DNA of 64,000 bases, from NCBI RefSeq assembly GCF_000423085.1, contig NZ_AUHH01000012.1, positions 1 through 64,000 of the forward strand, written 5' to 3'. This stretch comes from Granulicoccus phenolivorans DSM 17626 = NBRC 107789 = JCM 15570 (lineage in GTDB: Bacteria; Actinomycetota; Actinomycetes; Propionibacteriales; Propionibacteriaceae). The position numbers were made by a program, and so were the translations under genes. The notes under the pieces were generated by a model that searched no databases, had not been told where the DNA came from, and worked only from the letters and a program-made list of their open reading frames with translations. Of the stretch, positions 1-64,000 are shown in pieces (the stretch's first letter is position 1; every line of letters begins with the position of its first letter).

Positions 1-85
1 CGTTTTTGCCACCGGTGGGGCAAGTAGGTACAGTTGGTCGTCGGTTATGACGTAGTCATGCCGTCCGGGGCAGAAGGGATTCGTA

Positions 86-643
86 ATGACGACCTCACGC
101 CGTTCAGCGGATCGATCCGGCTTGGTGCTGGACACCCATGATCTGGGCCGCCGCGCGGGCTCGATGCGCGAGGTGGTCACCACCGTGGAAGCCCCGGAAG
201 GCCTTGGCAACGACGTAATCGGCGTACCACCGAACTCGCCCATCGAACTCGACCTCCGGCTCGAGGCCGTGGTCGAGGGCGTGCTGGTCACCGGAGTCGC
301 GCGAGCGCAGCTGACCGGGGAATGCGGACGGTGTCTGCGGCCGATCGAGGATGACCTCGAGATCGACCTGCAGGAACTGTTCCTCTACCCCGACACCGAG
401 CTCGACGACGAGGAGGCCAGCCGCATCGTGGCCGAGCAGCTCGACCTGGAGCCGCTGGTTCGCGACCAGGTGGTGCTGGAGCTTCCGTTCATGCCGCTGT
501 GCCGGCCGGATTGCGCCGGGTTGTGTCCCCAGTGCGGGGCCGATCTGAACGACGATCCGGAGCACAGCCATGGCGACCCGGTCGACCCACGCTGGGGCGA
601 TCTCGCCGCGCTGCGAACCGAGCTCGAGCAGCGCGACAACTGA
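86..643 (+). CDS. DUF177 (YceD-like) protein
   Basis: 185-residue acidic protein of the DUF177/YceD family, which in bacteria is almost always encoded directly upstream of rpmF and is linked to 23S rRNA/50S subunit metabolism; its biochemical role is unsettled. The sequence shows the family's cysteine features: CGRC near residue 80 and a C-terminal cluster around CRPDCAGLCPQCG (about residues 138-150) that could bind a metal. The ATG at 86 follows an AGAAGGGA Shine-Dalgarno sequence. rpmF starts 61 bases downstream, the expected partner. Bases 1-85 upstream hold no gene that I can recognise. Confidence 0.9.
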   Translation: MTTSRRSADRSGLVLDTHDLGRRAGSMREVVTTVEAPEGLGNDVIGVPPNSPIELDLRLEAVVEGVLVTGVARAQLTGECGRCLRPIEDDLEIDLQELFLYPDTELDDEEASRIVAEQLDLEPLVRDQVVLELPFMPLCRPDCAGLCPQCGADLNDDPEHSHGDPVDPRWGDLAALRTELEQRDN

Positions 644-704
644 ACCCAGAGCCGACCGACCAGCCTGAATCGCCGTGATTCAGGGCACAACCGAGGAGAT
701 CATC

Positions 705-902
705 GTGGCAGTTCCCAAGCGGAAGATGTCCCGCAGCAACACCCGGCACCGCCGTTCGCAGTGGAAGACCCAGGCCCCGTCGCTGGTGACCTGCGTCAAC
801 CCGCAGTGCCGCGCGCAGCACCTGCCGCACACCGCTTGCCCGACCTGTGGCCAGTACGGCCCCAAGGGCGAGCGTCGCCAGGTGACCGACGCGGCCAACT
901 GA
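705..902 (+). CDS. rpmF: 50S ribosomal protein L32
   Basis: 65-residue L32 of the large ribosomal subunit. The N-terminus [20 protein letters not shown] is diagnostic. A four-cysteine zinc ribbon follows, with an unusual first pair spaced C-x4-C (CVNPQC) and a normal CPTC second pair. The GTG at 705 is chosen because GAGGAG lies six bases upstream and the protein then begins exactly with the family's MAVPK; an in-frame GTG at 675 would add ten unrelated residues. It follows the DUF177 gene, the usual pairing, and its stop codon overlaps the likely start region of rnc. Confidence 0.95.
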
Positions 903-1630
903 TCATCACGCAGACCGCATCGGCCCCGGGGCAGTCCCCGGTCGAGAAGCTGTGTGCACAGCTGGGGATCCCTCTGGATCCCCAGCTTTTTGTGCTTGCC
1001 CTGACCCATCGCTCGTACGCCTACGAGCATGACGAGCCGAACAATGAACGGCTGGAGTTCCTGGGCGATTCGGTGCTCGGCGTGGCCACCACCGAATACC
1101 TCTACCGGACCTACCCAGACCTGCCGGAGGGCAAGCTGGCCAAGCTGCGTGCGGCCGTGGTGAACGCCCACGCGCTCGCCGACGTCGCCCGCGACCTCGA
1201 ACTGGGGCCGATGATCCGGCTGGGCAAGGGCGAGATCCGCACCCACGGAGCGGAGAAGCCCTCGATCCTGGCCGATGTGATGGAGTCGGTGATCGCCGCG
1301 GTCCACCTGAGCGCCGGCCATGAGGCCTCCACCCGGTTCGTCCAGCACCTGTTCGTCCCGCTGATCACCGAGGCCGCGGCCGGCAAGGGCAAGCAGTTGG
1401 ACTGGAAGACCCGGCTGCAGGAACTCACCGCCTCGCTCGGGCTCGGCCTGCCGAGCTATACCTATGTCGCTTCCGGCCCGGACCATCGCAAGTGGTTCGA
1501 GGCGACGGTGACCGTCGCCGACCGGGCCCGCGGCACCGGCGCCGGCAGTTCCAAGCGGGACGCCGAACTGGCCGCCGCCCGGCAGGCGGTGTCCACCCTG
1601 AGCGCCGAGCAGCCGGCGAACGAGGACTGA
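899..1630 (+). CDS. rnc: Ribonuclease III
   Basis: Double-strand-specific endoribonuclease that processes rRNA precursors and structured mRNAs. The signature [12 protein letters not shown] carries the catalytic Glu/Asp pair, and [12 protein letters not shown] supplies the second Asp/Glu pair. A C-terminal double-stranded-RNA-binding domain follows, ending in [17 protein letters not shown]. The start is uncertain: there is no ATG, GTG or TTG in frame between a GTG at 761 (deep inside rpmF) and the conserved domain. The CTG at 899 overlapping the rpmF stop (CTGA) is my best guess and gives 243 residues. mutM follows after three bases, so rpmF-rnc-mutM is probably one operon. Confidence 0.88.
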
Positions 1631-1633
1631 GCC

Positions 1634-2503
1634 GTGCCCGAATTGCCCGAGGTCGAGGTCGTCCGGCGCGGCCTGGTGCCCGCGGTGACCGGGCGTACGA
1701 TCGCCGCGGTGGAGGTGCTGCATCCCCGACCGGTACGCCGGCACCTGCTCGGCCCCGAGGATTTCGCCCGCACCCTGATCGGGCGGACCTTCGCCGAACC
1801 CCGCCGACGCGGCAAGTATCTGTGGCTGCCGCTGACCGACGGGGACGCGATCCTGGCCCATCTCGGGATGAGCGGCCAGTTCCGGGTCGATGAACCCGGC
1901 ACCCCGGATCAGCGGCACACCCGGGTCCGGTTCCGGTTCACCGACGGCGGGTCCGAGGTGCGCTTCGTCGACCAGCGGATGTTCGGCGGGCTGTCCCTGT
2001 CGCCCGGCGGGGCCGAGCTGCCGACCGAGATCGCCCACATCGCGCGCGATCCGTTCGATCCCGAGTTCGACCCCGAAGCGACCGGCCGCGCGCTGCGCCG
2101 CAAGCACACCGGGGTCAAGCGAGCCCTGCTGGACCAGACCCTGATTGCCGGGGTCGGCAACATCTACGCCGATGAGTCGCTGTGGCTGGCCCGGCTGCAC
2201 TACGCCAAGCCGGCCGACACTCTCTCGCGCGGCCAGGCCCTGGGTCTGCTCGGCGCGGCCCAGCAGGTGATGAGCGAGGCCCTGGCGGTCGGCGGCACCT
2301 CCTTCGACGCGCTCTATGTGAACGTCAACGGCTCGTCCGGCTACTTCGACCGGTCGCTGAATGCGTACGGCCGCGAGGACGAACCGTGCCCGCGCTGCGG
2401 TACCCCGATCCGCCGGGAGGCGTTCATGAATCGCTCCTCGTTTCGGTGTCCGCGCTGCCAGCGCGCCCCGCGGGCGGCCGGTCGGACCGTGGTGGCGCGA
2501 TGA
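1634..2503 (+). CDS. mutM: Formamidopyrimidine-DNA glycosylase (Fpg/MutM)
   Basis: Bifunctional DNA glycosylase/AP lyase that removes 8-oxoguanine and formamidopyrimidines. After Met removal the N-terminus is [13 protein letters not shown], giving the catalytic proline and adjacent Glu. The helix-two-turn-helix region contains [12 protein letters not shown], and the C-terminus has a four-cysteine zinc finger (CPRCGTP...CPRCQ) with the [10 protein letters not shown] end. 289 residues is the family length. The start is GTG at 1634, four bases after the rnc stop, so the gene is probably translationally coupled to rnc. Confidence 0.96.
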
Positions 2504-2606
2504 CCGGGCCACTGCCTCAGACCACGGGATGGAATTCGAGTCGCCCGGAACACTCCCCGATCTCGGTGCCGGTTTGCCGCGCCGTGGGGGTTAGATTGGT
2601 CAAATC

Positions 2607-3230
2607 GTGAAAAAGGTCGCGCACTACGTCTTCGTCCGCCACCGCCACAACTGGGTCCAATTGTTCCGGTTCGGGCTGGTCGGCGGTTCCGGCGTGCTCG
2701 TGAACATGCTGGTGATGATCGCGCTGAACAAGATCTTCCCCGGCGTCTGGGAGCAGGTCGCGACCCCGCTGCCGGTCACCGACTTCAACATCCGCTGGTA
2801 CCACGTGTTCAACGCGATCGCGTTCCTGGTCGCCAACACCTGGAACTACCAGCTGAACCGGATGTGGACCTTCAAATCGAAGCACCACGCGAGCTGGCTC
2901 CGGGAGTTCTTCCCCTTCCTGGCCACCGGGCTGGTCGCCTTCGCGGTGGGCCTGGTCATCCAGACCCTGCTGCTGAAGTCGGGCTCGCCGATCGCGTTGC
3001 CGCGCGACGTCTTCGACGGCTCCACCGGCCTGCGCACTCCGCTGTACTGGGCCCAGCTGATCCAGATCATCATCACCATGCCGATCAACTTCGTCGTCAA
3101 CAAGCTGTGGACGTTCCGGGCCGTGCGGCACAAGCGCTCCCATCCCACCGACGAGCTTCCGATGGCCGCTCCCGTGGTTGCTCCCGAACGCGTGGACGAG
3201 GACGGCGAGCCCCTGCCCGCGGACCGGTGA
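2607..3230 (+). CDS. GtrA-like membrane protein
   Basis: 207-residue integral membrane protein with about four transmembrane segments (roughly residues 19-40, 70-90, 103-125, 150-172) and a charged C-terminal tail. The pattern RFGLVGGSGVLVNML at the start and NYQLNRMWTF / NFVVNKLWTF after two of the helices is typical of the GtrA family, small proteins thought to help move lipid-linked sugars across the membrane. No glycosyltransferase is next to it, so its substrate is unknown. The GTG at 2607 is chosen because the first transmembrane segment follows directly. It ends 16 bases before the smc start. Confidence 0.8.
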   Translation: MKKVAHYVFVRHRHNWVQLFRFGLVGGSGVLVNMLVMIALNKIFPGVWEQVATPLPVTDFNIRWYHVFNAIAFLVANTWNYQLNRMWTFKSKHHASWLREFFPFLATGLVAFAVGLVIQTLLLKSGSPIALPRDVFDGSTGLRTPLYWAQLIQIIITMPINFVVNKLWTFRAVRHKRSHPTDELPMAAPVVAPERVDEDGEPLPADR

Positions 3231-3246
3231 CCGGGCGGGCCCGACG

Positions 3247-6200
3247 GTGTACCTGAAGAGCCTGACGCTGCGTGGGTTCAAGTCCTTCGCGTCCGCGACA
3301 ACCCTGCAGTTCGAGCCCGGCATCACCTGCGTGGTGGGCCCCAACGGCTCCGGCAAGTCCAATGTGGTCGACGCGCTCGCCTGGGTGATGGGCGCCCAGG
3401 CCGCCAAATCCCTGCGCGGCGGCAAGATGGAGGACGTCATCTTCGCCGGCACCTCGCAGCGCGCCCCGCTGGGCCGCGCCGAGGTTGCGCTCACCATCGA
3501 CAACACCGACGGCGCCCTGCCGATCGAGTACACCGAGGTCACCATCGCGCGGACCATGTTCCGCAACGGCGGGTCGGAGTATTCGATCAACGGCGCCACC
3601 GCCCGACTGCTGGACGTCCAGGAACTGCTGTCGGACTCCGGCATCGGGCGGGAAATGCACGTCATCGTCGGCCAGGGCCAGCTCGATTCGATCCTGCAGG
3701 CCACCCCCGAGGGCCGCCGCGGTTTCATCGAGGAGGCCGCCGGCGTACTGAAACATCGCCGGCGCAAGGAGAAGGCGCTGCGCAAACTGGAGTCCACCGA
3801 GGGCAACCTGCACCGGCTCAACGACCTGATCGGGGAGTTGCGCCGCCAGCTCAAGCCGCTGGGCCGGCAGGCCCAGGTCGCCCGCAAGGCCGCGGTGATC
3901 CAGGCCGAGGTACGCGACGCGCGCGCCCGGCTGCTCGCCGACGATCTGGTCATGGCCACCCTGGAACTGGAATCCGACGCCGCCGCCGAGGCCGAACTGC
4001 GCCGCCGCCGCGCCGAGGTGGAGCAGGAACTGACCCAGGCCCGGGCCGAGGAGACCGCGGCCGAGGCCGCCACCGCCGCCGACCAGCCCCGGCTGACCCG
4101 GGCCCAGGAGACCTGGTACGCCCTGACCGGGCTGCGGGAGCGGGTGGCCTCGACCGAGTCGATCGCCGCCGAGCGACTGCGCCAGTTGCAGGCCCGGCCG
4201 GCCGAGGAGCGTCGGGGCCCGCGCCCGGAGGACTACGAGGCCGACGCCGACCGCGCCGCGACGACCGAGGCCGAACTGGCCGAGGCGGTACGCCACGACA
4301 CCGCGGCCCTCGCCACCGCCGGCAGCCACCGGGCCGACGCCGAAGCGGCCGCCGCGGCGGCGGAGAAGCGTTACAGCGACCTGGTCCGGGCGATCGCCGA
4401 CCGCCGGGAGGGACTCGCCCGGCTGACCGGCCAGGTGGACTCCCTGCGCAGCCGCGCCGCCGCCTCGGTCGAGGAGATCGGGCGGCTCACCGCGGCCCGG
4501 ACCGCCGCCGAACAGCGCGCCGCGCAGGCCGAACAGGAGTTCGTCGCGGTGGAGACCCGGGTCGCGGGCCTGGATGCCGGCGAGGGTTACCTCGATGTCG
4601 CCCACGAGGAGGCCGAGGCCGCCCTGGAAGAGGCGAACCGGGCCGCCCGGGACCTGCGTACCACCGAACAGCAGGCCGGTTCGGCCCGGGCCGCCGCGGC
4701 CGCCCGGGTGGACGCGCTGCGGCTGGGCCTGGACCGCAAGGACGCCTCGGCCGCGCTGCTGGCCGCCGGGGGCGACGGCCTGCTGGGGTCGGTCTCCGAC
4801 CTGCTCCGGGTCGACCCGGGCTACGAGACCGCGGTCGCCGCGGCGCTGGGGCAGGCCGCCGAAGCGGTCGTGGTCACCGACGTGGGCACCGCCCTGGCCG
4901 CCTTCGACCGGTTGCGCAGCGAGGATCTCGGCCGGGCCACCCTGCTGGTGGGTGGGGGACCGGTGGCCCCGGGCGCTCCCGCGGGGCTCCCGGCGTACGC
5001 GAGCGCGGTCGCCGACCGGGTCACCGCACCGGCCGACCTGGCCCCCGCGGTACGCCGGGCGCTGCAGGACATGGTCGTGGTGGCCGACCTGGCCGCGGCC
5101 CGGGACCTGATCGCGGAGCGGCCCGACCTGATCGCGGTCACCCGCGACGGCGACCTGCTCTCGGGCTGGTACGCCACCGGCGGCGCGGCCAAGGCGCAAT
5201 CGCTGCTGGAACTCACCGCGATGGTGCATGAGGCCGAACAGGCCCTGACCGACGCCACCGCGGAGTTGGAGCGGCTGCGCTTCGCCGCCGAGGGGATCCG
5301 GGACCGGCAGGCGGTCGCGAAGGAGCAGGTGGCGGCGACCCTGGCCCGGCTGCACGAGTCCGACGCGGCGATGGAGGCGGTGGCCGAGGAACTCGGCCGG
5401 CTCGCCGCGACCGCCCGATCGGCCCGCGGCGAGGCCGACCGGCTCGGCACGGCGATCGGCGCCGCCGAAACCGCCCGGGACAAGCACGCCGCCGGTCTGG
5501 CCGAGCTGACCGCCCGACTGGAGCGCGCCTCCGCCGAGGGCGACCCCGACGAAACCGCCGACCCGACCGAGCGCAACCGGCTAGCCGAAGCCGCCCGGCA
5601 GGCCCGCGCCGCCGAGACCGACGCCAAACTCGCCCTGCGCACCACCGAGGAACGGGCCCGCTCGGTCGCCGGGAAGGCCGACCAACTGCGCCGCGCCGCG
5701 GCCGCCGAGCGGCTGGCCCGCACCCAGGCCGCCGAACGCCGCGAACAGCAGCGACGCGAGGCCGGCGTGGCCACCGCGGTCCGCGACGCAGCGCGGTGGC
5801 TGCTGGGCCGCGTCGAGGCCTCCGCCGACCTGGCCGGGGCCGAACGGGCCGCGGCCGAGGCCGCCCGGGCCGGCGCCGAGCAGCGGCTCACCGCCGCCCG
5901 GCAGCGGGTCCGGGCCCTGTCGGAGGAACTGCAACAGCTCACCGATTCGGTGCATCGCGACGAGCTGGCCCGGACCGGGCAGCGGATGCGGGTCGAGGCG
6001 CTGCAGGCCAAGGCGCTGGAGGAACTCGGCCTGGCCCCGGAGATTCTGACCGATGAGTTCGGGCCGGACGTGCCGGTCCCGGTCCTGGTGGCCCGCGACG
6101 GGACCAGGTACGCCGAGGACGAGGCGCCCGAGCCGGTCCCGTTCGTCCGGGCCGAGCAGGAGAAGCGGCTGCGCAGGGCGGAGAAGGACCTCAAGGTGCT

Positions 6201-6795
6201 GGGCCGGGTGAACCCGCTCGCGCTGGAGGAGTTCGACGCGATGACCGAACGGCACGCCTTCCTCGCCGAGCAGTTGGAGGACCTGCGGCGTACCCGCAAG
6301 GACTTGGCCGACATCATCACCGAGGTCGACAACCGGGTCGAGCAGGTCTTCGCCGAGGCGTACGCGGACGTGGAGAAGGCGTTCGCCGGCGTGTTCGCGA
6401 CGCTGTTTCCCGGCGGCGAGGGCCGGTTGGTGCTGACCGAACCGGGGCAGTGGCTGACCACCGGCGTCGACGTCGAGGCCCGCCCGCCCGGGAAGAAGGT
6501 GAAGCGGCTGTCGCTGCTGTCGGGCGGGGAACGCTCGCTGGTGGCGGTGGCGTTCCTGGTGTCGTTGTTCATCGCCCGGCCGAGCCCGTTCTACATCCTC
6601 GACGAGGTCGAGGCGGCGCTGGACGATGTGAATCTGGGGCGGCTGCTGGAGATCTACGAGCAGTTGCGGGAGAACTCCCAGCTGTTGGTGATCACCCACC
6701 AGAAGCGGACGATGGAGATCGCCGACGCGCTGTACGGGGTGACCATGCGCGGGGACGGGGTCTCCACGGTGATCTCCCAGCGGATGCACGAATAG
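3247..6795 (+). CDS. smc: Chromosome segregation protein SMC
   Basis: 1182-residue structural-maintenance-of-chromosomes ATPase, which with ScpA/ScpB forms the bacterial condensin. The Walker A GPNGSGKS is at residues 31-38. Two long Ala/Glu/Arg-rich coiled-coil arms flank a hinge near residues 500-640. The C-terminal head has the ABC signature LSGGERSL near 1091 and Walker B ILDEVEAALDD near 1118. The GTG at 3247 gives the canonical MYLKSLTLRGFKSF start; an upstream in-frame extension to 3178 overlaps gtrA and is not conserved in kind. Length is normal for the family. Confidence 0.97.
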   Translation: MYLKSLTLRGFKSFASATTLQFEPGITCVVGPNGSGKSNVVDALAWVMGAQAAKSLRGGKMEDVIFAGTSQRAPLGRAEVALTIDNTDGALPIEYTEVTIARTMFRNGGSEYSINGATARLLDVQELLSDSGIGREMHVIVGQGQLDSILQATPEGRRGFIEEAAGVLKHRRRKEKALRKLESTEGNLHRLNDLIGELRRQLKPLGRQAQVARKAAVIQAEVRDARARLLADDLVMATLELESDAAAEAELRRRRAEVEQELTQARAEETAAEAATAADQPRLTRAQETWYALTGLRERVASTESIAAERLRQLQARPAEERRGPRPEDYEADADRAATTEAELAEAVRHDTAALATAGSHRADAEAAAAAAEKRYSDLVRAIADRREGLARLTGQVDSLRSRAAASVEEIGRLTAARTAAEQRAAQAEQEFVAVETRVAGLDAGEGYLDVAHEEAEAALEEANRAARDLRTTEQQAGSARAAAAARVDALRLGLDRKDASAALLAAGGDGLLGSVSDLLRVDPGYETAVAAALGQAAEAVVVTDVGTALAAFDRLRSEDLGRATLLVGGGPVAPGAPAGLPAYASAVADRVTAPADLAPAVRRALQDMVVVADLAAARDLIAERPDLIAVTRDGDLLSGWYATGGAAKAQSLLELTAMVHEAEQALTDATAELERLRFAAEGIRDRQAVAKEQVAATLARLHESDAAMEAVAEELGRLAATARSARGEADRLGTAIGAAETARDKHAAGLAELTARLERASAEGDPDETADPTERNRLAEAARQARAAETDAKLALRTTEERARSVAGKADQLRRAAAAERLARTQAAERREQQRREAGVATAVRDAARWLLGRVEASADLAGAERAAAEAARAGAEQRLTAARQRVRALSEELQQLTDSVHRDELARTGQRMRVEALQAKALEELGLAPEILTDEFGPDVPVPVLVARDGTRYAEDEAPEPVPFVRAEQEKRLRRAEKDLKVLGRVNPLALEEFDAMTERHAFLAEQLEDLRRTRKDLADIITEVDNRVEQVFAEAYADVEKAFAGVFATLFPGGEGRLVLTEPGQWLTTGVDVEARPPGKKVKRLSLLSGGERSLVAVAFLVSLFIARPSPFYILDEVEAALDDVNLGRLLEIYEQLRENSQLLVITHQKRTMEIADALYGVTMRGDGVSTVISQRMHE

Positions 6796-6809
6796 GGTCC
6801 GGCCCGGCC

Positions 6810-7463
6810 TCAGGGGTTCGCGGCGCGCTCGATCCCGGCCAGCAGGATGTCGAGGGCGAAGGCGAACTCGGCGTCGGCATCGCAGCCCCCGTCGTGGTGC
6901 ACCTGGGTGGCCATCGCGATCATGGCCGGGTACGCCGCGGCGTACTCGGCCAGGGAGCGGTCCAGCGCGGGTTGTTCCGCGGGGAGGGCGGGGGTGGGGA
7001 AGACCTCAATGGTGAAGCCCCACATTCGGGTGCTGAGGGCATGCATCCCGTTGTGCACGACCGGTGGTGGCAGCCCGCCGTCGATCAGGATGGCGATGAG
7101 CTCGTCCAGGTAGCGCAGCGCGGCGGGGCTGGCGGTGCGTTGGTCGCGGATCGCATCCGGCAGCCAGGGGTGCTCGAGCATCCGGGCGCGGGAGACCAGG
7201 ATCCGGGCGCGCAGCCGGTCGCGCCAGGGGGCGGTGACCTCGGGGAGAGCCGTGGCCGGCGGGGGCTCGATCGCGGTGTCGACCATGGCGGTGATCAGCT
7301 CGTCCCGGTTGGCCAGGTGGCGATACAGGGCCATCGCCGAGACACCGAGTTCGTCGCCGAGTCGGCGCATGGACATCTCGGCCAGGCCGATCCGATCGGC
7401 CAGGGCGATCGCAGTCTGGATGATCCGGGTCCGGGAGAGTGGGGCGTCGGTCGGCATTGACAT
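6810..7463 (-). CDS. TetR-family transcriptional repressor
   Basis: 217-residue regulator. The N-terminal helix-turn-helix (about residues 9-55) reads TRIIQTAIALADRIGLAEMS and MALYRHLANRDEL, a standard TetR DNA-binding domain. The rest resembles the TetR C-terminal ligand domain, with a closing FALDILLAGIE helix. It is divergent from the DUF4386-like membrane gene at 7538, and the 74-base gap contains two inverted repeats (7464-7480 and 7496-7518), so it very probably represses both itself and its neighbour. A second in-frame ATG six bases inside (at 7457) is an alternative start. The ligand cannot be told from sequence. Confidence 0.88.
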   Translation of the reverse strand: MSMPTDAPLSRTRIIQTAIALADRIGLAEMSMRRLGDELGVSAMALYRHLANRDELITAMVDTAIEPPPATALPEVTAPWRDRLRARILVSRARMLEHPWLPDAIRDQRTASPAALRYLDELIAILIDGGLPPPVVHNGMHALSTRMWGFTIEVFPTPALPAEQPALDRSLAEYAAAYPAMIAMATQVHHDGGCDADAEFAFALDILLAGIERAANP

Positions 7464-7480
7464 GGTTTACAGCGTAGACC
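7464..7480. promoter_or_regulatory. Imperfect TetR operator half of a pair
   Basis: GGTTTAC-AGC-GTAGACC: seven-base arms with one mismatch around a three-base centre. It lies immediately upstream of the tetR start codon and has the same architecture as the perfect palindrome 16 bases further on. I infer it is the weaker autoregulatory site. Confidence 0.6.
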
Positions 7481-7495
7481 TAGCCTGGAAGCAGT

Positions 7496-7518
7496 CGAGG
7501 TTTACGCCGTAAACCTCG
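7496..7518. promoter_or_regulatory. Perfect palindromic TetR operator
   Basis: Arms CGAGGTTTAC and GTAAACCTCG are exact reverse complements around GCC (ten-base arms). It sits in the divergent promoter region between tetR and the DUF4386-like gene, 20 bases before that gene's start. The shared core GTTTAC-N3-GTAAAC is the expected shape for a TetR dimer site. Confidence 0.75.
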
Positions 7519-7537
7519 TTTCGGGGGAGGGGTTTCG

Positions 7538-8212
7538 ATGTCTGTTTCCGGTGGTTCGGCCGAGGGGGCGCGGCGGCTCGCCGCGGTGGTCGGGGTGCTC
7601 TATCTGGTCAGCCATGTCACGTCGGTGGCGGCGGTGCCGTTGCTGCGGTCGGGCGTGGCGGCGGGTGGTCTGCGGTTGGGGGTGGCGCTCGAGTTGATCC
7701 TGGCCGGGGCGGTCATTGCCACCGGGACCGGCCTGGTCGCGCTGGTGCAGCGCCGGGCGCCGATGTTGGCGTACACCTTTGCTGCGCTGCGGCTGCTGGA
7801 GGGGGCGGTGATCGCGGTGGGTACGCTGCCGGTGCTGGTCCTGGTGGCCGGTCCGGGGCTGGTGGGGGAGTCGGCGGTGTGGGCGCTGCACGAGGCGGCA
7901 TTCCTGGTGGGGCAGGGGCTGATCATCAGTGTGAACACCGTGGTGCTGGGGGCACTGATTCTGCGCAGCGGCGCGGTCGCGCGCTGGATCGGGTGGCTGG
8001 CGGTGGTCGGCGGGGTCCTGGTGCTGGTGGGAAATGTGTTGCAGTTTGTCGGGGTCGCGGACCGGGCGGCGGTGGGGGTGGCCGGGCTGCTGGCGATCCC
8101 GGTCTTCGTCTTCGAGATCTCCTTCGCGCTCACGCTGATCGTTCGCGGGATGCGGTCCGAGGAGTTTCCCAGGAGTCTGTCAACGGGCTCACAGGAGCCC
8201 GCACACGTGTGA
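7538..8212 (+). CDS. DUF4386-like multi-pass membrane protein
   Basis: 224-residue hydrophobic protein with about six transmembrane helices; the GVLYLVSHVTSVAAVPLL first helix and the ALRLLEGAVIAVGTLPVLVL segment resemble the DUF4386 family, whose function is unknown. The ATG at 7538 follows a strong GGGGGAGGGG ribosome-binding site. It is controlled in all likelihood by the divergent TetR gene through the palindromes at 7464-7518. By analogy with other TetR/membrane-protein pairs it could be involved in stress or drug tolerance, but nothing in the sequence shows a transport mechanism. Confidence 0.7.
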   Translation: MSVSGGSAEGARRLAAVVGVLYLVSHVTSVAAVPLLRSGVAAGGLRLGVALELILAGAVIATGTGLVALVQRRAPMLAYTFAALRLLEGAVIAVGTLPVLVLVAGPGLVGESAVWALHEAAFLVGQGLIISVNTVVLGALILRSGAVARWIGWLAVVGGVLVLVGNVLQFVGVADRAAVGVAGLLAIPVFVFEISFALTLIVRGMRSEEFPRSLSTGSQEPAHV

Positions 8213-8342
8213 TTCAACCGTGACTTCTGCCCCTTGGGTCTCATTAGTCACAGGTGTCACACTGGATCAGTCGGTTCTGCGGCCGAATCGACATCTTCCC
8301 CTCGGAACCAGCTTGCTGGTGGTCGCAAACGAAGGACATCTC

Positions 8343-8531
8343 ATGAGCATGATCTATTTGCTGATGGCGGCGTGCTTCCTGCTGTCAGTGTTCCTGATCG
8401 GTGTGGTGGCCGTCGGGATGCAGCACAAGGGTCGTGACGAGCATCCGCGCCTGGCGCTGATGTTCCGTCGCACTGCCCGGGCCCTGAACGGTGAGGACGA
8501 CTTGCCGCGGGCCCTGCGTCTGCGCGCCTGA
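8343..8531 (+). CDS. Small single-pass membrane protein (62 aa)
   Basis: 62 residues: one N-terminal transmembrane helix (about residues 4-26, YLLMAACFLLSVFLIGVVAV) then a basic cytoplasmic tail rich in Arg. I do not recognise a family. The start is ATG 8343 because AAGGA (8332-8336) lies seven bases upstream; a longer in-frame reading from 8220 has no such site. A 32-base perfect hairpin follows 20 bases after the stop, so this looks like a genuine short transcription unit between the DUF4386-like gene and ftsY. Confidence 0.65.
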   Translation: MSMIYLLMAACFLLSVFLIGVVAVGMQHKGRDEHPRLALMFRRTARALNGEDDLPRALRLRA

Positions 8532-8551
8532 CGGAGCCGCAACCCACTGAC

Positions 8552-8583
8552 TCGGGCCCGGGGTGATCACACCCCGGGCCCGA
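8552..8583 (+). terminator. Hairpin terminator after the 62-aa gene
   Basis: Perfect 14-base arms (TCGGGCCCGGGGTG and its complement) around ATCA. There is no long T-run, as is usual in high-GC actinobacteria. Confidence 0.75.
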
Positions 8584-9040
8584 ACCATGTCCGGACCGGG
8601 CAGCCGTGGGGCGAGGGCTTTGCGCGATGGTTTCTGTCGGGGCGGGGCTGTGCGCGATGGCTTCTTCCGCGCGGGGCTTGCCGCGATGCCACCGGTGTCG
8701 CAGCGACGGCGTACGCCCTCGCGTGCGTCTGCAGCGGGTGCGGGACGTGGCTGGTATCGCATGGCGGTCTCTACCGTCGCGGGACGGGCCGGCGGGCGGT
8801 TCAAGCAGTCTGTGGGACCCTGCGTACGCGGTGGGCATGGTCGCGAGCAGGCAACACTGGCCCGGCGCACCCGGCTCTGGGGTGACCTGAGGCCCCGGTT
8901 CGGTGCGACGGTGCGGCTCGGTGCACCCGGCTCGGCCCATGCCGCATCGCGAACTGTGTTGCCGCGATGCGCCCTGTTTCCTGCATCTGCTGCAACGCCT
9001 GCGGGTACCCGCGTGGCGTCGCCGGAGTGTACTTGCCATC

Positions 9041-9145
9041 GCGGGAACCCGGGGTGGGGAATTACCTGTCGCAGGAAGGCAAGGTCGGACAGTATCCTTC
9101 GCGGGAAGCCGCGTCCGAGCATTACCTGTCTCGGGACGCACCCGG
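9041..9145. repeat. 30-bp-period degenerate tandem repeat
   Basis: Four units whose core TCGCGGGAA (or TCGCAGGAA, TCTCGGGAC) recurs at 9041, 9071, 9101 and 9131, preceded in two units by ATTACCTG. The same core and the same 30-base step occur again at 41786-41905. Confidence 0.7.
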
Positions 9146-9163
9146 CTCCAGGCGGGCGCGGGG

Positions 9164-9250
9164 ACCCAGCGTCTGGTTGGGCACCCAGCTTCGGGGTTGG
9201 GTGGGCAGCGTCGGGGCGCCCCGACGCTGGGTTGCCCGGGGTGACGCTGG
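9164..9250. repeat. 87-bp direct repeat, copy 1
   Basis: Matches 9371-9457 with a single C/T difference. It carries a perfect 24-base palindrome at 9206-9229 (half-site CAGCGTCGGGGC) and begins with CCAGCGTC and ends with GACGCTGG, themselves complementary, so the whole unit can fold back on itself. Confidence 0.85.
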
Positions 9251-9370
9251 GTGACCGGGGCGACGCTGTCCGGGCCGAAATCGTCGCGTGCTCTGCCGCC
9301 TGGCCGTCGGGCCGGACCGTACGGCTGACCCTGATCGCGCCCCACCCGGCCGCTTCGCCGGACCGGTGTG

Positions 9371-9457
9371 ACCCAGCGTCTGGTTGGGCATCCAGCTTCG
9401 GGGTTGGGTGGGCAGCGTCGGGGCGCCCCGACGCTGGGTTGCCCGGGGTGACGCTGG
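9371..9457. repeat. 87-bp direct repeat, copy 2
   Basis: Second copy of the 9164-9250 unit, 207 bases downstream, with the same internal palindrome at 9413-9436. It ends about 95 bases before the ftsY start. Confidence 0.85.
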
Positions 9458-9552
9458 ATGCCCGAACCGACGATCCCGGACCCACCAACCAGCCCACCCG
9501 ACGCCACCGCGACGATCCCGGCCCAAAGGCTACTGACCACTAGGATGGCCGC

Positions 9553-10710
9553 GTGGATCCGGTCACTTTGATTGTCCTTGCTGTCGTCGGCGTACTCGTC
9601 CTTGCCGGGCTGATCGGCGGCGGCATTTGGTACGCCCGCCGCAATCGGGAACTGCCGAAGCCCCCGACCAAGGGCGAGGTGTCCCCGACCCGACCCGACG
9701 GCGAAACCGCGACGCCCGGGGGCGGTACCGACACCCTCGAAGCTCCGACCGACCCGGGCGCCGGAACCGCCCTCGCCGAGCGGCCCGAGGCGGCCGGCAC
9801 CCGGCTGCAGCGGCTGCGCGCCCGTCTTGCCGGTACGAACAATCCACTCGCCCGCGGCCTGCTGAACCTGCTCTCGGCCGATCACATCGACGAGGAGACC
9901 TGGGAGGACTTCGAGGCCGCCCTGATCACCTCCGACCTCGGGGTCGGGCCGACCACCGAACTGATCGACAAGCTGCGCACCCGGTTCAAGGTCGAGGACG
10001 TTCGCGACACCGACCAGGCCCGGGCGATCCTGCGCGAGGAACTGGTCCGCCTGGTCGACCCGACGCTGGATCGCTCGCTGAACCTGGACCGCAAGGACGG
10101 CAACCCGGCCGTGGTGATGATGGTCGGGGTCAACGGCACCGGCAAGACCACCACCGTCGGCAAGCTCGCCCGGCTGCTGGTGGCCGAGGACAAGGACGTG
10201 CTGCTCGGGGCCGCCGACACCTTCCGCGCCGCCGCGGCCGAACAGCTCGCGACCTGGGGCGAGCGCGTCGGGGTCCCGACCGTACGCAGCCACGAGGGCG
10301 CCGACCCGGCCAGTGTCGCCTACGAGGCCGTCAGCCAGGGCGTGGAACAGGAGGTCGACTGTGTCCTGATCGACACCGCCGGCCGACTGCACACCAAGAC
10401 CGGCCTGATGGACGAGCTCGGCAAGGTCAAGCGGGTGATCGAGAAGAAGGCGCCGGTCACCGAGGTGCTGCTGGTGATCGACGCGACCACCGGTCAGAAC
10501 GGCCTGGTCCAGGCCCGGATCTTCCGTGAGGTCGTCGATGTCTCCGGCGTCGTGCTGTCGAAACTTGATGGTTCGGCCAAGGGTGGCATCATCGTTCAAG
10601 TACAGCGTGAACTCGGCGTACCGGTGAAACTCGTCGGTCTCGGCGAGGGACCCGACGACCTGGCCCCCTTTGTGGCCGAGGACTTCGTGGACGCGCTCCT
10701 CGAATCCTGA
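9553..10710 (+). CDS. ftsY: Signal recognition particle receptor FtsY
   Basis: 385-residue SRP receptor GTPase that docks ribosome-SRP complexes at the membrane. It has an N-terminal transmembrane anchor (about residues 3-25), a short acidic linker, and the NG domain: GVNGTGKTT P-loop at 192, DTFRAAAAEQL, DTAGRL and the closing LSKLDGSAKGG and VGLGEGPDDL motifs. The start is GTG 9553. Its partner gene ffh lies 6 kb downstream in the same direction with the ugp operon between, whereas many actinobacteria keep them closer. Confidence 0.97.
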   Translation: MDPVTLIVLAVVGVLVLAGLIGGGIWYARRNRELPKPPTKGEVSPTRPDGETATPGGGTDTLEAPTDPGAGTALAERPEAAGTRLQRLRARLAGTNNPLARGLLNLLSADHIDEETWEDFEAALITSDLGVGPTTELIDKLRTRFKVEDVRDTDQARAILREELVRLVDPTLDRSLNLDRKDGNPAVVMMVGVNGTGKTTTVGKLARLLVAEDKDVLLGAADTFRAAAAEQLATWGERVGVPTVRSHEGADPASVAYEAVSQGVEQEVDCVLIDTAGRLHTKTGLMDELGKVKRVIEKKAPVTEVLLVIDATTGQNGLVQARIFREVVDVSGVVLSKLDGSAKGGIIVQVQRELGVPVKLVGLGEGPDDLAPFVAEDFVDALLES

Positions 10711-10724
10711 TCCTCGGGCGGACG

Positions 10725-11906
10725 ATGTTGAAACTAGTTGGGCTGACCAGCCCCTTTCTGGCCGGCGTGGTGGTCGCGGCGGCGATCCTGCTGCCGTTCA
10801 GCGTGCTGTTCGGATTCTCCCGGGTGGAGGTCAACGGCAAGAAGCGCCTGCGGTTCGGACGCCGGAACCGGCCCGGCCCCGCCGGCACCGCCGGCCGCTG
10901 GATCCGGATCGTGCTCGCCCAGGCAGCCGCGATCCTGGCGATGCTGCTGCTGGTCAACAACAGCCTGCACTTCTACCTGACCTGGGGTGACCTGGTCGGT
11001 GGTGGCGCGACCGGGCACATCCGCACCGCCCCCGGTCCCGCGCCGACCGTCCCGACCCCCACCCCGGCCGCCGATCCGCAGCATCCGCTGCCGTACACCA
11101 CCACGCCCACCCCGTCCGGCGCGCAACTGGCCAAGATGACCGTGCGCGGCGACACCTCCGGGGTGAACGCCGACGCGTGGGTGTGGCTGCCCCCGGGCTA
11201 CGAACAGGATCCGCTGAAGGCCCAGTCCCTGCCGGTGCTCTACCTGTATTCCGGGTTCCCCGGCTCGCCGCAGTCCATCTACGACCAGTTCGAGGTCGAC
11301 AAGCGCGCCAGCCAGGCGATCACGAAGAACGGCGTCCGCCCGTTCGTGATCGTGATGCCGTCGATCATGACCCACGGCCCGCGCGACACCGAGTGCGTCG
11401 ACCTGCCGGACGCGAAGTCGGAGACCTATCTCGCCAAGGAGGTGCCCGACGCCGTCCAGCGGACGTTTCGGGTCAGCACCGACCCGAAGCTGAACTTCCT
11501 GGCCGGCTACAGCACCGGCGGCCTGTGCGCGGCGAACTATCTGATGCGCCATCCCGACCGGTTCGGTGCCGCGGCGAGCATCGGCGGCTACTTCCATCCC
11601 TTCATCGAGGGGAAGGACATGTTCAACGGGGACCAGAAGCTGTACGAGGCCAACTCCCCGATCTGGCAGGCGAAGAACACCAGCAACCCGAAGTCGCTGC
11701 GGCTGCTGATCGTGTCGGTCACCGCCGACGAGCACTCCTACAACGGCGGCAAGGCCCACGAGGGCGATTCGAAGGACATGATCGACACCGTGCAGAACTG
11801 GCCCGGGGTCGGCGTCCTGCTGCTGGAGAAGGGCGGCCACGGCTGGCAGGTCTACTCCCGCACCTTCGACCAGGCGTTGACCTGGATGGGTCAGCTCGGC
11901 CTCTGA
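10725..11906 (+). CDS. Membrane-anchored alpha/beta-hydrolase (esterase D/Ag85-like)
   Basis: 393-residue protein: two hydrophobic helices at the N-terminus (about 6-30 and 62-85), a Pro/Thr-rich linker, then a putative-esterase (PF00756-type) catalytic domain outside the cell. The nucleophile is Ser263 in GYSTGG; an acid probably lies near SVTADEHSYNGG and the His in GHGW near the end. Related domains act on lipids or cell-wall esters (the antigen 85 fold), but the substrate here is unknown. It starts 14 bases after ftsY and ends at a terminator shared with the convergent ugpC gene. Confidence 0.82.
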   Translation: MLKLVGLTSPFLAGVVVAAAILLPFSVLFGFSRVEVNGKKRLRFGRRNRPGPAGTAGRWIRIVLAQAAAILAMLLLVNNSLHFYLTWGDLVGGGATGHIRTAPGPAPTVPTPTPAADPQHPLPYTTTPTPSGAQLAKMTVRGDTSGVNADAWVWLPPGYEQDPLKAQSLPVLYLYSGFPGSPQSIYDQFEVDKRASQAITKNGVRPFVIVMPSIMTHGPRDTECVDLPDAKSETYLAKEVPDAVQRTFRVSTDPKLNFLAGYSTGGLCAANYLMRHPDRFGAAASIGGYFHPFIEGKDMFNGDQKLYEANSPIWQAKNTSNPKSLRLLIVSVTADEHSYNGGKAHEGDSKDMIDTVQNWPGVGVLLLEKGGHGWQVYSRTFDQALTWMGQLGL

Positions 11907-11913
11907 ACAGCAC

Positions 11914-11948
11914 GGGGCCCGGTGCCGACAGTGTCGACACCGGGCCCC
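11914..11948. terminator. Bidirectional hairpin terminator
   Basis: Sixteen-base arms with one mismatch (GGGGCCCGGTGCCGAC and its near complement) around AGT. It lies in the 53-base gap between the convergent esterase and ugpC genes, so it can serve both. Confidence 0.8.
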
Positions 11949-11959
11949 AGCTACCCGAA

Positions 11960-13093
11960 TCAGGCCACGTACTCCAGGTTGGTCTCGGACTCCGGATCGA
12001 AGAAGTAGCACTCGCCGAACCGCGGGCGGGCGTACAGGGTCTCTCCGGTGGTGATCGGTTGCCGCTTGTCCGCGCGCAGCACGACCCGCTGTCCCCGGAC
12101 GGTGACCGGGCTGTCGGGCGTCATGATCGCATCGCAGTAGACGAACGCCTCCGAGCCCAGGTGCTCGATCAGCCCGGCGCGCAGGGGGAGCGCGTCGGGG
12201 ACCGGATTCGCCGAGCTGCCGACGATGTCCCAGGCCTCCGGGCGTACGCCGACGGTCACCCGGGGACCCTTCGCCCGGGTGGCGAGCTCGCGCTCGATGC
12301 CCAGATCGACGGTGTGTCCCTCCCCGATGACGGCGCGACCCTCTTCCAGGGACACCCCGTCCATCAGGGTGATCGACGGCGAACCGATGAAGCCGGCGAC
12401 GAAGGTGTTGCCCGGGTGCTCGTACAGGTGCGTCGGTTCATCGACCTGCTGGATCACCCCGTCCTTCAGCACACAGACCCGATCGCCCATGGTCATCGCC
12501 TCGGTCTGGTCGTGGGTGACGTAGACCGTGGTGACGCCCAGGCTGCGCTGCAGCGCGGCGATCTGGCCGCGGGTGGCCACCCGCAGCTTGGCGTCCAGGT
12601 TGGACAGCGGCTCGTCCATGCAGAACACCTTGGGGCTGCGGACGATGGCCCGGCCCATCGCCACCCGCTGCCGCTGCCCACCGGACATATTGCCCGGCTT
12701 GACGTCGAGCAGCGGACCGAGTTCGAGCATCTTGGCCGCATTCTCGACCTTCTGGGCGATCTCGGCCTTGGGGACCTTGGCGTTCTCCAGGGCGAAGGCC
12801 ATGTTCTGCCGGGCGGTCATATTCGGGTACAGCGCGTAGCTCTGGAAAACCATGGCCGTGTCGCGCTTGCGCGCCGGGACCTCGCTGACATCGACGTCGT
12901 CGATGAAGATCGAGCCCTCATCGATCGGCTCCAGGCCCGCGAGCATGCGGAGGGTGGTGGACTTGCCACACCCGGACGGGCCCACCAGCACCAGGAACTC
13001 ACCATCGGCGATGGACAGGTTGATCCGGTTCACCGCCGGCGGACGGGTGTTGTCGTAGATGCGGGAGGCGTTGCGAAACTCGACCGTGGACAT
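11960..13093 (-). CDS. ugpC: ABC importer ATPase, UgpC/MalK type
   Basis: 377-residue carbohydrate-importer ATPase. Walker A GPSGCGKST, Q-loop VFQSYALYPNMT, signature NMSGGQRQR (Met where Leu is usual), Walker B VFCMDEPLSNLDAKLR and the H-loop THDQ are all present, followed by a C-terminal OB-fold regulatory domain (about 240-377) typical of the MalK/UgpC/MsmK group. AGGAG precedes the ATG. It is the last gene of the minus-strand operon ugpA-ugpE-ugpB-ugpC; ATPases of this group are often shared among several sugar importers. Confidence 0.85.
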   Translation of the reverse strand: MSTVEFRNASRIYDNTRPPAVNRINLSIADGEFLVLVGPSGCGKSTTLRMLAGLEPIDEGSIFIDDVDVSEVPARKRDTAMVFQSYALYPNMTARQNMAFALENAKVPKAEIAQKVENAAKMLELGPLLDVKPGNMSGGQRQRVAMGRAIVRSPKVFCMDEPLSNLDAKLRVATRGQIAALQRSLGVTTVYVTHDQTEAMTMGDRVCVLKDGVIQQVDEPTHLYEHPGNTFVAGFIGSPSITLMDGVSLEEGRAVIGEGHTVDLGIERELATRAKGPRVTVGVRPEAWDIVGSSANPVPDALPLRAGLIEHLGSEAFVYCDAIMTPDSPVTVRGQRVVLRADKRQPITTGETLYARPRFGECYFFDPESETNLEYVA

Positions 13094-13153
13094 GGTCGGT
13101 ACTCCTAGTTCAGAGAAGCGTTCGAAGAGAGGGGCAGCGTCAGTGAGCCGGGC

Positions 13154-14458
13154 TCACAGCAGCGGCTTGATGTCGCGGTCGTAGGACTGCTGGGTTTCCT
13201 GCTGCATCGACGCGAACACGGTGGCCACGTCCTCCCCACCGAGGGTGATCTTGTCCAGACCGCCACCGATCCGCTTGCCGCCGCCGGGGACGAAGACCCG
13301 GGCGTAGTCCTGCGGCGCGGTGTTGCCGTCGGCCATCTGCTTGATCGCGGTGAAGGCGTTCGGGTTCTGCTCCAGGTAGGTCTTCATCGCAGCCTCGTTC
13401 TCCGCACCCTTGCGGACCGGGACGTAGCCGGTGCCCTGGGAGAAGGTGATCGTGTTCTGCATGTTGGTGAGGAAGTCGATGAACTTCACCGCGTTGATCT
13501 TGCGCTCGTGGGAGATGCCGTTGGGAACGGCCAGACCCGCACCACCGGTGGTCGCGCCCGGCTTCGGGCCGGGGAGGTAGGTGGTGATGAACGGGAACTT
13601 GGCGGCCTTGGTCAGCCCGGTCAGCGAGCCGGTGGACTGCAGCAGCCCCGCGGCACCGCCGATGCCGAAGGTGTTGTTGGCGTCCTTCTCGATGCCGATG
13701 TGGCCGGCCTTGTACTGGTCCTGCAGGAACTTGCCGGCCTCGATCGACTTCGGGTCGTTGAAGGTGGGCGTCCACTCGTTGGAGTACTTGCCGCCGAAGG
13801 TCCAGATCATGCCCTGGAAATACCAGTCCAGGTAGTTCGAGCCGTCCGGGATCACCAGGGCCGGCTTGCCGCCCATGGCCTGGACCAGCTTGGGCGCCCA
13901 GTCGGCGAACTCCTGCCAGGTCTGCGGGCCGCGCTTCTCCAGCCCGGCCTGGGCCAGCACGTCGGAGTTCCAGTACATCAGGGTGGTGGAGCGCGAGTAC
14001 GGCATGCCGTAGTGCTTGCCGCCGAAGGCGTAGTCCTCGCGCAGGGTGTCGACGTAGCTGTTCGCGTCGACGCCGGCTTCCTTCCACAGGTCGTCCAGCG
14101 GGGCGGTGGCCTGGTTCAGGGCGAAGTTGAACCAGGTGACGTCGGAGGCGACGATCACGTCGGGCAGGTCGCCGCCGGCCAGCGCGGCGTTGAACTTGGT
14201 GGCCAGGTCCTCGTAGGAGGAACCACCGTCGACCAGCTGCACCGGAACATCCGGGTGCTGCTTGGTCCACTCGGCGATCAGCTGCTCCTCCAGGGCCTTG
14301 GAGGAACCGGGGTGGTTGGACCAGAACTGCAGGGTGCCATTGCCCTTCTGCCCATCCCCGGCGGTGCTGCCGGTGCCGCCGGCGCAGGCGGACAGACCAA
14401 CGGTGGCTGCTGCGGCGCTCAGGCCAGCGAGAGCGAGGAATCCACGACGACCGATCAT
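13154..14458 (-). CDS. ugpB: ABC importer substrate-binding lipoprotein, UgpB-like
   Basis: 434-residue extracellular solute-binding protein of family 1. The N-terminus MIGRRGFLALAGL has a twin-arginine-like start and a lipobox (GLSAC, Cys about residue 25), so it is a lipid-anchored binding protein. The body reads LQFWSNHPG early and TGYVPVRKGA late, both resembling the sn-glycerol-3-phosphate binder UgpB rather than maltose binders. GAAAGG precedes the ATG. It sits between the two permease genes and the ATPase gene. The substrate assignment to glycerol-3-phosphate or glycerophosphodiesters is by resemblance only. Confidence 0.8.
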   Translation of the reverse strand: MIGRRGFLALAGLSAAAATVGLSACAGGTGSTAGDGQKGNGTLQFWSNHPGSSKALEEQLIAEWTKQHPDVPVQLVDGGSSYEDLATKFNAALAGGDLPDVIVASDVTWFNFALNQATAPLDDLWKEAGVDANSYVDTLREDYAFGGKHYGMPYSRSTTLMYWNSDVLAQAGLEKRGPQTWQEFADWAPKLVQAMGGKPALVIPDGSNYLDWYFQGMIWTFGGKYSNEWTPTFNDPKSIEAGKFLQDQYKAGHIGIEKDANNTFGIGGAAGLLQSTGSLTGLTKAAKFPFITTYLPGPKPGATTGGAGLAVPNGISHERKINAVKFIDFLTNMQNTITFSQGTGYVPVRKGAENEAAMKTYLEQNPNAFTAIKQMADGNTAPQDYARVFVPGGGKRIGGGLDKITLGGEDVATVFASMQQETQQSYDRDIKPLL

Positions 14459-14518
14459 GACTTACCTTTCATAGAACGTTGCAAAGACTGGGTGAATGAG
14501 TGAACGGGGGACGGGGCG

Positions 14519-15436
14519 TCAGCCCTTGACGGCGCCGGCGGTGAGGCCCTTGATCATCTGCTTCTGCAGGAGCAGGAACACGATCAGAATCGGGATCGCG
14601 GTGAGGACGGTGGCCGCCATCACCGGGCCCCAGTTGGTCAGACCCTCGTTCTGCTGGAGCTGGGTCAGACCGACCGGCAGCGGGGCGACCCGGTCGGTAT
14701 CGGCGATCAGGAACGGCCACAGGTACTGGTTCCACTCGGTGACGATGGTGATCAGGGTGAACGCCACGATCGTCGGCCACGACATCGGCAGGACCACCCG
14801 GAACAGGGTGCGCCCGAAGCCGGTGCCGTCCAGGCGCGCCGCCTCGAGGATCTCCCGGGGCAGGGACAGGAAGTGGTTGCGCATCAGGAAGGTGCCGAAG
14901 GCGGTCCCGGCCAGCGGGAGCATGATGCCCTGGAACGTGTTGCGCCAGCCCCAACCCGCGACCAGGGCGTAGTTGGAGATGATCGTGATCTGGTCGGGCA
15001 CCATCAGCGCCGCGATCACCAGCAGGAACAGCAGCCCCCGCCCGGGGAAGCGCAGGTACGCGAAGGCGTACGCACTGATCACGCCGAGGGCAACCTTGAA
15101 CACCGTCAGGCCACCGGTGATGATCACCGAGTTGCGCAGGAAGCCGACGAAGTTCACCTGGCTGACGGCGTAGGAGTAGTTGCCGGGCGCGAACGGGTTC
15201 GGCCACCAGGTGATCGGGTCGGAGTAGATGTCGGGATGGGTCTTCAGCGAGGTGATCAGGATGAAGTACAGCGGCACCATGACCATCGCCACGACGATCA
15301 GCAGCGCCACGTAGCCGAGGATCTTCACCCCGAGGCCGGCCTCGTTCGGATCGCGGTGCTTCCGCCGGGGGATCTCGGCCTTCTCGGGAGCAGGGGCCGG
15401 ATCGGTCTGCGGGGGGACGTCGGTCTGCTGGGCCAT
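14519..15436 (-). CDS. ugpE: ABC importer permease, UgpE-like
   Basis: 305-residue inner-membrane permease with six predicted helices after a long charged N-terminal tail (about 40 residues). The EAA loop reads EAARLDGTGFGRTLFRVVLPM, which contacts the ATPase. It is of the MalG/UgpE type. The ATG is one base beyond the ugpA stop, so the two permeases are coupled. Confidence 0.85.
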   Translation of the reverse strand: MAQQTDVPPQTDPAPAPEKAEIPRRKHRDPNEAGLGVKILGYVALLIVVAMVMVPLYFILITSLKTHPDIYSDPITWWPNPFAPGNYSYAVSQVNFVGFLRNSVIITGGLTVFKVALGVISAYAFAYLRFPGRGLLFLLVIAALMVPDQITIISNYALVAGWGWRNTFQGIMLPLAGTAFGTFLMRNHFLSLPREILEAARLDGTGFGRTLFRVVLPMSWPTIVAFTLITIVTEWNQYLWPFLIADTDRVAPLPVGLTQLQQNEGLTNWGPVMAATVLTAIPILIVFLLLQKQMIKGLTAGAVKG

Positions 15437-15437
15437 G

Positions 15438-16376
15438 TCAGTCCTGCCTGTCCTGGAGCCGGACCTGGATCACCGTGATCACCAGCACGATCAGGAACAT
15501 GATCGAGGCGACCGCGGCGCCGTAGCCGGCGCGGTTGTTGTTGAACGACTCTTCGTAGACCTGGTAGACCATCGTCATCGTGCCGTTGCCCAGGGGCCCG
15601 CCCCGGGTCATCACCTGGATCAGGTCGAACACCTGGAACGAGCTGAGCAGCACGGTGACCGACAGGAAGAAGGTGGTCTGGCGCAACTGCGGCAGGACCA
15701 CCCGGAACAGCCGACGGACCGGGGAGGTGTCGTCGATCTCGGCGGCCTCGTCGAGGTCCTTGCGCCGGCCCTGCAGGGCGGCCAGGTAGATCACGAAGAC
15801 GTAGCCGAGGTTCTTCCAGATGTAGGTGACCGTCACCATGAACAGGGCCCACTTCGGATCCTGGTAGAAGTTCGGTGACTCCACCCCGATCCGGCGCAGC
15901 AGGTCCTGGATCAGGCCGAACTGCGGGTCGAAGACGAACTGGAACGCCACACCGATCGCCGCGCCGGAGATCACGTACGGGGCGAAGATCATCGAGCGGA
16001 CCGCCGCGCGACCGAACAGCTTCTGGTCGAGCAGCAGCGCCAGCGCCAGGCCGAGGATCATCGACCCGGCGACCGCGGCCACGGTGAAGATGACGGTGTT
16101 CATCACGATCGTCGGGGTGCCCGGATCGGAGAACCAGTCGGCATAGTTGCGGAAGCCCACGAACAGCGGCGGGCGGGTCGAGCTCAGGTTCCACTGGAAG
16201 AACGAGATGCGGAAGTTGTCCACCAGCGGGCGATAGGTGAACAGGATCAACAGGATCATGTTCGGGAGGATGAGAGCGGCCGCGAGCAAGATCTGCTGCA
16301 GCGACCACCCGGACTTGCGCCGGGGTAGTTCGAGGTCCGGATCCGGAACTGACGTTCCGGGGATGGTCGACGTCAT
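15438..16376 (-). CDS. ugpA: ABC importer permease, UgpA-like
   Basis: 312-residue permease of the MalF/UgpA type with six helices and the EAA loop DEAAEIDDTSPVRRLFRVVLP. The ATG at 16376 is preferred over an upstream GTG at 16475 because the extra residues are Pro/Arg-rich and the transmembrane region starts about 30 residues after the ATG. First gene of the operon; its promoter must lie in the 229-base gap shared with ffh on the other strand. Confidence 0.83.
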   Translation of the reverse strand: MTSTIPGTSVPDPDLELPRRKSGWSLQQILLAAALILPNMILLILFTYRPLVDNFRISFFQWNLSSTRPPLFVGFRNYADWFSDPGTPTIVMNTVIFTVAAVAGSMILGLALALLLDQKLFGRAAVRSMIFAPYVISGAAIGVAFQFVFDPQFGLIQDLLRRIGVESPNFYQDPKWALFMVTVTYIWKNLGYVFVIYLAALQGRRKDLDEAAEIDDTSPVRRLFRVVLPQLRQTTFFLSVTVLLSSFQVFDLIQVMTRGGPLGNGTMTMVYQVYEESFNNNRAGYGAAVASIMFLIVLVITVIQVRLQDRQD

Positions 16377-16605
16377 GGCGGTGACTCTAGGGATCGCCGC
16401 GTGAACGCCAGAACCCTCGACGCGGGGCCGCGAGGTGAACGGTGGGGGAGTTTTCGTTAACCTCGCAGACACCACCGGGGGCTCGGGTCGTGCTGCCGGG
16501 CGTACCGCTTTGTGGGGAAACAGGGCTTTTTGGGTAACCTTGGCCAGTAGTTCATCCGCACCGACCGCCCGTATGCCCCGTGGCGGTCAGATCCGAGGAC
16601 CCGAC

Positions 16606-18189
16606 TTGTTCGACACACTGCAGGACCGGCTCGCCGCGACGTTCAAGAACCTTCGTGGCAAGGGCAAACTCAGCGACGCCGATATCGACGCGACCGCGCG
16701 CGAGATCCGGATCGCCCTGCTCGAAGCCGATGTGAACCTGGCGGTCGTCAAGGAATTCATCGCCGCGATCAAGGAGCGGGCCAAGAGCGCGGAGGTCTCC
16801 GAGGCGCTCAATCCGGCCCAGCAGATCATCAAGATCGTCAACGAGGAACTGGTCAACATCCTCGGTGGCGAGACCCGCACCATCCGGTTCGCGAAGAAGC
16901 CGCCGACCGTGATCATGCTCGCGGGTCTGCAGGGTGCCGGTAAGACGACGCTGGCGGGCAAGCTGGCGTACTGGCTGAAGTCGGAGGGGCACTCGCCGCT
17001 GCTGGTGGCCGCCGACCTGCAGCGTCCGAACGCGGTGGACCAGTTGAAGATCGTCGCCCAGCGCGCCGGCGTCCACTGCTTCGCGCCCGAGCCGGGCAAC
17101 GGGGTCGGGGATCCGATCCAGGTGGCGAAGGCGTCGATCGCCGAGGCCGAGCGCAAGTTGTACGACGTGGTCATCATCGACACCGCCGGCCGGTTGGGTG
17201 TGGATCAGGCGCTGATGCAGCAGGCCGCCGACATCAAGGCCGCGGTCGATCCCGACGAGGTGCTGTTCGTCGTGGACGCGATGATCGGCCAGGATGCGGT
17301 GAACACCGCGCAGGCGTTCGCCGATGGGGTCGGTTTCGACGGGGTGGTGCTGACCAAGCTCGACGGTGATGCCCGCGGTGGTGCGGCACTGTCGATCGCG
17401 CGGGTGATCGGCAAGCCGATCATGTTCGCCTCCAGCGGCGAGAACGTGAAGGACTTCGACGTCTTCCATCCCGACCGGATGGCTTCGCGGATCCTCGACA
17501 TGGGCGACATGCTCACCCTGATCGAGCAGGCGGAGAAGAACTTCGACGAGGAGAAGTCGCGCAAGGCCGCGGCCAAGATCGCCAGCAAGGGTGGGTCGGA
17601 GTTCGGCCTGGGCGACTTCCTCGAGCAGATGAAGCAGGTACGCCGGATGGGGCCGCTGTCGAAGATCTTCGGCATGCTCCCCGGCATGGGGGAGATGAAG
17701 GATCAGCTCTCCGGGATCGATGAGAAGGAGATCGACCGGATCGAGGCGATCATCCTGTCGATGACCCCGGCCGAGCGGGACAACCCGAAGATTCTCAACG
17801 GGTCGCGGCGCGCCCGGATCGCGAAGGGGTCGGGGACCGAGGTGTCCCAGGTGAACAACCTGGTCGACCGGTTCTTCGACGCGCGGAAGATGATGTCCTC
17901 GCTGGCGAACGGGAAGATGCCGGCCGGGATGCCGAACATGCCCGGGATGCCGCCGATGCCGGCCGCCAAGCGTCCGGGCCGGCAGGCGCCGAAGAAGAAA
18001 AAGGGTGGCAAGGGCGTGTCCGGGAACCCGGCCAAGCGCAATGCGGCCCCGATCGAACCCGCCGCCCCGGCCGCGAATCCGTTGGAGGCATTCGGGTCCG
18101 GGTTCGATCCGAAGCAGTTCGAGAAGAACGGTGGGGACTTCGAGTTGCCGCCGGAGTTGCAGAAGATGTTCAAGAAGAACCAGGGCTGA
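16606..18189 (+). CDS. ffh: Signal recognition particle protein Ffh (SRP54)
   Basis: 527-residue SRP GTPase. The TTG at 16606 gives the family start (M)FDTLQDRLAATFKNLRGKGK and has GAGGA six bases upstream; an in-frame ATG at 16573 would add MPRGGQIRGPD, which I regard as untranslated. The GLQGAGKTT P-loop starts at 107, with DTAGRLGVDQ and LTKLDGDARGG following. The Met-rich M domain that binds SRP RNA and signal peptides occupies about residues 310-430. An unusually long Pro/Met/Lys-rich C-terminal tail (about 430-527) carries PNMPGMPPMP and a KKKKGGKG patch. Confidence 0.96.
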   Translation: MFDTLQDRLAATFKNLRGKGKLSDADIDATAREIRIALLEADVNLAVVKEFIAAIKERAKSAEVSEALNPAQQIIKIVNEELVNILGGETRTIRFAKKPPTVIMLAGLQGAGKTTLAGKLAYWLKSEGHSPLLVAADLQRPNAVDQLKIVAQRAGVHCFAPEPGNGVGDPIQVAKASIAEAERKLYDVVIIDTAGRLGVDQALMQQAADIKAAVDPDEVLFVVDAMIGQDAVNTAQAFADGVGFDGVVLTKLDGDARGGAALSIARVIGKPIMFASSGENVKDFDVFHPDRMASRILDMGDMLTLIEQAEKNFDEEKSRKAAAKIASKGGSEFGLGDFLEQMKQVRRMGPLSKIFGMLPGMGEMKDQLSGIDEKEIDRIEAIILSMTPAERDNPKILNGSRRARIAKGSGTEVSQVNNLVDRFFDARKMMSSLANGKMPAGMPNMPGMPPMPAAKRPGRQAPKKKKGGKGVSGNPAKRNAAPIEPAAPAANPLEAFGSGFDPKQFEKNGGDFELPPELQKMFKKNQG

Positions 18190-18236
18190 GTCCTCGGGAG
18201 GGATGCTTCGGGTCGGGGGAGCGTCGTCGGGGTCGG

Positions 18237-18330
18237 GGGAGCGTCGACCGGCTTCAGGCAGCGAAGCGTCGTGCAGGGGAGCGAGGTCTGCTGCGTTCGC
18301 TGCTCGGGGTGGAGCTTCGCTGGTTGGTGG
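18237..18330. repeat. Flanking repeat B, copy 1
   Basis: Begins GGGAGCGTCGACCGGCTTCA and contains GCAGCGAAGCGTCGT, then GGGAGCGAG and CTTCGCTGGTTGGTGG. Related copies lie on the far side of the tandem array at 19619-19710 and 19792-19880. Confidence 0.75.
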
Positions 18331-19500
18331 TTGGCCCCAGGGGTGGCGTACGGCACCGGGTGAAGGCTCTGGCGCGTGTCGATATGTCGCTTCGGGGCCT
18401 GATTCAGTCCGGGTGCGGGGGCATCCAGCGTCATCCCGGTCAGGGAGCTTCGCTCAGGGGTGGGCAGCGTCACGGCGCCCTGAAGCTTGGTGGCCTTTCG
18501 TGACGCTCCATGACCTGGCCGCCGCTCGAACCAGTGTGAAGCCTCGCTGGGTGCTGGGTGCTGGGTGCTGGGTGCTGAGTGGTCCCGGGGGTGGCGTACG
18601 GCATCGGGTGAAGAATCTGACGCGTGTCGACATGTCTCTTCGGGGCCTGGTCCAGCGCCGGTGCGGGGGCATCCAGCGTCATCCTGGTCAGGGAGCTTCG
18701 CTCCGGGGTGGGCAGCGTCACGGCGCCCTGAAGCTTGATGACCTTTCGTGACGCTCCATGACCCGGGGGCCGCTCGAACCAGTGTGAGGATTCGCTGGGT
18801 GCTGGGTGCTGGGTGCTGGGGCTGGGTGGTCCCGGGGGTGGCGTACGGCACCGGGTGAAGAATCTGGCGCGTGTCGACATGTCGCTCCGAGGGCCTGATT
18901 CAGCGCCGGCGCGGGGTCATCCAGCGTCATCCTGGTCAGGGAGCTTCTCTCCGGGGTGGGCAGCGTCACGGCGCCCCGAAGCTTGGTGGCCTTTCGTGAC
19001 GCTCCATGACCGGGTCGCCGCTTGAACAGGCGTGAAGCTTCGCTGGTTGATGGTTGGCTCCCCGGGGGTGGCGTACGGCATCGGGTGAAGAATCTGGCGC
19101 GTGTCGACATGTCGCTCCGGAGGGCCTGGTCCAGCACCGGCGCGGGGTCATCCAGCGTCATCCCGGTCAGGGAGCTTCTCTCTGGGGTGGGCAGCGTCAC
19201 GGCGCCCCGAAGCTTGATGGCCTTTCGTGACGCTCCATGACCGGGTCGCCGCTCGAACAAGCGTGAAGCCTCGCTGGTGGGTGGTTGGGCCCCAGGGGGT
19301 GTGCGGCATCGGGTGAAGGCTCTGGCGCGTGTCGACATGTCGCTCCGGACGGCCTGGTCCAGCGCCGGCGCGGGGTCATCCAGCGTCATTCCGGTCAGGG
19401 AGCTTCTATCCGGGTTGGGCAGCGTCACGGCGCCCCGAAGCTTGATGGGCTTTCGTGACGCTCCATGACCGGGCCGCCGCTCGAACCAGTGTGAAGCGTC
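18330..19500. repeat. Tandem array of five ~230-250-bp units
   Basis: The anchor motif GCGTGTCGACATGTC recurs with starts of its surrounding decamer at 18371, 18619, 18866, 19096 and 19324, that is steps of 248, 247, 230 and 228 bases. Each unit also has GTCATCCAGCGTCAT, GGGAGCTTC, GGGTGGGCAGCGTCACGGCG and CTTTCGTGACGCTCCATGACC. The first and last of these are near-perfect inverted repeats of each other, so every unit can form a long stem. Units 1-2 and units 3-5 form two slightly different subfamilies. Confidence 0.88.
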
Positions 19501-19618
19501 GCTGGTTGGTGGGTGGGTCGGGCAGGCAAGGCGCTGGTTGGTGGGTGGCTCGGGCGGGCGTAGCGGTGGCTCGGCCGGGCGGTGTTTCGTGTCGGGGAGC
19601 AATGCTTCGTGTCGGGGC

Positions 19619-19710
19619 AGCGTCGACCGGCTTCAGGCAGCGAAGCGTCGTGGTGAGGAGCGAGGGCTGCTCAGCTCGCTGCTCGGGGTGAGGCTTCGCT
19701 GGTTGGTGGG
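19619..19710. repeat. Flanking repeat B, copy 2
   Basis: Same order of motifs as 18237-18330 (GCGTCGACCGGCTTCAGGCA, GCGAAGCGTCGT, GCTGCTCGGGGTG, CTTCGCTGGTTGGTGG). It lies just beyond the tandem array. Confidence 0.75.
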
Positions 19711-19791
19711 TGGCTCGGGCAGGCAAGGCGCTTGTTGGTGGGGTGGGTCGGGCGCGCGAGGCGCTGGCTCGGGGGAGCGAAGCTCCGTGCC

Positions 19792-19880
19792 GGGGAGCGT
19801 CGACCGCTTCAGGGAGCGAAGCGTCGTGGTGAGGAGCGAGGGCTGCAACCCTCGCTCCCCGGGATGACGCTTCGCTGCCT
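19792..19880. repeat. Flanking repeat B, copy 3 (shortened)
   Basis: Third, partly diverged copy beginning GGGGAGCGTCGACCGCTTCA. It contains the hairpin at 19833-19858. Confidence 0.65.
19833..19858 (-). terminator. Hairpin, probable vanW terminator
   Basis: Perfect ten-base arms GGAGCGAGGG/CCCTCGCTCC around CTGCAA, 67 bases downstream of the vanW stop on the minus strand. Confidence 0.5.
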
Positions 19881-19924
19881 GGGTGTACGCCCCCACGCGC
19901 CGGCGTTCGCTCAGCCCCGGCCAC

Positions 19925-20827
19925 TCAGGCGTCGCAGTCGATCACCTCGACGCCTCGCGGTTCGTAGGTGACCAGGGCGCAGTTCTGTTTCATCAGTTCC
20001 TCACCGACGGTGTTGCCGGTACGCCGGTCGATCACCCGGCGCCAGATCTCGTTGCGGCGGAACAGCTCGCCACGATGCCGGATGAACTGTTCGTCGCGGG
20101 CGTACACCTTGTAGGAGTGCGGCAGCGCCCGGTCGGCGGTCAGCGCACCCTCCAGGTAGCGCTCACCGACCCCGGTCGCCAACCGGAAGGTCGCGTCGGT
20201 GTCATTACTGACGACCAGGTCCACGTAGTTCCACACGATCGAGCAGCCGACCCCCCAGGGCAGGACGCGGCCCTTGTCGGGGAACGGGTCGAAGGAGTGC
20301 TCCGAGCGGGCGGTGACCGTCAGCGGGGAGTGCAGCACCATCCAGTGGATGAGGTTCGCCAGTTGGCAGATCCCGCCGCCGACTCCGGCGATGGCACGAC
20401 CGTTGGTGAGCCGCATTCCCTCGACGAACCCGCGGGCGCGGGTGCAGTTGCCGACGGTCCGGTTGAACGAGAACGACTCGCCGGGTCGGATCAGGATCCC
20501 GTCGGTCTCGGCCGACGCGAGCCGCAGATTGATCACCTTGTTGTGCTGCAGCCGCATCTCGTCGGCACTGAGTTCGCGCAGCAACAGCGAGTTGTGCTGT
20601 TTCACCCGATGTTCAAGGGGGTCGGTGGCGTGGGTCCGGGCGTACACCCGGTCGTCGGTGCGCCAGCGCAGGTGCTGACGCAGCTGGTGGGCCCGAACCG
20701 CCAGCGGATACAGCGCCGGGATCCGTTCGGTCAGCCGCCGGGCGGCAGTGACCCGCTCCGGTGGAACGAACCCGGCCGGCGGCGGAACGAATGTCAGGCT
20801 GGGTTCGGGGGTCAGGGCAATCGACAT
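19925..20827 (-). CDS. VanW-family protein
   Basis: 300 residues from the ATG at 20827 (a TTG at 20860 would add 11). VanW-domain proteins occur in vancomycin-resistance clusters and widely outside them; the biochemical function is unknown. The conserved block RPGESFSFNRTVGNCTRARGFVEG followed by GVGGGICQLANLIHW and HSFDPFPDKGRVLPWGVG is clear. No signal peptide or transmembrane helix is seen, so it is probably cytosolic. GAAGGAG lies upstream of the ATG at a rather long spacing. No van resistance genes accompany it, so resistance should not be inferred. It is divergent from the amidohydrolase gene. Confidence 0.85.
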   Translation of the reverse strand: MSIALTPEPSLTFVPPPAGFVPPERVTAARRLTERIPALYPLAVRAHQLRQHLRWRTDDRVYARTHATDPLEHRVKQHNSLLLRELSADEMRLQHNKVINLRLASAETDGILIRPGESFSFNRTVGNCTRARGFVEGMRLTNGRAIAGVGGGICQLANLIHWMVLHSPLTVTARSEHSFDPFPDKGRVLPWGVGCSIVWNYVDLVVSNDTDATFRLATGVGERYLEGALTADRALPHSYKVYARDEQFIRHRGELFRRNEIWRRVIDRRTGNTVGEELMKQNCALVTYEPRGVEVIDCDA

Positions 20828-20937
20828 GGCGCTGGGCACTCCTTCGTGGGTCGTGGGCAATGCTTCCAGTGGGACGGGGCATACCCGGTCCGCCGCTTCA
20901 GCGGCGGTGTCATGTGTTTCGATGGCAGAGTGGCCTC

Positions 20938-22119
20938 ATGAGTGATGCCCACGAGCAGGGTTCGGGGTGGCACAGCCACGGCCCGGGGCACCTGCATCGC
21001 CATTCCCATTTCTCCCATCCGCACGACGCGGTCGATCCGGACTCCCCGGCCCCGCGACTGCACCTGCACGGCACCGTCCTCCCGGACGGGGAGCAGCGTG
21101 ACCTGTGGGTCGTCGACGGGCACCTGAGCCTGACCCCGGTCGCCGACGCCACCACGATCGCGACCCACGGCTGGATCCTCCCCGGCCTGGTCGATGCGCA
21201 CTGTCATGTCGGGCTGGTCGCGACCGGACCGACCACTGATGACGTCGCCGAGGAACAGGCGGTCACCGAGCGGGACGCTGGGGCGCTGCTGCTGCGCGAT
21301 GCCGGGGCGCCGACCGATACCCGCTGGATCGACGACCGCGACGACCTGCCGAAAATCATCCGGGCCGGGCGACACATTGCCCGTCCCAAGCGGTACATGA
21401 AGAACTTCGCCGACGAGGTCGAGCCGGAGGGCCTGGTCGCCTCGGTGGAGCGGCAGGTCGCGGCCGGGGACGGCTGGATCAAGCTGGTCGGGGACTGGAT
21501 CGATCGCTCGGTGGGGGATCTGCGGATGCTGTGGCCGGCCGCCGAACTGACCGCGGCGATCGCCCGGGCGCACGAGTTGGGCGCGCGGGTGACCGCGCAC
21601 CAGTTCGGCGAGGACGGGCTGGACGTGCTGCTGGCCGCCGGGATCGACGGGATCGAGCACGGCACCGGCCTCAGCGATGCCACGATCGCGCTGATGGCCG
21701 AGCACCAGGTGAGCCTGGTCCCGACGCTGATCAACATCGAGACCTTCCCCGATATCGCCGCGGCCGGGGAGGACAAGTTCCCGCTGTACGCCGCGCACAT
21801 GAACGACCTGTACGCCCGGCGTCGGGAGACCTTCGGCAAGGCAGTCGAGGCGGGCGTACCGATCTATGCCGGCACCGACGGCGGCTCGGCAATCATGCAC
21901 GGGCGGATCGCCGACGAGATCGCGATGCTGGCCGACCTGGGCGGCGCCGACTTCGCGCTGGGGGCGGCGTCCTGGCGGGCCCGGGAGTGGCTCGGGTTCC
22001 CCGGGATCGAGGAGGGGGCACCGGCGGACCTGGTGATCTACGACGCCGATCCGCGGGTCGAGATCGGCGTACTGCAGGCGCCGAGTCGGGTGGTGCTGCG
22101 GGGTCGCGTGGTCCGCTGA
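20938..22119 (+). CDS. Amidohydrolase with His-rich N-terminus
   Basis: 393-residue metal-dependent hydrolase of the amidohydrolase superfamily (imidazolonepropionase-like). The metal site starts with DAHCHVG after GWILPGLV; further ligands include the His in TAHQFGED, the His in IEHGTG and the Asp in YAGTDGG, so the site looks complete. Residues 5-31 are strikingly histidine-rich (HSHGPGHLHRHSHFSHPHD), a possible metal store or delivery segment. The ATG at 20938 is chosen because it opens this segment; the frame continues upstream into the vanW promoter region. The substrate is unknown. Confidence 0.82.
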   Translation: MSDAHEQGSGWHSHGPGHLHRHSHFSHPHDAVDPDSPAPRLHLHGTVLPDGEQRDLWVVDGHLSLTPVADATTIATHGWILPGLVDAHCHVGLVATGPTTDDVAEEQAVTERDAGALLLRDAGAPTDTRWIDDRDDLPKIIRAGRHIARPKRYMKNFADEVEPEGLVASVERQVAAGDGWIKLVGDWIDRSVGDLRMLWPAAELTAAIARAHELGARVTAHQFGEDGLDVLLAAGIDGIEHGTGLSDATIALMAEHQVSLVPTLINIETFPDIAAAGEDKFPLYAAHMNDLYARRRETFGKAVEAGVPIYAGTDGGSAIMHGRIADEIAMLADLGGADFALGAASWRAREWLGFPGIEEGAPADLVIYDADPRVEIGVLQAPSRVVLRGRVVR

Positions 22120-22187
22120 CCCGGGGCGACCCTTTCCTTAACGTTTGCAAGTTTTGTAGGTCGCGGGGGAGGGGGTCTGTTCCGCGG

Positions 22188-22218
22188 CGCTGTCGGGTCG
22201 ATCTCCGGCCCGACAGCG
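22188..22218 (+). terminator. Hairpin terminator after amidohydrolase
   Basis: Perfect ten-base arms CGCTGTCGGG/CCCGACAGCG around an 11-base loop, 70 bases after the amidohydrolase stop and before the defence operon. The 190-base gap 22120-22309 otherwise holds only an AT-richer patch (TTAACGTTTGCAAGTTTTGT) and presumably the operon promoter. Confidence 0.65.
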
Positions 22219-22309
22219 CACGAGATAGCCCGACCGCGGGCCGGGCCGCGGTGATACGTTGCGCAAAGGCGGAGATTTCCTCGGCACGAACGGTGGGAAA
22301 GTGGAGGCG

Positions 22310-25156
22310 ATGGTGGATTCAGCCGTGACCGAGTCGGCCCTGCAGGTCGCGCCCGGTTCGGTGGTGGTCGTCCGGGACGAGGAATGGCTGGTCACCGGGG
22401 TGGAGAACACCGCCGACGGGGACCTGCTGCGCGTCCAGGGACTCTCCGAACTGGTCCGCGGCACGACCGCCTCGTTCTACGGGTCCCTGGACCGCATCGT
22501 TCCGCTGGATCCGGCGCAGACCCGGCTGGTCGGTGACGATTCCCCCGGCCACCGGCGGTCCCGGCTCTGGCTGGAGGCGACCGTACGCAAGGCCCACCTC
22601 CCCCTGGCCGAAACCGCACTGACCGTCTCCACCGAGGCCCTGGCCGACCCGCTGGCGTACCAGCAATCGGCGGTCCGCACCGCACTCAGCGATCAGAACC
22701 TGCGCCCCCGGATCCTGCTCGCCGACGCGGTCGGCCTGGGCAAAACCCTCGAGATCGGGATGATCCTGTCCGAACTGGTCCGCCGCGGCCGCGGCGAACG
22801 GATCCTGATCGTGTGCCCGCGCCACGTGCTGGAACAGATGCAGCAGGAACTGTGGACCCGGTTCGCGCTCCCGTTCGTCCGGCTCGACTCCGCCGGCGTC
22901 CAACGGGTGAAGCAGAAACTCCCGGCCACCCGCAACCCGTTCACCTACTACAAACGGGTGATCATCTCGATGGACACCCTCAAGCAGGCCCGCTTCGAAC
23001 GCGACCTGCGCCGGCACCGCTGGGACGCGGTGGTGATCGACGAATCCCACAACGTCACCAACGTCGCCGCGCAGAACAACCGGCTCGCCCGCACCCTGGC
23101 ACCGAACACCGACGCGCTCATCCTGGCCTCGGCGACCCCGCACAACGGCCGCAAGGAGTCCTTCAGCGAACTGATCCGCCTGCTCGACCCGACCGCGGTG
23201 AGCCCCGCGGGCGACCTCGACACCGACCGGCTCGAACAACTCGTCGTCCGCCGGCACCGCAACTCCCCGGAGGTCGCCCAGGTGGTCGGCGCCCGCTGGG
23301 CCGAACGCCGCGAACCGAACAACCTGCTGGTCCCGGCCAACCCGGCCGAGAACGACGTGGCCCGGGAACTGGACGAGGTCTGGCTGCACCCGGCCTCCGG
23401 GGCGAGTCCGCACAGCACCGGCAACCACCTGTTCGGCTGGACCCTGGCCAAGGCATTCCTGTCCTCCCCGGCCGCGCTCGCCCAGTCGATCACCGAACGC
23501 TTGCGCCGCCTCGACCCGGCCAACCCGGCCGCACAGCGGGAAGCCCAAGCGCTGCACCGGCTCGCCGAGCTGAACGACGCCACCCGCGCCGACTCCGGCA
23601 AGTACGCCGCCCTGGTCGACGTGCTGCGCGGCATCGACGTGCACACCGAGCGGGCGGTGGTGTTCTCCGAACGCGTCCCGACCCTGCACTGGCTGCAGGA
23701 CCAACTGTGCGCCACCTTCCGACTCAAGCCCGGCCAGGTGGAGATCCTGCACGGCGGCCTGAGCGATGAAGAACAGCAGCGGATCGTGGACTCGTTCAAA
23801 CAGGCCGCCTCCCCGATCCGGATCCTGGTTACCGGCGACGTCGCCTCCGAGGGCGTCAACCTGCACCGGCAGTGCCACGAACTGATCCACTACGACATTC
23901 CCTGGTCGCTGATCCGGCTGGAACAGCGCAACGGCCGCATCGACCGGTACGGCCAGGAGACCCCGCCGCGGATCACCACCCTGCTGCTCGACCCGGACGC
24001 CGACAACTTCGCCGGCGACCTGCGGGTACTCAGCCGGGTGATCGAGAAGGAACACGAGGCCCACCAGGCCCTCGGGGACGCCGCCTGGCTGATGGGCAAG
24101 GAATCGGTCAGCGCCGAGGAGGACGCCATCCGCGACGTCCTCGCCGGACGCCGCGCCGAGGCCGACGTCCTCCCCGAACTCGACGAGATCGAAGGCCGCG
24201 ACCTGATCGCCGACTTCCTCGCCGCCTGGGGCAACCAGCCCGCCCCCGCCGCGACCGTCGAAACCCGCCGGGACTCGCTGTACCCGGCCGACGTGGACTT
24301 CCTTCGCGACGCGGTCACCGAAATCTTCGTCACCCCCGAAGCCGCCCCGACCGCCAACGGGATCGGCTGGCGGGAACACCCCCAGCACGGCACCGTCGAG
24401 TTCGTCCCGCCGGCGGACCTGAAACCCCGGCTGGAGGTGCTGCCGCAGAGCTACCTGGCCGACCGCTTGGTCACCCAGAATCTGGTCCTGGCGACCACCC
24501 GGCAGCGCGGTGAGCAGACCCTGCGCGACGCGCTCAGCGATCAGACCACCTCGAGCTGGCCCGAGGCGCACTACCTCGCGCCGCTGCACCCGGTCCTGGA
24601 ATGGGCCGCCGACCGCAGCCTGGCCAGCCTGGGCCGCGGCCAGATCTTCGCCGTCCGCGGCACCGTGCTGAGCCCGACGCTGCTGCTGCAGGGCCAACTG
24701 ACCAACAAGCGCGGCCAGGTGATCGCCGCCCAGGTCGTCGGGATCGAGTTCCCCCAGCCCGAGGACAATCCCGACTTCCACCTGGTCAACATGTACGCCT
24801 CGGTCCCGGCCGCGCTGGCTGCCCTCGGGTTCGATTCCGCCGCCCGCAACCCCGGCCCGATCGACGGGACCACCCTGCAGCACCTGGTCGCCCGCGCGGT
24901 CGCCGCCGCCGATCAGGAGTTGGCCGCCCAGGTCGCCGGCACCGAACAGGCCACCCGCGACCGGCTGGCCCGGTGGCAGGACCGCACCCGGTCCTGGCAG
25001 GATTCCGCGGACCGGCTGGCCCAGCGCAGCGAGATCAAACAGCGCCGCCTCGGCGTCCGTGACGAGGAGGCCCTGCTGGCCGACCTGGCCCCGGACCGCC
25101 GCCTGGTCCGGCCCCTGCTCATGGTCGTTCCGGGAGGGATCGATGGCAACCAGTGA
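22310..25156 (+). CDS. SNF2-like helicase, DrmD-type
   Basis: 948-residue superfamily 2 ATPase. ADAVGLGKTLE carries Walker A (about 142-146), VVIDESHNV the DESH box (244-247), SATPHNGRKE motif III (about 274), and ASEGVNLHRQ plus EQRNGRIDRYGQ (about 539-549) the C-terminal helicase motifs. The roughly 400-residue C-terminal extension has no domain I recognise. This architecture resembles the DrmD helicase of DISARM class 1, where it precedes an adenine methylase gene as here. The start is ATG 22310 or GTG 22313; GGAGG at 22303-22307 is better spaced for the GTG. It overlaps the methylase gene by 14 bases. Confidence 0.85.
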   Translation: MVDSAVTESALQVAPGSVVVVRDEEWLVTGVENTADGDLLRVQGLSELVRGTTASFYGSLDRIVPLDPAQTRLVGDDSPGHRRSRLWLEATVRKAHLPLAETALTVSTEALADPLAYQQSAVRTALSDQNLRPRILLADAVGLGKTLEIGMILSELVRRGRGERILIVCPRHVLEQMQQELWTRFALPFVRLDSAGVQRVKQKLPATRNPFTYYKRVIISMDTLKQARFERDLRRHRWDAVVIDESHNVTNVAAQNNRLARTLAPNTDALILASATPHNGRKESFSELIRLLDPTAVSPAGDLDTDRLEQLVVRRHRNSPEVAQVVGARWAERREPNNLLVPANPAENDVARELDEVWLHPASGASPHSTGNHLFGWTLAKAFLSSPAALAQSITERLRRLDPANPAAQREAQALHRLAELNDATRADSGKYAALVDVLRGIDVHTERAVVFSERVPTLHWLQDQLCATFRLKPGQVEILHGGLSDEEQQRIVDSFKQAASPIRILVTGDVASEGVNLHRQCHELIHYDIPWSLIRLEQRNGRIDRYGQETPPRITTLLLDPDADNFAGDLRVLSRVIEKEHEAHQALGDAAWLMGKESVSAEEDAIRDVLAGRRAEADVLPELDEIEGRDLIADFLAAWGNQPAPAATVETRRDSLYPADVDFLRDAVTEIFVTPEAAPTANGIGWREHPQHGTVEFVPPADLKPRLEVLPQSYLADRLVTQNLVLATTRQRGEQTLRDALSDQTTSSWPEAHYLAPLHPVLEWAADRSLASLGRGQIFAVRGTVLSPTLLLQGQLTNKRGQVIAAQVVGIEFPQPEDNPDFHLVNMYASVPAALAALGFDSAARNPGPIDGTTLQHLVARAVAAADQELAAQVAGTEQATRDRLARWQDRTRSWQDSADRLAQRSEIKQRRLGVRDEEALLADLAPDRRLVRPLLMVVPGGIDGNQ

Positions 25157-28100
25157 TGCCCTGCGCGTGGTCGAGGACTGGATCAGCGAGCACTACTTCA
25201 CCACCGACGCGCCCAAGGAATCCTTCCACGCCCGGGTGCTGGCCCGCCGCAAGGACTGGGACACCCAGGAGTCCTCGGTCCGCACCCGGTTCGGCGCCGC
25301 CCGGCACCTGCTCGAACTCGAGCTGGCCGAGCTGTACGACGAACACCCCGACCCGGATCTGAACCCTAGGGTGCAGCAGCGCCTGCTGGACATCCTCGGC
25401 TTCACCGCCGGCCCGTGGCAGGTCACCGGCACCGGCACCATCCGCCGGTACGCCTCCCCCGGACTGAGCGGCGCCGACGAACTCGCCGTCGTGCTGGCCC
25501 ACCCGATCGAGGAGATCGACGCTGCCTTCGCCAAGGACGAGCCGACCCTGCCCGAAACGCTGATCGGCCCCGACGGGAGCGACGACCCGAGCAGCGGCGC
25601 GAAGGCGTACACCTCGATCGCGCGCGCGGTCTCGGCCCTGTTCACCGGCGAGGACGCGCCCGCGTACGTGCTCGTGCTGGCCGGCCGCTGGCTGATCATC
25701 GGCGAACAGGGCCGCTGGGCCGAGGGCCGCTGCCTCGGCGTCGACATCCAACTGGTCGCCGAACGCAACGACACCAAGAAGGGCGGTGAGCTCGACACCG
25801 CGCTGACCTGCGTCGAGGCCGCCTCGCTCGCCCCGGACGCCGACGGGAACATCTGGTGGGCCGGCGCGCTGGAGGACTCGGTCAAGCACACCGTCGGAGT
25901 CTCCAAGGACCTGCGCGAAGGGGTGCGGCTGTCCATCGAGGTGATCGCCAACGACGTGATCCAGCGCCGCGCCGCCCAGGGCCTGCCGCCTCTGCCGCCC
26001 GACCGGGCCCAGCCGCTGGCGCTGCAGGCACTGCGCTACCTGTACCGGATCCTGTTCCTGCTGTTCGCCGAGGCCTCCCCGGAACTGCAGGTGCTCCCGG
26101 TCGGCGCCCCCGACTACGACCAGGGCTACTCCCTGGACCGGCTCCGCGAACTCGTCCTGGTCGAACTCACCTCCCCGCAGGCCCGGCAGGGCACCCACTT
26201 CTACGACTCCCTGGACGTACTGTTCACCCGGGTCGACCGCGGCCACCGCCCACCCGACCCTGTCGACGGGGAACCCGACGGACTCACCTTCAACGCCCTG
26301 CGCGCCGACCTGTTCCACCCCCGCGCGATCGCCCACCTGAGCGAGACCCGGCTGTCGAACCAGGCCCTGCAACAGGTGCTGCGGACCCTGCTGCTCAGCC
26401 GGGAACGCCGCGGCGGCGAACGCGGGTTCATCTCCTACGTCGACCTCGGGATCAACCAACTCGGCGCGGTCTATGAGGGCCTGATGTCCTACACCGGCTC
26501 GTTCGCCACCGATGACCTGTACGAGGTCGCGCCAGGCGGGAACCCGGAGAAGGGCTCCTGGGTGCTCCCGGTGGACCGGGCCGCCGACATCGCCGAGAAC
26601 GACTTCGTGCTCACCGAGGACCCCGACACCGGCGAGCAGAAGAAGGTGCTGCACCGCCGCGGCACCTTCGTGTTCCGGCTGTCCGGCCGGGAACGGCAAC
26701 AGTCGGCCTCCTACTACACCCCCGAGGTACTGACCCGGTTCACCGTCTCCCAGGCCCTGGCCGAACTCCTCGACCAGGATGGCCACACCACGACCGCCGC
26801 CGAAATCCTCGGCCTGAGCGTCTGCGAGCCGGCCCTCGGTTCTGGCGCGTTCGCGATCGAGGCGGTACGCCAACTCGCCGAGCAGTACCTGACCCGCCGC
26901 GAGAAGGAACTCGGCCGCCGGGTCGACCCCGACGAACGCCCGCAGGTGCTGCAACGGATCAAGGCCCACATCGCGCTGCACCAGGTGCACGGGGTCGACC
27001 TCAACGCCACCGCGGTCGAACTGGCCGAAATCTCGCTGTGGCTGGACACCATGGCCGCCGGCCTGGACGCGCCCTGGTTCGGGCTGCGGCTCAAGCGCGG
27101 CAACTCCCTGATCGGCGCCAAACACGCGGTCTACACCGACAACGACGTGGCCAAGAGGCACTGGCTGACCACCCCGCCCACCGACGTGCCGCTCAGTCTC
27201 GACGGGGACGGGGAGAGCCTCGGCAGCCGGATCCACCACTTCCTACTGCCCGCCCACGGCTGGGGCGCCACCGCCGACTCCGCCGAGGCGAAGAAGCTCG
27301 CTCCGGAACGGGTCAAAGCGGTCAAGACCTGGGCCCGGTCGCTGCAGAAGGCCCCGACCACGACCCAACGGACCCGGCTCAAGCGGCTGGCCGAACGGGT
27401 CGAGGTGCTCTGGCAGTACGCCGCGCAACGCCTCCGGATCGCCGAACAGCAGACCTCCCGCGACGTCGGCGTCTGGGAGAACCCGCTCCCGACCGGACCC
27501 GAGCGCGGCGAGATCGTCACCCGGGAACAGATCGAGGAATCCCTCGCCGACCCCGACGGCTCCTACCAACGCCTCAAACTCGTGATGGACGCCTGGTGCG
27601 CGCTGTGGTTCTGGGCGCTCACCCTGCCCGCCGAGCCGGACCCGGCGACCGGTGACCCCGGCGAGCCGGTGCAGCCACCGACACTGGACCAATGGCTGGA
27701 CACGCTGGAAGCCATCCTCGGTACCGTCCAGCTGTCCGCCAAGGACCGGCAGTTGGCGCGGCAGGGGCAGACTCCACTCACCGGGCACGACTGGGCCGAC
27801 CTGGGGACCGCCGAACAATGGGACCGGGCTGCCTCCGGCGCCCGACCGACCAGTCGGATCGCGGAAGAGCAGCCCTGGCTCGCGGTCGTCCGGGACGTCG
27901 CGGCGCGGCAGGGCTTCTTCCACTGGGAACTCGAATTTGCGCCGGTCTTCGGCCGCGGTGGCTTCGACCTGCAGGTCGGGAACCCGCCCTGGGTTCGACC
28001 GCGCGGTGACGTCGATGCCCTGCTCGCCGAGTTCGACCCGTGGTGGGCACTGGCGCAGAAACCGAGCGAGCAGCAGCGCCGCGAGCGGCGGGACCGGACG

Positions 28101-29822
28101 CTGCAGTATCCGGGGGCCGCGGAGTTGGTTCTCGACGGTTCTGTCGACACCGTGGCGACAGCCGCTTACGTCGGGAGCCCGGTCTGCTATCCAGTGCTCA
28201 ACGGATTGCAGCCCGATTTCTACCGGTGCTTCATGGCGCAGACGTGGACGCATGCCTCGCGAGTTGGCACGACGGGTTTGATCCACCTCGAATCACATTT
28301 CACCGACGAGAAGGCGGGGCTCCTGCGCCAGGAAACCTATCGTCGACTTCGGCGACACTGGCAGTTCATCAACGAGCTGCAACTCTTCGAAATCCAGCAT
28401 CAGAAGAGCTATGGCGTCAACATCTACGCCCAGCCATGTCAAGGCACGGCTTTTTTGAATGCTTCCGCGCTCTATCACCCCGAGACTGTCGAACGATCCA
28501 GGGGGCATTCAGGGGAAGGCGCGGCCCCCGGGTTCAAGGACGACGACGGTCACTGGGACCTGCGTCCGCATGCCGAGCGGGTGGTAACCGTCACCGACGG
28601 CGTGCTGCAGGTGTGGCGGGACGTTCTGGAGGAATCAACCGTACCTGTCGGGCAGACCCGGATGCTGTATACGGTCAATAGCGAGGTTGCACATGTACTG
28701 GCCACGCTAGCGGCTGCGCCCCGTGTGGGGACGTTAGGACTGCGCTTTTCTCGAGGATGGGACGAATCTATCGACCGGAAGAAGGGTCGATTCGAGCAGC
28801 GTTGGGGGGACCCCGGACGGTGGATTGACGCCATTCTTCAAGGGCCCCACATTTACGGGAACCATCCGATCTACAAGATCCCCAATCCGACGATGAAGAA
28901 CCACTTGGATTGGTCAGCGGTGGATCTGGAGTCTTTGTCACCTACAGCGGTGCCGGTGACGGCGTACAAGCCGGCGGGCGACAAGGCGGTCTATGACGCC
29001 GCCTACACGCACTGGGACGGCGATCCCGCCCGGGATCACTACCGGGTCGCGTGGCGCCGGATGGCAGCCAACACAGGTGAACGGACGTTGATTCCGGCCC
29101 TGATCCCGCCGGGGTCTGCGCATGTGCACCCCGTGACTTCTGCGGGTGTCAGCGCGGTGGGCGATTTGGTGCGACTGCAAGCGATGCTTGGGTCGCTGCT
29201 TGCTGACTTCTCGGTTCGGGCGTCGCCCAAAGGCGATATCCACGGGTCGACCGTGAGTAGGCTCGCAGTACCGGACTTGGAGCACCCCCTTTGGCCTCAG
29301 GCCGCACTGCGCACCCTGCGGCTCAACTGTGTGACGGCCGCGTACGGGGACCTGTGGCGGGAGTGCTGGGACCCGGCGTACATGCAGGACAGCTTCGTGC
29401 TGGGGGACACCACGGTCGACCTGGGTGCGGTCGGGCCGGAGTGGACCCCGGCTACCCCGCTGCGGCGGGCGCTGGATCGGCGGCAGGCGCAGGTGGAGAT
29501 CGACGCACTGGTCGCGCTGATGCTGGGTGTCACCGCCGACGAGCTGTGCACGGTGTACCGGACCCAGTTCGCGGTGCTGCGCGGCTACGACAAGGACACT
29601 TACCTCTACGACGCGAACGGTCGACTGGTGCCGAACGCTGTCCTGGCGCCGTGGCGCAAGCAGGGGGACCGGCTGAGCGTCGAGGACCGGACGCACACCA
29701 ATGCCGCCGGGAACACCTACACCTACGAGCTGCCGTTCCGGTTCCATGACCGGGAGGCCGACCTGCGGACCGCCTACGCGGCGTTCCAGCAACGGCTCGG
29801 GGAGAGCCCGAGCGATGGCTGA
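25143..29822 (+). CDS. Giant N6-adenine DNA methyltransferase (Eco57I/DrmMI-like)
   Basis: 1559-residue protein. SAM motif I is CEPALGSGAFAIEA (about 561-570) and catalytic motif IV is NPPW (947-950), separated by nearly 390 residues as in the long Eco57I-type and DISARM DrmMI enzymes. It presumably marks host DNA so that the neighbouring helicases can tell self from phage. Residues 1-540 and 1000-1560 have no recognised domains; the latter should contain target recognition. GGAGGG precedes the ATG at 25143, which overlaps the helicase gene. Bases about 28140-29330 have visibly lower GC and different codon use than the rest of the gene. Confidence 0.85.
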   Translation: MATSDALRVVEDWISEHYFTTDAPKESFHARVLARRKDWDTQESSVRTRFGAARHLLELELAELYDEHPDPDLNPRVQQRLLDILGFTAGPWQVTGTGTIRRYASPGLSGADELAVVLAHPIEEIDAAFAKDEPTLPETLIGPDGSDDPSSGAKAYTSIARAVSALFTGEDAPAYVLVLAGRWLIIGEQGRWAEGRCLGVDIQLVAERNDTKKGGELDTALTCVEAASLAPDADGNIWWAGALEDSVKHTVGVSKDLREGVRLSIEVIANDVIQRRAAQGLPPLPPDRAQPLALQALRYLYRILFLLFAEASPELQVLPVGAPDYDQGYSLDRLRELVLVELTSPQARQGTHFYDSLDVLFTRVDRGHRPPDPVDGEPDGLTFNALRADLFHPRAIAHLSETRLSNQALQQVLRTLLLSRERRGGERGFISYVDLGINQLGAVYEGLMSYTGSFATDDLYEVAPGGNPEKGSWVLPVDRAADIAENDFVLTEDPDTGEQKKVLHRRGTFVFRLSGRERQQSASYYTPEVLTRFTVSQALAELLDQDGHTTTAAEILGLSVCEPALGSGAFAIEAVRQLAEQYLTRREKELGRRVDPDERPQVLQRIKAHIALHQVHGVDLNATAVELAEISLWLDTMAAGLDAPWFGLRLKRGNSLIGAKHAVYTDNDVAKRHWLTTPPTDVPLSLDGDGESLGSRIHHFLLPAHGWGATADSAEAKKLAPERVKAVKTWARSLQKAPTTTQRTRLKRLAERVEVLWQYAAQRLRIAEQQTSRDVGVWENPLPTGPERGEIVTREQIEESLADPDGSYQRLKLVMDAWCALWFWALTLPAEPDPATGDPGEPVQPPTLDQWLDTLEAILGTVQLSAKDRQLARQGQTPLTGHDWADLGTAEQWDRAASGARPTSRIAEEQPWLAVVRDVAARQGFFHWELEFAPVFGRGGFDLQVGNPPWVRPRGDVDALLAEFDPWWALAQKPSEQQRRERRDRTLQYPGAAELVLDGSVDTVATAAYVGSPVCYPVLNGLQPDFYRCFMAQTWTHASRVGTTGLIHLESHFTDEKAGLLRQETYRRLRRHWQFINELQLFEIQHQKSYGVNIYAQPCQGTAFLNASALYHPETVERSRGHSGEGAAPGFKDDDGHWDLRPHAERVVTVTDGVLQVWRDVLEESTVPVGQTRMLYTVNSEVAHVLATLAAAPRVGTLGLRFSRGWDESIDRKKGRFEQRWGDPGRWIDAILQGPHIYGNHPIYKIPNPTMKNHLDWSAVDLESLSPTAVPVTAYKPAGDKAVYDAAYTHWDGDPARDHYRVAWRRMAANTGERTLIPALIPPGSAHVHPVTSAGVSAVGDLVRLQAMLGSLLADFSVRASPKGDIHGSTVSRLAVPDLEHPLWPQAALRTLRLNCVTAAYGDLWRECWDPAYMQDSFVLGDTTVDLGAVGPEWTPATPLRRALDRRQAQVEIDALVALMLGVTADELCTVYRTQFAVLRGYDKDTYLYDANGRLVPNAVLAPWRKQGDRLSVEDRTHTNAAGNTYTYELPFRFHDREADLRTAYAAFQQRLGESPSDG

Positions 29823-32800
29823 GCTGCTGCCGACCCAGCAGGCGCGGCAGCTCAGCCGGGCCCTGGTCGACTATCTGGCCACCACGTTCGCGCTGACCGA
29901 TCCGGACGCGCAGCGGGCGCTGGAGGAGTTCCTGCACGACGAGGCCGACGGGATCTTCACCGGCCCCTACGTCCGGCTGAAGCTCCCGTTCGCGCACGCG
30001 GCCGACGGCTGGCAGCATGCGCTGGAATGGCTGCCGACCGGGTTCGAGCCCTATGCCCACCAGGCCGCCGCGTTCGCCCGGTTGACCTCCCATCCGGGAC
30101 CGGGGGAGGACCTGCGTACCGGACAGCCCACCCTGGTCACCACCGGCACCGGCTCGGGCAAGACCGAGGCCTTCCTGTATCCGGTCCTCGACCATGTGCT
30201 GCGGGCCCGGCGGCTCGGGCATCCGGGGATCAAGGCGCTGATCCTGTACCCGATGAACGCGCTGGCCAACGACCAGGCCGACCGGATCACCCGGCTGCTC
30301 ACCACCGACCCCCGGCTGCGCGGGGTCACCGCCGCCCTGTACACCGGCGAACAGGGCGCCACCCGCACCCGGGTCTCCGCCGACGGGCTGATCACCGACC
30401 GCAACGTGATCCGGGACACCCCGCCGGACGTGCTGCTGACCAACTACAAGATGCTCGACCAACTGCTGCTGCGCCCGGAGGACCACCGGCTGTGGCAGGC
30501 GAGCGCGGACAGCCTGCGCTACCTGGTGCTCGATGAGTTCCACACCTACGACGGCGCCCAGGGCACCGATGTCGCGATGCTGCTGCGCCGCCTCGGCCTG
30601 GTCCTGGACCGCTACCGCGCCGAACCGACCGCGCCCGGCGGGGCGCCGCTGGGCCCGATCATTCCGGTGGCGACCTCGGCCACCCTCGGTGACGCCGGGG
30701 ACACCGCCGCGATGCGCTCCTTCGCCGAGTCCGTCTTCGGCGTCCCGTTCGTCGCCGACGCGGTGATCACCGAGACCCGGCGCGATCTCACCGAATGGGC
30801 CGACGAGCTCAGCGCGCACGTGCCCGCGGGCACGGTCGGGACAGTGCATCTCGGCGACATGGCCGATGCCGCCGCCGGTCTGGATGCGCTGCGCGATCCG
30901 GCCGCGCTCACCCGGGCCGTGGTCGAGGTGTTCCTGGAACCGGCGCTGGCCGGGGAGACGGCGTACCGGCCGGAGACCGCCGCCGACCTGGCCGGGGTCC
31001 TGCTCGCCGCACCGCAGGTCCGGAACCTGATCGAGACCGCCGGGCCGGCCCGCGACCTGGACGACCTGGTCCGCGCGATGATCCCGCGCCCGGATGCCGG
31101 CGGGGTCGCCGCCCGGTTCGTCGGCCACCTGATCGCCGCGCTCAGCCACCTGCGCGCCGAACTGGGCCGCGGCTTCGTCTCGGTGGAGACGCACCTGTGG
31201 ATCCGCGAGGTGACCCGGATCGACCGGGACGCCTCCGCTGTCCCACGGTACCGCTGGGGCGACGACGGGATCCGCACCGGCGAATCCGGGACCGAGCCGG
31301 CGACCGGCTACCCCGCGCTGTACTGCCGGCATTGCGGCCGCTCCGGCTGGGGCATCGTGCTGGAGCCGACCGGGACCGGCCTGGCCCGCACCGACCTGAA
31401 CATCCGCCGACACCGGGCCGCCGGGGAGAAGTACTTCCGCGCCCTGCTGTACGCCCCCAGCGAGGCCGCCGCGGCGACCGATGCCGGAGCACCGGACCGG
31501 GCGAGCGAGGGACTGCACTGGTGGCACGTCAGCGACCGCCGGCTGGAGAGCGCCCCCCCCGATGAGTTCGACACCAAACTGCAGGAGGGCCAGATCCTGC
31601 CGGTGCTCACCCACACCCGCGCCCAGGAGGATCAGGCCGGCGCCGAAACCTGCCCCTCCTGCGGCGAACGCGACGCCATCCGCTGGCTCGGCTCGGCCAT
31701 CTCGACCCTGCTGTCGGTGACCCTGTCGGCCCTGTTCGGGGACCAGGAGATCGACGCGAGCGAGAAGAAGGCGCTGGTGTTCACCGACTCGGTCCAGGAC
31801 GCCGCCCACCGGGCCGGGTTCGTCCAGGCCCGGTCGCACACGCTGAGTCTGCGCTCCACCATCCACGACGCGCTCAGCGTCCCCGACGGCGCTGAGCCCG
31901 ACGCTGCCGAGCCGGTCGTGTCGTTGGCGGAGCTGCCGGACCGGATGATCGAGCGCGCCGGGGACGACCCGTTCCGGCGCTACCGGCTGCTGCCGCCGAA
32001 CCTGGCCGACGCCCCGAAGTTCGCCGACTACTGGAAGCATCCCGGCCGGCACACCCCCGCGGTGCTCAACCGGGTCCGCACCCGGCTGGCGTTCGACCTC
32101 GCCCTGGAGTTCGGGCTCAACTCCCGCTTCGGCCGCACCCTGGAGAACACCGGCAGCGCGGTCGCCGGGGTCGACGCCGGCCGGCCCGCCGACCTGGTCA
32201 CCGTCGCCCGGGCCGCGCTGGCCACGATGCCGGCGCTGACGGCCGAACCCACCGACCGGGACGTGATCGGCTGGGTCCGCGGCGTCCTGGAACACCTCCG
32301 CAGTCACGGTGCGATCGATCATCGCTGGTTGCACCGCTTCATCGAGTCCGATGGGAATCGGTGGCTGATCTGGGGCGGGCGGAACCGGTCGGCCGGGATG
32401 CCCGCCTTCCCCCGCGGCCGGTCCGCGCCGCAGTTCCCCCGGGTCGGGGCGCCGGTGCACCGCCGGGCCGACATGCTGCTGGAGCCGGTCACCGGCGAGC
32501 AGAGCTGGCACGCCCAATGGGCCGTCCGGGCGCTCGGGGTTCCGGCGTCGGTCGGCGCGGTCGCTGCCCGGCAACTGCTCGCCGAGCTCGCCACCGCCGA
32601 GGTGCTGCTGGCCCGGACCACCGACAGCAACGCCACGGCGTACGCCCTCGACCCGGCCCGGATCCTGGTCCGGGCGACCCCGACCACCCCGGCAGCCGCG
32701 GGGGAGTACCTGCTGCGCTGCGACGTCTGCCACACCCAGCATCCCGGCGACCCGGAAACGGTCTCCCAGTTGGCCGGCCGGCCCTGTATGTACGTGCGCT

Positions 32801-35800
32801 GCCCGGGCCACCTGCACCCCGAACCGATCCGGGACAACTACTACCGCGACCTGTACGCCTCCACCGACATGCGCCGGGTGGTCGCCCGGGAACACACCAG
32901 CCTGCTGCCCGACGAGGTCCGGCTGGAGTACGAGGACCAATTCCGGCGCGCCGAGACCACCCCGGGCGCCCCGAACGTGCTCGTGGCGACCCCGACCCTC
33001 GAACTCGGCATCGACATCGGCGACCTGTCCACCGTCCTGCTCGCCGCGCTGCCGCGGACCGTCGCGTCCTACCTGCAGCGGGTCGGGCGCGCCGGCCGGC
33101 TCACCGGGAACGCGCTCAACCTGGCCTACGTCACCGGCCGCCCGCAGGAACTGCCCCGGCTGCACGACCCCGACCAGCTCCTCAACGGGGCCGTCCGGCC
33201 GCCGGCGATCTGGCTGTCGGCCGAGGAGATCCTGCGTCGGCAGTACCTCGCCGCGCTGATCGACCGGATCGCCGGGGACCCCGGCCGGCGCCACCCGCGT
33301 ACCGCCACCGAGGCGCTGGCCGTCGCCGAACCCGACACCTTTCTTGGGGACCTGATCGCGTACGCCGAAACCCATGCCGCCGAACTGCTGGACGCCTTCC
33401 TGGGCACCTTCGCCGACCTGCAGCCCGACGGTGTCCGGGCCCTGCGCGGCTGGGCGAGTGCGGGGGAGCAGCCCGGCAGCAGCGGCCTGGCCCGTCAAGT
33501 GTACGCCGCCGCGCACGACTGGAACAGCCACGGCGAGGCGCTGGAGTACCGGCGGCAGGCCATCGCGACCGAGCTGCCCGAACTGCAGCGCCGGGCGGAG
33601 GAACCGCACGCCGACGGGGAGTCCGTGGCGGCGTACCAGACCGCCCGGGGCGCGCTGAACTACCTGATCCGCCAGCTCAAGGAGCGCCGCAGCCAGCACT
33701 GGGTCGCGGCCCTGGAGGAGGCCGGGCTGCTGCCCAACTACACCCTGCTCGACGATTCGGTCGCCCTGGATGTCACCCTGACCTGGCGCGATCCGGAGAC
33801 CGACGCCTGGCAGGAGGAACAGACCACCCTGGCCCGCCCCTCGGCCCGGGCGCTGCACGAGTTCGCTCCCGGTGCGCACTTCTACGCCCGGGGGTTCGAG
33901 GTCGAGATCGACTGTGTCGAACTCGGCCCGGACGCCGACGCGATCCGGGAGTGGCGGTTCTGCGCGGAGTGCGGCTGGGCCCGGGAGGAGGCCACCGCCG
34001 ACCCGGACACCCCGTTGACCCACTGTCCCCGGTGTGGCAGCCCCAGTCCGGCCGGGATGGAGCAGCGCCTTCCGGTCGCCGAACTCACCCGGGTTTCCGC
34101 CCGCGCTTCCCGGGAGGAGGCCCGGATCGGGGACCGGGCCGAGGACCGCGTCCGGACCCGCTTCACCGTCGCCGCCGCGGTCGACATCGACCCCGCCCGG
34201 GTCGGCCGGGAATGGTTCGTCGACGGCTACGACTTCGGCGCCCGCTACCTCGACAAACTGACCGTACGCTGGCTCAACCTCGGCAGGACCGGCTCCGGCG
34301 CCACTCTCGATCTGGCCGGCCGGCAGTACAAGGCGCCGCTGTTCCGGATCTGTACCGGCTGCGGCGTCCTCGACCGGGCCGCCGGCACCAACCGGCCCGA
34401 GGAACACCGGCCCTGGTGCCGCTACCGCAAGAACCCCGACGAAGAGCACGTCGCCACCATCGCGCTGTCCCGGACGCTGACCACCCAGGGCGTCCTGCTG
34501 TCCCTGCCGCCCCGGGTCACCTACGGCGACACCTTCGCCATCCCCAGCCTCACCGCGGCGCTGCTGCTCGGGATGCGGGAGACCTACGGCGGCGACCCGG
34601 ACCACCTCGGGGTGCTCACCTGCCCGGCCCCCTCGGCCACCGGGACCCGGGAGGCGCTGCTGCTGCACGACCTGGTGCCCGGCGGGACCGGCTACCTGGC
34701 CGACCTGGCGTCCCCGGATCGGGCCTGGGACCTGCTCTACACCGCCTGGGAACGGGTCCGCGACTGCCCCTGCCGCAACGAGGGCCAACTTGCCTGTCAC
34801 CGCTGCCTGCTCCCGTACGCCGAACCCGGCCAGGCCCAGTTGGTTTCCCGGATGGTCGCCGAACGCCACCTGCGCGCGATCCTGACCGCCGGGAATCCGG
34901 ACGCCGAACCGGACCGGCAGCAGCAATGGGCCACGACGACCCAGCAGCAGGCCTTCGATGTGGACGCCGAATCGCACCTGGAGCAGCGGTTCCGGATCGA
35001 GTTCACCAAGCTGGTCGAATCCCTCGGCCCGACCGACCTGACCGAACTGCCCGGACCCAGCGGCAACCGGATCCGGTTCCGGCTGCCGAACCAGGAGGGG
35101 GCCTGGCTGCTCGAACCCCAGGTGCTGCTCGGCCGGGCCCGGCCCGATTTCGTGCTGTCCCACCCGGACCCGCAGCGCGGGAACGTCGCGATCTTCACCG
35201 ACGGGTACGCCTACCACGCCTCGGTGCAGCACAACCGGCTCGCCGATGACGCCGCCAAACGCTCGGAACTGACCCACCGGGTGCTCGCAGTGACCGCCGA
35301 CGATGTGGCCGCGCAGGCCGCCGGGACCCCGGCGCGGATTCCCGGCTGGTGGAACCCTCGCTTCCGGGAGATGCTGACCCAGCATTTTCCGCACCTGTCC
35401 GGGGCGCTCGCAACCATCCCGCAGGGCCCGTTCGGGTGGCTGCGGCACTGGCTCACCACCCCCGACACCGCCCGCGGGGACGACCTCGCCGATGCCCTCG
35501 CGCTCGGCGTCCTGGCGGCCAATCAGACCACCGCCCCCGGCGGACTCCCCGGCCCCGAGGTGGCCCGCCGCCTGGTCAGCGGCGGCACCGCGCCCGGCCC
35601 GGATCGGGCCGGCTGGTGGTCCCGGCCCGGGGTGGGGATCTTCAGCCGGCCGCTGTCCGGCAGCACGTTCGAAACCTGTGCCATCCTCGACGACCGGCCG
35701 ACGGCGCTGGCCGACCCCGGGGCCAAGGAGGCCTGGCAGGACTGGCTCGCCTGGGCCAATGCGATCGGCTTCGATCCCGGGCATCCGATCACCACGACGC

Positions 35801-36159
35801 AGTTGCTCAGCCGGGCGCCGGTGGCGCCGCCGGTCCCCGCCGCGGTGGCCGTTGGGACGGTTGACCTCGGGGCCTGGGCCGAGGTGCTCGATGAGTATGT
35901 CGACGATCGGACCCGGGCGCTGGTGGTCGATCTGTCCCGGACGCCGGTCCCGGTCGGGGAACTCGGCTACGAGACCGAGGACGAGAACCAGATCGTGGTC
36001 GACCTGGCCTGGCCCGAGGAGCGCGTCGCGGTCGTCATCGACCCCGACTCGGCGGAAATGGATCAGTTGCGGGCGGCCGGCTGGACCGTGGTCGAGCCGA
36101 GCCCCGATGCCATCACCCATGCGCTGGCCGCGGCCGGCTCGAATCCCGGAGGACTGTGA
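29815..36159 (+). CDS. 2114-residue DUF1998 helicase with nuclease-like C-terminus
   Basis: Very large superfamily 2 helicase. Walker A TGTGSGKT is at 110-117, DEFH at 240-243, and the C-terminal helicase motifs (TLELGIDIG, LQRVGRAGR) at about 1060-1095. Between them is a 700-residue insert with two CxxC pairs (504-507, 613-616). The DUF1998 region (HDLVPGGTGYLADL at 1618) ends in the Cys cluster CPCRNEGQLACHRC (1651 on). A segment at about 1690-1850 resembles PD-(D/E)XK nucleases (RPDF with Asp1778, then FTDGYAYH with Asp1796). It could be an equivalent of DISARM DrmA plus DrmB in one chain, or of Druantia DruE. The ATG at 29815 overlaps the methylase stop by eight bases. Confidence 0.83.
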   Translation: MAELLPTQQARQLSRALVDYLATTFALTDPDAQRALEEFLHDEADGIFTGPYVRLKLPFAHAADGWQHALEWLPTGFEPYAHQAAAFARLTSHPGPGEDLRTGQPTLVTTGTGSGKTEAFLYPVLDHVLRARRLGHPGIKALILYPMNALANDQADRITRLLTTDPRLRGVTAALYTGEQGATRTRVSADGLITDRNVIRDTPPDVLLTNYKMLDQLLLRPEDHRLWQASADSLRYLVLDEFHTYDGAQGTDVAMLLRRLGLVLDRYRAEPTAPGGAPLGPIIPVATSATLGDAGDTAAMRSFAESVFGVPFVADAVITETRRDLTEWADELSAHVPAGTVGTVHLGDMADAAAGLDALRDPAALTRAVVEVFLEPALAGETAYRPETAADLAGVLLAAPQVRNLIETAGPARDLDDLVRAMIPRPDAGGVAARFVGHLIAALSHLRAELGRGFVSVETHLWIREVTRIDRDASAVPRYRWGDDGIRTGESGTEPATGYPALYCRHCGRSGWGIVLEPTGTGLARTDLNIRRHRAAGEKYFRALLYAPSEAAAATDAGAPDRASEGLHWWHVSDRRLESAPPDEFDTKLQEGQILPVLTHTRAQEDQAGAETCPSCGERDAIRWLGSAISTLLSVTLSALFGDQEIDASEKKALVFTDSVQDAAHRAGFVQARSHTLSLRSTIHDALSVPDGAEPDAAEPVVSLAELPDRMIERAGDDPFRRYRLLPPNLADAPKFADYWKHPGRHTPAVLNRVRTRLAFDLALEFGLNSRFGRTLENTGSAVAGVDAGRPADLVTVARAALATMPALTAEPTDRDVIGWVRGVLEHLRSHGAIDHRWLHRFIESDGNRWLIWGGRNRSAGMPAFPRGRSAPQFPRVGAPVHRRADMLLEPVTGEQSWHAQWAVRALGVPASVGAVAARQLLAELATAEVLLARTTDSNATAYALDPARILVRATPTTPAAAGEYLLRCDVCHTQHPGDPETVSQLAGRPCMYVRCPGHLHPEPIRDNYYRDLYASTDMRRVVAREHTSLLPDEVRLEYEDQFRRAETTPGAPNVLVATPTLELGIDIGDLSTVLLAALPRTVASYLQRVGRAGRLTGNALNLAYVTGRPQELPRLHDPDQLLNGAVRPPAIWLSAEEILRRQYLAALIDRIAGDPGRRHPRTATEALAVAEPDTFLGDLIAYAETHAAELLDAFLGTFADLQPDGVRALRGWASAGEQPGSSGLARQVYAAAHDWNSHGEALEYRRQAIATELPELQRRAEEPHADGESVAAYQTARGALNYLIRQLKERRSQHWVAALEEAGLLPNYTLLDDSVALDVTLTWRDPETDAWQEEQTTLARPSARALHEFAPGAHFYARGFEVEIDCVELGPDADAIREWRFCAECGWAREEATADPDTPLTHCPRCGSPSPAGMEQRLPVAELTRVSARASREEARIGDRAEDRVRTRFTVAAAVDIDPARVGREWFVDGYDFGARYLDKLTVRWLNLGRTGSGATLDLAGRQYKAPLFRICTGCGVLDRAAGTNRPEEHRPWCRYRKNPDEEHVATIALSRTLTTQGVLLSLPPRVTYGDTFAIPSLTAALLLGMRETYGGDPDHLGVLTCPAPSATGTREALLLHDLVPGGTGYLADLASPDRAWDLLYTAWERVRDCPCRNEGQLACHRCLLPYAEPGQAQLVSRMVAERHLRAILTAGNPDAEPDRQQQWATTTQQQAFDVDAESHLEQRFRIEFTKLVESLGPTDLTELPGPSGNRIRFRLPNQEGAWLLEPQVLLGRARPDFVLSHPDPQRGNVAIFTDGYAYHASVQHNRLADDAAKRSELTHRVLAVTADDVAAQAAGTPARIPGWWNPRFREMLTQHFPHLSGALATIPQGPFGWLRHWLTTPDTARGDDLADALALGVLAANQTTAPGGLPGPEVARRLVSGGTAPGPDRAGWWSRPGVGIFSRPLSGSTFETCAILDDRPTALADPGAKEAWQDWLAWANAIGFDPGHPITTTQLLSRAPVAPPVPAAVAVGTVDLGAWAEVLDEYVDDRTRALVVDLSRTPVPVGELGYETEDENQIVVDLAWPEERVAVVIDPDSAEMDQLRAAGWTVVEPSPDAITHALAAAGSNPGGL

Positions 36160-38372
36160 TGCCGCAGAGCACCCTGATCATGAGTCACGGCGGCCCCGAG
36201 CTGGAACAGGCGATCCGCGCCAAGGCGTACGCGTTCTATCAGAAGCTGACCACCGACGATGCGCTGCCGGGGTTGCACATCGAGCCGATCAAGGGGGCGG
36301 TGGACCCGCGGGTGCGGACCGGGCGGGTCGACGACCAGTACCGGGCGGTGATGTTCCGGTTGGACGACGACGGGCGCCGGGCGTACGTGATCCACGGCAT
36401 CTGGAACCACGACGAAGCCAACCGGATCGCCGAATCGGTCGCCCTGCGAAGGAATCCGCTGAACGGGATCCCCGAGGTACGCCGGGTCGACCACACCCCG
36501 GAACCACCGCTCGCGCCGAGCCGCGCGGCGCAGGAGAAGCGCACCTATCTCGGCCACACCGCCGCCGAACTGGTCACCGGCCTCGGGCTGGACGAGGCGA
36601 CCGCGCTCCGGCTGGCCGACTGCGCGGACGAGGACGCGCTGCTCGCCGCGGCCGCCGACCTCGGTGGGTGGCAGGGCAACGCGGTGATCGAACTGGCGAC
36701 CGGGACCCCGATGGCGGAGGTACGCGAGACGTTCGGGCTCAGCACCCCGGAGCCGGTTGCCGACCACCCGGGCGGGCCTGCGGTGAGCGACCGGGAGCTG
36801 GTCACCCTGATCCGGGAGAACCCGGCGGCCCGGGCGATCTTCAGCTATGTCGAGGGGGAGGACGACCTGCGCCGCGTGATCGAGGCCAAGGACTTCGATG
36901 CCTGGCGGGTCTGGCTGCATCCGCTGCAGCGCCGCCTGGTCGACGCGCACTACAACGGTTCCTACCGGCTGGCCGGCGGGGCGGGGACCGGGAAGACGGT
37001 CGTGCTGGTGCACCGCGCGGTCCGGCTGGCCCGGGACAATCCCGAGGCGCGGATCCTGGCGACCACCTTCACCACCAACCTGGCCCAGGAACTGCGTCGC
37101 CAGGTGGCCACCCTGGACATGCGCGTCGTGGCGGAGCGGTTCGGTGACCCGGGGGTGCTGGTGCAGGGCATCGACTCGCTGGTCAGCACGATCCTGGCCC
37201 GGGCCGACGGGATCGACGAGGACACCGAGCAGCTGTTCGGCTACCGCACCACCGACGTGTCCCGGCGGACCAATGCCGAGGAGGCCTGGCAGGCCGCGAT
37301 CCTCACCGGGGGCCGGGATCTGCCCGACCGGCTGAAGTCACCGGCCTTCCTGGCCGCGGAGTACGCCGCGGTGGTGCTGGCGAACCGGATCACCGAGGTG
37401 CAGCAGTATTTGCGGATCGCCCGGCCGGGCCGCGGGGTGCGGCTGTCCCGCAAGGAGCGGGTGGCGATCTGGCAGGTGGTGCAGGCGTACCGGACGCTGG
37501 CGCGGGCCGACCGGACCCTCGACTACGCCGAGGCGGCGGCCCTGGCCGCGGTGCACCTGGACCGGATCGCCGCCGGCGGGGGAGGGCGGTCGTTCGAGCA
37601 CATCGTGGTCGACGAGGGGCAGGACCTCGGTCCGGGGCATCTGATGTTCCTGCGCGCCCTGGTCGCGACCGGGCCGGATGATGTGTTCCTGGCCGAGGAC
37701 GCCCATCAGCGGATCTATGGGCAGCGGCTGACCCTGTCGAAGTTCGGGTTCGCCGTACGCGGGCGGTCCAGCCGGTTGCGGCTGAACTACCGGACCACCG
37801 CGGAGAACCTGAACCTGGCCCAGCAGGTGCTGGTCGGCGCGGACTGGGTCGACGCCGATGATCAGCCGGAGGATTCCTCGGGGTATCGGTCGGTGCGGCA
37901 CGGTCCGGAGCCGCGGATCGTGCACACCGCGACGCTGGTCGAGGAGTACGACCGGGCCGCGGAGCTGATCGGGGCCTGGATCCGGGAGACCCAGGAGCAG
38001 GGTCGGCCGCTGCAGACGATCGGGATCCTGGTCCGGGATCGGCGACAGCGGGATCTGGTGGTGGCGGCCCTGGCCGAGCGGCGGGTCGGCGTACGCGCGG
38101 TGGACAATCAGGGGATCCCGGACGGGCAGCCGGTGGTGCTGACCATGCATCGGGCGAAGGGGACCGAGTTCGCGAAGGTGCTGCTGATGGGGGTGTCGAA
38201 GCAGAACCTGCCCAAGGTGTACGGGAACCTGCCTGCGGAGGAGCTCGATGATGCGGTGCTGCGGGAGCGGGCGTTGCTGTATGTCGCGGCGAGTCGGGCC
38301 CGGGATGAGTTGGTGGTCAGTTATGCGGGGGAGGCGAGCCCGTTGATGCCGGAGAATCCCCCGGTCGGCTGA
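36159..38372 (+). CDS. UvrD/Rep-type helicase with RelE/ParE-like N-terminus
   Basis: 737-residue protein. Residues about 5-105 resemble RelE/ParE toxins: RVDDQYRAVMFRLDDDGRRA then YVIHGIWNHDEANRIAE. A helical linker (about 125-200) follows, then a superfamily 1 helicase: GGAGTGKTVVL (273-282), VDEGQDLGPGH (484 on), RLNYRTT and TMHRAKGTEF. The ATG overlaps the previous stop (TGATG) with GGAGG well placed upstream, so it is firmly part of the operon. Such helicases act in Gabija and other defence systems, but the toxin-like fusion is uncommon to my knowledge. Whether the RelE fold still binds ribosomes is unknown. Confidence 0.83.
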   Translation: MPQSTLIMSHGGPELEQAIRAKAYAFYQKLTTDDALPGLHIEPIKGAVDPRVRTGRVDDQYRAVMFRLDDDGRRAYVIHGIWNHDEANRIAESVALRRNPLNGIPEVRRVDHTPEPPLAPSRAAQEKRTYLGHTAAELVTGLGLDEATALRLADCADEDALLAAAADLGGWQGNAVIELATGTPMAEVRETFGLSTPEPVADHPGGPAVSDRELVTLIRENPAARAIFSYVEGEDDLRRVIEAKDFDAWRVWLHPLQRRLVDAHYNGSYRLAGGAGTGKTVVLVHRAVRLARDNPEARILATTFTTNLAQELRRQVATLDMRVVAERFGDPGVLVQGIDSLVSTILARADGIDEDTEQLFGYRTTDVSRRTNAEEAWQAAILTGGRDLPDRLKSPAFLAAEYAAVVLANRITEVQQYLRIARPGRGVRLSRKERVAIWQVVQAYRTLARADRTLDYAEAAALAAVHLDRIAAGGGGRSFEHIVVDEGQDLGPGHLMFLRALVATGPDDVFLAEDAHQRIYGQRLTLSKFGFAVRGRSSRLRLNYRTTAENLNLAQQVLVGADWVDADDQPEDSSGYRSVRHGPEPRIVHTATLVEEYDRAAELIGAWIRETQEQGRPLQTIGILVRDRRQRDLVVAALAERRVGVRAVDNQGIPDGQPVVLTMHRAKGTEFAKVLLMGVSKQNLPKVYGNLPAEELDDAVLRERALLYVAASRARDELVVSYAGEASPLMPENPPVG

Positions 38373-38419
38373 TCGGCTGACCGAGTACCAGGCGGCCAAG
38401 GATGTGATGGCCGGAACCC

Positions 38420-38653
38420 TCAGGCGGCAAAGTGCGCAAGGGCCCTGCGAATGGCCTCCGAACGAGACAGATGCTCACGCTCGGCCAGGGCGTCCAGGGC
38501 CGCGATCTCCTCAGCGGTGAGCCGTACCGCAATCACCTGCATCGGCTCGGTTCCGCGACCCGGCCGACCCCGCCCACGGGACCTCAACTCCTCCACGTCG
38601 TAGCCGGCCTCGGCTTCGTCGGCCCACTGCTGAATCTGTTCCTCGGTGACCAT
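38420..38653 (-). CDS. Ribbon-helix-helix protein, antitoxin-like
   Basis: 77-residue protein. The C-terminal 40 residues (MQVIAVRLTAEEIAALDALA then EREHLSRSEAIRRALAHF) are a classic ribbon-helix-helix DNA-binding domain of the CopG/antitoxin kind, preceded by an acidic helix and a Gly/Arg linker. Start ATG 38653 (an upstream in-frame TTG at 38659 is less likely). It faces the defence operon from the opposite strand, only 48 bases from the helicase stop, and no separate toxin gene is adjacent. It may be a solitary antitoxin, a regulator of the operon, or the partner of the RelE-like domain in the preceding helicase. Confidence 0.75.
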   Translation of the reverse strand: MVTEEQIQQWADEAEAGYDVEELRSRGRGRPGRGTEPMQVIAVRLTAEEIAALDALAEREHLSRSEAIRRALAHFAA

Positions 38654-38693
38654 CAACAAATCGTATTACGAAAATGTTGGCCGAGCGGTGGGG

Positions 38694-38752
38694 GTGTACG
38701 GCAACCTGCCTGCGGAGGTGAGTTGATGCGAGGCGAGCCTGCTGATGCCGGA
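38694..38752 (+). pseudogene. Remnant of a UvrD-helicase 3' end
   Basis: GTGTACGGCAACCTGCCTGC matches the helicase gene at 38217 on (one mismatch), and GAGGCGAGCCTGCTGATGCC matches 38331 on (two mismatches), with about 80 bases between them missing. It therefore looks like a second, internally deleted copy of the helicase 3' end, lying on the far side of the ribbon-helix-helix gene. The remainder of 38654-38859 holds the promoter/operator region of the Fic gene. Confidence 0.65.
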
Positions 38753-38790
38753 CGGCGATGGACCCTCAATAGGTGAGCTGACCTGACACA

Positions 38791-38839
38791 TCCAGAAAAC
38801 GTGTTAAGTTTTCCAGGATTTTTTAACACGTTTGCTGGA
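38791..38839. promoter_or_regulatory. Long inverted-repeat operator upstream of fic
   Basis: Seventeen-base arms (TCCAGAAAACGTGTTAA and its complement) with one mismatch, including eleven perfect inner pairs, around a 15-base spacer. It ends 20 bases before the Fic start codon. The AT-rich spacer contains GTTTTCCAGGATTTT. I infer an operator, possibly bound by the winged-helix C-terminus of the Fic protein itself. Confidence 0.7.
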
Positions 38840-38859
38840 TGCGTTGAAAGAGATGACAG

Positions 38860-39942
38860 ATGGTCTGGAGTGCCGGGACTCCCTTCAATGACCTTCCGCC
38901 GCTGCCGCCGCGGGGGCTCGATCTTGAGCCCAAGGTCGTCCTCAAGGCCACGGTGGAAGCCCGGACTGCCCTGGCGACGCTGGCCCAGGCCGGGCAGTTG
39001 CTGCCCAACCCGAACGTCCTGATCCATGCGGTGCCGATTCTGGAGGCGCAGGCCAGTTCGGAGATCGAGAACATCGTGACCACCGCCGACGAGCTCTTCA
39101 AGCACGTCGACACCGGGGAAGGTGACCACGCCACGAAAGAAGCCCTGCGTTATCGCAGCGCGCTCTTCGCGGGCGTCGAGTCCATCAGAAGCCGACCTCT
39201 CACGGCCAGGACCGCGGCTGCCATCTGCTCCGAGTTGCAGGGACGCGAGATGGATGTCCGTGCAGTCCCCGGCACGAGGATCGCGAATCCGACAACGCGC
39301 GAGGTCGTCTACGCACCTCCGGAAGGTGCAGGTCTCATCCGGGAGAAACTCGCGGACTGGGAACGCTTCGTGCACGCGCAGGACGACTTGGATCCGCTGG
39401 TGCGGATGTCAGTGGCGCACTACCAATTCGAGGCGATTCACCCGTTCCATGACGGCAACGGCCGCACCGGTCGGGTCATCAATATCTTGATGTTGATCGA
39501 GGCCGGCCTGCTCCACGACCCGATCCTGTACCTGTCTCGTGGAATTATCGCCCGCAAGAACGACTACTACCGACTCCTGCGCGCAGTCACTGCCGAGGTT
39601 GCCTGGATCGAGTGGATCCTATACATGCTCGAGGTCGTCGAGGAGTCCGCTTCCTCGACGACGCGGAAGATCGGAGCGATCAAGGCGTGTCAGGACGACA
39701 TTGCGGAACGAGCCCGCGTCGCCACGCCCGGCGGCCGCGACGCCCAATTCCTCAATGTGCTGTTCGAGCAGCCATATTGCCGAATCGGCACTGTCGTCGA
39801 GCGATGCGAGGTGTCTCGGCAGACGGCGTCGTCGTGGCTCCATGCGCTGGTGGAGGCGGGACTTCTCCGCGAGGTCAAGATCGGCCGAGAGTTGCTGTTC
39901 GTCAACCACGAGTTCCTTGAGGTGCTCGCCCGCTCGGAATAG
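38860..39942 (+). CDS. Fic-domain AMPylase with winged-helix tail
   Basis: 360-residue Fic/DOC protein that probably transfers AMP to a protein target. The active-site loop HPFHDGNGRTGR begins at His194 and is intact. The N-terminal Fic_N helix carries the inhibitory motif S-x3-E-N (Ser66 to Asn71 in SSEIEN), so the enzyme is self-inhibited (class II). Residues about 275-350 form a winged helix (VVERCEVSRQTASSWLHALVEAGLL). AAAGAGA lies before the ATG. Its composition is less GC-rich than the housekeeping genes. The 17-base inverted repeat just upstream suggests autoregulation. Confidence 0.9.
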   Translation: MVWSAGTPFNDLPPLPPRGLDLEPKVVLKATVEARTALATLAQAGQLLPNPNVLIHAVPILEAQASSEIENIVTTADELFKHVDTGEGDHATKEALRYRSALFAGVESIRSRPLTARTAAAICSELQGREMDVRAVPGTRIANPTTREVVYAPPEGAGLIREKLADWERFVHAQDDLDPLVRMSVAHYQFEAIHPFHDGNGRTGRVINILMLIEAGLLHDPILYLSRGIIARKNDYYRLLRAVTAEVAWIEWILYMLEVVEESASSTTRKIGAIKACQDDIAERARVATPGGRDAQFLNVLFEQPYCRIGTVVERCEVSRQTASSWLHALVEAGLLREVKIGRELLFVNHEFLEVLARSE

Positions 39943-39997
39943 CAGGTTAAGTCCAGGTGTCGGGCCCAGGTGAAAGTAATTATCCTATATTGGATCA

Positions 39998-40624
39998 ATG
40001 AAGATGAAAAGCGTAACCTCGCTGGTGGTGAACATCGACCAGCGCCGGAGTCGGCGTGATGCGGATCGGGTGCCCGACCTGCTGGTTGCGCTGGCGGGGA
40101 TCGGCGTACGGCTCGGGTTCGAACGGACCGCCGGGGACGAGGTGCAGGCGCTGGCCGACGACCCCACTGTCGCCGCCTTGGTGATTGAGGCGGTCGCTCG
40201 GCTCACCGTGGTGGGCGGGGGACCGGGGTGGCGGATCGGGTTCGGGATCGGGGCGGTGGAGGATCCGGGCGTCTCCTCGACCCGGGCAGCGCGCGGGTCG
40301 GCGTACCTGGCGGCGCGCGAAGCGCTCGAAGCGGCCGAACGACAGCCCGGCCGGCTCGCACTGCGCGGTGCCGCGGACGTGGACCCGGCGCGGATCCGGT
40401 ACGCCGAGACCGGGCTGCAGTTGCTGCGCGGCCTGTACGGGCGTCGCTCGGCCACAGGCTGGGAAGTCACGGACCTACTCGCGGAGTTGAAGGATCAATC
40501 GGCCGTCGCGGCCAGACTGCAGGTCTCTGAGTCGGCGGTTTCGCAGAGGCTCGAACGGGCTGAACACCGCCTCGGCCCTTCCACCGCAGCTATGGCGGAA
40601 TATCTGGTGAATAAGCTGCTGTAG
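39998..40624 (+). CDS. SatD-like putative DNA-binding protein
   Basis: 208 residues. The first 130 (VTSLVVNIDQRRSRRDADRV ... GWRIGFGIGAVE ... ARGSAYLAAREAL) resemble the SatD family, whose members regulate or bind DNA in acid-tolerance loci of firmicutes; function elsewhere is unknown. The C-terminus has a helix-turn-helix (QSAVAARLQVSESAVSQRLERAEHRL). There is no ribosome-binding site near the ATG at 39998, and a -10-like TATATT ends six bases before it, so the message may be leaderless. A small membrane-protein gene follows 107 bases downstream, a pairing also common for SatD. Confidence 0.6.
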   Translation: MKMKSVTSLVVNIDQRRSRRDADRVPDLLVALAGIGVRLGFERTAGDEVQALADDPTVAALVIEAVARLTVVGGGPGWRIGFGIGAVEDPGVSSTRAARGSAYLAAREALEAAERQPGRLALRGAADVDPARIRYAETGLQLLRGLYGRRSATGWEVTDLLAELKDQSAVAARLQVSESAVSQRLERAEHRLGPSTAAMAEYLVNKLL

Positions 40625-40656
40625 CTCTGGGGACCCGGTGGCTGGCGATGGCTGTG

Positions 40657-40676
40657 CTTAAGGAAATCACCTTAAG
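40657..40676. promoter_or_regulatory. CTTAAGG inverted repeat
   Basis: CTTAAGG-AAATCA-CCTTAAG, perfect seven-base arms, lies between the SatD-like gene and the small leader frame at 40685. It is AT-rich against a GC-rich background and well placed to be an operator for the downstream membrane-protein gene. Confidence 0.55.
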
Positions 40677-40684
40677 ATGAAGCA

Positions 40685-40735
40685 ATGAAGTCGGAGCGCT
40701 GTATGCACCACACCAGCGGCGGCCGGCGCCAGTGA
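40685..40735 (+). CDS. Possible 16-residue leader peptide
   Basis: ATG-started frame MKSERCMHHTSGGRRQ whose TGA overlaps the GTG start of the next gene (GTGA). It has no strong ribosome-binding site. It could couple translation of the membrane-protein gene or be fortuitous; no database comparison was possible. Confidence 0.3.
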   Translation: MKSERCMHHTSGGRRQ

Positions 40736-41241
40736 GTGTGTTGCTGTGCATTGCGGTGAGCGCCCTGGCGGTCGCCGGTCTTGTCGGTTGTCGTCCGCAG
40801 ATCCGAGCGCGTCGCGACCGCCATCTTCGCGACTATGGACTCGCGTGCATCATCCTGTACGCCGTTTGCTTGATCCTGGCTGCCCTGGCCCCGAACCTGA
40901 CCGGCCCCCTAAGACTGTGGTTGGTGTTCGCCGTGATCGTGGCCGCTGTGTTCGGTGGAGGCCCGTTCGTCGTGCTAGTGGTGCGCATCTCAGGCTTGAA
41001 GGGGGACGCCAAGGAGCAGCCGTCCCTGCCAGGGTCAGCAGTCATCGGCATGGTTGAGCGTGGAAGTTTCATCGTCGCTCTGATCCTTGGCCTCACCGAT
41101 GTGGCTGCGGTCCTGGTGGGTGTGAAGGCTTTGGGGGTGTACGCGGCGAGGGACGATCACCGGATCCCCGCTTTCCGGGTCTTGGGCACGCTGCTGAGTA
41201 TCAGTTGGGCTTTGGCGCTGTTCGCTCTGCTCAAGGTCTAG
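40732..41241 (+). CDS. Four-helix membrane protein, SatD partner
   Basis: 169-residue protein with transmembrane segments at about 3-20, 37-53, 63-87, 104-130 and 148-167, and a basic first loop (RPQIRARRDRHLRDYG). I do not recognise a named family. The start is GTG 40732; an alternative GTG two codons on is possible. It is in the same direction as the SatD-like gene and separated from it only by the CTTAAGG palindrome and a small frame, so co-function is likely. A membrane protein next to SatD is also found in other phyla. Confidence 0.55.
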   Translation: MSVLLCIAVSALAVAGLVGCRPQIRARRDRHLRDYGLACIILYAVCLILAALAPNLTGPLRLWLVFAVIVAAVFGGGPFVVLVVRISGLKGDAKEQPSLPGSAVIGMVERGSFIVALILGLTDVAAVLVGVKALGVYAARDDHRIPAFRVLGTLLSISWALALFALLKV

Positions 41242-41409
41242 GCGGAGCGAGCGGTCCGCGACCGCTCGTGACAGGCAGGCGACATTCGTTGCGCCACAGG
41301 CCACTTTCTGGGCCCCTTTCACGATCTGACGTCACCTTCCTGTCAGCGTCGCGGGGGAGCCGGGCTGGCGTACTGGCTCATCCGGCTGTTCTGACCCCGC
41401 GACCCCCCT

Positions 41410-41485
41410 GGTCATCCAGCGTCACCCTGGTCATCCAGCGTCACCCCGGTCATCCAGCGTCACCCCGGTCATCTAGCGTCACCCC
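41410..41485. repeat. 19-bp tandem repeat, four copies
   Basis: GGTCATCCAGCGTCACCCC repeated at 41410, 41429, 41448 and 41467 with only one or two differences, followed by a decayed fifth unit. The same GGTCATCCAGCGTCA occurs once per unit in the array at 18330-19500. Confidence 0.9.
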
Positions 41486-41785
41486 GGGGCATCCGGCGTC
41501 CCGGCGCACCGAAGCTCCCTTGCCTTTCGGGACGCTGGATGACCGGGCGGCCGCCGGATCGACTCATCCCGGCCGGCCGAACTCGACCGGCCGCCCAGCC
41601 ACACCGGATGCCGGGCTGTGCTCTCCGGACCGGAGGCCGGGACGGCGTATTCGGTGTTCCCGCGACAGGAAGCTCAGCGCTGGCCGCTCCGGCGATGGCT
41701 TCGGACATCCAGCGACAGCGAAAGCTTCCTGCGGGGTGTCGCAACGGTCGCGGGAAACATTTGGGCCTGCTGGGTGACCGGAGCC

Positions 41786-41905
41786 GTCGCGGGAACGGGC
41801 CTCCCCGATTTACCTGTCGCGGGAACGGGCCTCCCCGATTTACCTGTCGCGGGAAGGACACCCCCGGTTTTTCCCGTCGCGGGAAGTGGCCACCCGGAGC
41901 TGTCG
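41786..41905. repeat. 30-bp tandem repeat, three to four copies
   Basis: The core GTCGCGGGAA recurs at 41786, 41816, 41846 and 41876. The first two full units are identical (core then CGGGCCTCCCCGATTTACCT); the third is diverged and the fourth is partial. There are no unique spacers, so this is not a CRISPR array. Confidence 0.88.
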
Positions 41906-41909
41906 CGGC

Positions 41910-43328
41910 TCAGGCCGGCCAGCGGAACTCGGTCGGCAGCCCGTCCAGCAACCGCAACCACAGTTCACTCGCGGTCGGATAACTCGGCACCGCATGCCGC
42001 AGGACCTCGGTCGGCACCTGCCCGACGATCGCGATCGTCGCCGCCTGCAGCAACTCCCCGGCCTCCGGACCCACGAACGACGCCCCCAGCACCCGGTGCG
42101 TGGCCCGGTCCACGACCAACTTGGCCATCCCGTGCGCGTCCTCGCGCAGCAGTGAGGCACCGCTGGCCGCTCCCCACGGCACCTCGATCGCCTCGACGTC
42201 GTGCCCGGCGTCGCGGGCCGCCTGCTCGGTCAGCCCGACCCAGGCCACCTGCGGGGTGGTGAACACCACCTGCGGGACCGGCACCTGCTCCGGTACCGGC
42301 TGGGGTGTACGCCCACTCGCCGCGGCCGCGATCCGCTCGCCGATCACCCGGGCGCGATACTTGCCCCAGTGCGTCAACGGCGCCTCCCCGGAGGCATCCC
42401 CGACCGCGATCAACCACTCCGGCGCGTCCCCGGCATCCTCGGGCAGACCCACGTCGGCCAACCGCGGCCGCCGGCCGGTGGCCACCAGGATCTCATCGGC
42501 GACCAGTTCCTCGGCCCCCAGGCGTACCGTCACCGGGCCGCCGTGAATCCGGCCCAGGCCGGTGTCGGCGACCTCCTCGCGGACACACTCGGTCACCTCG
42601 GCGCCGAACCGCACCGTCACCCCAGCTTCGGTCAGCGCCTGCCGCACATGCTCGCCCGCGGCCGGTTCGGCCCGATCCAGCAGCCGGTCGCCGCGGACCA
42701 GCAGGGTCACCCGCGACCCGAGCGCCCGCAGCCAGGTCGCCGCCTCGCAGGCGACCACGCCGCCGCCGATGATCACCAGCCGAGCCGGAATCTCCCGTAC
42801 GCCGGTGGCGTCCCGCGATCCCCACGCCGCGACCCCGGCGTACAACTCGGGCACGGTCGGGCTGCTCCCGGTCGCCAGCACCACATGCCGGCGGGCGGTC
42901 ACCAAGACCTCGCCCTCGGCGGTCGTCACCGTCACCTGCCGCTCCCCGCTCAACCGGCCGTGACCACGGATCACCGGGATCCCGGCGCCCTCGGCCCACC
43001 CGACCTGGCCCGCGTCGTTGTAGTCCGATACCCAGTAGTCGCGGCGGCGCAGCAGCGCGTCGCGATCCAACTGGGCCCCGGTCACCCCCGGCAGATGGTG
43101 CGCGGTCTCCACCACGTCGACCGGGCGCAGCAGGGCCTTGCTGGGCATGCACGCCCAGTAGGAACACTCACCGCCGACCAGTTCGGCCTCGATCAGCACC
43201 GACGTGAGTTCGGTGCCCTCGGTGGCATACTGGGCGATGTTCTCACCGACCGGCCCGGCGCCGATCACGACGATGTCGAAGGTCCGGGGGTCGCTCTCCG
43301 GGGGACGGGTATCAGGGTTCTGAGCCAT
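41910..43328 (-). CDS. FAD/NAD(P)-dependent disulfide oxidoreductase
   Basis: 472-residue class I flavoprotein disulfide reductase. The FAD-binding [13 protein letters not shown] is at the N-terminus, the redox-active pair lies in [16 protein letters not shown] (C-x4-C), the NAD(P) site is [16 protein letters not shown], and the C-terminal dimerisation domain ends in a modified [11 protein letters not shown] instead of HPTxSE. That change argues against lipoamide dehydrogenase or mycothione reductase proper, so the substrate is open. ATG 43328 is chosen over 43343. No lipoamide or thiol-metabolism gene is next to it. A second enzyme of this superfamily (MerA) lies at 54.8 kb. Confidence 0.82.
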
Positions 43329-43534
43329 GCTCCATCCTCGCAAGCCGCCCGGAGTTTCCCTTCCGGGGGTCGTTCATGGCACAATTGCGGGCGCATTCGA
43401 CGTTTCGCGGTGCCCTCTCACCCCGCCGGAACGCGAATCCATCCGAGGATCGATCGCTGTGCCCCACACGGCGAACCCGATGCTCACCCGTCCACCCCGA
43501 ACCGTTCGGGGTAATCCATAGGAGATCCACAAAC

Positions 43535-43984
43535 GTGGCTGTCAAGATTCGTCTGAAGCGCATGGGCGCCATCCGGTCGCCCCATTACCGCATCGTCGTC
43601 ATGGACTCGCGCAAGAAGCGCGACGGCCGTGCCATCGAGGAGATCGGGCTGTACCACCCGAAGAACGACCCCTCGGTCATCCAGGTCGACTCCGAGCGGG
43701 CGCAGTACTGGCTCAGCGTCGGCGCGCAGCCGACCGAGGCCGTCGTCGCCATCTTCAAGCGCTCCGGTGACTGGCAGAAGTTCACCGGCGACACCTCCGC
43801 CTCCGGGATCGACCCGCAGCCGGAGAAGGCCGACAAGCTGGAGATCTTCAACAAGGCGCTGGCCAACGACGGCTCGAACCCGACCGTCGCCGCCTTCGCC
43901 TCGAAGAAGGCCGAGGAGGCCAAGGCTGCCGCCGAGGCTCCGGCCGAAGCTGAGGCCCCGGCCGACGACACCACCGAGGCCTGA
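43535..43984 (+). CDS. rpsP: 30S ribosomal protein S16
   Basis: 149 residues. The GTG at 43535 gives [20 protein letters not shown], the S16 N-terminus, with GGAG ten bases upstream. The first 85 residues are the ribosomal domain. The remaining tail is Ala/Glu/Pro-rich (about 115-149), an extension frequent in actinobacteria. It is the first gene of the conserved rpsP-khpA-rimM-trmD block. The 206-base gap before it (43329-43534), shared with the divergent flavoprotein gene, should hold its promoter. Confidence 0.96.
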
Positions 43985-43986
43985 TC

Positions 43987-44244
43987 ATGTTGGCCGACGC
44001 GCTGGACCACCTGGTCCGAGGCATCGTCACCCATCCCGAGGACGTCCGGGTCAAGGACAAGGACCTGCGTCGCGGCCGGATGCTCGAGGTACGGGTGCAT
44101 CCGGAGGACATCGGCAAGGTGATCGGCCGTCAGGGCCGCACCGCCGGGGCCCTGCGTACGGTGATCGCCGCCCTGGCCGGGCGGGAGCAGGTCCGCGTCG
44201 ACTTCGTCGATGTCGACAAGCGGACCACCAAGCGCCGCTACTGA
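43987..44244 (+). CDS. khpA: KH-domain RNA-binding protein
   Basis: 85-residue single KH-domain protein (KhpA/YlqC family). It has the GxxG loop in IGKVIGRQGRTAGALRT and the preceding EVRVHPED strand. Family members bind RNA, in some species with a Jag/KhpB partner. The ATG follows the rpsP stop by two bases. It lies between rpsP and rimM, its conserved position. Confidence 0.93.
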   Translation: MLADALDHLVRGIVTHPEDVRVKDKDLRRGRMLEVRVHPEDIGKVIGRQGRTAGALRTVIAALAGREQVRVDFVDVDKRTTKRRY

Positions 44245-44394
44245 CGGTGAGCCGCTCTGCGCAGCGGCGAGGGCTCAGTGGCCACGGCTGATCTGAACCG
44301 CGGAAAGTGGGCGTCATCGATCCAACGGGTCGGTGGCGCCCACCACTGTCTGCACGACCGGCGGGCGCAACCCGGGGCACCACAGAGGAGAACC

Positions 44395-44940
44395 ATGAGC
44401 GACATCGACGTGATCGTCGGCCGGATCGGCCGGGCCCACGGCATCCGCGGCGACCTGCTGGTCGAACCGTTGACCGACGAACCCGACCGGCGGTTCGCGC
44501 CCGGGCAGAAACTCACCGAGGACGGCGGTCCGCGCAGCTGGACGGTCCGCGATTCCCGCTGGCACAGCGGCAAACTGGTGGTGAGTCTGGTCGAGGTGGC
44601 CGACCGCACCGCGGCGGAGGCGCTGCGCGGGGTCCGGGTCGCGGCCCGGGTGCCCGCCGAACAGACCCCCGAGGACGCCGAGGAGTACTACGACCGGCAC
44701 CTGATCGGGCTCACCGTGCTCAGTGCCGGTACGCCGCGCGGCACCGTCGCCGGGGTGCTGCACCAGGCGCAGGATCTGCTGGAGATCCGGATGAGCGACG
44801 GTGCGACCCGGCTGGTCCCGTTCGTGGCGGCGCTGGTGCCCGAGGTCGACCTGGCCGCCGGCACTGTGACCGTCGCGGACCTGCCCGGCCTGCTGGCCGA
44901 CGAACCCGATGAGCCCGGGGACGGGGACGCGCCGGCATGA
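44395..44940 (+). CDS. rimM: 16S rRNA processing protein RimM
   Basis: 181-residue 30S maturation factor that binds S19 and helps processing of the 16S 3' domain. The N-terminal [21 protein letters not shown] and the PRC-barrel region ([25 protein letters not shown]) are typical. The ATG at 44395 has GAGGAG five bases upstream. The ORF continues upstream without a start signal, so the 150 bases after khpA are untranslated. The stop overlaps the trmD start. Confidence 0.95.
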
Positions 44941-45623
44941 AGTTCGATATCGTCTCCATCTTCCCGGACTACTTCGCTCCGCTGCAGTTGTCCCTGGTCG
45001 GCAAGGCCATCGAGAACGGCCTGATCGACGTGGCGGTGCACGACCTGCGCACCTGGACCCACGATCGGCATCGGACCGTGGACGATACCCCCTACGGCGG
45101 TGGTGCCGGAATGGTGATGAAACCCGAACCGTGGGGGGAGGCGCTGGACGAGCTGATCAGACCACAGTCTCGATTGGTGATCCCGACCCCGAGCGGGATT
45201 CCCTTCAGCCAGGCCAAGGCGTACGAACTCGCCGAGGCGGAGCATCTGGTGTTCGCGTGCGGTCGCTACGAGGGGATCGACGCGCGGGTGGCGGCGTACG
45301 CCCGCCAGCGGGTGCCGGTGGAGGAGATCAGCATCGGCGACTACGTCCTGAACGGGGGAGAGGTCGCGGTGCTGGCGATGCTGGAAGCGGTGGTGCGGCT
45401 GATTCCGGGGGTTATCGGCAATCCGGAGTCGCTGGCCGAGGAGTCCCATTCGGCAGGTCAGGACGGCCTGCTGGAGTACCCCGTGTACACCAAACCGCCA
45501 CTGTGGCGCGGCCTCGAGGTGCCCGAGGTGCTGTTCTCCGGGCACCACGCCCGGATCGCCGAGTGGCGGCGGGAACAGGCCGAGGAGCTCACCCGCAACC
45601 GCCGGCCGGACCTGTTGAACTAA
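44937..45623 (+). CDS. trmD: tRNA (guanine-37 N1)-methyltransferase
   Basis: 228-residue SPOUT methylase that makes m1G37 and prevents frameshifting. [13 protein letters not shown] opens the protein; the knot region contains [24 protein letters not shown] and [16 protein letters not shown] overlap with rimM indicates translational coupling. Length is at the short end of the family but complete. Confidence 0.97.
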
Positions 45624-45695
45624 GGTTCACCTACCTCTGTCATCGGTTCGGGGGACACCGGCTCGGCGATTTCTGTTGGCCCTTGCGGCGGCCTA

Positions 45696-45714
45696 GCATG
45701 TAGCGCGTACATGC
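45696..45714. promoter_or_regulatory. Palindrome upstream of the deacetylase gene
   Basis: GCATGTA-GCGCG-TACATGC: seven-base perfect arms just ahead of the AGGAGGAATTC ribosome-binding site of the deacetylase gene. It may be an operator or a 5' hairpin in the message. Confidence 0.45.
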
Positions 45715-45733
45715 CTGTCAGCAGGAGGAATTC

Positions 45734-47260
45734 ATGGCATTTTCCCGAACCGTCAAGACGGCCGCGGTCGCCCTGGTGGCCGCCGTCGCGCTGGCGGGAT
45801 GTGGCACCGATCCCAGTCAGGGCGCCAAGGGCAGCAACCCCAGTCAGAGCAAGGATGCCCCGCCCCCGCCGCCGGAGTTCTCCCGGGTCGACGGGGGAAA
45901 TGTCTCCGGTCTGACCACCGTAACGTATACCGACGATGAGAAGAAGATTCGCGCGGAAGTGCCCGAGATCGGCCCCGCGCGCACGCTGACCAGCGCCATG
46001 GAAGTCCTGCGCGAGCGTTCGCTGCGCAACTCCGCCCACGAGGGCGCCACCGAGACCAACGTCGGCTGGCAGCTCATCGCGTCCTCCCCGAACGCGGTCG
46101 GGATGGAGGTGACGTACTCCTACGTCAAGGACGGCGCCAAGACCGAGATGCCGATGGTCGTCTGGTACGACACCGAGGCCAAGCGCGTCTACTCCTCGCC
46201 GATCCTGATCGATGCCAAGCAGTGGGGCGCGTTCAAGAAGATCGTCGCCAACGCGACCGAGTCGGACAAGTCGATCGACCCGACCAAGCTGTCCCAGGCG
46301 CTGGACTCCAACGCCGCGCCGGAAGGCAACGGGCCCGCGCTCGGGTTCGACTCCAACGGCGACATGATCGCCCGGTTCCCCTCCGGTGCGCTGAAGACCG
46401 AAGCGGTCGACCTGCGGATCCCGGGTCGGCAGGTGCAGCCGGTGCTGTCGGCGTACGGCAAGCAGGCCCTGGACGCCACCACCGGACCGTCGGCGTTCAA
46501 CGGCACCGCAAAGCCGGCCGAGTCGGCCAGCCCGACCCCGGCCAGCACCGCCAGCGGCGCCAGCAGCGACCCCAACCAGGTGCCGCGGCCGTCGACCGCG
46601 GTCGGCGTGGACTGCACCAAGGTGAAGTGTGTGGCCCTGACCTTCGACGACGGCCCCGGTGACGGGACGCCCAAGGTGGTCGACGCCTTCGTCAAGGAGA
46701 ACTCCGGCGCCACCTTCTTCATGATCGGGCAGAGCCTGCAGGCCAACAAGGCCATCGGCAAGAACTCCGCCAGCTCGGGCATGGAGATGGCCGCGCACAG
46801 CTGGACCCACCCCGACCTGGCCCGGATCTCCCCGGACAAGCTGAACACCGAGGTCACCAAGACCTCCGCGCAGATGAATGACATCTTCGGCCGCAAGCCG
46901 ATGCTGGTCCGTCCGCCGTTCGGCTCGCACAACGACCGCGTCGACAAGGTCATCGGCGACGACGGTGCATCGGTCATGCAGTGGAGCGTGGACACCCTCG
47001 ACTGGCAGACCAAGTCGACCCCGAAGACCGAGGCCTCGGCGCTGGGGGCCGGCAGCAAGGGCGGGGAGATCGTGCTGATGCACGACATCCACCCGACCAC
47101 CGTGGACGCCGTGCCGGCGATCGTGAAGGGCATGAAGGACAAGGGCGTACGGATGGTCACCCTGTCCGAACTCAGCCTGAACTCCGGGACCTACGAGGCC
47201 GGGCACGGCTACTGCCTGACCACCGCGGAGAAGCAGACCGGCTTCGCCTGCAAGGGCTGA
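45734..47260 (+). CDS. Polysaccharide deacetylase lipoprotein (NodB domain)
   Basis: 508 residues. A signal peptide ends in the lipobox LAGC (Cys about 19), so it is anchored on the outer face of the membrane. Residues 40-280 form a domain I do not recognise (possibly a DUF3298-like module), then a Ser/Thr/Pro linker and a NodB catalytic domain: TFDDGP (Asp305/306), AHSWTHPDL metal histidines, RPPFGSHN and the late LMHDIHPTT. It probably removes acetyl groups from peptidoglycan or another cell-wall glycan, which raises lysozyme resistance in many Gram-positives. A strong AGGAGG site precedes the ATG. Confidence 0.88.
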   Translation: MAFSRTVKTAAVALVAAVALAGCGTDPSQGAKGSNPSQSKDAPPPPPEFSRVDGGNVSGLTTVTYTDDEKKIRAEVPEIGPARTLTSAMEVLRERSLRNSAHEGATETNVGWQLIASSPNAVGMEVTYSYVKDGAKTEMPMVVWYDTEAKRVYSSPILIDAKQWGAFKKIVANATESDKSIDPTKLSQALDSNAAPEGNGPALGFDSNGDMIARFPSGALKTEAVDLRIPGRQVQPVLSAYGKQALDATTGPSAFNGTAKPAESASPTPASTASGASSDPNQVPRPSTAVGVDCTKVKCVALTFDDGPGDGTPKVVDAFVKENSGATFFMIGQSLQANKAIGKNSASSGMEMAAHSWTHPDLARISPDKLNTEVTKTSAQMNDIFGRKPMLVRPPFGSHNDRVDKVIGDDGASVMQWSVDTLDWQTKSTPKTEASALGAGSKGGEIVLMHDIHPTTVDAVPAIVKGMKDKGVRMVTLSELSLNSGTYEAGHGYCLTTAEKQTGFACKG

Positions 47261-47293
47261 TCGCCGCCTGACCACGACGGCGGAAACGCCGAC

Positions 47294-47339
47294 GACGGGG
47301 TGTCGATACTTCGGGAAACCGGAGCATCGACACCCCGTC
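47294..47339 (+). terminator. Hairpin terminator after the deacetylase gene
   Basis: Perfect 14-base arms (GACGGGGTGTCGAT and its complement) around an 18-base loop that can itself pair. It lies 34 bases past the deacetylase stop and separates the gene from sdhCAB. Confidence 0.75.
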
Positions 47340-47465
47340 CCATTTCCGCCAAAGTCACGGTTTGGCAACAAGACTCCCAGTGGGACCACGATTGCCCGGC
47401 GCAGGCTGTGAACTCACTCACAAGATTCGAACAGTCTCCAGAAATCGTCGGTACAGGGGCATAGG

Positions 47466-48236
47466 GTGTCCTCCGTGGCGACATCATCTCTTACCGTGAA
47501 GCAGCGAGCAGGCCGCTCGACTGTCGCGCTGAAAGTCTGGATGGCTTGCAGCGGACTGGTCATGGTCCTGTACTTGCTTGCGCATATGTACGGCAACCTC
47601 AAGATCATCGCAGGGCCGGAGGCGTTCAATCATTACGCCCACTACCTGCGGGTGATCCTCGAACCGCTGCTGCCGGAGTCGGGACTGCTGTGGATTATCC
47701 GCGTGGTCCTCCTGGTGGCGGTGCTGATCCATATCTACTGCGGCATGACCCTGTGGGCCCGCGACCGCAAGGCGGTCGGCGGCGGCACCCGTTATGCCGT
47801 GAAGAAGAACGTGCAGCGCACCGGTGCGTCGTTCACCATGCGCTGGGGCGGCATCGCGATCGCCCTGTTCGTGATCTTCCACCTGTTCAACTTCACCTTC
47901 AAGGCCGGCGATCGGACGCAGACGCCGACGATCGCCAACACCGCCGGCAACTACGACCTGATGTATCGCCTGAGCACCGGTGAGATGGTCCCCAACGCGT
48001 ACCAGATGGTGCACAACAGCTTCGAGCAGTGGTGGCTGGTGCTGATCTACTTCCTCGCGCTGATCGCGGTTGGGCTGCACCTGCGCCACGGCGTGTGGAG
48101 CGCCTTCGCCACCCTCGGGGCCAACACCAGCCCGAACGTGCGCCGCAACTGGAACATCGTGGCCTGGATCGTGCTCCTGGTCATCGTTGTGGGCTTCATG
48201 GTGCCGCCGGTCGCGATTCTGCTGGGAGTGATCTGA
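47466..48236 (+). CDS. sdhC: Succinate dehydrogenase cytochrome b subunit
   Basis: 256-residue five-helix membrane anchor of a type-B succinate dehydrogenase/fumarate reductase, which holds two haems. Candidate axial histidines occur in [26 protein letters not shown] and GLHLRHG. It anchors the SdhAB head and passes electrons to menaquinone. The start is GTG 47466 or GTG 47475; neither site has an ideal ribosome-binding sequence. The next gene, sdhA, starts one base after the stop. Confidence 0.9.
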
Positions 48237-48237
48237 C

Positions 48238-50220
48238 ATGACCGAAACCATTTCTCCGGACGCCGACGCGTTGTACACCGAGGGCGATTCCCTCCGCGAT
48301 GACACCGCCCCCGCCGCGCCGCACATCAAGGACAAGTGGAGCGAGTGGAAGGCGTCGGCCAAGCTGGTCAACCCGGCCAACCGCCGCAAGATCAAGGTGA
48401 TCATCGTCGGCACCGGCCTGGCCGGTGGCGCCGCCGCCGCGACCCTGGGTGAGCAGGGCTACCAGGTGGAGTCCTTCTGCTACCAGGACTCCCCGCGCCG
48501 CGCCCACTCGATCGCCGCGCAGGGTGGCATCAACGCCGCCAAGAACTACCGCAACGACGGTGACTCGGTGCACCGGCTGTTCTACGACACCGTCAAGGGC
48601 GGCGACTACCGCTCGCGCGAGACGAACGTGTACCGCCTGGCCGAGGTGTCGGCGAACATCATCGACCAGTGTGTCGCCCAGGGCGTCCCGTTCGCCCGGG
48701 AGTACGGCGGTCTGCTCGACAACCGCTCCTTCGGTGGGGTGCAGGTCTCGCGTACCTTCTACGCCCGGGGCCAGACCGGTCAGCAGTTGCTGATCGGTGC
48801 GTACCAGGCGCTGGAGCGGCAGATCGCGGCCGGCACGGTCACCATGCACACCCGCCACGAGATGCTCGAACTGATCCTGGTCGAGGGTCGGGCCCGCGGC
48901 ATCGTCACCCGGGACATGGTCAGCGGCAAGATCCAGTCGCACATCGCCGACGCGGTGGTGCTGGCCTCCGGTGGCTACAGCAACGTGTTCTTCCTGTCCA
49001 CCTCCGCGGTGGGCGCGAACGCGACCGCCGCCTGGCGCGCGCACCGCAAGGGGGCCTACTTCGGCAACCCGTGCTACACGCAGATCCACCCCACCTGTAT
49101 CCCGGTGCACGGTGAGCATCAGTCGAAGCTGACCCTGATGTCGGAGTCGCTGCGCAACGACGGCCGGATCTGGGTTCCCAAGCGGGCCGAGGACTGCGAC
49201 AAGGATCCGAACACGATCCCCGAGGAGGACCGCGACTACTACCTGGAGCGGATCTACCCGTCCTTCGGCAACCTGGTGCCGCGCGACATCGCGTCCCGGC
49301 AGGCCAAGAACATGTGTGACGAGGGCCGCGGTGTTGGTCCGGAGGTCGCCGGTCAGGGCCGTCGCGGGGTGTACCTGGACTTCGCCGAGGCGATCCAGCG
49401 GCTGGGTCGCAAGGCGGTCGAGGCCAAGTACGGCAACCTGTTCGACATGTACGCCCAGATCACCGCGGAGGACCCCTACACCTCCCCGATGCGGATCTAC
49501 CCGGCGGTGCACTACACCATGGGCGGGCTGTGGGTCGACTACGAGCTGATGAGCAACCTGGACGGGCTGTTCGTCGCCGGTGAGGCGAACTTCGCCGACC
49601 AGGGCGCGAACCGCCTGGGCGCCTCCGCGCTGATGCAGGGCCTGGCCGACGGCTACTTCGTGCTGCCGTCGACGCTGCCGAACTACCTGGCCAAGGTCGG
49701 GCACAGCGAGGTCGCCGCGGATCACCCCGAGGTCGTCGCGGCCGAGCAGGAGGTCCGGGATCGGGTCACCAAGCTGCTGTCGATCAAGGGCTCGCGTACC
49801 GTCGACTCCATCCACAAGGAACTCGGCCACATCATGTGGGAGTACTGCGGCATGGAGCGCACCGAGGAGGGCCTGCGCAAGGCGATCGGGATGATCCGGG
49901 ACCTGCGCGAGGTGTTCTGGAACGACGTCAACGTCACCGGGGAGGCCGAGGAGCTGAACCAGGCGCTGGAGCGCGCCGGACGCGTGGCGGACTTCCTGGA
50001 ACTCGGTGAGCTCATGTGCATCGACGCCCTGCACCGCCGGGAGTCCTGTGGCGGCCACTTCCGGGCCGAGTCGCAGACCCCCGACGGCGAGGCGCTGCGT
50101 CACGACGACCAGTTCCTCTACTCCGCGGCGTGGGAGTTCGGCGGCGCGGGCAAGCCCGTGCTGCACAAGGAGCCGCTGGAGTACCACTACATCGAACTGA
50201 AGCAGAGGGATTACAAGTGA
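48238..50220 (+). CDS. sdhA: Succinate dehydrogenase flavoprotein subunit
   Basis: 660-residue catalytic subunit that oxidises succinate to fumarate (or the reverse). It has the FAD-binding [21 protein letters not shown], the histidyl-FAD region [15 protein letters not shown], the substrate-site [10 protein letters not shown] region, [10 protein letters not shown], and [14 protein letters not shown] near the end. The [12 protein letters not shown] histidine pattern and the adjacent fused cytochrome gene place it in the type-B (Bacillus/Wolinella-like) group rather than the E. coli type. Confidence 0.96.
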
Positions 50221-50972
50221 AGATGACCCTGCGCATCTGGCGCCAGAAGAATTCCAATGCGGTCGGCAAGCTGGAGAGCTACGTGATCGACGGTGTCACC
50301 CAGGAGATGTCGTTCCTGGAGATGCTGGACGTCCTGAACGAGGACCTGACGGCCAAGGGCATCGATCCGGTGGCGTTCGACTCCGATTGCCGCGAGGGCA
50401 TCTGCGGTATGTGCGGTGTGGTGATCAACGGCGTCCCGCACGGGCGTGGTGAGACCACCTACCAGACGACCACCTGTCAGCTGCACATGCGTGAGTTCCG
50501 CGACGGGGACACCATCACCATCGAGCCGTGGAAGGCCGAACCCTTCCCGGTGCTGCGTGACCTGGTCGTCGACCGGTCCGCGTTCGACCGGATCATCCAG
50601 GCCGGCGGCTACATCTCCGCCCCGACCGGGACCGCGCCGGACGCGCACGCCACCCCGGTGAACAAGGCCGACGCGGACATCGCGTTCGACAACGCCGTGT
50701 GCATCGGCTGCGGCGCCTGCGTCGCGGCGTGCCCCAACGGTTCGGCGATGCTGTTCACCGCGGCCAAGGTCTCGCACCTGGGGCTCCTGCCGCAGGGCCA
50801 GCCGGAGCGCTGGACCCGAGTGCTCGGCATGGTGGACGCCCACGATGACGAGGGCTTCGGCAACTGCACCAACATCGGTGAGTGCACCGCGGTCTGCCCG
50901 AAGGGCATCCCGCTGGAGAGCATCTCGCGGCTCAACCGCGACCTGCTCACCGGCCTGCGCAAGGTCAAGTGA
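50217..50972 (+). CDS. sdhB: Succinate dehydrogenase iron-sulfur subunit
   Basis: 251 residues from the GTG overlapping the sdhA stop (GTGA); an ATG at 50223 is the other choice. The [2Fe-2S] site is [19 protein letters not shown], and the two ferredoxin-type sites are [12 protein letters not shown] and [16 protein letters not shown]. It passes electrons from SdhA to the cytochrome subunit. The [10 protein letters not shown] ending supports the type-B class. The operon ends at the terminator at 50991. Confidence 0.96.
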
Positions 50973-50990
50973 TCCGTTAGCCACACGCCG

Positions 50991-51021
50991 CGGCCCGGCT
51001 CCCGTCTCGGGAGCCGGGCCG
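50991..51021 (+). terminator. Hairpin terminator after sdhCAB
   Basis: CGGCCCGGCTCCC and its complement, 13-base arms around GTCTC, followed by TTGCGTTTGTT. It lies between sdhB and the convergent lipoprotein gene. Confidence 0.85.
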
Positions 51022-51067
51022 TTGCGTTTGTTCCGGGCGCGGACGTCGCGGTGGGGCGGGTCGGTGG

Positions 51068-51760
51068 TCAGGACCGCAGTTGGGTGGCCAGGCCGGGGAC
51101 CGCGCGTACCATCGGATGCTGATCGTTGTCGGGGAGCGGCGAGGCGTTGGTGTGGGTGGTGACCCAGGCGAGTCGGTCGCCGCTGCGGATCACCGCGGTG
51201 GACTCCAGGGTGGCACCCTCGACGGTCCAGGCCCAGTCGTCCACGGTGGCGGTGCCCTCGGGGATCGTCACCGGGTGGGCCTTCACACTGTGGGTGGCGT
51301 TCTTGATCCCGTTGCTCTCCAGGGTTTGGGCGCAGTCGGCCAGCCAGCCGGCGAGGGTCTGCTGCGCCATGTCGGCGACCGTGGGATCGGAGAAGCTCAG
51401 GACCACCGCGGCCGCGGTGTCCCGGTTCTTGGTGAAGGTGCGGACCTGGATCGAGTTCGCCCCAGTGGACTCGAACTTGTTCTGCTGGCAGGCCGAGACC
51501 GGGGCAGAGCCGGAGCCGGCGAAGGTCTCGCCGTCCTGCCAGCCGCCGCCGGGCAGTTGCTGCCCGGTGGGCAACTGCCGGGCCGAGACCGCCCCGGGCG
51601 GGGGTGCGGTGCTCGGGTCGGGGCTGGGTTCGGCGCTGTGCGGCGACAGGTCCGGGGTCGGCGGCGTATCCTGGCCGCTCGGCCCGGAGGTGCATCCGCT
51701 CAGCGCGACAGCGCCGATCAGCACGGCCCCGGCGAGGGAGATCATCGGTGTGTTCGGCAT
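51068..51760 (-). CDS. Putative lipoprotein, 230 aa
   Basis: Signal peptide with lipobox LSGC (Cys about 23), a Pro/Ser/Asp-rich linker to about residue 60, then a globular domain (about 65-230) of a sensor- or PknH-like extracellular type that I cannot name with confidence. It contains three cysteines (SACQQNKF, DCAQTL) that could form disulfides. The ATG at 51760 is chosen because it opens the signal peptide; the frame continues upstream through Arg-rich sequence. It is convergent to sdhB and divergent from rplS. Function unknown. Confidence 0.75.
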   Translation of the reverse strand: MPNTPMISLAGAVLIGAVALSGCTSGPSGQDTPPTPDLSPHSAEPSPDPSTAPPPGAVSARQLPTGQQLPGGGWQDGETFAGSGSAPVSACQQNKFESTGANSIQVRTFTKNRDTAAAVVLSFSDPTVADMAQQTLAGWLADCAQTLESNGIKNATHSVKAHPVTIPEGTATVDDWAWTVEGATLESTAVIRSGDRLAWVTTHTNASPLPDNDQHPMVRAVPGLATQLRS

Positions 51761-51819
51761 GGCCCGAGCGTACGGGGTCCGGCGTACGCGGCGGGCGCCC
51801 CGGGGCGGAACCGGCACAT

Positions 51820-51849
51820 TTCGCAATCGGCGGCCGGCTGTGGCAAAAT
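51820..51849 (+). promoter_or_regulatory. Candidate rplS promoter
   Basis: TTCGCA and CAAAAT spaced 18 bases, about 108 bases before the rplS start. They match the -35/-10 consensus in four and five of six positions. This is a guess by pattern only. Confidence 0.35.
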
Positions 51850-51956
51850 ATTCAGCTGTTGCTCTGCCGCGGCTCCTGCCACGGGGGGATCGTCCGCGCG
51901 GAGCACTCCCGAACAGACTTTCACCTGGTGACCTGTGGCACCGGCAAGGATGAATC

Positions 51957-52307
51957 ATGAGCAACCTGATCAACGCCGTGAACGCGGCCTCCCTGCGCAG
52001 CGACATCCCGGAGTTCCGCGTCGGCGACTCCGTCAAGGTGCACGTCAAGGTGATCGAGGGCAACCGCTCCCGTGTCCAGGTCTTCGCCGGTGTGGTGATC
52101 TCGCGTACCGGTGGCGGTGTCCAGGAATCCTTCACCGTCCGCAAGGTCAGCTTCGGCACCGGCGTGGAGCGTACCTTCCCGCTGCACAGCCCGATCATCG
52201 ACAAGATCGAGGTCGACCGCCACGGTGACGTGCGTCGCGCGAAGCTGTACTACCTGCGTGGCCTGCACGGCAAGGCTGCCAAGATCAAGGAGAAGCGCTT
52301 CAACTGA
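51957..52307 (+). CDS. rplS: 50S ribosomal protein L19
   Basis: 116-residue L19 at the 30S-50S interface. [40 protein letters not shown] and [17 protein letters not shown] are conserved blocks. Normal length. In most actinobacteria it follows trmD directly; here the deacetylase and sdhCAB genes lie between. Confidence 0.97.
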
Positions 52308-52322
52308 GCGCCTCGAACCCAC

Positions 52323-52348
52323 CAGGGCCCCGCTTCGGCGGGGCCCTG
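52323..52348 (+). terminator. Hairpin terminator after rplS
   Basis: AGGGCCCCGC-TTCG-GCGGGGCCCT with one more closing pair: eleven-base arms around the stable TTCG tetraloop, 16 bases after the rplS stop. Confidence 0.88.
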
Positions 52349-52543
52349 CTGCGTTTCCGGGCGGATTCGTGACTGCGACGAGCGGGCTCTGGCGGCCCAC
52401 TCGGGCCGCGAGACCGGCCCGGCCCGGGAGCTTCCCCGGGCAGACTGGGAGCAGGACTTTTGTCGAGACCTCCCGATGACGCATGATGGGCGGGCGATGC
52501 AGGCGGAGGTCCTGCCGGGTGGTCGTGCGCGAGAGGGGTGTGG

Positions 52544-54139
52544 GTGAGCCAGCGGTCGGACGGCACTTGGCCCGGATACGGCGAGTGGGACACGCCGCAG
52601 CCGGAGTCCACCGGGTCGCCGCAGGAGCCCCGGGCCGCGCACCCGTTCCGTCCCGAAGCAGTCGACCAGACCACGGCCCGGGACGAGGAGATCACCAACG
52701 CTCGCGGGATGCCGCCGGTGCCACCGAGCGACACCGAGACCACCCTCGTCCGGGAACCCGCCGATGACCGGACGCTGCCGGCCGCTGGGACCCGGTTGCC
52801 GCATGCCGCGCCCGGCTGGACAGTGGCGGACGCCACCCTGCCGCCGCCGCCCGGAGTGGGGTCGGCCGAGCCGGGGACTGCGGTCCCACCCGACGAGCGT
52901 GGGGCAGGCCGGGGCGCCCCGATCGATCCGACCGCCGGCTGGGCACCGCCGGGGCAGCAGATTCCCGATCCGGGGCCGCCGACCGTGGTCCGGGGGGCAC
53001 CGCCGATCGCCGAGCACGGCGTACCCGATCTTGGTGGTGGCTGGCATTCCGGGGCGTCCGGGATCACCCGGCCGACCTGGTACGAGCCCCGGGTCACCGA
53101 TCAGCCGGCCAGCGCCCCCTCCGCGGCCGGAGTCGAGGCACCTCCGCCGCTGTCCGCGCCGCGGCAACCGACTCCGCCGGCGGCGCCCCGGCAACCGGCC
53201 CCGTCGCGTCCGGTCGGCCGGGTGGCCCCGCCGCCCGAGCCGGCCCCGCCCGAGCCGGCCCCGGCCGGGTCGGCTGCGTCCGGGGCGGCTGCGTCCGGGA
53301 CGGCGCCGGTGCATGCGGAGGACCTGAGCGGCTGGCAGGGCTGGGTCGCCCGCCGGGTCCGGGACAACAAGCTCAACCAGCACGAGGACCAGACGCCCGA
53401 GGAGGAGCCCCGAACCGCGGGCCAGAAGGTGCTCGGTGCCGCCAAGGAGATCGTCATCGTGGTGATTCTGGCCCTGATCGCCTCCGGGCTGTTCCGGGGC
53501 TTCGTGTACCAGGTCTTCGAGGTGCCGTCGGGTTCGATGGAGCTCACCCTGGCGATCGGGGACAAGATCGCGGTCCAGAAGTTCGGCGGGTACGAACGCG
53601 GTGACGTGGTTGTCTTCGAGGACGCCCACGGCTGGCTCGCCGACGGGGCGGCCGACAAGCCGCCGGACCCGGACCTGCTGCGGCAGGGGCTGGAGTTAGT
53701 CGGCCTCGCCGCGGACTCCGGGCAGGGGCATCTGGTGAAGCGGGTGATCGGCCTGCCGGGGGACCGGGTCACCTGCTGCGATGTCGCCGGCCGCGTCGAG
53801 GTGAACGGATATCCGCTGGATGAATCCTTCACCTACGCCGAGGAGCCCGCGGCCGGGCAGATTCCGTTCGAGGTGGTCGTCCCCGAGGATCGCCTGTTCG
53901 TCCTCGGGGACCATCGCAATGCCTCCGGCGATTCCCGCTGCCACCTCAACGGGGGCCAGCCGCGGGGGAACACCGCGTTCATCCCGCGCAGTCGGGTCAC
54001 CGGCAAGGTGGTCATGATCGTGCTGCCGGTCAACCGATTCCAACGCCTGGCCCGACCGGCGACCTTCGATGCGATCCCGGCGGCCCAGCAACAGCCACCG
54101 CCGGAACCGGTCGTGACCGACCCGATCGGCGCGTGCTGA
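52544..54139 (+). CDS. lepB: Signal peptidase I with long N-terminal extension
   Basis: 531-residue membrane peptidase that removes signal peptides from exported proteins. A low-complexity, Pro/Ala-rich cytoplasmic tail occupies about the first 285 residues, much longer than usual. A single transmembrane helix (IVIVVILALIASGLF, about 305-320) leads to the catalytic domain with nucleophile Ser331 in PSGSM and general base Lys399 in VKRVIGLPGD, then GDHRNASGDSR. The GTG at 52544 has GAGAGG seven bases upstream; an earlier GTG two codons before is possible. The stop overlaps the rnhB start. Confidence 0.93.
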   Translation: MSQRSDGTWPGYGEWDTPQPESTGSPQEPRAAHPFRPEAVDQTTARDEEITNARGMPPVPPSDTETTLVREPADDRTLPAAGTRLPHAAPGWTVADATLPPPPGVGSAEPGTAVPPDERGAGRGAPIDPTAGWAPPGQQIPDPGPPTVVRGAPPIAEHGVPDLGGGWHSGASGITRPTWYEPRVTDQPASAPSAAGVEAPPPLSAPRQPTPPAAPRQPAPSRPVGRVAPPPEPAPPEPAPAGSAASGAAASGTAPVHAEDLSGWQGWVARRVRDNKLNQHEDQTPEEEPRTAGQKVLGAAKEIVIVVILALIASGLFRGFVYQVFEVPSGSMELTLAIGDKIAVQKFGGYERGDVVVFEDAHGWLADGAADKPPDPDLLRQGLELVGLAADSGQGHLVKRVIGLPGDRVTCCDVAGRVEVNGYPLDESFTYAEEPAAGQIPFEVVVPEDRLFVLGDHRNASGDSRCHLNGGQPRGNTAFIPRSRVTGKVVMIVLPVNRFQRLARPATFDAIPAAQQQPPPEPVVTDPIGAC

Positions 54140-54933
54140 GCGTGTCGGAGCAGGTGAAGACCGGACGGTTCATCGTCCGGCGGGATGCGGGGCTCTACGG
54201 CTATGAGCGGGCGCTCGGGCGGGCCGGGCTGTCCCCGGTGGCCGGCGCCGATGAGGCCGGCCGGGGGGCCAGCGCCGGGCCGCTGGTGGCTGCCGCGGTG
54301 ATCCTGTCCGATGCGCCGGCGCGCCGGATCGCCGGGCTGCAGGATTCCAAACTGTTGACCGAAGCGACCCGGGAACGGTGTTACGCCGAGATTATGACCA
54401 AAGCGGTTGCCTGGTCGGTGGTCCGGATCGAAGCGGCCGAGTGTGACCGGCTGGGCATGCACGAGGCCGACATCCAGGGGCTGCGGCGGGCGCTGCTGCG
54501 ACTGTCGGTGGCGCCGGCGTTCGTGCTCACCGACGGGTTCCCCGTCGACGGCACCGGTTCGCCCGGGCTCGCGGTCTGGAAGGGGGACCGGGTCGCGGCC
54601 TGTGTCGCCGCCGCGTCGGTGGTCGCGAAGGTCACCCGGGACCGGATCATGACCCACGAACTCGCGCCGCAGTTTCCCGAGTACGCCTTCGAGGTGCACA
54701 AGGGGTATGAGACCCGGTTGCACCGCGAGCGCCTGAGCGAATACGGGCCCTCGGTCGAGCACCGGCGCCGATTCGCGTCCGTGCGGGAGGCGTACGAACA
54801 AGCATCGGGCGGAGCGAGGTCAGGCACAGCAGGACAGCAGCCGGATGTCGGTGGTGAAGGCCCGGGCGACGATGCGGATGCCTTCGGCCATGGTCAGGTA
54901 GGGGGCCCAGGCGTCGGCGACCTCGGTGATTGA
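54133..54933 (+). CDS. rnhB: Ribonuclease HII
   Basis: 266 residues from GTG 54133 (GTG 54142 is also possible) that cut RNA in RNA-DNA hybrids, including single ribonucleotides. Catalytic acids appear in GADEAGRGASAGPLVAAAV and later in the SVVAKVTRDR and LHRERLSEYGPS region. The family's fold ends near residue 220; the final ~38 residues (Gly/Asp-rich from EQASGGARS) come from sequence antisense to the end of merA, with 114 bases overlapping. The tail probably arose when the mer genes arrived and removed the original stop. Confidence 0.92.
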   Translation: MLSVSEQVKTGRFIVRRDAGLYGYERALGRAGLSPVAGADEAGRGASAGPLVAAAVILSDAPARRIAGLQDSKLLTEATRERCYAEIMTKAVAWSVVRIEAAECDRLGMHEADIQGLRRALLRLSVAPAFVLTDGFPVDGTGSPGLAVWKGDRVAACVAAASVVAKVTRDRIMTHELAPQFPEYAFEVHKGYETRLHRERLSEYGPSVEHRRRFASVREAYEQASGGARSGTAGQQPDVGGEGPGDDADAFGHGQVGGPGVGDLGD

Positions 54934-56244
54934 TCTGCCGATCACATGTACGCCGGCCGCGGCGAGCTCGCCGGCGTCCTTGGCCACGGCGGTGATGCCG
55001 AGGATCTCTCCGGATTCGGCGTTGGCGACCATCTTGATGAAGCCGCGGGTGTCGCGGTTGACGAGGGCGCGCGGCACGTATTCCAGGGGCAGGACGCGGC
55101 AGTCGCAGGGGATGCCCGCAGCGATGACCTGCTTCTCGGTCATCCCGACCGCACCGATCGCGGGGCTGGTGAAGGTCACCCGAGGCAGCCGGGTGTAATC
55201 GATCGGCCGGTCCGCGCCGGCGAAGGCGTTCTCGACGACGAGCGTGCCGTGCGCGGCTGCGACGTAGACGAACTCGGGGTGTCCGGTCACGTCGCCGGCG
55301 GCCCAGATCCGCGGGTTGGTCGACTGCAGCCGGTCGGTGACCGCCACCTGACCGGTCGCGCCGGTGGAGACTCCCACCGCAGTCAGCCCGAGCCCCTCGG
55401 TGACCGGGCGCCGGCCGAGCGCGACGAGGACCTGTTCGGCCCGGAACTGCTGTTCTGCGCCGGACACGTCCGCAGTGACCATGACATCGCCGGTGGGCGC
55501 GTCCCGGGTGACCCTGGTCGGAACCGCGCGGCGTACCACCCGAATGCCCTCGTCGGCGAAGACCTCCTGCAGCGCCCGGGAGACCTCCGGCTCCTCCTTC
55601 GACGTCAGGCGGGAGCGGACCAGGAGGGTGACCTTCGTGCCGAGCCGGGCAAACAGCTGTGCCTGCTCGAGTGCGACGTAGCCGCCGCCGAGGACGATGA
55701 GTGAGGCGGGCACCTCGGTCAGTTCCATGGCCGTGGTCGAGGTCAGATACCCCGCCTGCGCCAGGCCCTCGATCGGCGGAACCCAGGGTTGAGCGCCGGT
55801 GGCGATGAGATAGTGCTGCGCCGTGATTTCCTCGACGCCTCCCGCGGCGTCGGTGATCCGCACCAGTGGGGCATCCGGCGTACCGGAGAACGTTGCCTCG
55901 CCCCGTGCGACGCGCCATCCGTAATGGTCGGCGATGTCGACGTACTTCTCGGTGCGCAGCCGCTCGACGAGCGCCTGCTTCCCCCCGATCAGGTCGGGCA
56001 TGTCGACGGCTCCGGCCATGGTCGAGATTCCCGGGTACCGGGTGCTGGCGTCGGCGGCGACGTGGCGCGCCTCGGCCGCCGCGATGAGGGCTTTCGAGGG
56101 TACGCACCCGGTGTTCACGCAGGTGCCACCGAAGGTGCCCCGCTCGACCATCACTACCGACCTGCCCAGGGATGTCGCCCGGATGGCGGCAGCGAACGCC
56201 GCTCCGCCGGACCCGATCACCGCAAGGTCATACGTCGTCTGCAT
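54820..56244 (-). CDS. merA: Mercuric reductase
   Basis: 474-residue FAD/NADPH enzyme that reduces Hg(II) to volatile Hg(0). FAD site VIGSGGAAFAAA; redox pair Cys42/Cys47 in GGTCVNTGCVPSK; the NADPH site VLGGGYVALEQAQ; FVYVAAAHGT; and the diagnostic C-terminal cysteine pair LLSCCA (472/473) that delivers Hg(II). There is no NmerA metal-binding domain. The ATG at 56244 is preferred, with GGAGGAGA upstream; an earlier ATG at 56286 overlaps the promoter's -10. It is divergent from merR. Confidence 0.92.
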   Translation of the reverse strand: MQTTYDLAVIGSGGAAFAAAIRATSLGRSVVMVERGTFGGTCVNTGCVPSKALIAAAEARHVAADASTRYPGISTMAGAVDMPDLIGGKQALVERLRTEKYVDIADHYGWRVARGEATFSGTPDAPLVRITDAAGGVEEITAQHYLIATGAQPWVPPIEGLAQAGYLTSTTAMELTEVPASLIVLGGGYVALEQAQLFARLGTKVTLLVRSRLTSKEEPEVSRALQEVFADEGIRVVRRAVPTRVTRDAPTGDVMVTADVSGAEQQFRAEQVLVALGRRPVTEGLGLTAVGVSTGATGQVAVTDRLQSTNPRIWAAGDVTGHPEFVYVAAAHGTLVVENAFAGADRPIDYTRLPRVTFTSPAIGAVGMTEKQVIAAGIPCDCRVLPLEYVPRALVNRDTRGFIKMVANAESGEILGITAVAKDAGELAAAGVHVIGRSITEVADAWAPYLTMAEGIRIVARAFTTDIRLLSCCA

Positions 56245-56284
56245 CCCCGTCTCCTCCGCGCTCGTCAGCTCGCCTGGTAACGTC

Positions 56285-56316
56285 ATTCTGTTCCTTCCAG
56301 TGCAGTGGAAGGTCAA
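56285..56316 (-). promoter_or_regulatory. merA promoter with MerR-type operator
   Basis: On the minus strand: -35 TTGACC (56311-56316), a 19-base spacer and a -10 ACAGAA (56286-56291). The spacer is filled by an inverted repeat, CCTTCCA-N6-TGGAAGG at 56293-56312. The over-long spacer with a dyad between the boxes is the hallmark of MerR-activated promoters. Confidence 0.75.
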
Positions 56317-56351
56317 GCAAAAACTGGGCAACCGAGAGCTCGGAGGGCAGC

Positions 56352-56741
56352 ATGCGGATCGGGGAATTCGCCGCAATGGCCGACACAACCGCCAAGACGC
56401 TGCGGTTCTACGAGGAGCAGGGGCTGCTCCCTCCCCCCGAGCGCACCCCCGCGGGCTATCGCGACTACGGTGCCGATGCGCTCGCGCGGATCGACTTCAT
56501 CCATCGGGGCCGGGCCGCCGGGCTCACCCTGGCTCAGATCCGGCAGATCCTGCAGATCCGTGACCGCGGGCAGGCTCCCTGCGAGCACGTACGCGGGCTG
56601 CTGACCGAACGCACCGCCGAGATCGACGAGCAGATCGCCGAGTTGCAGGAACTGCGCCGGAGCCTCGCCCAGCTCCGCGATGCCGCCGATCGCCTCGAAC
56701 CGGACGCGTGCCGCCCCGATCAGGTCTGCGCATACCTGTAG
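56352..56741 (+). CDS. merR: MerR-family mercury-responsive regulator
   Basis: 129-residue activator. The N-terminal winged helix (IGEFAAMADTTAKTLRFYEE) is followed by a long dimerisation helix. Cysteines at 77, 120 and 126 match the positions of the three Hg(II)-binding cysteines of MerR (82, 117, 126 in Tn501), with spacing as in actinobacterial members. GGAGG precedes the ATG. It is divergent from merA across the operator at 56285-56316. The Hg specificity is inferred from the neighbour and cysteines. Confidence 0.88.
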   Translation: MRIGEFAAMADTTAKTLRFYEEQGLLPPPERTPAGYRDYGADALARIDFIHRGRAAGLTLAQIRQILQIRDRGQAPCEHVRGLLTERTAEIDEQIAELQELRRSLAQLRDAADRLEPDACRPDQVCAYL

Positions 56742-56845
56742 TACCGGGCCCGATCCGCGTCGGTTCGCCGGGCGCAAGCGGCGTACCAACGACCGGCGCA
56801 GGAGGAAGTGCTGAACTCAGTGACCGATGAACTACAGTGGCCCCG

Positions 56846-57157
56846 ATGAGCGCTGAAGATCTTGAGCAGTACGAGTCCGACCTCGAACTGCAGCTGTACA
56901 AGGAATACAAGTCGGTGGTGGGGATCTTCACCTACGCGGTGGAGACCGAGCGACGGTTCTACCTGTGCAATGCGGTGGATCTGAAGGTCCGCACCGAGGG
57001 CACCGACGTCTACTACGAGGTGTCGATGAGCGATGCGTGGGTCTGGGACATGTATCGCCCGGCCCGGTTCGTGAAGACGGCCAAGGTGCTCACCTTCCGC
57101 GATGTGTCCATCGAGGAGATCGCGCACAACGACCTGACCGTCCCCGACGAGGCCTGA
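56846..57157 (+). CDS. DUF2469 actinobacterial protein
   Basis: 103-residue acidic protein. The MSAEDLEQYESDLELQLYKE start and VVGIFTYAVETERRFYLCN block identify DUF2469, a conserved actinobacterial protein normally encoded between rnhB and yraN; function unknown. ATG 56846 fits the family start (an ATG nine bases earlier in frame is less likely). The mer genes separate it from rnhB. Confidence 0.88.
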   Translation: MSAEDLEQYESDLELQLYKEYKSVVGIFTYAVETERRFYLCNAVDLKVRTEGTDVYYEVSMSDAWVWDMYRPARFVKTAKVLTFRDVSIEEIAHNDLTVPDEA

Positions 57158-57266
57158 CACCCGCTGGTGGGGTGAGTTGTCCACACCCCGGCGGGACCCC
57201 GAAGCGTGATCCACAGGCGCGCGCGGCCCGGCGTACGGAATCGACCCGCAGGGCCATCCTTCGCAC

Positions 57267-57644
57267 ATGAGCGTGCGACCGACGAGACAACAACTGGGCA
57301 GCCGCGGTGAGGACCTGGCCGCGGACCTGCTGACCGGCAAGGGCCTGACCATTCTGGAGCGCAACTGGCGCTGCCGATGGGGCGAGATCGACCTGATCGC
57401 CGCCGATTCGACCGGTCCCGACCCGCTGATCGTGTTCTGCGAGGTCAAGTGCCGCAGCGGTCTCGGCTATGGACCACCGCTGGAGGCGATCACCTTCGCC
57501 AAACTCACCCGGCTGCGCCGGCTGGCCGCGGCATGGCTGGCCGAGCACGAGGCCCACGGCCGGATCCGGCTGGACGCGATCGGGGTGGTGCTGCGCCGGG
57601 GGTACGCCCCGCAGCTCACCCACGTCGAGGGGATCCAGCCGTGA
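57267..57644 (+). CDS. YraN/UPF0102 nuclease-fold protein
   Basis: 125-residue protein with the UPF0102 pattern GEDLAADLL ... GEIDLIAADS ... FCEVKCRS, a PD-(D/E)XK-like (Holliday-junction resolvase) fold of unknown substrate. It sits in the conserved run DUF2469-yraN-comM-dprA, which suggests DNA processing or uptake. The GTG start of the next gene overlaps its stop (GTGA). Confidence 0.88.
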   Translation: MSVRPTRQQLGSRGEDLAADLLTGKGLTILERNWRCRWGEIDLIAADSTGPDPLIVFCEVKCRSGLGYGPPLEAITFAKLTRLRRLAAAWLAEHEAHGRIRLDAIGVVLRRGYAPQLTHVEGIQP

Positions 57645-59179
57645 GTACGCCGGCCACCGCCCGCTCCGTCGCGCTGAACGGGCTGGAGGGCAGCCCGGTG
57701 GAGATCGAGGTCGCCGTCGGCGCCGGCCTGCCCCGCACCGTGCTGGTCGGCTTGCCCGATACCTCCCTGTACGAGGCCCGCGACCGCTGCCGTGCCGCGG
57801 TGGCCAGCTGCGGGCTGCGCTGGCCCGATGCTCTGGTCACCATCAATCTGACCCCGGCGACCCTGCCCAAGGCCGGTTCGCACTATGACCTGGGGATCGT
57901 CGCCGCGGTGCTGGCCGCCGCCGATCTGGTGCCCCGGGAGCGGCTGGCCGGCACCGTCTTCATGGGGGAGCTCGGCCTGGACGGCCGGGTCCGCCCGGTC
58001 CGGGGCATCCTGCCCGGCCTGTTGGCCGCGCATCGGCAGAATCTGACCCGGTGCATCGTGCCCGCGGCCCAGGCCGGGGAGGCCCGGCTGGTGGCCGGGA
58101 TGGCGGTTCAGGGTGTGAGTCGCCTGCAGGACCTGGTTGAGTTGCTCCACGGCCGACCCGTGCCCGACCCGCTCCCGGAACCGGCGAGCGGCAGCGATCC
58201 GGTACCGGCCAGCGCGGACCTGTCCGACATCGTCGGTCAGATCGATGGGAAATGGGCCCTGGAGGTGGCCGCGGCCGGGCGGCATCATCTGTTTCTGCAC
58301 GGTCCGCCCGGCGTTGGCAAGACCATGTTGGCCGAGCGGTTGCCGGGCCTGCTGCCCGATCTCAGCGTCACCGAGGCACTCGATGTGGCCGCGGTGGCGT
58401 CCCTGGCCGGCCACGACCTGGCCGACCAGTTACCGACCCGCCCGCCGTACGCCGATCCGCACCACACCGCGTCGGTGGCCAGCCTGGTCGGCGGTGGTGC
58501 CCGCTTCGTCCGGCCGGGGGCGATCAGCCTGGCCCACCGGGGCGTGCTGTTTCTCGACGAGGCGGCCGAATTCTCACCCCGCGCGCTGGAGGCCCTGCGC
58601 CGTCCGCTGGAACTGCGCAAGGTGACGATCTCCCGCAGTTCGGGAGCGGTGGAGTTCCCGTCCGACTTCCAACTCGTGCTGGCGGCAAATCCGTGCCCCT
58701 GCGGCCTGGCCGGTACGCCGGGGGCGAACTGCACCTGTCCACCACACACCGTCCGCCGCTATCGCGACCGGATCTCCGGACCCATCCTGGACCGGATCGA
58801 CATCCAGCAGAACCTGGCCCCGATGAGCCGGGCTTCGTTGCGGCTGGCGGCCCGAACCCCGGCCGAGGGGTCGGACCGGGTGGCCCAGCGGGTTGCCGCG
58901 GCCCGGGAACGTTCCGGGGCCCGGCTGCAGGGGACCGGCTGGACGACCAACGGGGAAGTGCCCGGCCCTTACCTGCGCAAGAGCCTGCCGCTGCCCGACG
59001 GCTTCGACCTGCTGGAAACGGCCCTGGGCCGGGGGCTGCTCACGCTGCGCGGGGTCGACAAGTGCCTGCGCCTGGCCTGGACCATTGCCGACCTGCAGGG
59101 CCGCAGTCCGCGCGCCGACGATGTCCGTGCGGCGGTCGGCATGCGGCGCGGTGATTCCGAGGGGGTCAAGGTCGCATGA
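57641..59179 (+). CDS. comM: YifB/ComM-like AAA+ ATPase
   Basis: 512-residue Mg-chelatase-like ATPase; ComM in naturally transformable bacteria drives branch migration during integration of incoming DNA. The N-terminal domain reads EIEVAVGAGLPRTVLVGLPD, then GPPGVGKTML (Walker A, about 225), ANPCPCG and RISGPILDRIDI (sensor region). GTG start overlapping the yraN stop. The dprA start overlaps its own stop (ATGA), so yraN-comM-dprA are coupled. Confidence 0.92.
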   Translation: MSTPATARSVALNGLEGSPVEIEVAVGAGLPRTVLVGLPDTSLYEARDRCRAAVASCGLRWPDALVTINLTPATLPKAGSHYDLGIVAAVLAAADLVPRERLAGTVFMGELGLDGRVRPVRGILPGLLAAHRQNLTRCIVPAAQAGEARLVAGMAVQGVSRLQDLVELLHGRPVPDPLPEPASGSDPVPASADLSDIVGQIDGKWALEVAAAGRHHLFLHGPPGVGKTMLAERLPGLLPDLSVTEALDVAAVASLAGHDLADQLPTRPPYADPHHTASVASLVGGGARFVRPGAISLAHRGVLFLDEAAEFSPRALEALRRPLELRKVTISRSSGAVEFPSDFQLVLAANPCPCGLAGTPGANCTCPPHTVRRYRDRISGPILDRIDIQQNLAPMSRASLRLAARTPAEGSDRVAQRVAAARERSGARLQGTGWTTNGEVPGPYLRKSLPLPDGFDLLETALGRGLLTLRGVDKCLRLAWTIADLQGRSPRADDVRAAVGMRRGDSEGVKVA

Positions 59180-60318
59180 ATCCACCGGCCACGTGGAGCC
59201 CCGAGGCTTGGGCTCGGCTGCTGTTGTGCTGCGTGAGCGAGCCCGGAGATCCGACCTTGACCGAGGCAGTGCGGCTGGAAGGAGCGGTTGCGGTCGCCGA
59301 GTCCCTGACCGGGTCCCGGGCAGCGACCGCCTGGGCCAAGCGGGCGGCCGGGCTCGACCTCGGCAGCGTCGTCGCCGCCACCGAGGCCTGTGGCGCGCGA
59401 TTCATCACGCCCGCGAGTCCGGAATGGCCCGAACAGGTGGCCGAGCTCGACCTGGCCGGCCCCCTCGGCTCCTTCGGCGGTGCCCCACTGGGCCTGTGGC
59501 TGCGAGGTCCGGGCGACCTGGCCGCCATGACCGGGCGTACGGTCGCGATCGTGGGGTCCCGGGCCGCCACCAGCTACGGGGAACGGATCGCCGCCGATCT
59601 GGGTGCCGAACTGGCTGCCGCGGGCGTCACGGTGGTCTCCGGCGGCGCCTTCGGGATCGACGCGGCCGCCCATCGGGGAGCGATGGCCGCAGGGGGCCGG
59701 ACCCTGTGCGTCCTGGCCGGGGGAGTCGACCAGCCCTATCCGCGCGGCAACGCCGCCCTGCTGGAGGCAATCGGCGAGGGGCACTTGCTCGTCTCCGAGG
59801 TGCCGCCGGGCGCCCATCCCACCCGACCCCGATTCCTGATCCGCAACCGGTTGATTGCCGGGCTCACCCAAGCGACGATCATCGTCGAGGCTGCCGCCCG
59901 GTCGGGGGCCCGGAACACGGTGAGCTGGGCCAATCTGCTGGGGCGGATGGTCCTCGCCGTTCCGGGTCCGGTGCATTCGGCGATGTCGGTGACTCCGCAC
60001 GAACTGATCCGCACCCAGCAGGCGACCCTGGTCTGCGACAGTGCCCAGGTTCTGGAACTGATCTCCCCGATGGGACTGGCGACCCTGCCGGAGATCCGCG
60101 GCCCGCAACGGGTCACCGACGATCTGACCGAGAGCGAGATCGCGGTGTTCGAGTTCATCCCCGGGCGCGGTGCGCTGGCCGCCGGCGACCTCGCCCTGCG
60201 GGCCGGGCTCGACATGCGCAGCACCCTGGTCACGTTGACCCGGTTGGCCGATCGGGGCCTGGTCCATCAGGACGCTGAGGGCGGCTGGCGCCTGGTCTCC
60301 GGCAGCGTCCCGGGGTGA
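59176..60318 (+). CDS. dprA: DNA-processing protein DprA
   Basis: 380-residue single-strand DNA-binding protein that loads RecA onto incoming DNA. The Rossmann-like core has VGSRAATSYGERIAADLG, VVSGGAFGIDAAAHRGAM and FLIRNRLIAGL ... IIVEAAARSGARNT. A C-terminal winged helix (about 300-380) resembles the DprA wHTH. The first 75 residues form a SAM-like N-terminal domain. ATGA overlap with comM. Confidence 0.93.
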   Translation: MNPPATWSPEAWARLLLCCVSEPGDPTLTEAVRLEGAVAVAESLTGSRAATAWAKRAAGLDLGSVVAATEACGARFITPASPEWPEQVAELDLAGPLGSFGGAPLGLWLRGPGDLAAMTGRTVAIVGSRAATSYGERIAADLGAELAAAGVTVVSGGAFGIDAAAHRGAMAAGGRTLCVLAGGVDQPYPRGNAALLEAIGEGHLLVSEVPPGAHPTRPRFLIRNRLIAGLTQATIIVEAAARSGARNTVSWANLLGRMVLAVPGPVHSAMSVTPHELIRTQQATLVCDSAQVLELISPMGLATLPEIRGPQRVTDDLTESEIAVFEFIPGRGALAAGDLALRAGLDMRSTLVTLTRLADRGLVHQDAEGGWRLVSGSVPG

Positions 60319-60324
60319 TGGAAT

Positions 60325-61050
60325 GTGCCCGTGGCCTTATATGCACAAGGGTGGCGCCGAGTACGCCAGATCATCGGAGACCTCTTCGTGGTGGCGTGGG
60401 TGGTGGGCTGTGCCTGGGCCACTGCGGCAGTCCGGGACCTCCTGCTGGCGGCGGCCGCGCAGGTCCAGCGCGCGGTCGACCTCACCACCCAGGTGGGCGG
60501 TTCGGTGGAACAGGCCGGCCGGGCCGCCGGCCGCGTCCCGGTGGTCGGCGGCGAGCTGGGCCGACCCCTGACCGACGCCTCCGACAGCGTCGCGCAACTG
60601 GCCACCAGCGCCCAGCAGCAGGTGGATCTGCTGCGCCAGATGGCCGAACTCAGCATTGTGGTGCTGTTCATCCTGCCGGTCGCCTTCGTCGTGTGGCGCT
60701 GGCTGCCCGGCCGGATCCGCTTCGTCCGGGAGCGGCGCAGCGCCGCGCGGCTGATCGACGCCGACGCGGACCTGTCCCTGTTCGCGCTCCGGGCGATGGC
60801 CCATCAGCCGATGACCAGGTTGGCCGCGATCTCGGATGATCCGGTCGGCGCCTGGCGTACCGATAACGCCCCGGTGGTACGCCGGCTCGCGGCGCTCGAA
60901 CTGCGCGAATCCGGGTTGCCGCTCCCGCCGGAGGCGGCACCCGGGGCAGCGCGGACCACACCGACCCCGACCCCCGCAGCCCCCACCCCGCAGGCCGACC
61001 CCCGACCTCCGACGACCCCACCCACCGACCCGACCGACAACGTTGGTTAA
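60325..61050 (+). CDS. Two-helix membrane protein, 241 aa
   Basis: Hydrophobic helices at about 19-43 and 110-130 flank a Gln/Val/Gly-rich, probably extracytoplasmic, segment. The second half is cytoplasmic and ends in a Pro/Thr-rich tail. No family recognised. The start (GTG 60325 or 60331) is uncertain. It follows dprA by six bases in the same direction, so co-transcription is likely, but no functional link can be drawn. Confidence 0.65.
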   Translation: MPVALYAQGWRRVRQIIGDLFVVAWVVGCAWATAAVRDLLLAAAAQVQRAVDLTTQVGGSVEQAGRAAGRVPVVGGELGRPLTDASDSVAQLATSAQQQVDLLRQMAELSIVVLFILPVAFVVWRWLPGRIRFVRERRSAARLIDADADLSLFALRAMAHQPMTRLAAISDDPVGAWRTDNAPVVRRLAALELRESGLPLPPEAAPGAARTTPTPTPAAPTPQADPRPPTTPPTDPTDNVG

Positions 61051-61092
61051 GGTGCGATCGAGTCGACCCGAACCCCAATGAGAGGCACCACG

Positions 61093-61827
61093 ATGGCCCT
61101 GATCGAGATCACCGCCGGCGACGGCACCGCCGAGGCGTACCGCACCGGCGAGGACGGCCGCCCCGGCATCCTGCTGATCACCGACGTGAACGGCATTCGG
61201 CCGCGGATCGAGGAGATGGCCGACCGGATCGCCGGCTGGGGTTACACGGTGCTGGTCCCGAACCTGTTCTACCGGCTGGGTTCGGTCGCCGAGATCGCCC
61301 CGACCACCGACCTGACCGTTCCGGAGAACCGCCAGGCCCACGGTGAGAAGGTGATGTTCCGGGTCGCAGACCTCAACCCCACCAAGCAGCGCGCCGACCT
61401 GGCCGGCTACCTCGATGCCCTGCAGGCGATCGCCGCCCCCGGCCCGGTCGGGGTGATCGGGTACTGCATGGGGGCCGCCATGGCCTCCCGCGCGGCCGGC
61501 TGGTTCCCCGACCGGATCGCCGCCTGCGCCGCCTTCCACGGCGCCCGGCTGGTCAGCGACGACCCCGACAGCGCCCACACCGTGATCGCCTCGGCGACCG
61601 CGGAGTTCCTCTACGGCCACGCCGATCAGGATCGGATCAACCCCGCCGAGGACATCGCGATCCTGGAACAGGCGCTCACCGACGCCGGCCTCACCTGGAT
61701 CAGCAACATCTATCCCGATGCGCCGCACGGCTTCACCATGAAGGACCTGGTCAGCTACCAGGAGGCCGGCGCCGAGCGGCACTTCACCGAGAGCAAGGAT
61801 CTGTTCGCCCGAACCCTCGGCCGCTGA
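61093..61827 (+). CDS. Dienelactone hydrolase-family protein
   Basis: 244-residue alpha/beta hydrolase. The nucleophile is Cys in GYCMGA (dienelactone hydrolases use Cys), Asp lies in YGHADQDRI and His in PHGFTM, so the triad is complete. The family hydrolyses dienelactones in aromatic breakdown, though many members have other ester substrates. GAGAGG precedes the ATG. No aromatic-degradation genes are near, so the substrate is unknown. Confidence 0.85.
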   Translation: MALIEITAGDGTAEAYRTGEDGRPGILLITDVNGIRPRIEEMADRIAGWGYTVLVPNLFYRLGSVAEIAPTTDLTVPENRQAHGEKVMFRVADLNPTKQRADLAGYLDALQAIAAPGPVGVIGYCMGAAMASRAAGWFPDRIAACAAFHGARLVSDDPDSAHTVIASATAEFLYGHADQDRINPAEDIAILEQALTDAGLTWISNIYPDAPHGFTMKDLVSYQEAGAERHFTESKDLFARTLGR

Positions 61828-61859
61828 ATCCCGGGACCGACCGGTCCGCAAACCGAAAG

Positions 61860-61889
61860 GGGCCCCGGCCGCACCAGCGGTCGGAGCCC
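61860..61889. terminator. Hairpin between DLH and tRNA-Leu
   Basis: GGGCCCCGGCC and GGTCGGAGCCC pair with two mismatches around an eight-base loop. It lies in the gap between the convergent hydrolase and tRNA-Leu genes and could stop both. Confidence 0.5.
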
Positions 61890-61900
61890 ATTTCCTACGG

Positions 61901-61986
61901 TGTCCGAGAGAGGACTTGAACCTCCACGCCCTATAACGGGCACTAGCACCTCAAGCTAGCGCGTCTACCTATTCCGCCACCCGGAC
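61901..61986 (-). tRNA. tRNA-Leu (anticodon GAG)
   Basis: 86-base class II tRNA. On the minus strand it begins GTCCGGGTGGCGGAATAGGT, has the anticodon arm CTAGC-TTGAGGT-GCTAG (GAG, reading CUC), a long variable arm, and GTTCAAGTC in the T arm. The acceptor pairs G1-C72. The CCA end is not encoded. The two-G D-loop and long variable arm leave no doubt about the Leu class. Confidence 0.95.
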
Positions 61987-62143
61987 CGGTGACTGTGCCC
62001 TCACGGGCAGCGCTGAAGAACAATATCAGCCTGAGTGATTGTACGCGAATCCGGCCCAGAAGGCAGCAAGTGGTCCGCCGAGCTGGGGTGGTTTCGCTAG
62101 ACTGCGGGCGACCCCCGAATGCTCATGCAACACAAGGAGGCCC

Positions 62144-64000
62144 GTGCTCATCTGGCTGCTGATCCACTTCTTGGCAGCCGTATGTGCGCCCCTTCTGGTG
62201 AAGGTACTGGGTCGCAAAGCGTTCTGGCTGCTGGCCCTGCCCAGTGCCGGGACCGCGGTCTGGGCGCTGCTGAACATCGGCTGGACCCAGACCCCCCACG
62301 AGGAGCGCTATCCGGTCGTACCCTCGATCAACGCCGCCCTCGACTTCCGGATCGATTCTCTCTCCTGGGTCTTCACCCTCGTCGTCTCGGTCGTCGGCGC
62401 GGCCGTGCTGGCCTACTGCGCCGGCTACTTCTCCAACAAGGAGACCGATCTCTACCGGTTCGCGGCCCACCTGACCGGGTTCGCCGGCGTGATGCTCGGT
62501 CTGGTCTGGGCGGACAACCTGCTCGGGCTCTACACGTTCTGGGAGATCACCACCGTGCTGTCCTACCTGCTGGTGGGACACCTGTCGGAGAAGGCCGAGA
62601 GCCGCGCCGCGGCCATGCAGGCCCTGGTGGTCACCACCTTCGGCGGCCTCGCGATGCTGGCCGGGATGATCATGCTCGGGCACGCCTCGGGCACCTACCG
62701 GGTCAGTGAGATCCTGGCCCATCCACCCGCCCCGAACGTCTACATCGGCGTCGCGCTGGCCCTGATGCTGGTCGGCGCGCTGACCAAGTCCGCCCAGGTG
62801 CCGTTCCACTTCTGGCTGCCCGGCGCGATGGCGGCCCCGACCCCGGTCTCGGCGTACCTGCACGCGGCCGCCATGGTGAAGGCCGGCATCTATCTCATCG
62901 CCCGCTTCGCCCCGACCTTCGCCGACTACGATCCGTGGCGCTGGATGGTGTTCGCCTTCGGCGGGCTGACCATGCTCATCGGCGGCTACCGCGCGATGCG
63001 CCAGACCGACCTCAAACTGATCCTGGCCTTCGGCACCGTCAGCCAGCTCGGCTTCCTGGTCATCCTGGTCGGCGGCGGTACCGCCGACTTCGCCCTGGCC
63101 GGGATCACGCTGGTGGTCACCCACGCCATCTTCAAGTCCGGCCTGTTCCTGTCCGTCGGGGCGATCGACCACGCCACCGGCACCCGCGACATCCGCAGAC
63201 TGAACGGCCTGGGCCGAAAGATGCCTGTCCTGGCCGTCGCGTCCACCCTGTGTGCGGCCTCGATGGCCGGGATCCCACCGCTGCTCGGCTTCGTCTCCAA
63301 AGAGGCCGCCTACACCGCAATGTGGAACTCCGACCACCCCTGGCAGCCGGTCATGCTCGTGGTGATCGTCGCCGGCTCCGTGCTCACCTTCGCCTACAGC
63401 GCCCGCTTCGTCTGGGGCGCCTGGGCCACCAAGGATCCGGCCGCCGAGCGTACCGAGACCCACCCGAACCCTCCGGTCGTGGTCGCCCCGACCGTCCTGA
63501 TGGCTGCCCTGTCGGTGCTGTTCGCGTACCCCAGCCCCCTGTTCGAACCGGTCGTGCGGCCCTGGACGAGCGGGATGCCCAGCTCCGAGCATCCGGTCCA
63601 CCTCGGTCTGTGGCACGGCCTGACCCCGGCCCTGGGGCTCTCCGCGCTCACGATCGCCCTCGGCGTGGTCCTGTTCGTCTTCAAACGTCAGGTCTTCTCG
63701 ATCCAGGCGGCGTTGCCCGATCTGCCGCGCGCCGCCCAGGGCTACCGGCTGATCATGCGCAGCCTGGACCGGCTCTCCCTGGAGAGCACCGGCCTGTTCA
63801 GCCGCGGTTCGCTCCCGATGACGCTCACTACCGTCCTGGCCGTGTTCGTCCTGTTCCCCGGCAGCGCGGTGGCCGCGGCGTACCTGCACCTGCCCGAGCT
63901 CAAGGTCGTCATCTGGGACCACCCCGCCCAGGCCCTGGTCGGCATCGTCATGGTCGCCGCCGCCATCGGCGCCATCCGGGCCCGGCGGCGCTTCCGCGGC
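62144..64000 (+). CDS. mrpA: Mrp Na+/H+ antiporter subunit A (partial)
   Basis: Runs off the window end after 619 codons; the family is about 950 residues. Many transmembrane helices with the MrpA/NuoL-like core: DFRIDSLSWVFTLVVS, LYTFWEITTVLSYLLVGH, KSAQVPFHFWLP then GAMAAPTPVSAYLH, and MVKAGIYLIARF. AMAAPTPVSAYLHAAAMVKAG is more like MrpA than NuoL. It exports Na+ in exchange for H+ with the other Mrp subunits, which should follow beyond the window. GTG 62144 has AAGGAGG close upstream (three-base gap). Confidence 0.88.
   Translation, partial: MLIWLLIHFLAAVCAPLLVKVLGRKAFWLLALPSAGTAVWALLNIGWTQTPHEERYPVVPSINAALDFRIDSLSWVFTLVVSVVGAAVLAYCAGYFSNKETDLYRFAAHLTGFAGVMLGLVWADNLLGLYTFWEITTVLSYLLVGHLSEKAESRAAAMQALVVTTFGGLAMLAGMIMLGHASGTYRVSEILAHPPAPNVYIGVALALMLVGALTKSAQVPFHFWLPGAMAAPTPVSAYLHAAAMVKAGIYLIARFAPTFADYDPWRWMVFAFGGLTMLIGGYRAMRQTDLKLILAFGTVSQLGFLVILVGGGTADFALAGITLVVTHAIFKSGLFLSVGAIDHATGTRDIRRLNGLGRKMPVLAVASTLCAASMAGIPPLLGFVSKEAAYTAMWNSDHPWQPVMLVVIVAGSVLTFAYSARFVWGAWATKDPAAERTETHPNPPVVVAPTVLMAALSVLFAYPSPLFEPVVRPWTSGMPSSEHPVHLGLWHGLTPALGLSALTIALGVVLFVFKRQVFSIQAALPDLPRAAQGYRLIMRSLDRLSLESTGLFSRGSLPMTLTTVLAVFVLFPGSAVAAAYLHLPELKVVIWDHPAQALVGIVMVAAAIGAIRARRRFRG

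Follow-up and report, generated by a model that had tools for sequence, protein, structure and literature searches.

An operon of four genes from an actinobacterial genome belongs to ARMADA type II, the antiviral system (ArmA-B-C-D) described in a 2025 preprint by Bell et al. (PMC12458937), and it keeps all eight catalytic residues mutated in the experimental work on that system. We consider it highly probable that the operon is an anti-phage system, with methyl marking of the host and DNA cutting by ArmC as the most likely mode of action. In the window, that is, the whole stretch of 64,000 nucleotides that we analyzed, the operon spans positions 22310-38372 as four overlapping plus-strand ORFs in the order A-B-C-D (Table 1), with overlaps of 14 nt (A/B), 8 nt (B/C), and 1 nt (C/D, through the motif TGATG). 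A preliminary description had recognized this helicase/methylase operon and its overlaps, and the ORFs and Pfam matches confirm it. That description also related the operon to the DISARM and Druantia defense systems, which our results support, but it could not match the exact set to a named type and counted agreement of the full gene set with a single defined subtype as evidence against its proposal. Such agreement is what we found: gene content, gene order, and the RelE-UvrD fusion all correspond to ARMADA type II. Placing the operon between DISARM and Druantia was good intuition as regards kinship to both, while the novelty is gone, since ARMADA type II had already been named.

Table 1. Features of the operon and its neighbor (window positions)
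Feature	Position	Strand	Description	Evidence
armA	22310..25156	+	SNF2/RapA-like (BrxHII-like) helicase, 948 aa	Pfam SNF2-rel_dom, Helicase_C
armB	25143..29822	+	PglX-like N6-adenine DNA methyltransferase, 1559 aa	Pfam Eco57I
NPPW catalytic motif of ArmB	27981..27992	+		alignment to E. coli N971
armC	29815..36159	+	YprA-family DEAD helicase with MZB/DUF1998 and C-terminal nuclease-like domains, 2114 aa	Pfam DEAD, Helicase_C, MZB
MZB (DUF1998) zinc-binding domain of ArmC	34552..34809	+	aa 1580-1665	Pfam PF09369, 43.4 bits
First nuclease-like domain of ArmC (weak assignment)	34969..35472	+	aa 1719-1886	AlphaFold2 model m1eeb8148d540
Second, Vsr-like domain of ArmC	35896..36141	+	aa 2028-2109	structure matches of AlphaFold2 model
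armD	36159..38372	+	RelE-like domain fused to UvrD/GajB-like helicase, 737 aa	Pfam UvrD-helicase, UvrD_C
RelE-fold domain of ArmD	36162..36425	+		model m9328d9b43abf, pLDDT 87.7; Foldseek, VIA-align
SoFic-type Fic protein, candidate defense neighbor outside ARMADA	38860..39942	+		PADLOC SoFic, 361 bits; Pfam Fic_N, Fic, SoFic-like_C

Correspondence with ARMADA type II

By definition, ARMADA type II consists of BrxHII-like, PglX-like, YprA-like, and RelE-GajB/UvrD genes in a strict order (PMC12458937), and the window operon shows both this gene content and this gene order. When its proteins were compared with those of E. coli ATCC 8739, which like strain NCTC 12900 carries an E. coli system of this type (PMC12458937), each matched its own counterpart best and over most of its length. 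Scores were 439 bits for ArmA (residues 13-813), 679 bits for ArmB, 625 bits for ArmC (residues 4-1819, versus 124 bits against the DruE of the same strain), and 270 bits for ArmD. At just 30-35% identity to the tested system (32-35% in global alignment), the window proteins retain 8/8 of the catalytic residues mutated in E. coli, and the operon adds an actinobacterial member to a system reported as tested in E. coli only. The aligned residues are Walker residues K144 and D243 of ArmA (numbered from the GTG at 22313, the start used in our searches, which is in frame with the ATG at 22310), SAM-motif G566 and NPPW N947 of ArmB, K116 and D240 of ArmC, and K280 and D486 of ArmD (numbered from the GTG at 36156).

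Phylogeny points the same way. In a quick 20-row tree for ArmC, which carried long-branch and composition warnings, the window and E. coli ArmC proteins fell into a single 16-row clade with 100% SH-aLRT, outside of which stood two DruE rows and two type-I-like rows. ARMADA type I shares YprA, BrxHII-like, and PglX-like proteins with the window operon, but its helicase gene usually comes first, and the RelE-UvrD gene has been described for type II (PMC12458937); a helicase-first locus on a Mesorhizobium plasmid (L113) lies outside the ArmC clade of the window. Apart from its actinobacterial host and the sequence divergence, the operon differs from its E. coli counterpart in what adjoins it. Its neighbor is a SoFic protein, matched over positions 7-360 of the 361 in the PADLOC profile, whereas the ATCC 8739 locus adjoins Zorya II and an STY4851-family gene with a large helicase; we take the latter pair for Druantia III, in agreement with the Figure 4 legend of PMC12458937.

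No sigma-70-like promoter was found, and terminator-like sites were not in excess. An antisense ORF of 2196 aa overlaps armC; because the domain and homologue matches sit in the plus frame, we regard it as a high-GC artifact.

Nuclease-like and RelE-like domains and a possible mechanism

As anticipated in the preliminary description, Pfam places in the single ArmC chain a helicase and an MZB domain, which DISARM divides between DrmA and DrmB. The C terminus of ArmC in ARMADA type II has been predicted to carry an active Vsr-type nuclease, and in many cases EEP and Vsr domains that are inactive come after it (PMC12458937). In the model of the window protein, the last domain is clearly Vsr-like: VIA-align retrieved 3hrl (Z 8.5, rmsd 2.4), I-Bth0305I (Z 7.8), and Vsr 1cw0 (Z 6.0), and under the published scheme this second domain would be the inactive one (PMC12458937). 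The first domain looks weakly PD-(D/E)XK-like, matching BsoBI (Z 6.6, rmsd 3.3, 118 aa) and Vsr 1vsr (Z 4.1), although frataxin rows reached Z 6.1 on the same stretch; its residues D79, D97, G98, H102, D113, and R117 are invariant in a 24-row alignment (A3). For the 415-residue tail, Foldseek returned nothing at E below 0.2, and sequence searches for a nuclease yielded nothing usable (best E 0.0038, to a protein named RBL4). An EEP-type nuclease was absent among the VIA-align rows for the tail, which is no proof of its absence.

The fourth protein had been called a RelE-UvrD fusion, and although Pfam is blind to the RelE part, the predicted structure supports this assignment. The best Foldseek rows for the N terminus of ArmD were YoeB and YafQ (best E 0.0015), and nearly all VIA-align rows belonged to the RelE superfamily, led by YoeB (Z 9.0, rmsd 2.9, 82 aa). 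At the sequence level, 0/24 ArmD proteins had a Pfam match to RelE, and another sequence search likewise gave nothing usable. The proposal that this protein takes the place of the DISARM nuclease DrmC fared less well, as the likelier counterpart is the set of Vsr/PD-(D/E)XK-like domains at the ArmC C terminus (PMC12458937; fold matches clear for the last domain, weak for the first).

In E. coli, ARMADA type II protects against phages in a nonabortive manner and depends on all four genes and on the majority of the tested motor and methylase residues; mutation of ArmB N971 abolishes defense, while the SAM-motif mutant G605A loses activity just partly (PMC12458937). In the mechanism that we consider most likely for the window operon, ArmB would methylate a motif in host DNA and so mark it as self, and the ArmA and ArmC motors would load on phage DNA, incoming or replicating, that is unmarked or unusual in structure. 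ArmC would translocate along or unwind this DNA, which would presumably be cut by the PD-(D/E)XK/Vsr-type domain at the C terminus of the protein. ArmD would add another motor and might serve as a backup that cuts RNA. The partial loss in G605A fits a simple methylate-self model imperfectly, and the nonabortive outcome is not easily reconciled with a RelE domain of the toxin type.

Distribution and alternative readings

Our scan of genome contigs returned 402 ArmB relatives, and a homologue of A precedes B in 78 of the best 80 loci, a set ranked by match to the window's own ArmB rather than sampled at random; the other 2 lie on contigs of 3.1 and 4.2 kb. Given this regularity, the arrangement is not due to chance. 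At E ≤ 1e-50, relatives occurred in 8/396 genomes of a phylum sample and in 5/57 related genomes, each count including the operon's own genome. Furthermore, 31 plasmid records carried an ArmB relative at E ≤ 1e-30, phage records had none at E ≤ 1e-20, and the scan of viral contigs recovered no ArmC relatives. The operon is carried in an accessory segment of about 21 kb flanked by housekeeping amidohydrolase and ribosomal protein S16 genes; in 5/11 relatives' loci, ffh, amidohydrolase, and rpsP genes follow within about 1.1 kb. There was no integrase among the ten neighbors scanned, nothing resembling an attachment site turned up in the 20 largest direct-repeat families (55 in all), and the nearest tRNA in the window is at 61899-61986. 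Across the 80 loci and loci L084-L099, the window Fic protein found matches in 6, all of them weak, and we therefore claim no general link between Fic and ARMADA.

An argument can be made that the operon serves mainly host DNA repair or fork processing rather than phage defense. The UvrD family includes repair enzymes. So do the YprA/MrfA helicases (PMC12458937). Yet patchy presence among genomes, carriage of ArmB relatives on plasmids, defense-like cargo in relatives (see below), and the position of ArmC beside a tested defense helicase make a repair role very unlikely. Just as improbable is the idea that ArmB alone acts, as a type IIG restriction-modification enzyme, with the three helicases unrelated or auxiliary. 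The best PADLOC match of ArmB is indeed PDLC03611 'REase_MTase_IIG' (1454 bits, residues 1-1554), a label that, we guess, was inherited from automatic annotation. However, across 31 ArmB sequences the only invariant positions among the first 200 are L85, P173, and L198, with no D, E, or K, which at the sequence level argues against conserved PD-(D/E)XK residues N-terminal to the methylase and hence against a stand-alone enzyme. The recurrence of A upstream of B and the need for each gene of the E. coli system (PMC12458937) speak against it as well.

Least probable of all is a new defense type between DISARM and Druantia, since the complete gene set, in the same order, corresponds to one defined type and its tested E. 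coli representative, even though ArmA resembles DrmD (337 bits, but below the cut-off of 610 for NCBIfam NF038317) and ArmC resembles DruE (277 bits, PADLOC). As in DISARM class 1, a SNF2 helicase akin to DrmD occurs together with an adenine methylase akin to DrmMI, but there is no separate drmA or drmB, and Pfam finds no PLD domain in the four window proteins. The operon likewise shares a large YprA-type helicase with Druantia type III (DruE), but the window ArmC groups apart from DruE, and neither DruH nor another Druantia partner appeared among the PADLOC matches listed for ArmA, ArmB, ArmD, and six neighbors. Gabija was also rejected: just ArmD matches GajB, weakly, at no more than 90.9 bits among the PADLOC matches listed, and Pfam detects in the four genes no TOPRIM domain of the kind that the OLD/TOPRIM nuclease partner GajA would carry.

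Cargo between armB and armC

Extra DNA separates armB from armC in 27 of 63 measurable related loci, compared with 1/78 at the A-B joint and 0/46 at the C-D joint, all counts being extrapolated from alignments. The C-D figure was initially 1/46; it was corrected by removing L056, where ArmD directly follows ArmC and a second ArmD-like match lies further on. A stricter count restricted to complete ORFs gave 2/70 (A-B; L002 with a gene between, L026 with a frameshifted armA), 11/46 (B-C, lower because long inserts, which cut off ArmC, drop out), and 0/38 (C-D, with L018 discounted, since its measurement fell on an additional ArmD copy upstream). No ArmC was found in 17/80 loci, with less than 8.5 kb after ArmB in 9 and the full 10 kb in 8. 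In all of these 8 except L059, ArmC is found on the same strand after another 10.4-29.6 kb, distances derived manually from contig coordinates on the assumption that the numbered contig is the locus contig; these 7 are left out of the 27/63, but are labeled 'inserted' in one of our trees. The bias toward B-C insertion looks new. The window operon itself has no cargo at this joint.

The cargo scanned was often defense-like. GmrSD enzymes, which attack modified DNA, were the most common, and AIPR, OLD/AbiEii-like ATPases, and ABC-3C also occurred. The first cargo ORF runs against the operon in 3/25 cases, and 2/27 cargo loci lack a called ORF of 150 aa, figures that depend on a home-made GC-frame script that misses and mis-starts genes. 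Much of the insert DNA in Nocardia, mostly unscanned, gave the impression of ordinary chromosomal genes rather than defense cargo.

These observations suggest that other defense genes have repeatedly been slotted into one operon joint. ARMADA type II may be a chassis with a favored docking site at the armB-armC joint, used by Actinomycetota, Alphaproteobacteria, and Cyanobacteria alike, where swappable accessory defense genes enter in operon register after the methylase gene. The core would attack unmarked DNA, and the cargo would cover phages that evade it by DNA modification. We give this idea as much credence as doubt. BREX offers a parallel: brxU is embedded between brxC and pglX (PMC8565348), and two genes lie between pglX and pglZ in Salmonella (PMC9009780). 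There too, defense genes including GmrSD sit in a core operon beside a PglX-type methylase gene, but the core system is another one, and the joint favored in ARMADA type II is armB-armC. We predict that whatever lies between armB and armC confers accessory immunity and can be exchanged, which would make the joint a search window for uncharacterized defense genes; among 29 cargo proteins scanned there, 10 have no Pfam match above the cut-off.

Membership in ARMADA type II

ARMADA type II, a known system, gains a new actinobacterial member in the four overlapping genes armA to armD of the window. Such a four-gene set was named by Bell et al. (bioRxiv, 15 September 2025; PMC12458937), whose main text reports that the E. 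coli system protected against 13 of 80 phages, that protection was lost when any one of the four genes was deleted, and that there was no sign of abortive infection. Passages of two later papers list ARMADA beside other systems (PMC13192584, PMC12904381). The preliminary description had correctly recognized a four-gene operon, with positions and overlaps (14 nt for armA/armB, 8 nt for armB/armC, and 1 nt for armC/armD) as we find them; all four genes lie on the plus strand, with Pfam domains as tabulated. It had also been unable to match the exact set to a named type, a reading open to refutation by a fit of all four genes to one defined subtype. That reading does not hold, given that the set is that of ARMADA type II and all four proteins match E. 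coli ArmA-D. Search queries for ArmA and ArmD began at in-frame GTG codons (22313 and 36156), and the tabulated ATG starts are as good. The long antisense frame opposite armC is most likely a high-GC artefact.

The closest comparison is with E. coli ATCC 8739, a strain deleted and tested according to the main text of PMC12458937. An E. coli plasmid led to it by way of a DNA search in which 518 of 5,426 E. coli genomes had an ArmC match. Its locus runs from ZorB2/ZorA2 through an STY4851-family gene, a large helicase, ArmA-D, and three features to an integrase and tRNA-Phe; the STY4851-family gene and large helicase are Druantia III in the Figure 4 legend (PMC12458937). Window ArmA, ArmB, ArmC, and ArmD matched their ATCC 8739 counterparts with 439, 679, 625, and 270 bits, whereas window ArmC scored only 124 bits against the Druantia helicase DruE of that strain. 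Furthermore, all eight residues mutated in PMC12458937 are conserved in the window proteins. These comprise Walker A and B of ArmA, ArmC, and ArmD, along with the SAM motif and NPPW of ArmB, under NCTC 12900 numbers at which ATCC 8739 has identical letters.

A tree of 20 large-helicase rows, for which the program warned of long branches, placed window ArmC with E. coli ArmC in a 16-row clade (100% SH-aLRT) that also spans proteins of Actinobacteria, Alphaproteobacteria, and Cyanobacteria. Outside it were two DruE rows (ATCC 8739 and a Pseudomonas plasmid gene adjoining an STY4851-family gene) and two rows resembling ARMADA type I (from a Mesorhizobium locus with the helicase first and from a Thermus locus). 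A Thermus plasmid (L112) carries an ARMADA-like set that is possibly an intermediate. Its ArmD-like protein scored 177 bits, its large helicase falls outside the type II clade, an NYN gene separates the first helicase from the methylase, and the large helicase is preceded by two minus-strand genes.

Features of the window and of related loci (L numbers)
Feature	Source	Position	Strand	Remarks
armA	window	22310-25156	+	Pfam SNF2 + Helicase_C
armB	window	25143-29822	+	Pfam Eco57I-type methylase
armC	window	29815-36159	+	Pfam DEAD + Helicase_C + MZB
armD	window	36159-38372	+	Pfam UvrD N + C
Antisense open frame	window	29530-36120	minus	2196 aa
SoFic-type Fic gene	window	38860-39942		full-length; directly downstream of operon; PADLOC SoFic 361 bits
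armB|armC insert	L006	14749-18424
armB|armC insert	L041	14650-16485
armB|armC insert	L070	14632-16485
YLWM family	L037	14603-15352		before armC
YLWM family	L046	8097-8804		before armC
YLWM family	L062	6209-6892		before armC
YLWM family	L073	14523-15227		before armC
YLWM family	L054	5789-6502		contig ends
armB|armC joint	L098	18011-18013		empty
armB|armC joint	L099	18011-18859		filled by 849-nt gene
ARMADA-like set	L112	2607-18979		Thermus plasmid
Second ArmD-like copy	L018	4680-6935		upstream of armA; usual copy at 21070
Second ArmD-like copy	L056	23401-24498		partial match; downstream of armD
Broken armA frame	L026	9349-9351
ARMADA II locus	L085	1-22173		Tsukamurella plasmid

Cargo at the armB|armC joint

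Comparing related loci revealed, as a by-product, a joint at which extra genes are inserted. We surveyed the best 80 of 402 related loci, which by the names we recognize we take to be all actinobacterial. Of the 63 loci whose armB|armC joint was measurable, 27 exceeded 300 nt there, by 0.7 to 9.7 kb (examples from L002-L079 are tabulated), against 1 of 78 at armA|armB and 0 of 46 at armC|armD, where the apparent case in L056 is its second ArmD-like gene (Fisher p = 1.4e-10 and 3e-8, respectively, kinship ignored). A count restricted to complete ORFs, which loses long inserts, gave 11/46, 2/70 (including one frameshifted armA), and 0/38; p was 6e-4 against armA|armB and 9e-4 against armC|armD (37 loci, leaving out L018, which was measured at its extra upstream copy). 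On a 71-protein ArmB tree that included the window's protein, the inserted state required at least 8 changes and was clustered by clade; the 34 loci scored as inserted take in 7 whose ArmC lies 10-30 kb away. Among the 25 loci where an ORF of 150 aa or more was called, the first inserted gene was co-directional with the operon in 22, and in three of these it overlaps the armB stop by 4 nt. At armB|armC the operon of the window is free of cargo.

We scanned 29 cargo proteins with Pfam (26 of 57 listed, one found later, and two from plasmids; 24 come from the 27 inserted loci), and 19 had a family above the cut-off while 10 had none. Some of this cargo is restriction- or defence-related. Six were GmrSD enzymes, found in five of the inserted loci and in L028. 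The others were four OLD/AbiEii-type ATPases, AIPR, CTD7, DUF3732, TerD, two other helicases, a 5'-nucleotidase, MauJ, and a MoxR ATPase; CTD7 and DUF3732 are of the ABC-3C type. When 37 cargo proteins were compared with PADLOC, six hit type IV/GmrSD models. A family of ~230-250 aa sharing the stretch YLWM.IG.D.LIKPDRMVLRW also recurs directly after armB; its two scanned members had no Pfam match above the cut-off, and the family may resemble helix-hairpin-helix glycosylases.

Beyond this sample, two related alphaproteobacterial plasmids, whose flanks are 88 and 97% identical, differ in that one of them has an 849-nt gene exactly at armB|armC, its product being weakly peptidase-M78/IrrE-like, below the Pfam cut-off. 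In a Nostoc plasmid the joint is occupied by a 558-nt MoxR-like gene. Cargo was thus seen in two of nine non-actinobacterial copies, and the joint held no gene in ATCC 8739, E. coli PD7, Gemmobacter, Aulosira, Microvirga, Pseudanabaena, and Martelella. BREX has the same habit of embedding extra genes in its core: accounts of that system place the GmrSD enzyme gene brxU between brxC and pglX (PMC8565348), two Salmonella genes between pglX and pglZ (PMC9009780), and effectors within core loci (PMC12839542). We found no mention of such ARMADA cargo in literature searches or in the passages of PMC12458937 that were consulted.

Several copies are irregular. Second ArmD-like genes occur in L018 and L056. 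The interrupted armA of L026 and an armB with an in-frame TGA that continues in another frame (G444:C106, loci L092 and L093) are possibly broken copies or assembly errors. In L085, ARMADA II comes directly after two genes, one helicase-related and one for a DUF1998 protein; armC is annotated as two genes, and a second UvrD gene follows.

Predicted folds and a proposed mechanism

The RelE-UvrD protein of the preliminary description was borne out by structure prediction. An AlphaFold2 model of ArmD residues 1-121 (20-row alignment, pLDDT 87.7) had structural neighbours nearly all in the RelE/YoeB/YafQ/HigB superfamily (best Foldseek E 0.0015; best VIA-align Z 9.0, rmsd 2.9, 82 aa), a fold invisible to Pfam, which found no RelE in 24 ArmD sequences. 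In the modelled ArmC tail (residues 1700-2114, pLDDT 86.7), the last domain is predicted to resemble Vsr-type endonucleases (3hrl Z 8.5, I-Bth0305I 7.8, Vsr 6.0). The first has a weak PD-(D/E)XK likeness (BsoBI Z 6.6, with presumably unrelated frataxin rows scoring up to 6.1) and invariant D, D, and H positions. No EEP domain was found in structural comparison of this tail. The predicted folds appear to agree with the scheme of an active Vsr followed by inactive domains in the main text of PMC12458937. PADLOC labels ArmB "type IIG," but residues 1-200 contain no invariant D, E, or K across 31 sequences, which speaks against a literal reading.

The most likely scheme is that ArmB would mark self DNA, that ArmA and ArmC would engage unmarked or replicating phage DNA, which the ArmC tail would cut, and that ArmD may contribute a further motor and perhaps an RNA-cutting reserve. 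Our analysis covers membership, conserved residues, and folds, and protection and the gene requirement were shown for E. coli (PMC12458937, main text); the remainder is inferred from BREX, DISARM, and Druantia.

Genomic setting

The operon is accessory, since ArmB relatives (E <= 1e-50) were present in 8 of the 396 genomes in a phylum sample and in 5 of 57 relatives, both counts including the genome of the window. Together with the adjoining SoFic-type Fic gene, it forms a small defence island. In 5 of 11 relatives' loci (L101, L107, L108, L110, and L111), ffh, an amidohydrolase gene, and rpsP are consecutive within ~1.1 kb, and in the other six rpsP was absent from the short stretch fetched. 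In the window, ~21 kb separate the amidohydrolase gene (end 22119) from the S16 gene (frame 43376-43984), so this segment was gained here or lost in the relatives. It holds ARMADA II, CopG-type, Fic, and HTH genes, a small Pfam-less protein, and a pyridine-nucleotide disulphide oxidoreductase, with no att-like flanking repeat among the repeats listed. Two short tandem arrays (41406-41905; units of 19 and 30 nt) lie immediately beyond the 3' end of the oxidoreductase gene, which runs on the minus strand (41910-43343).
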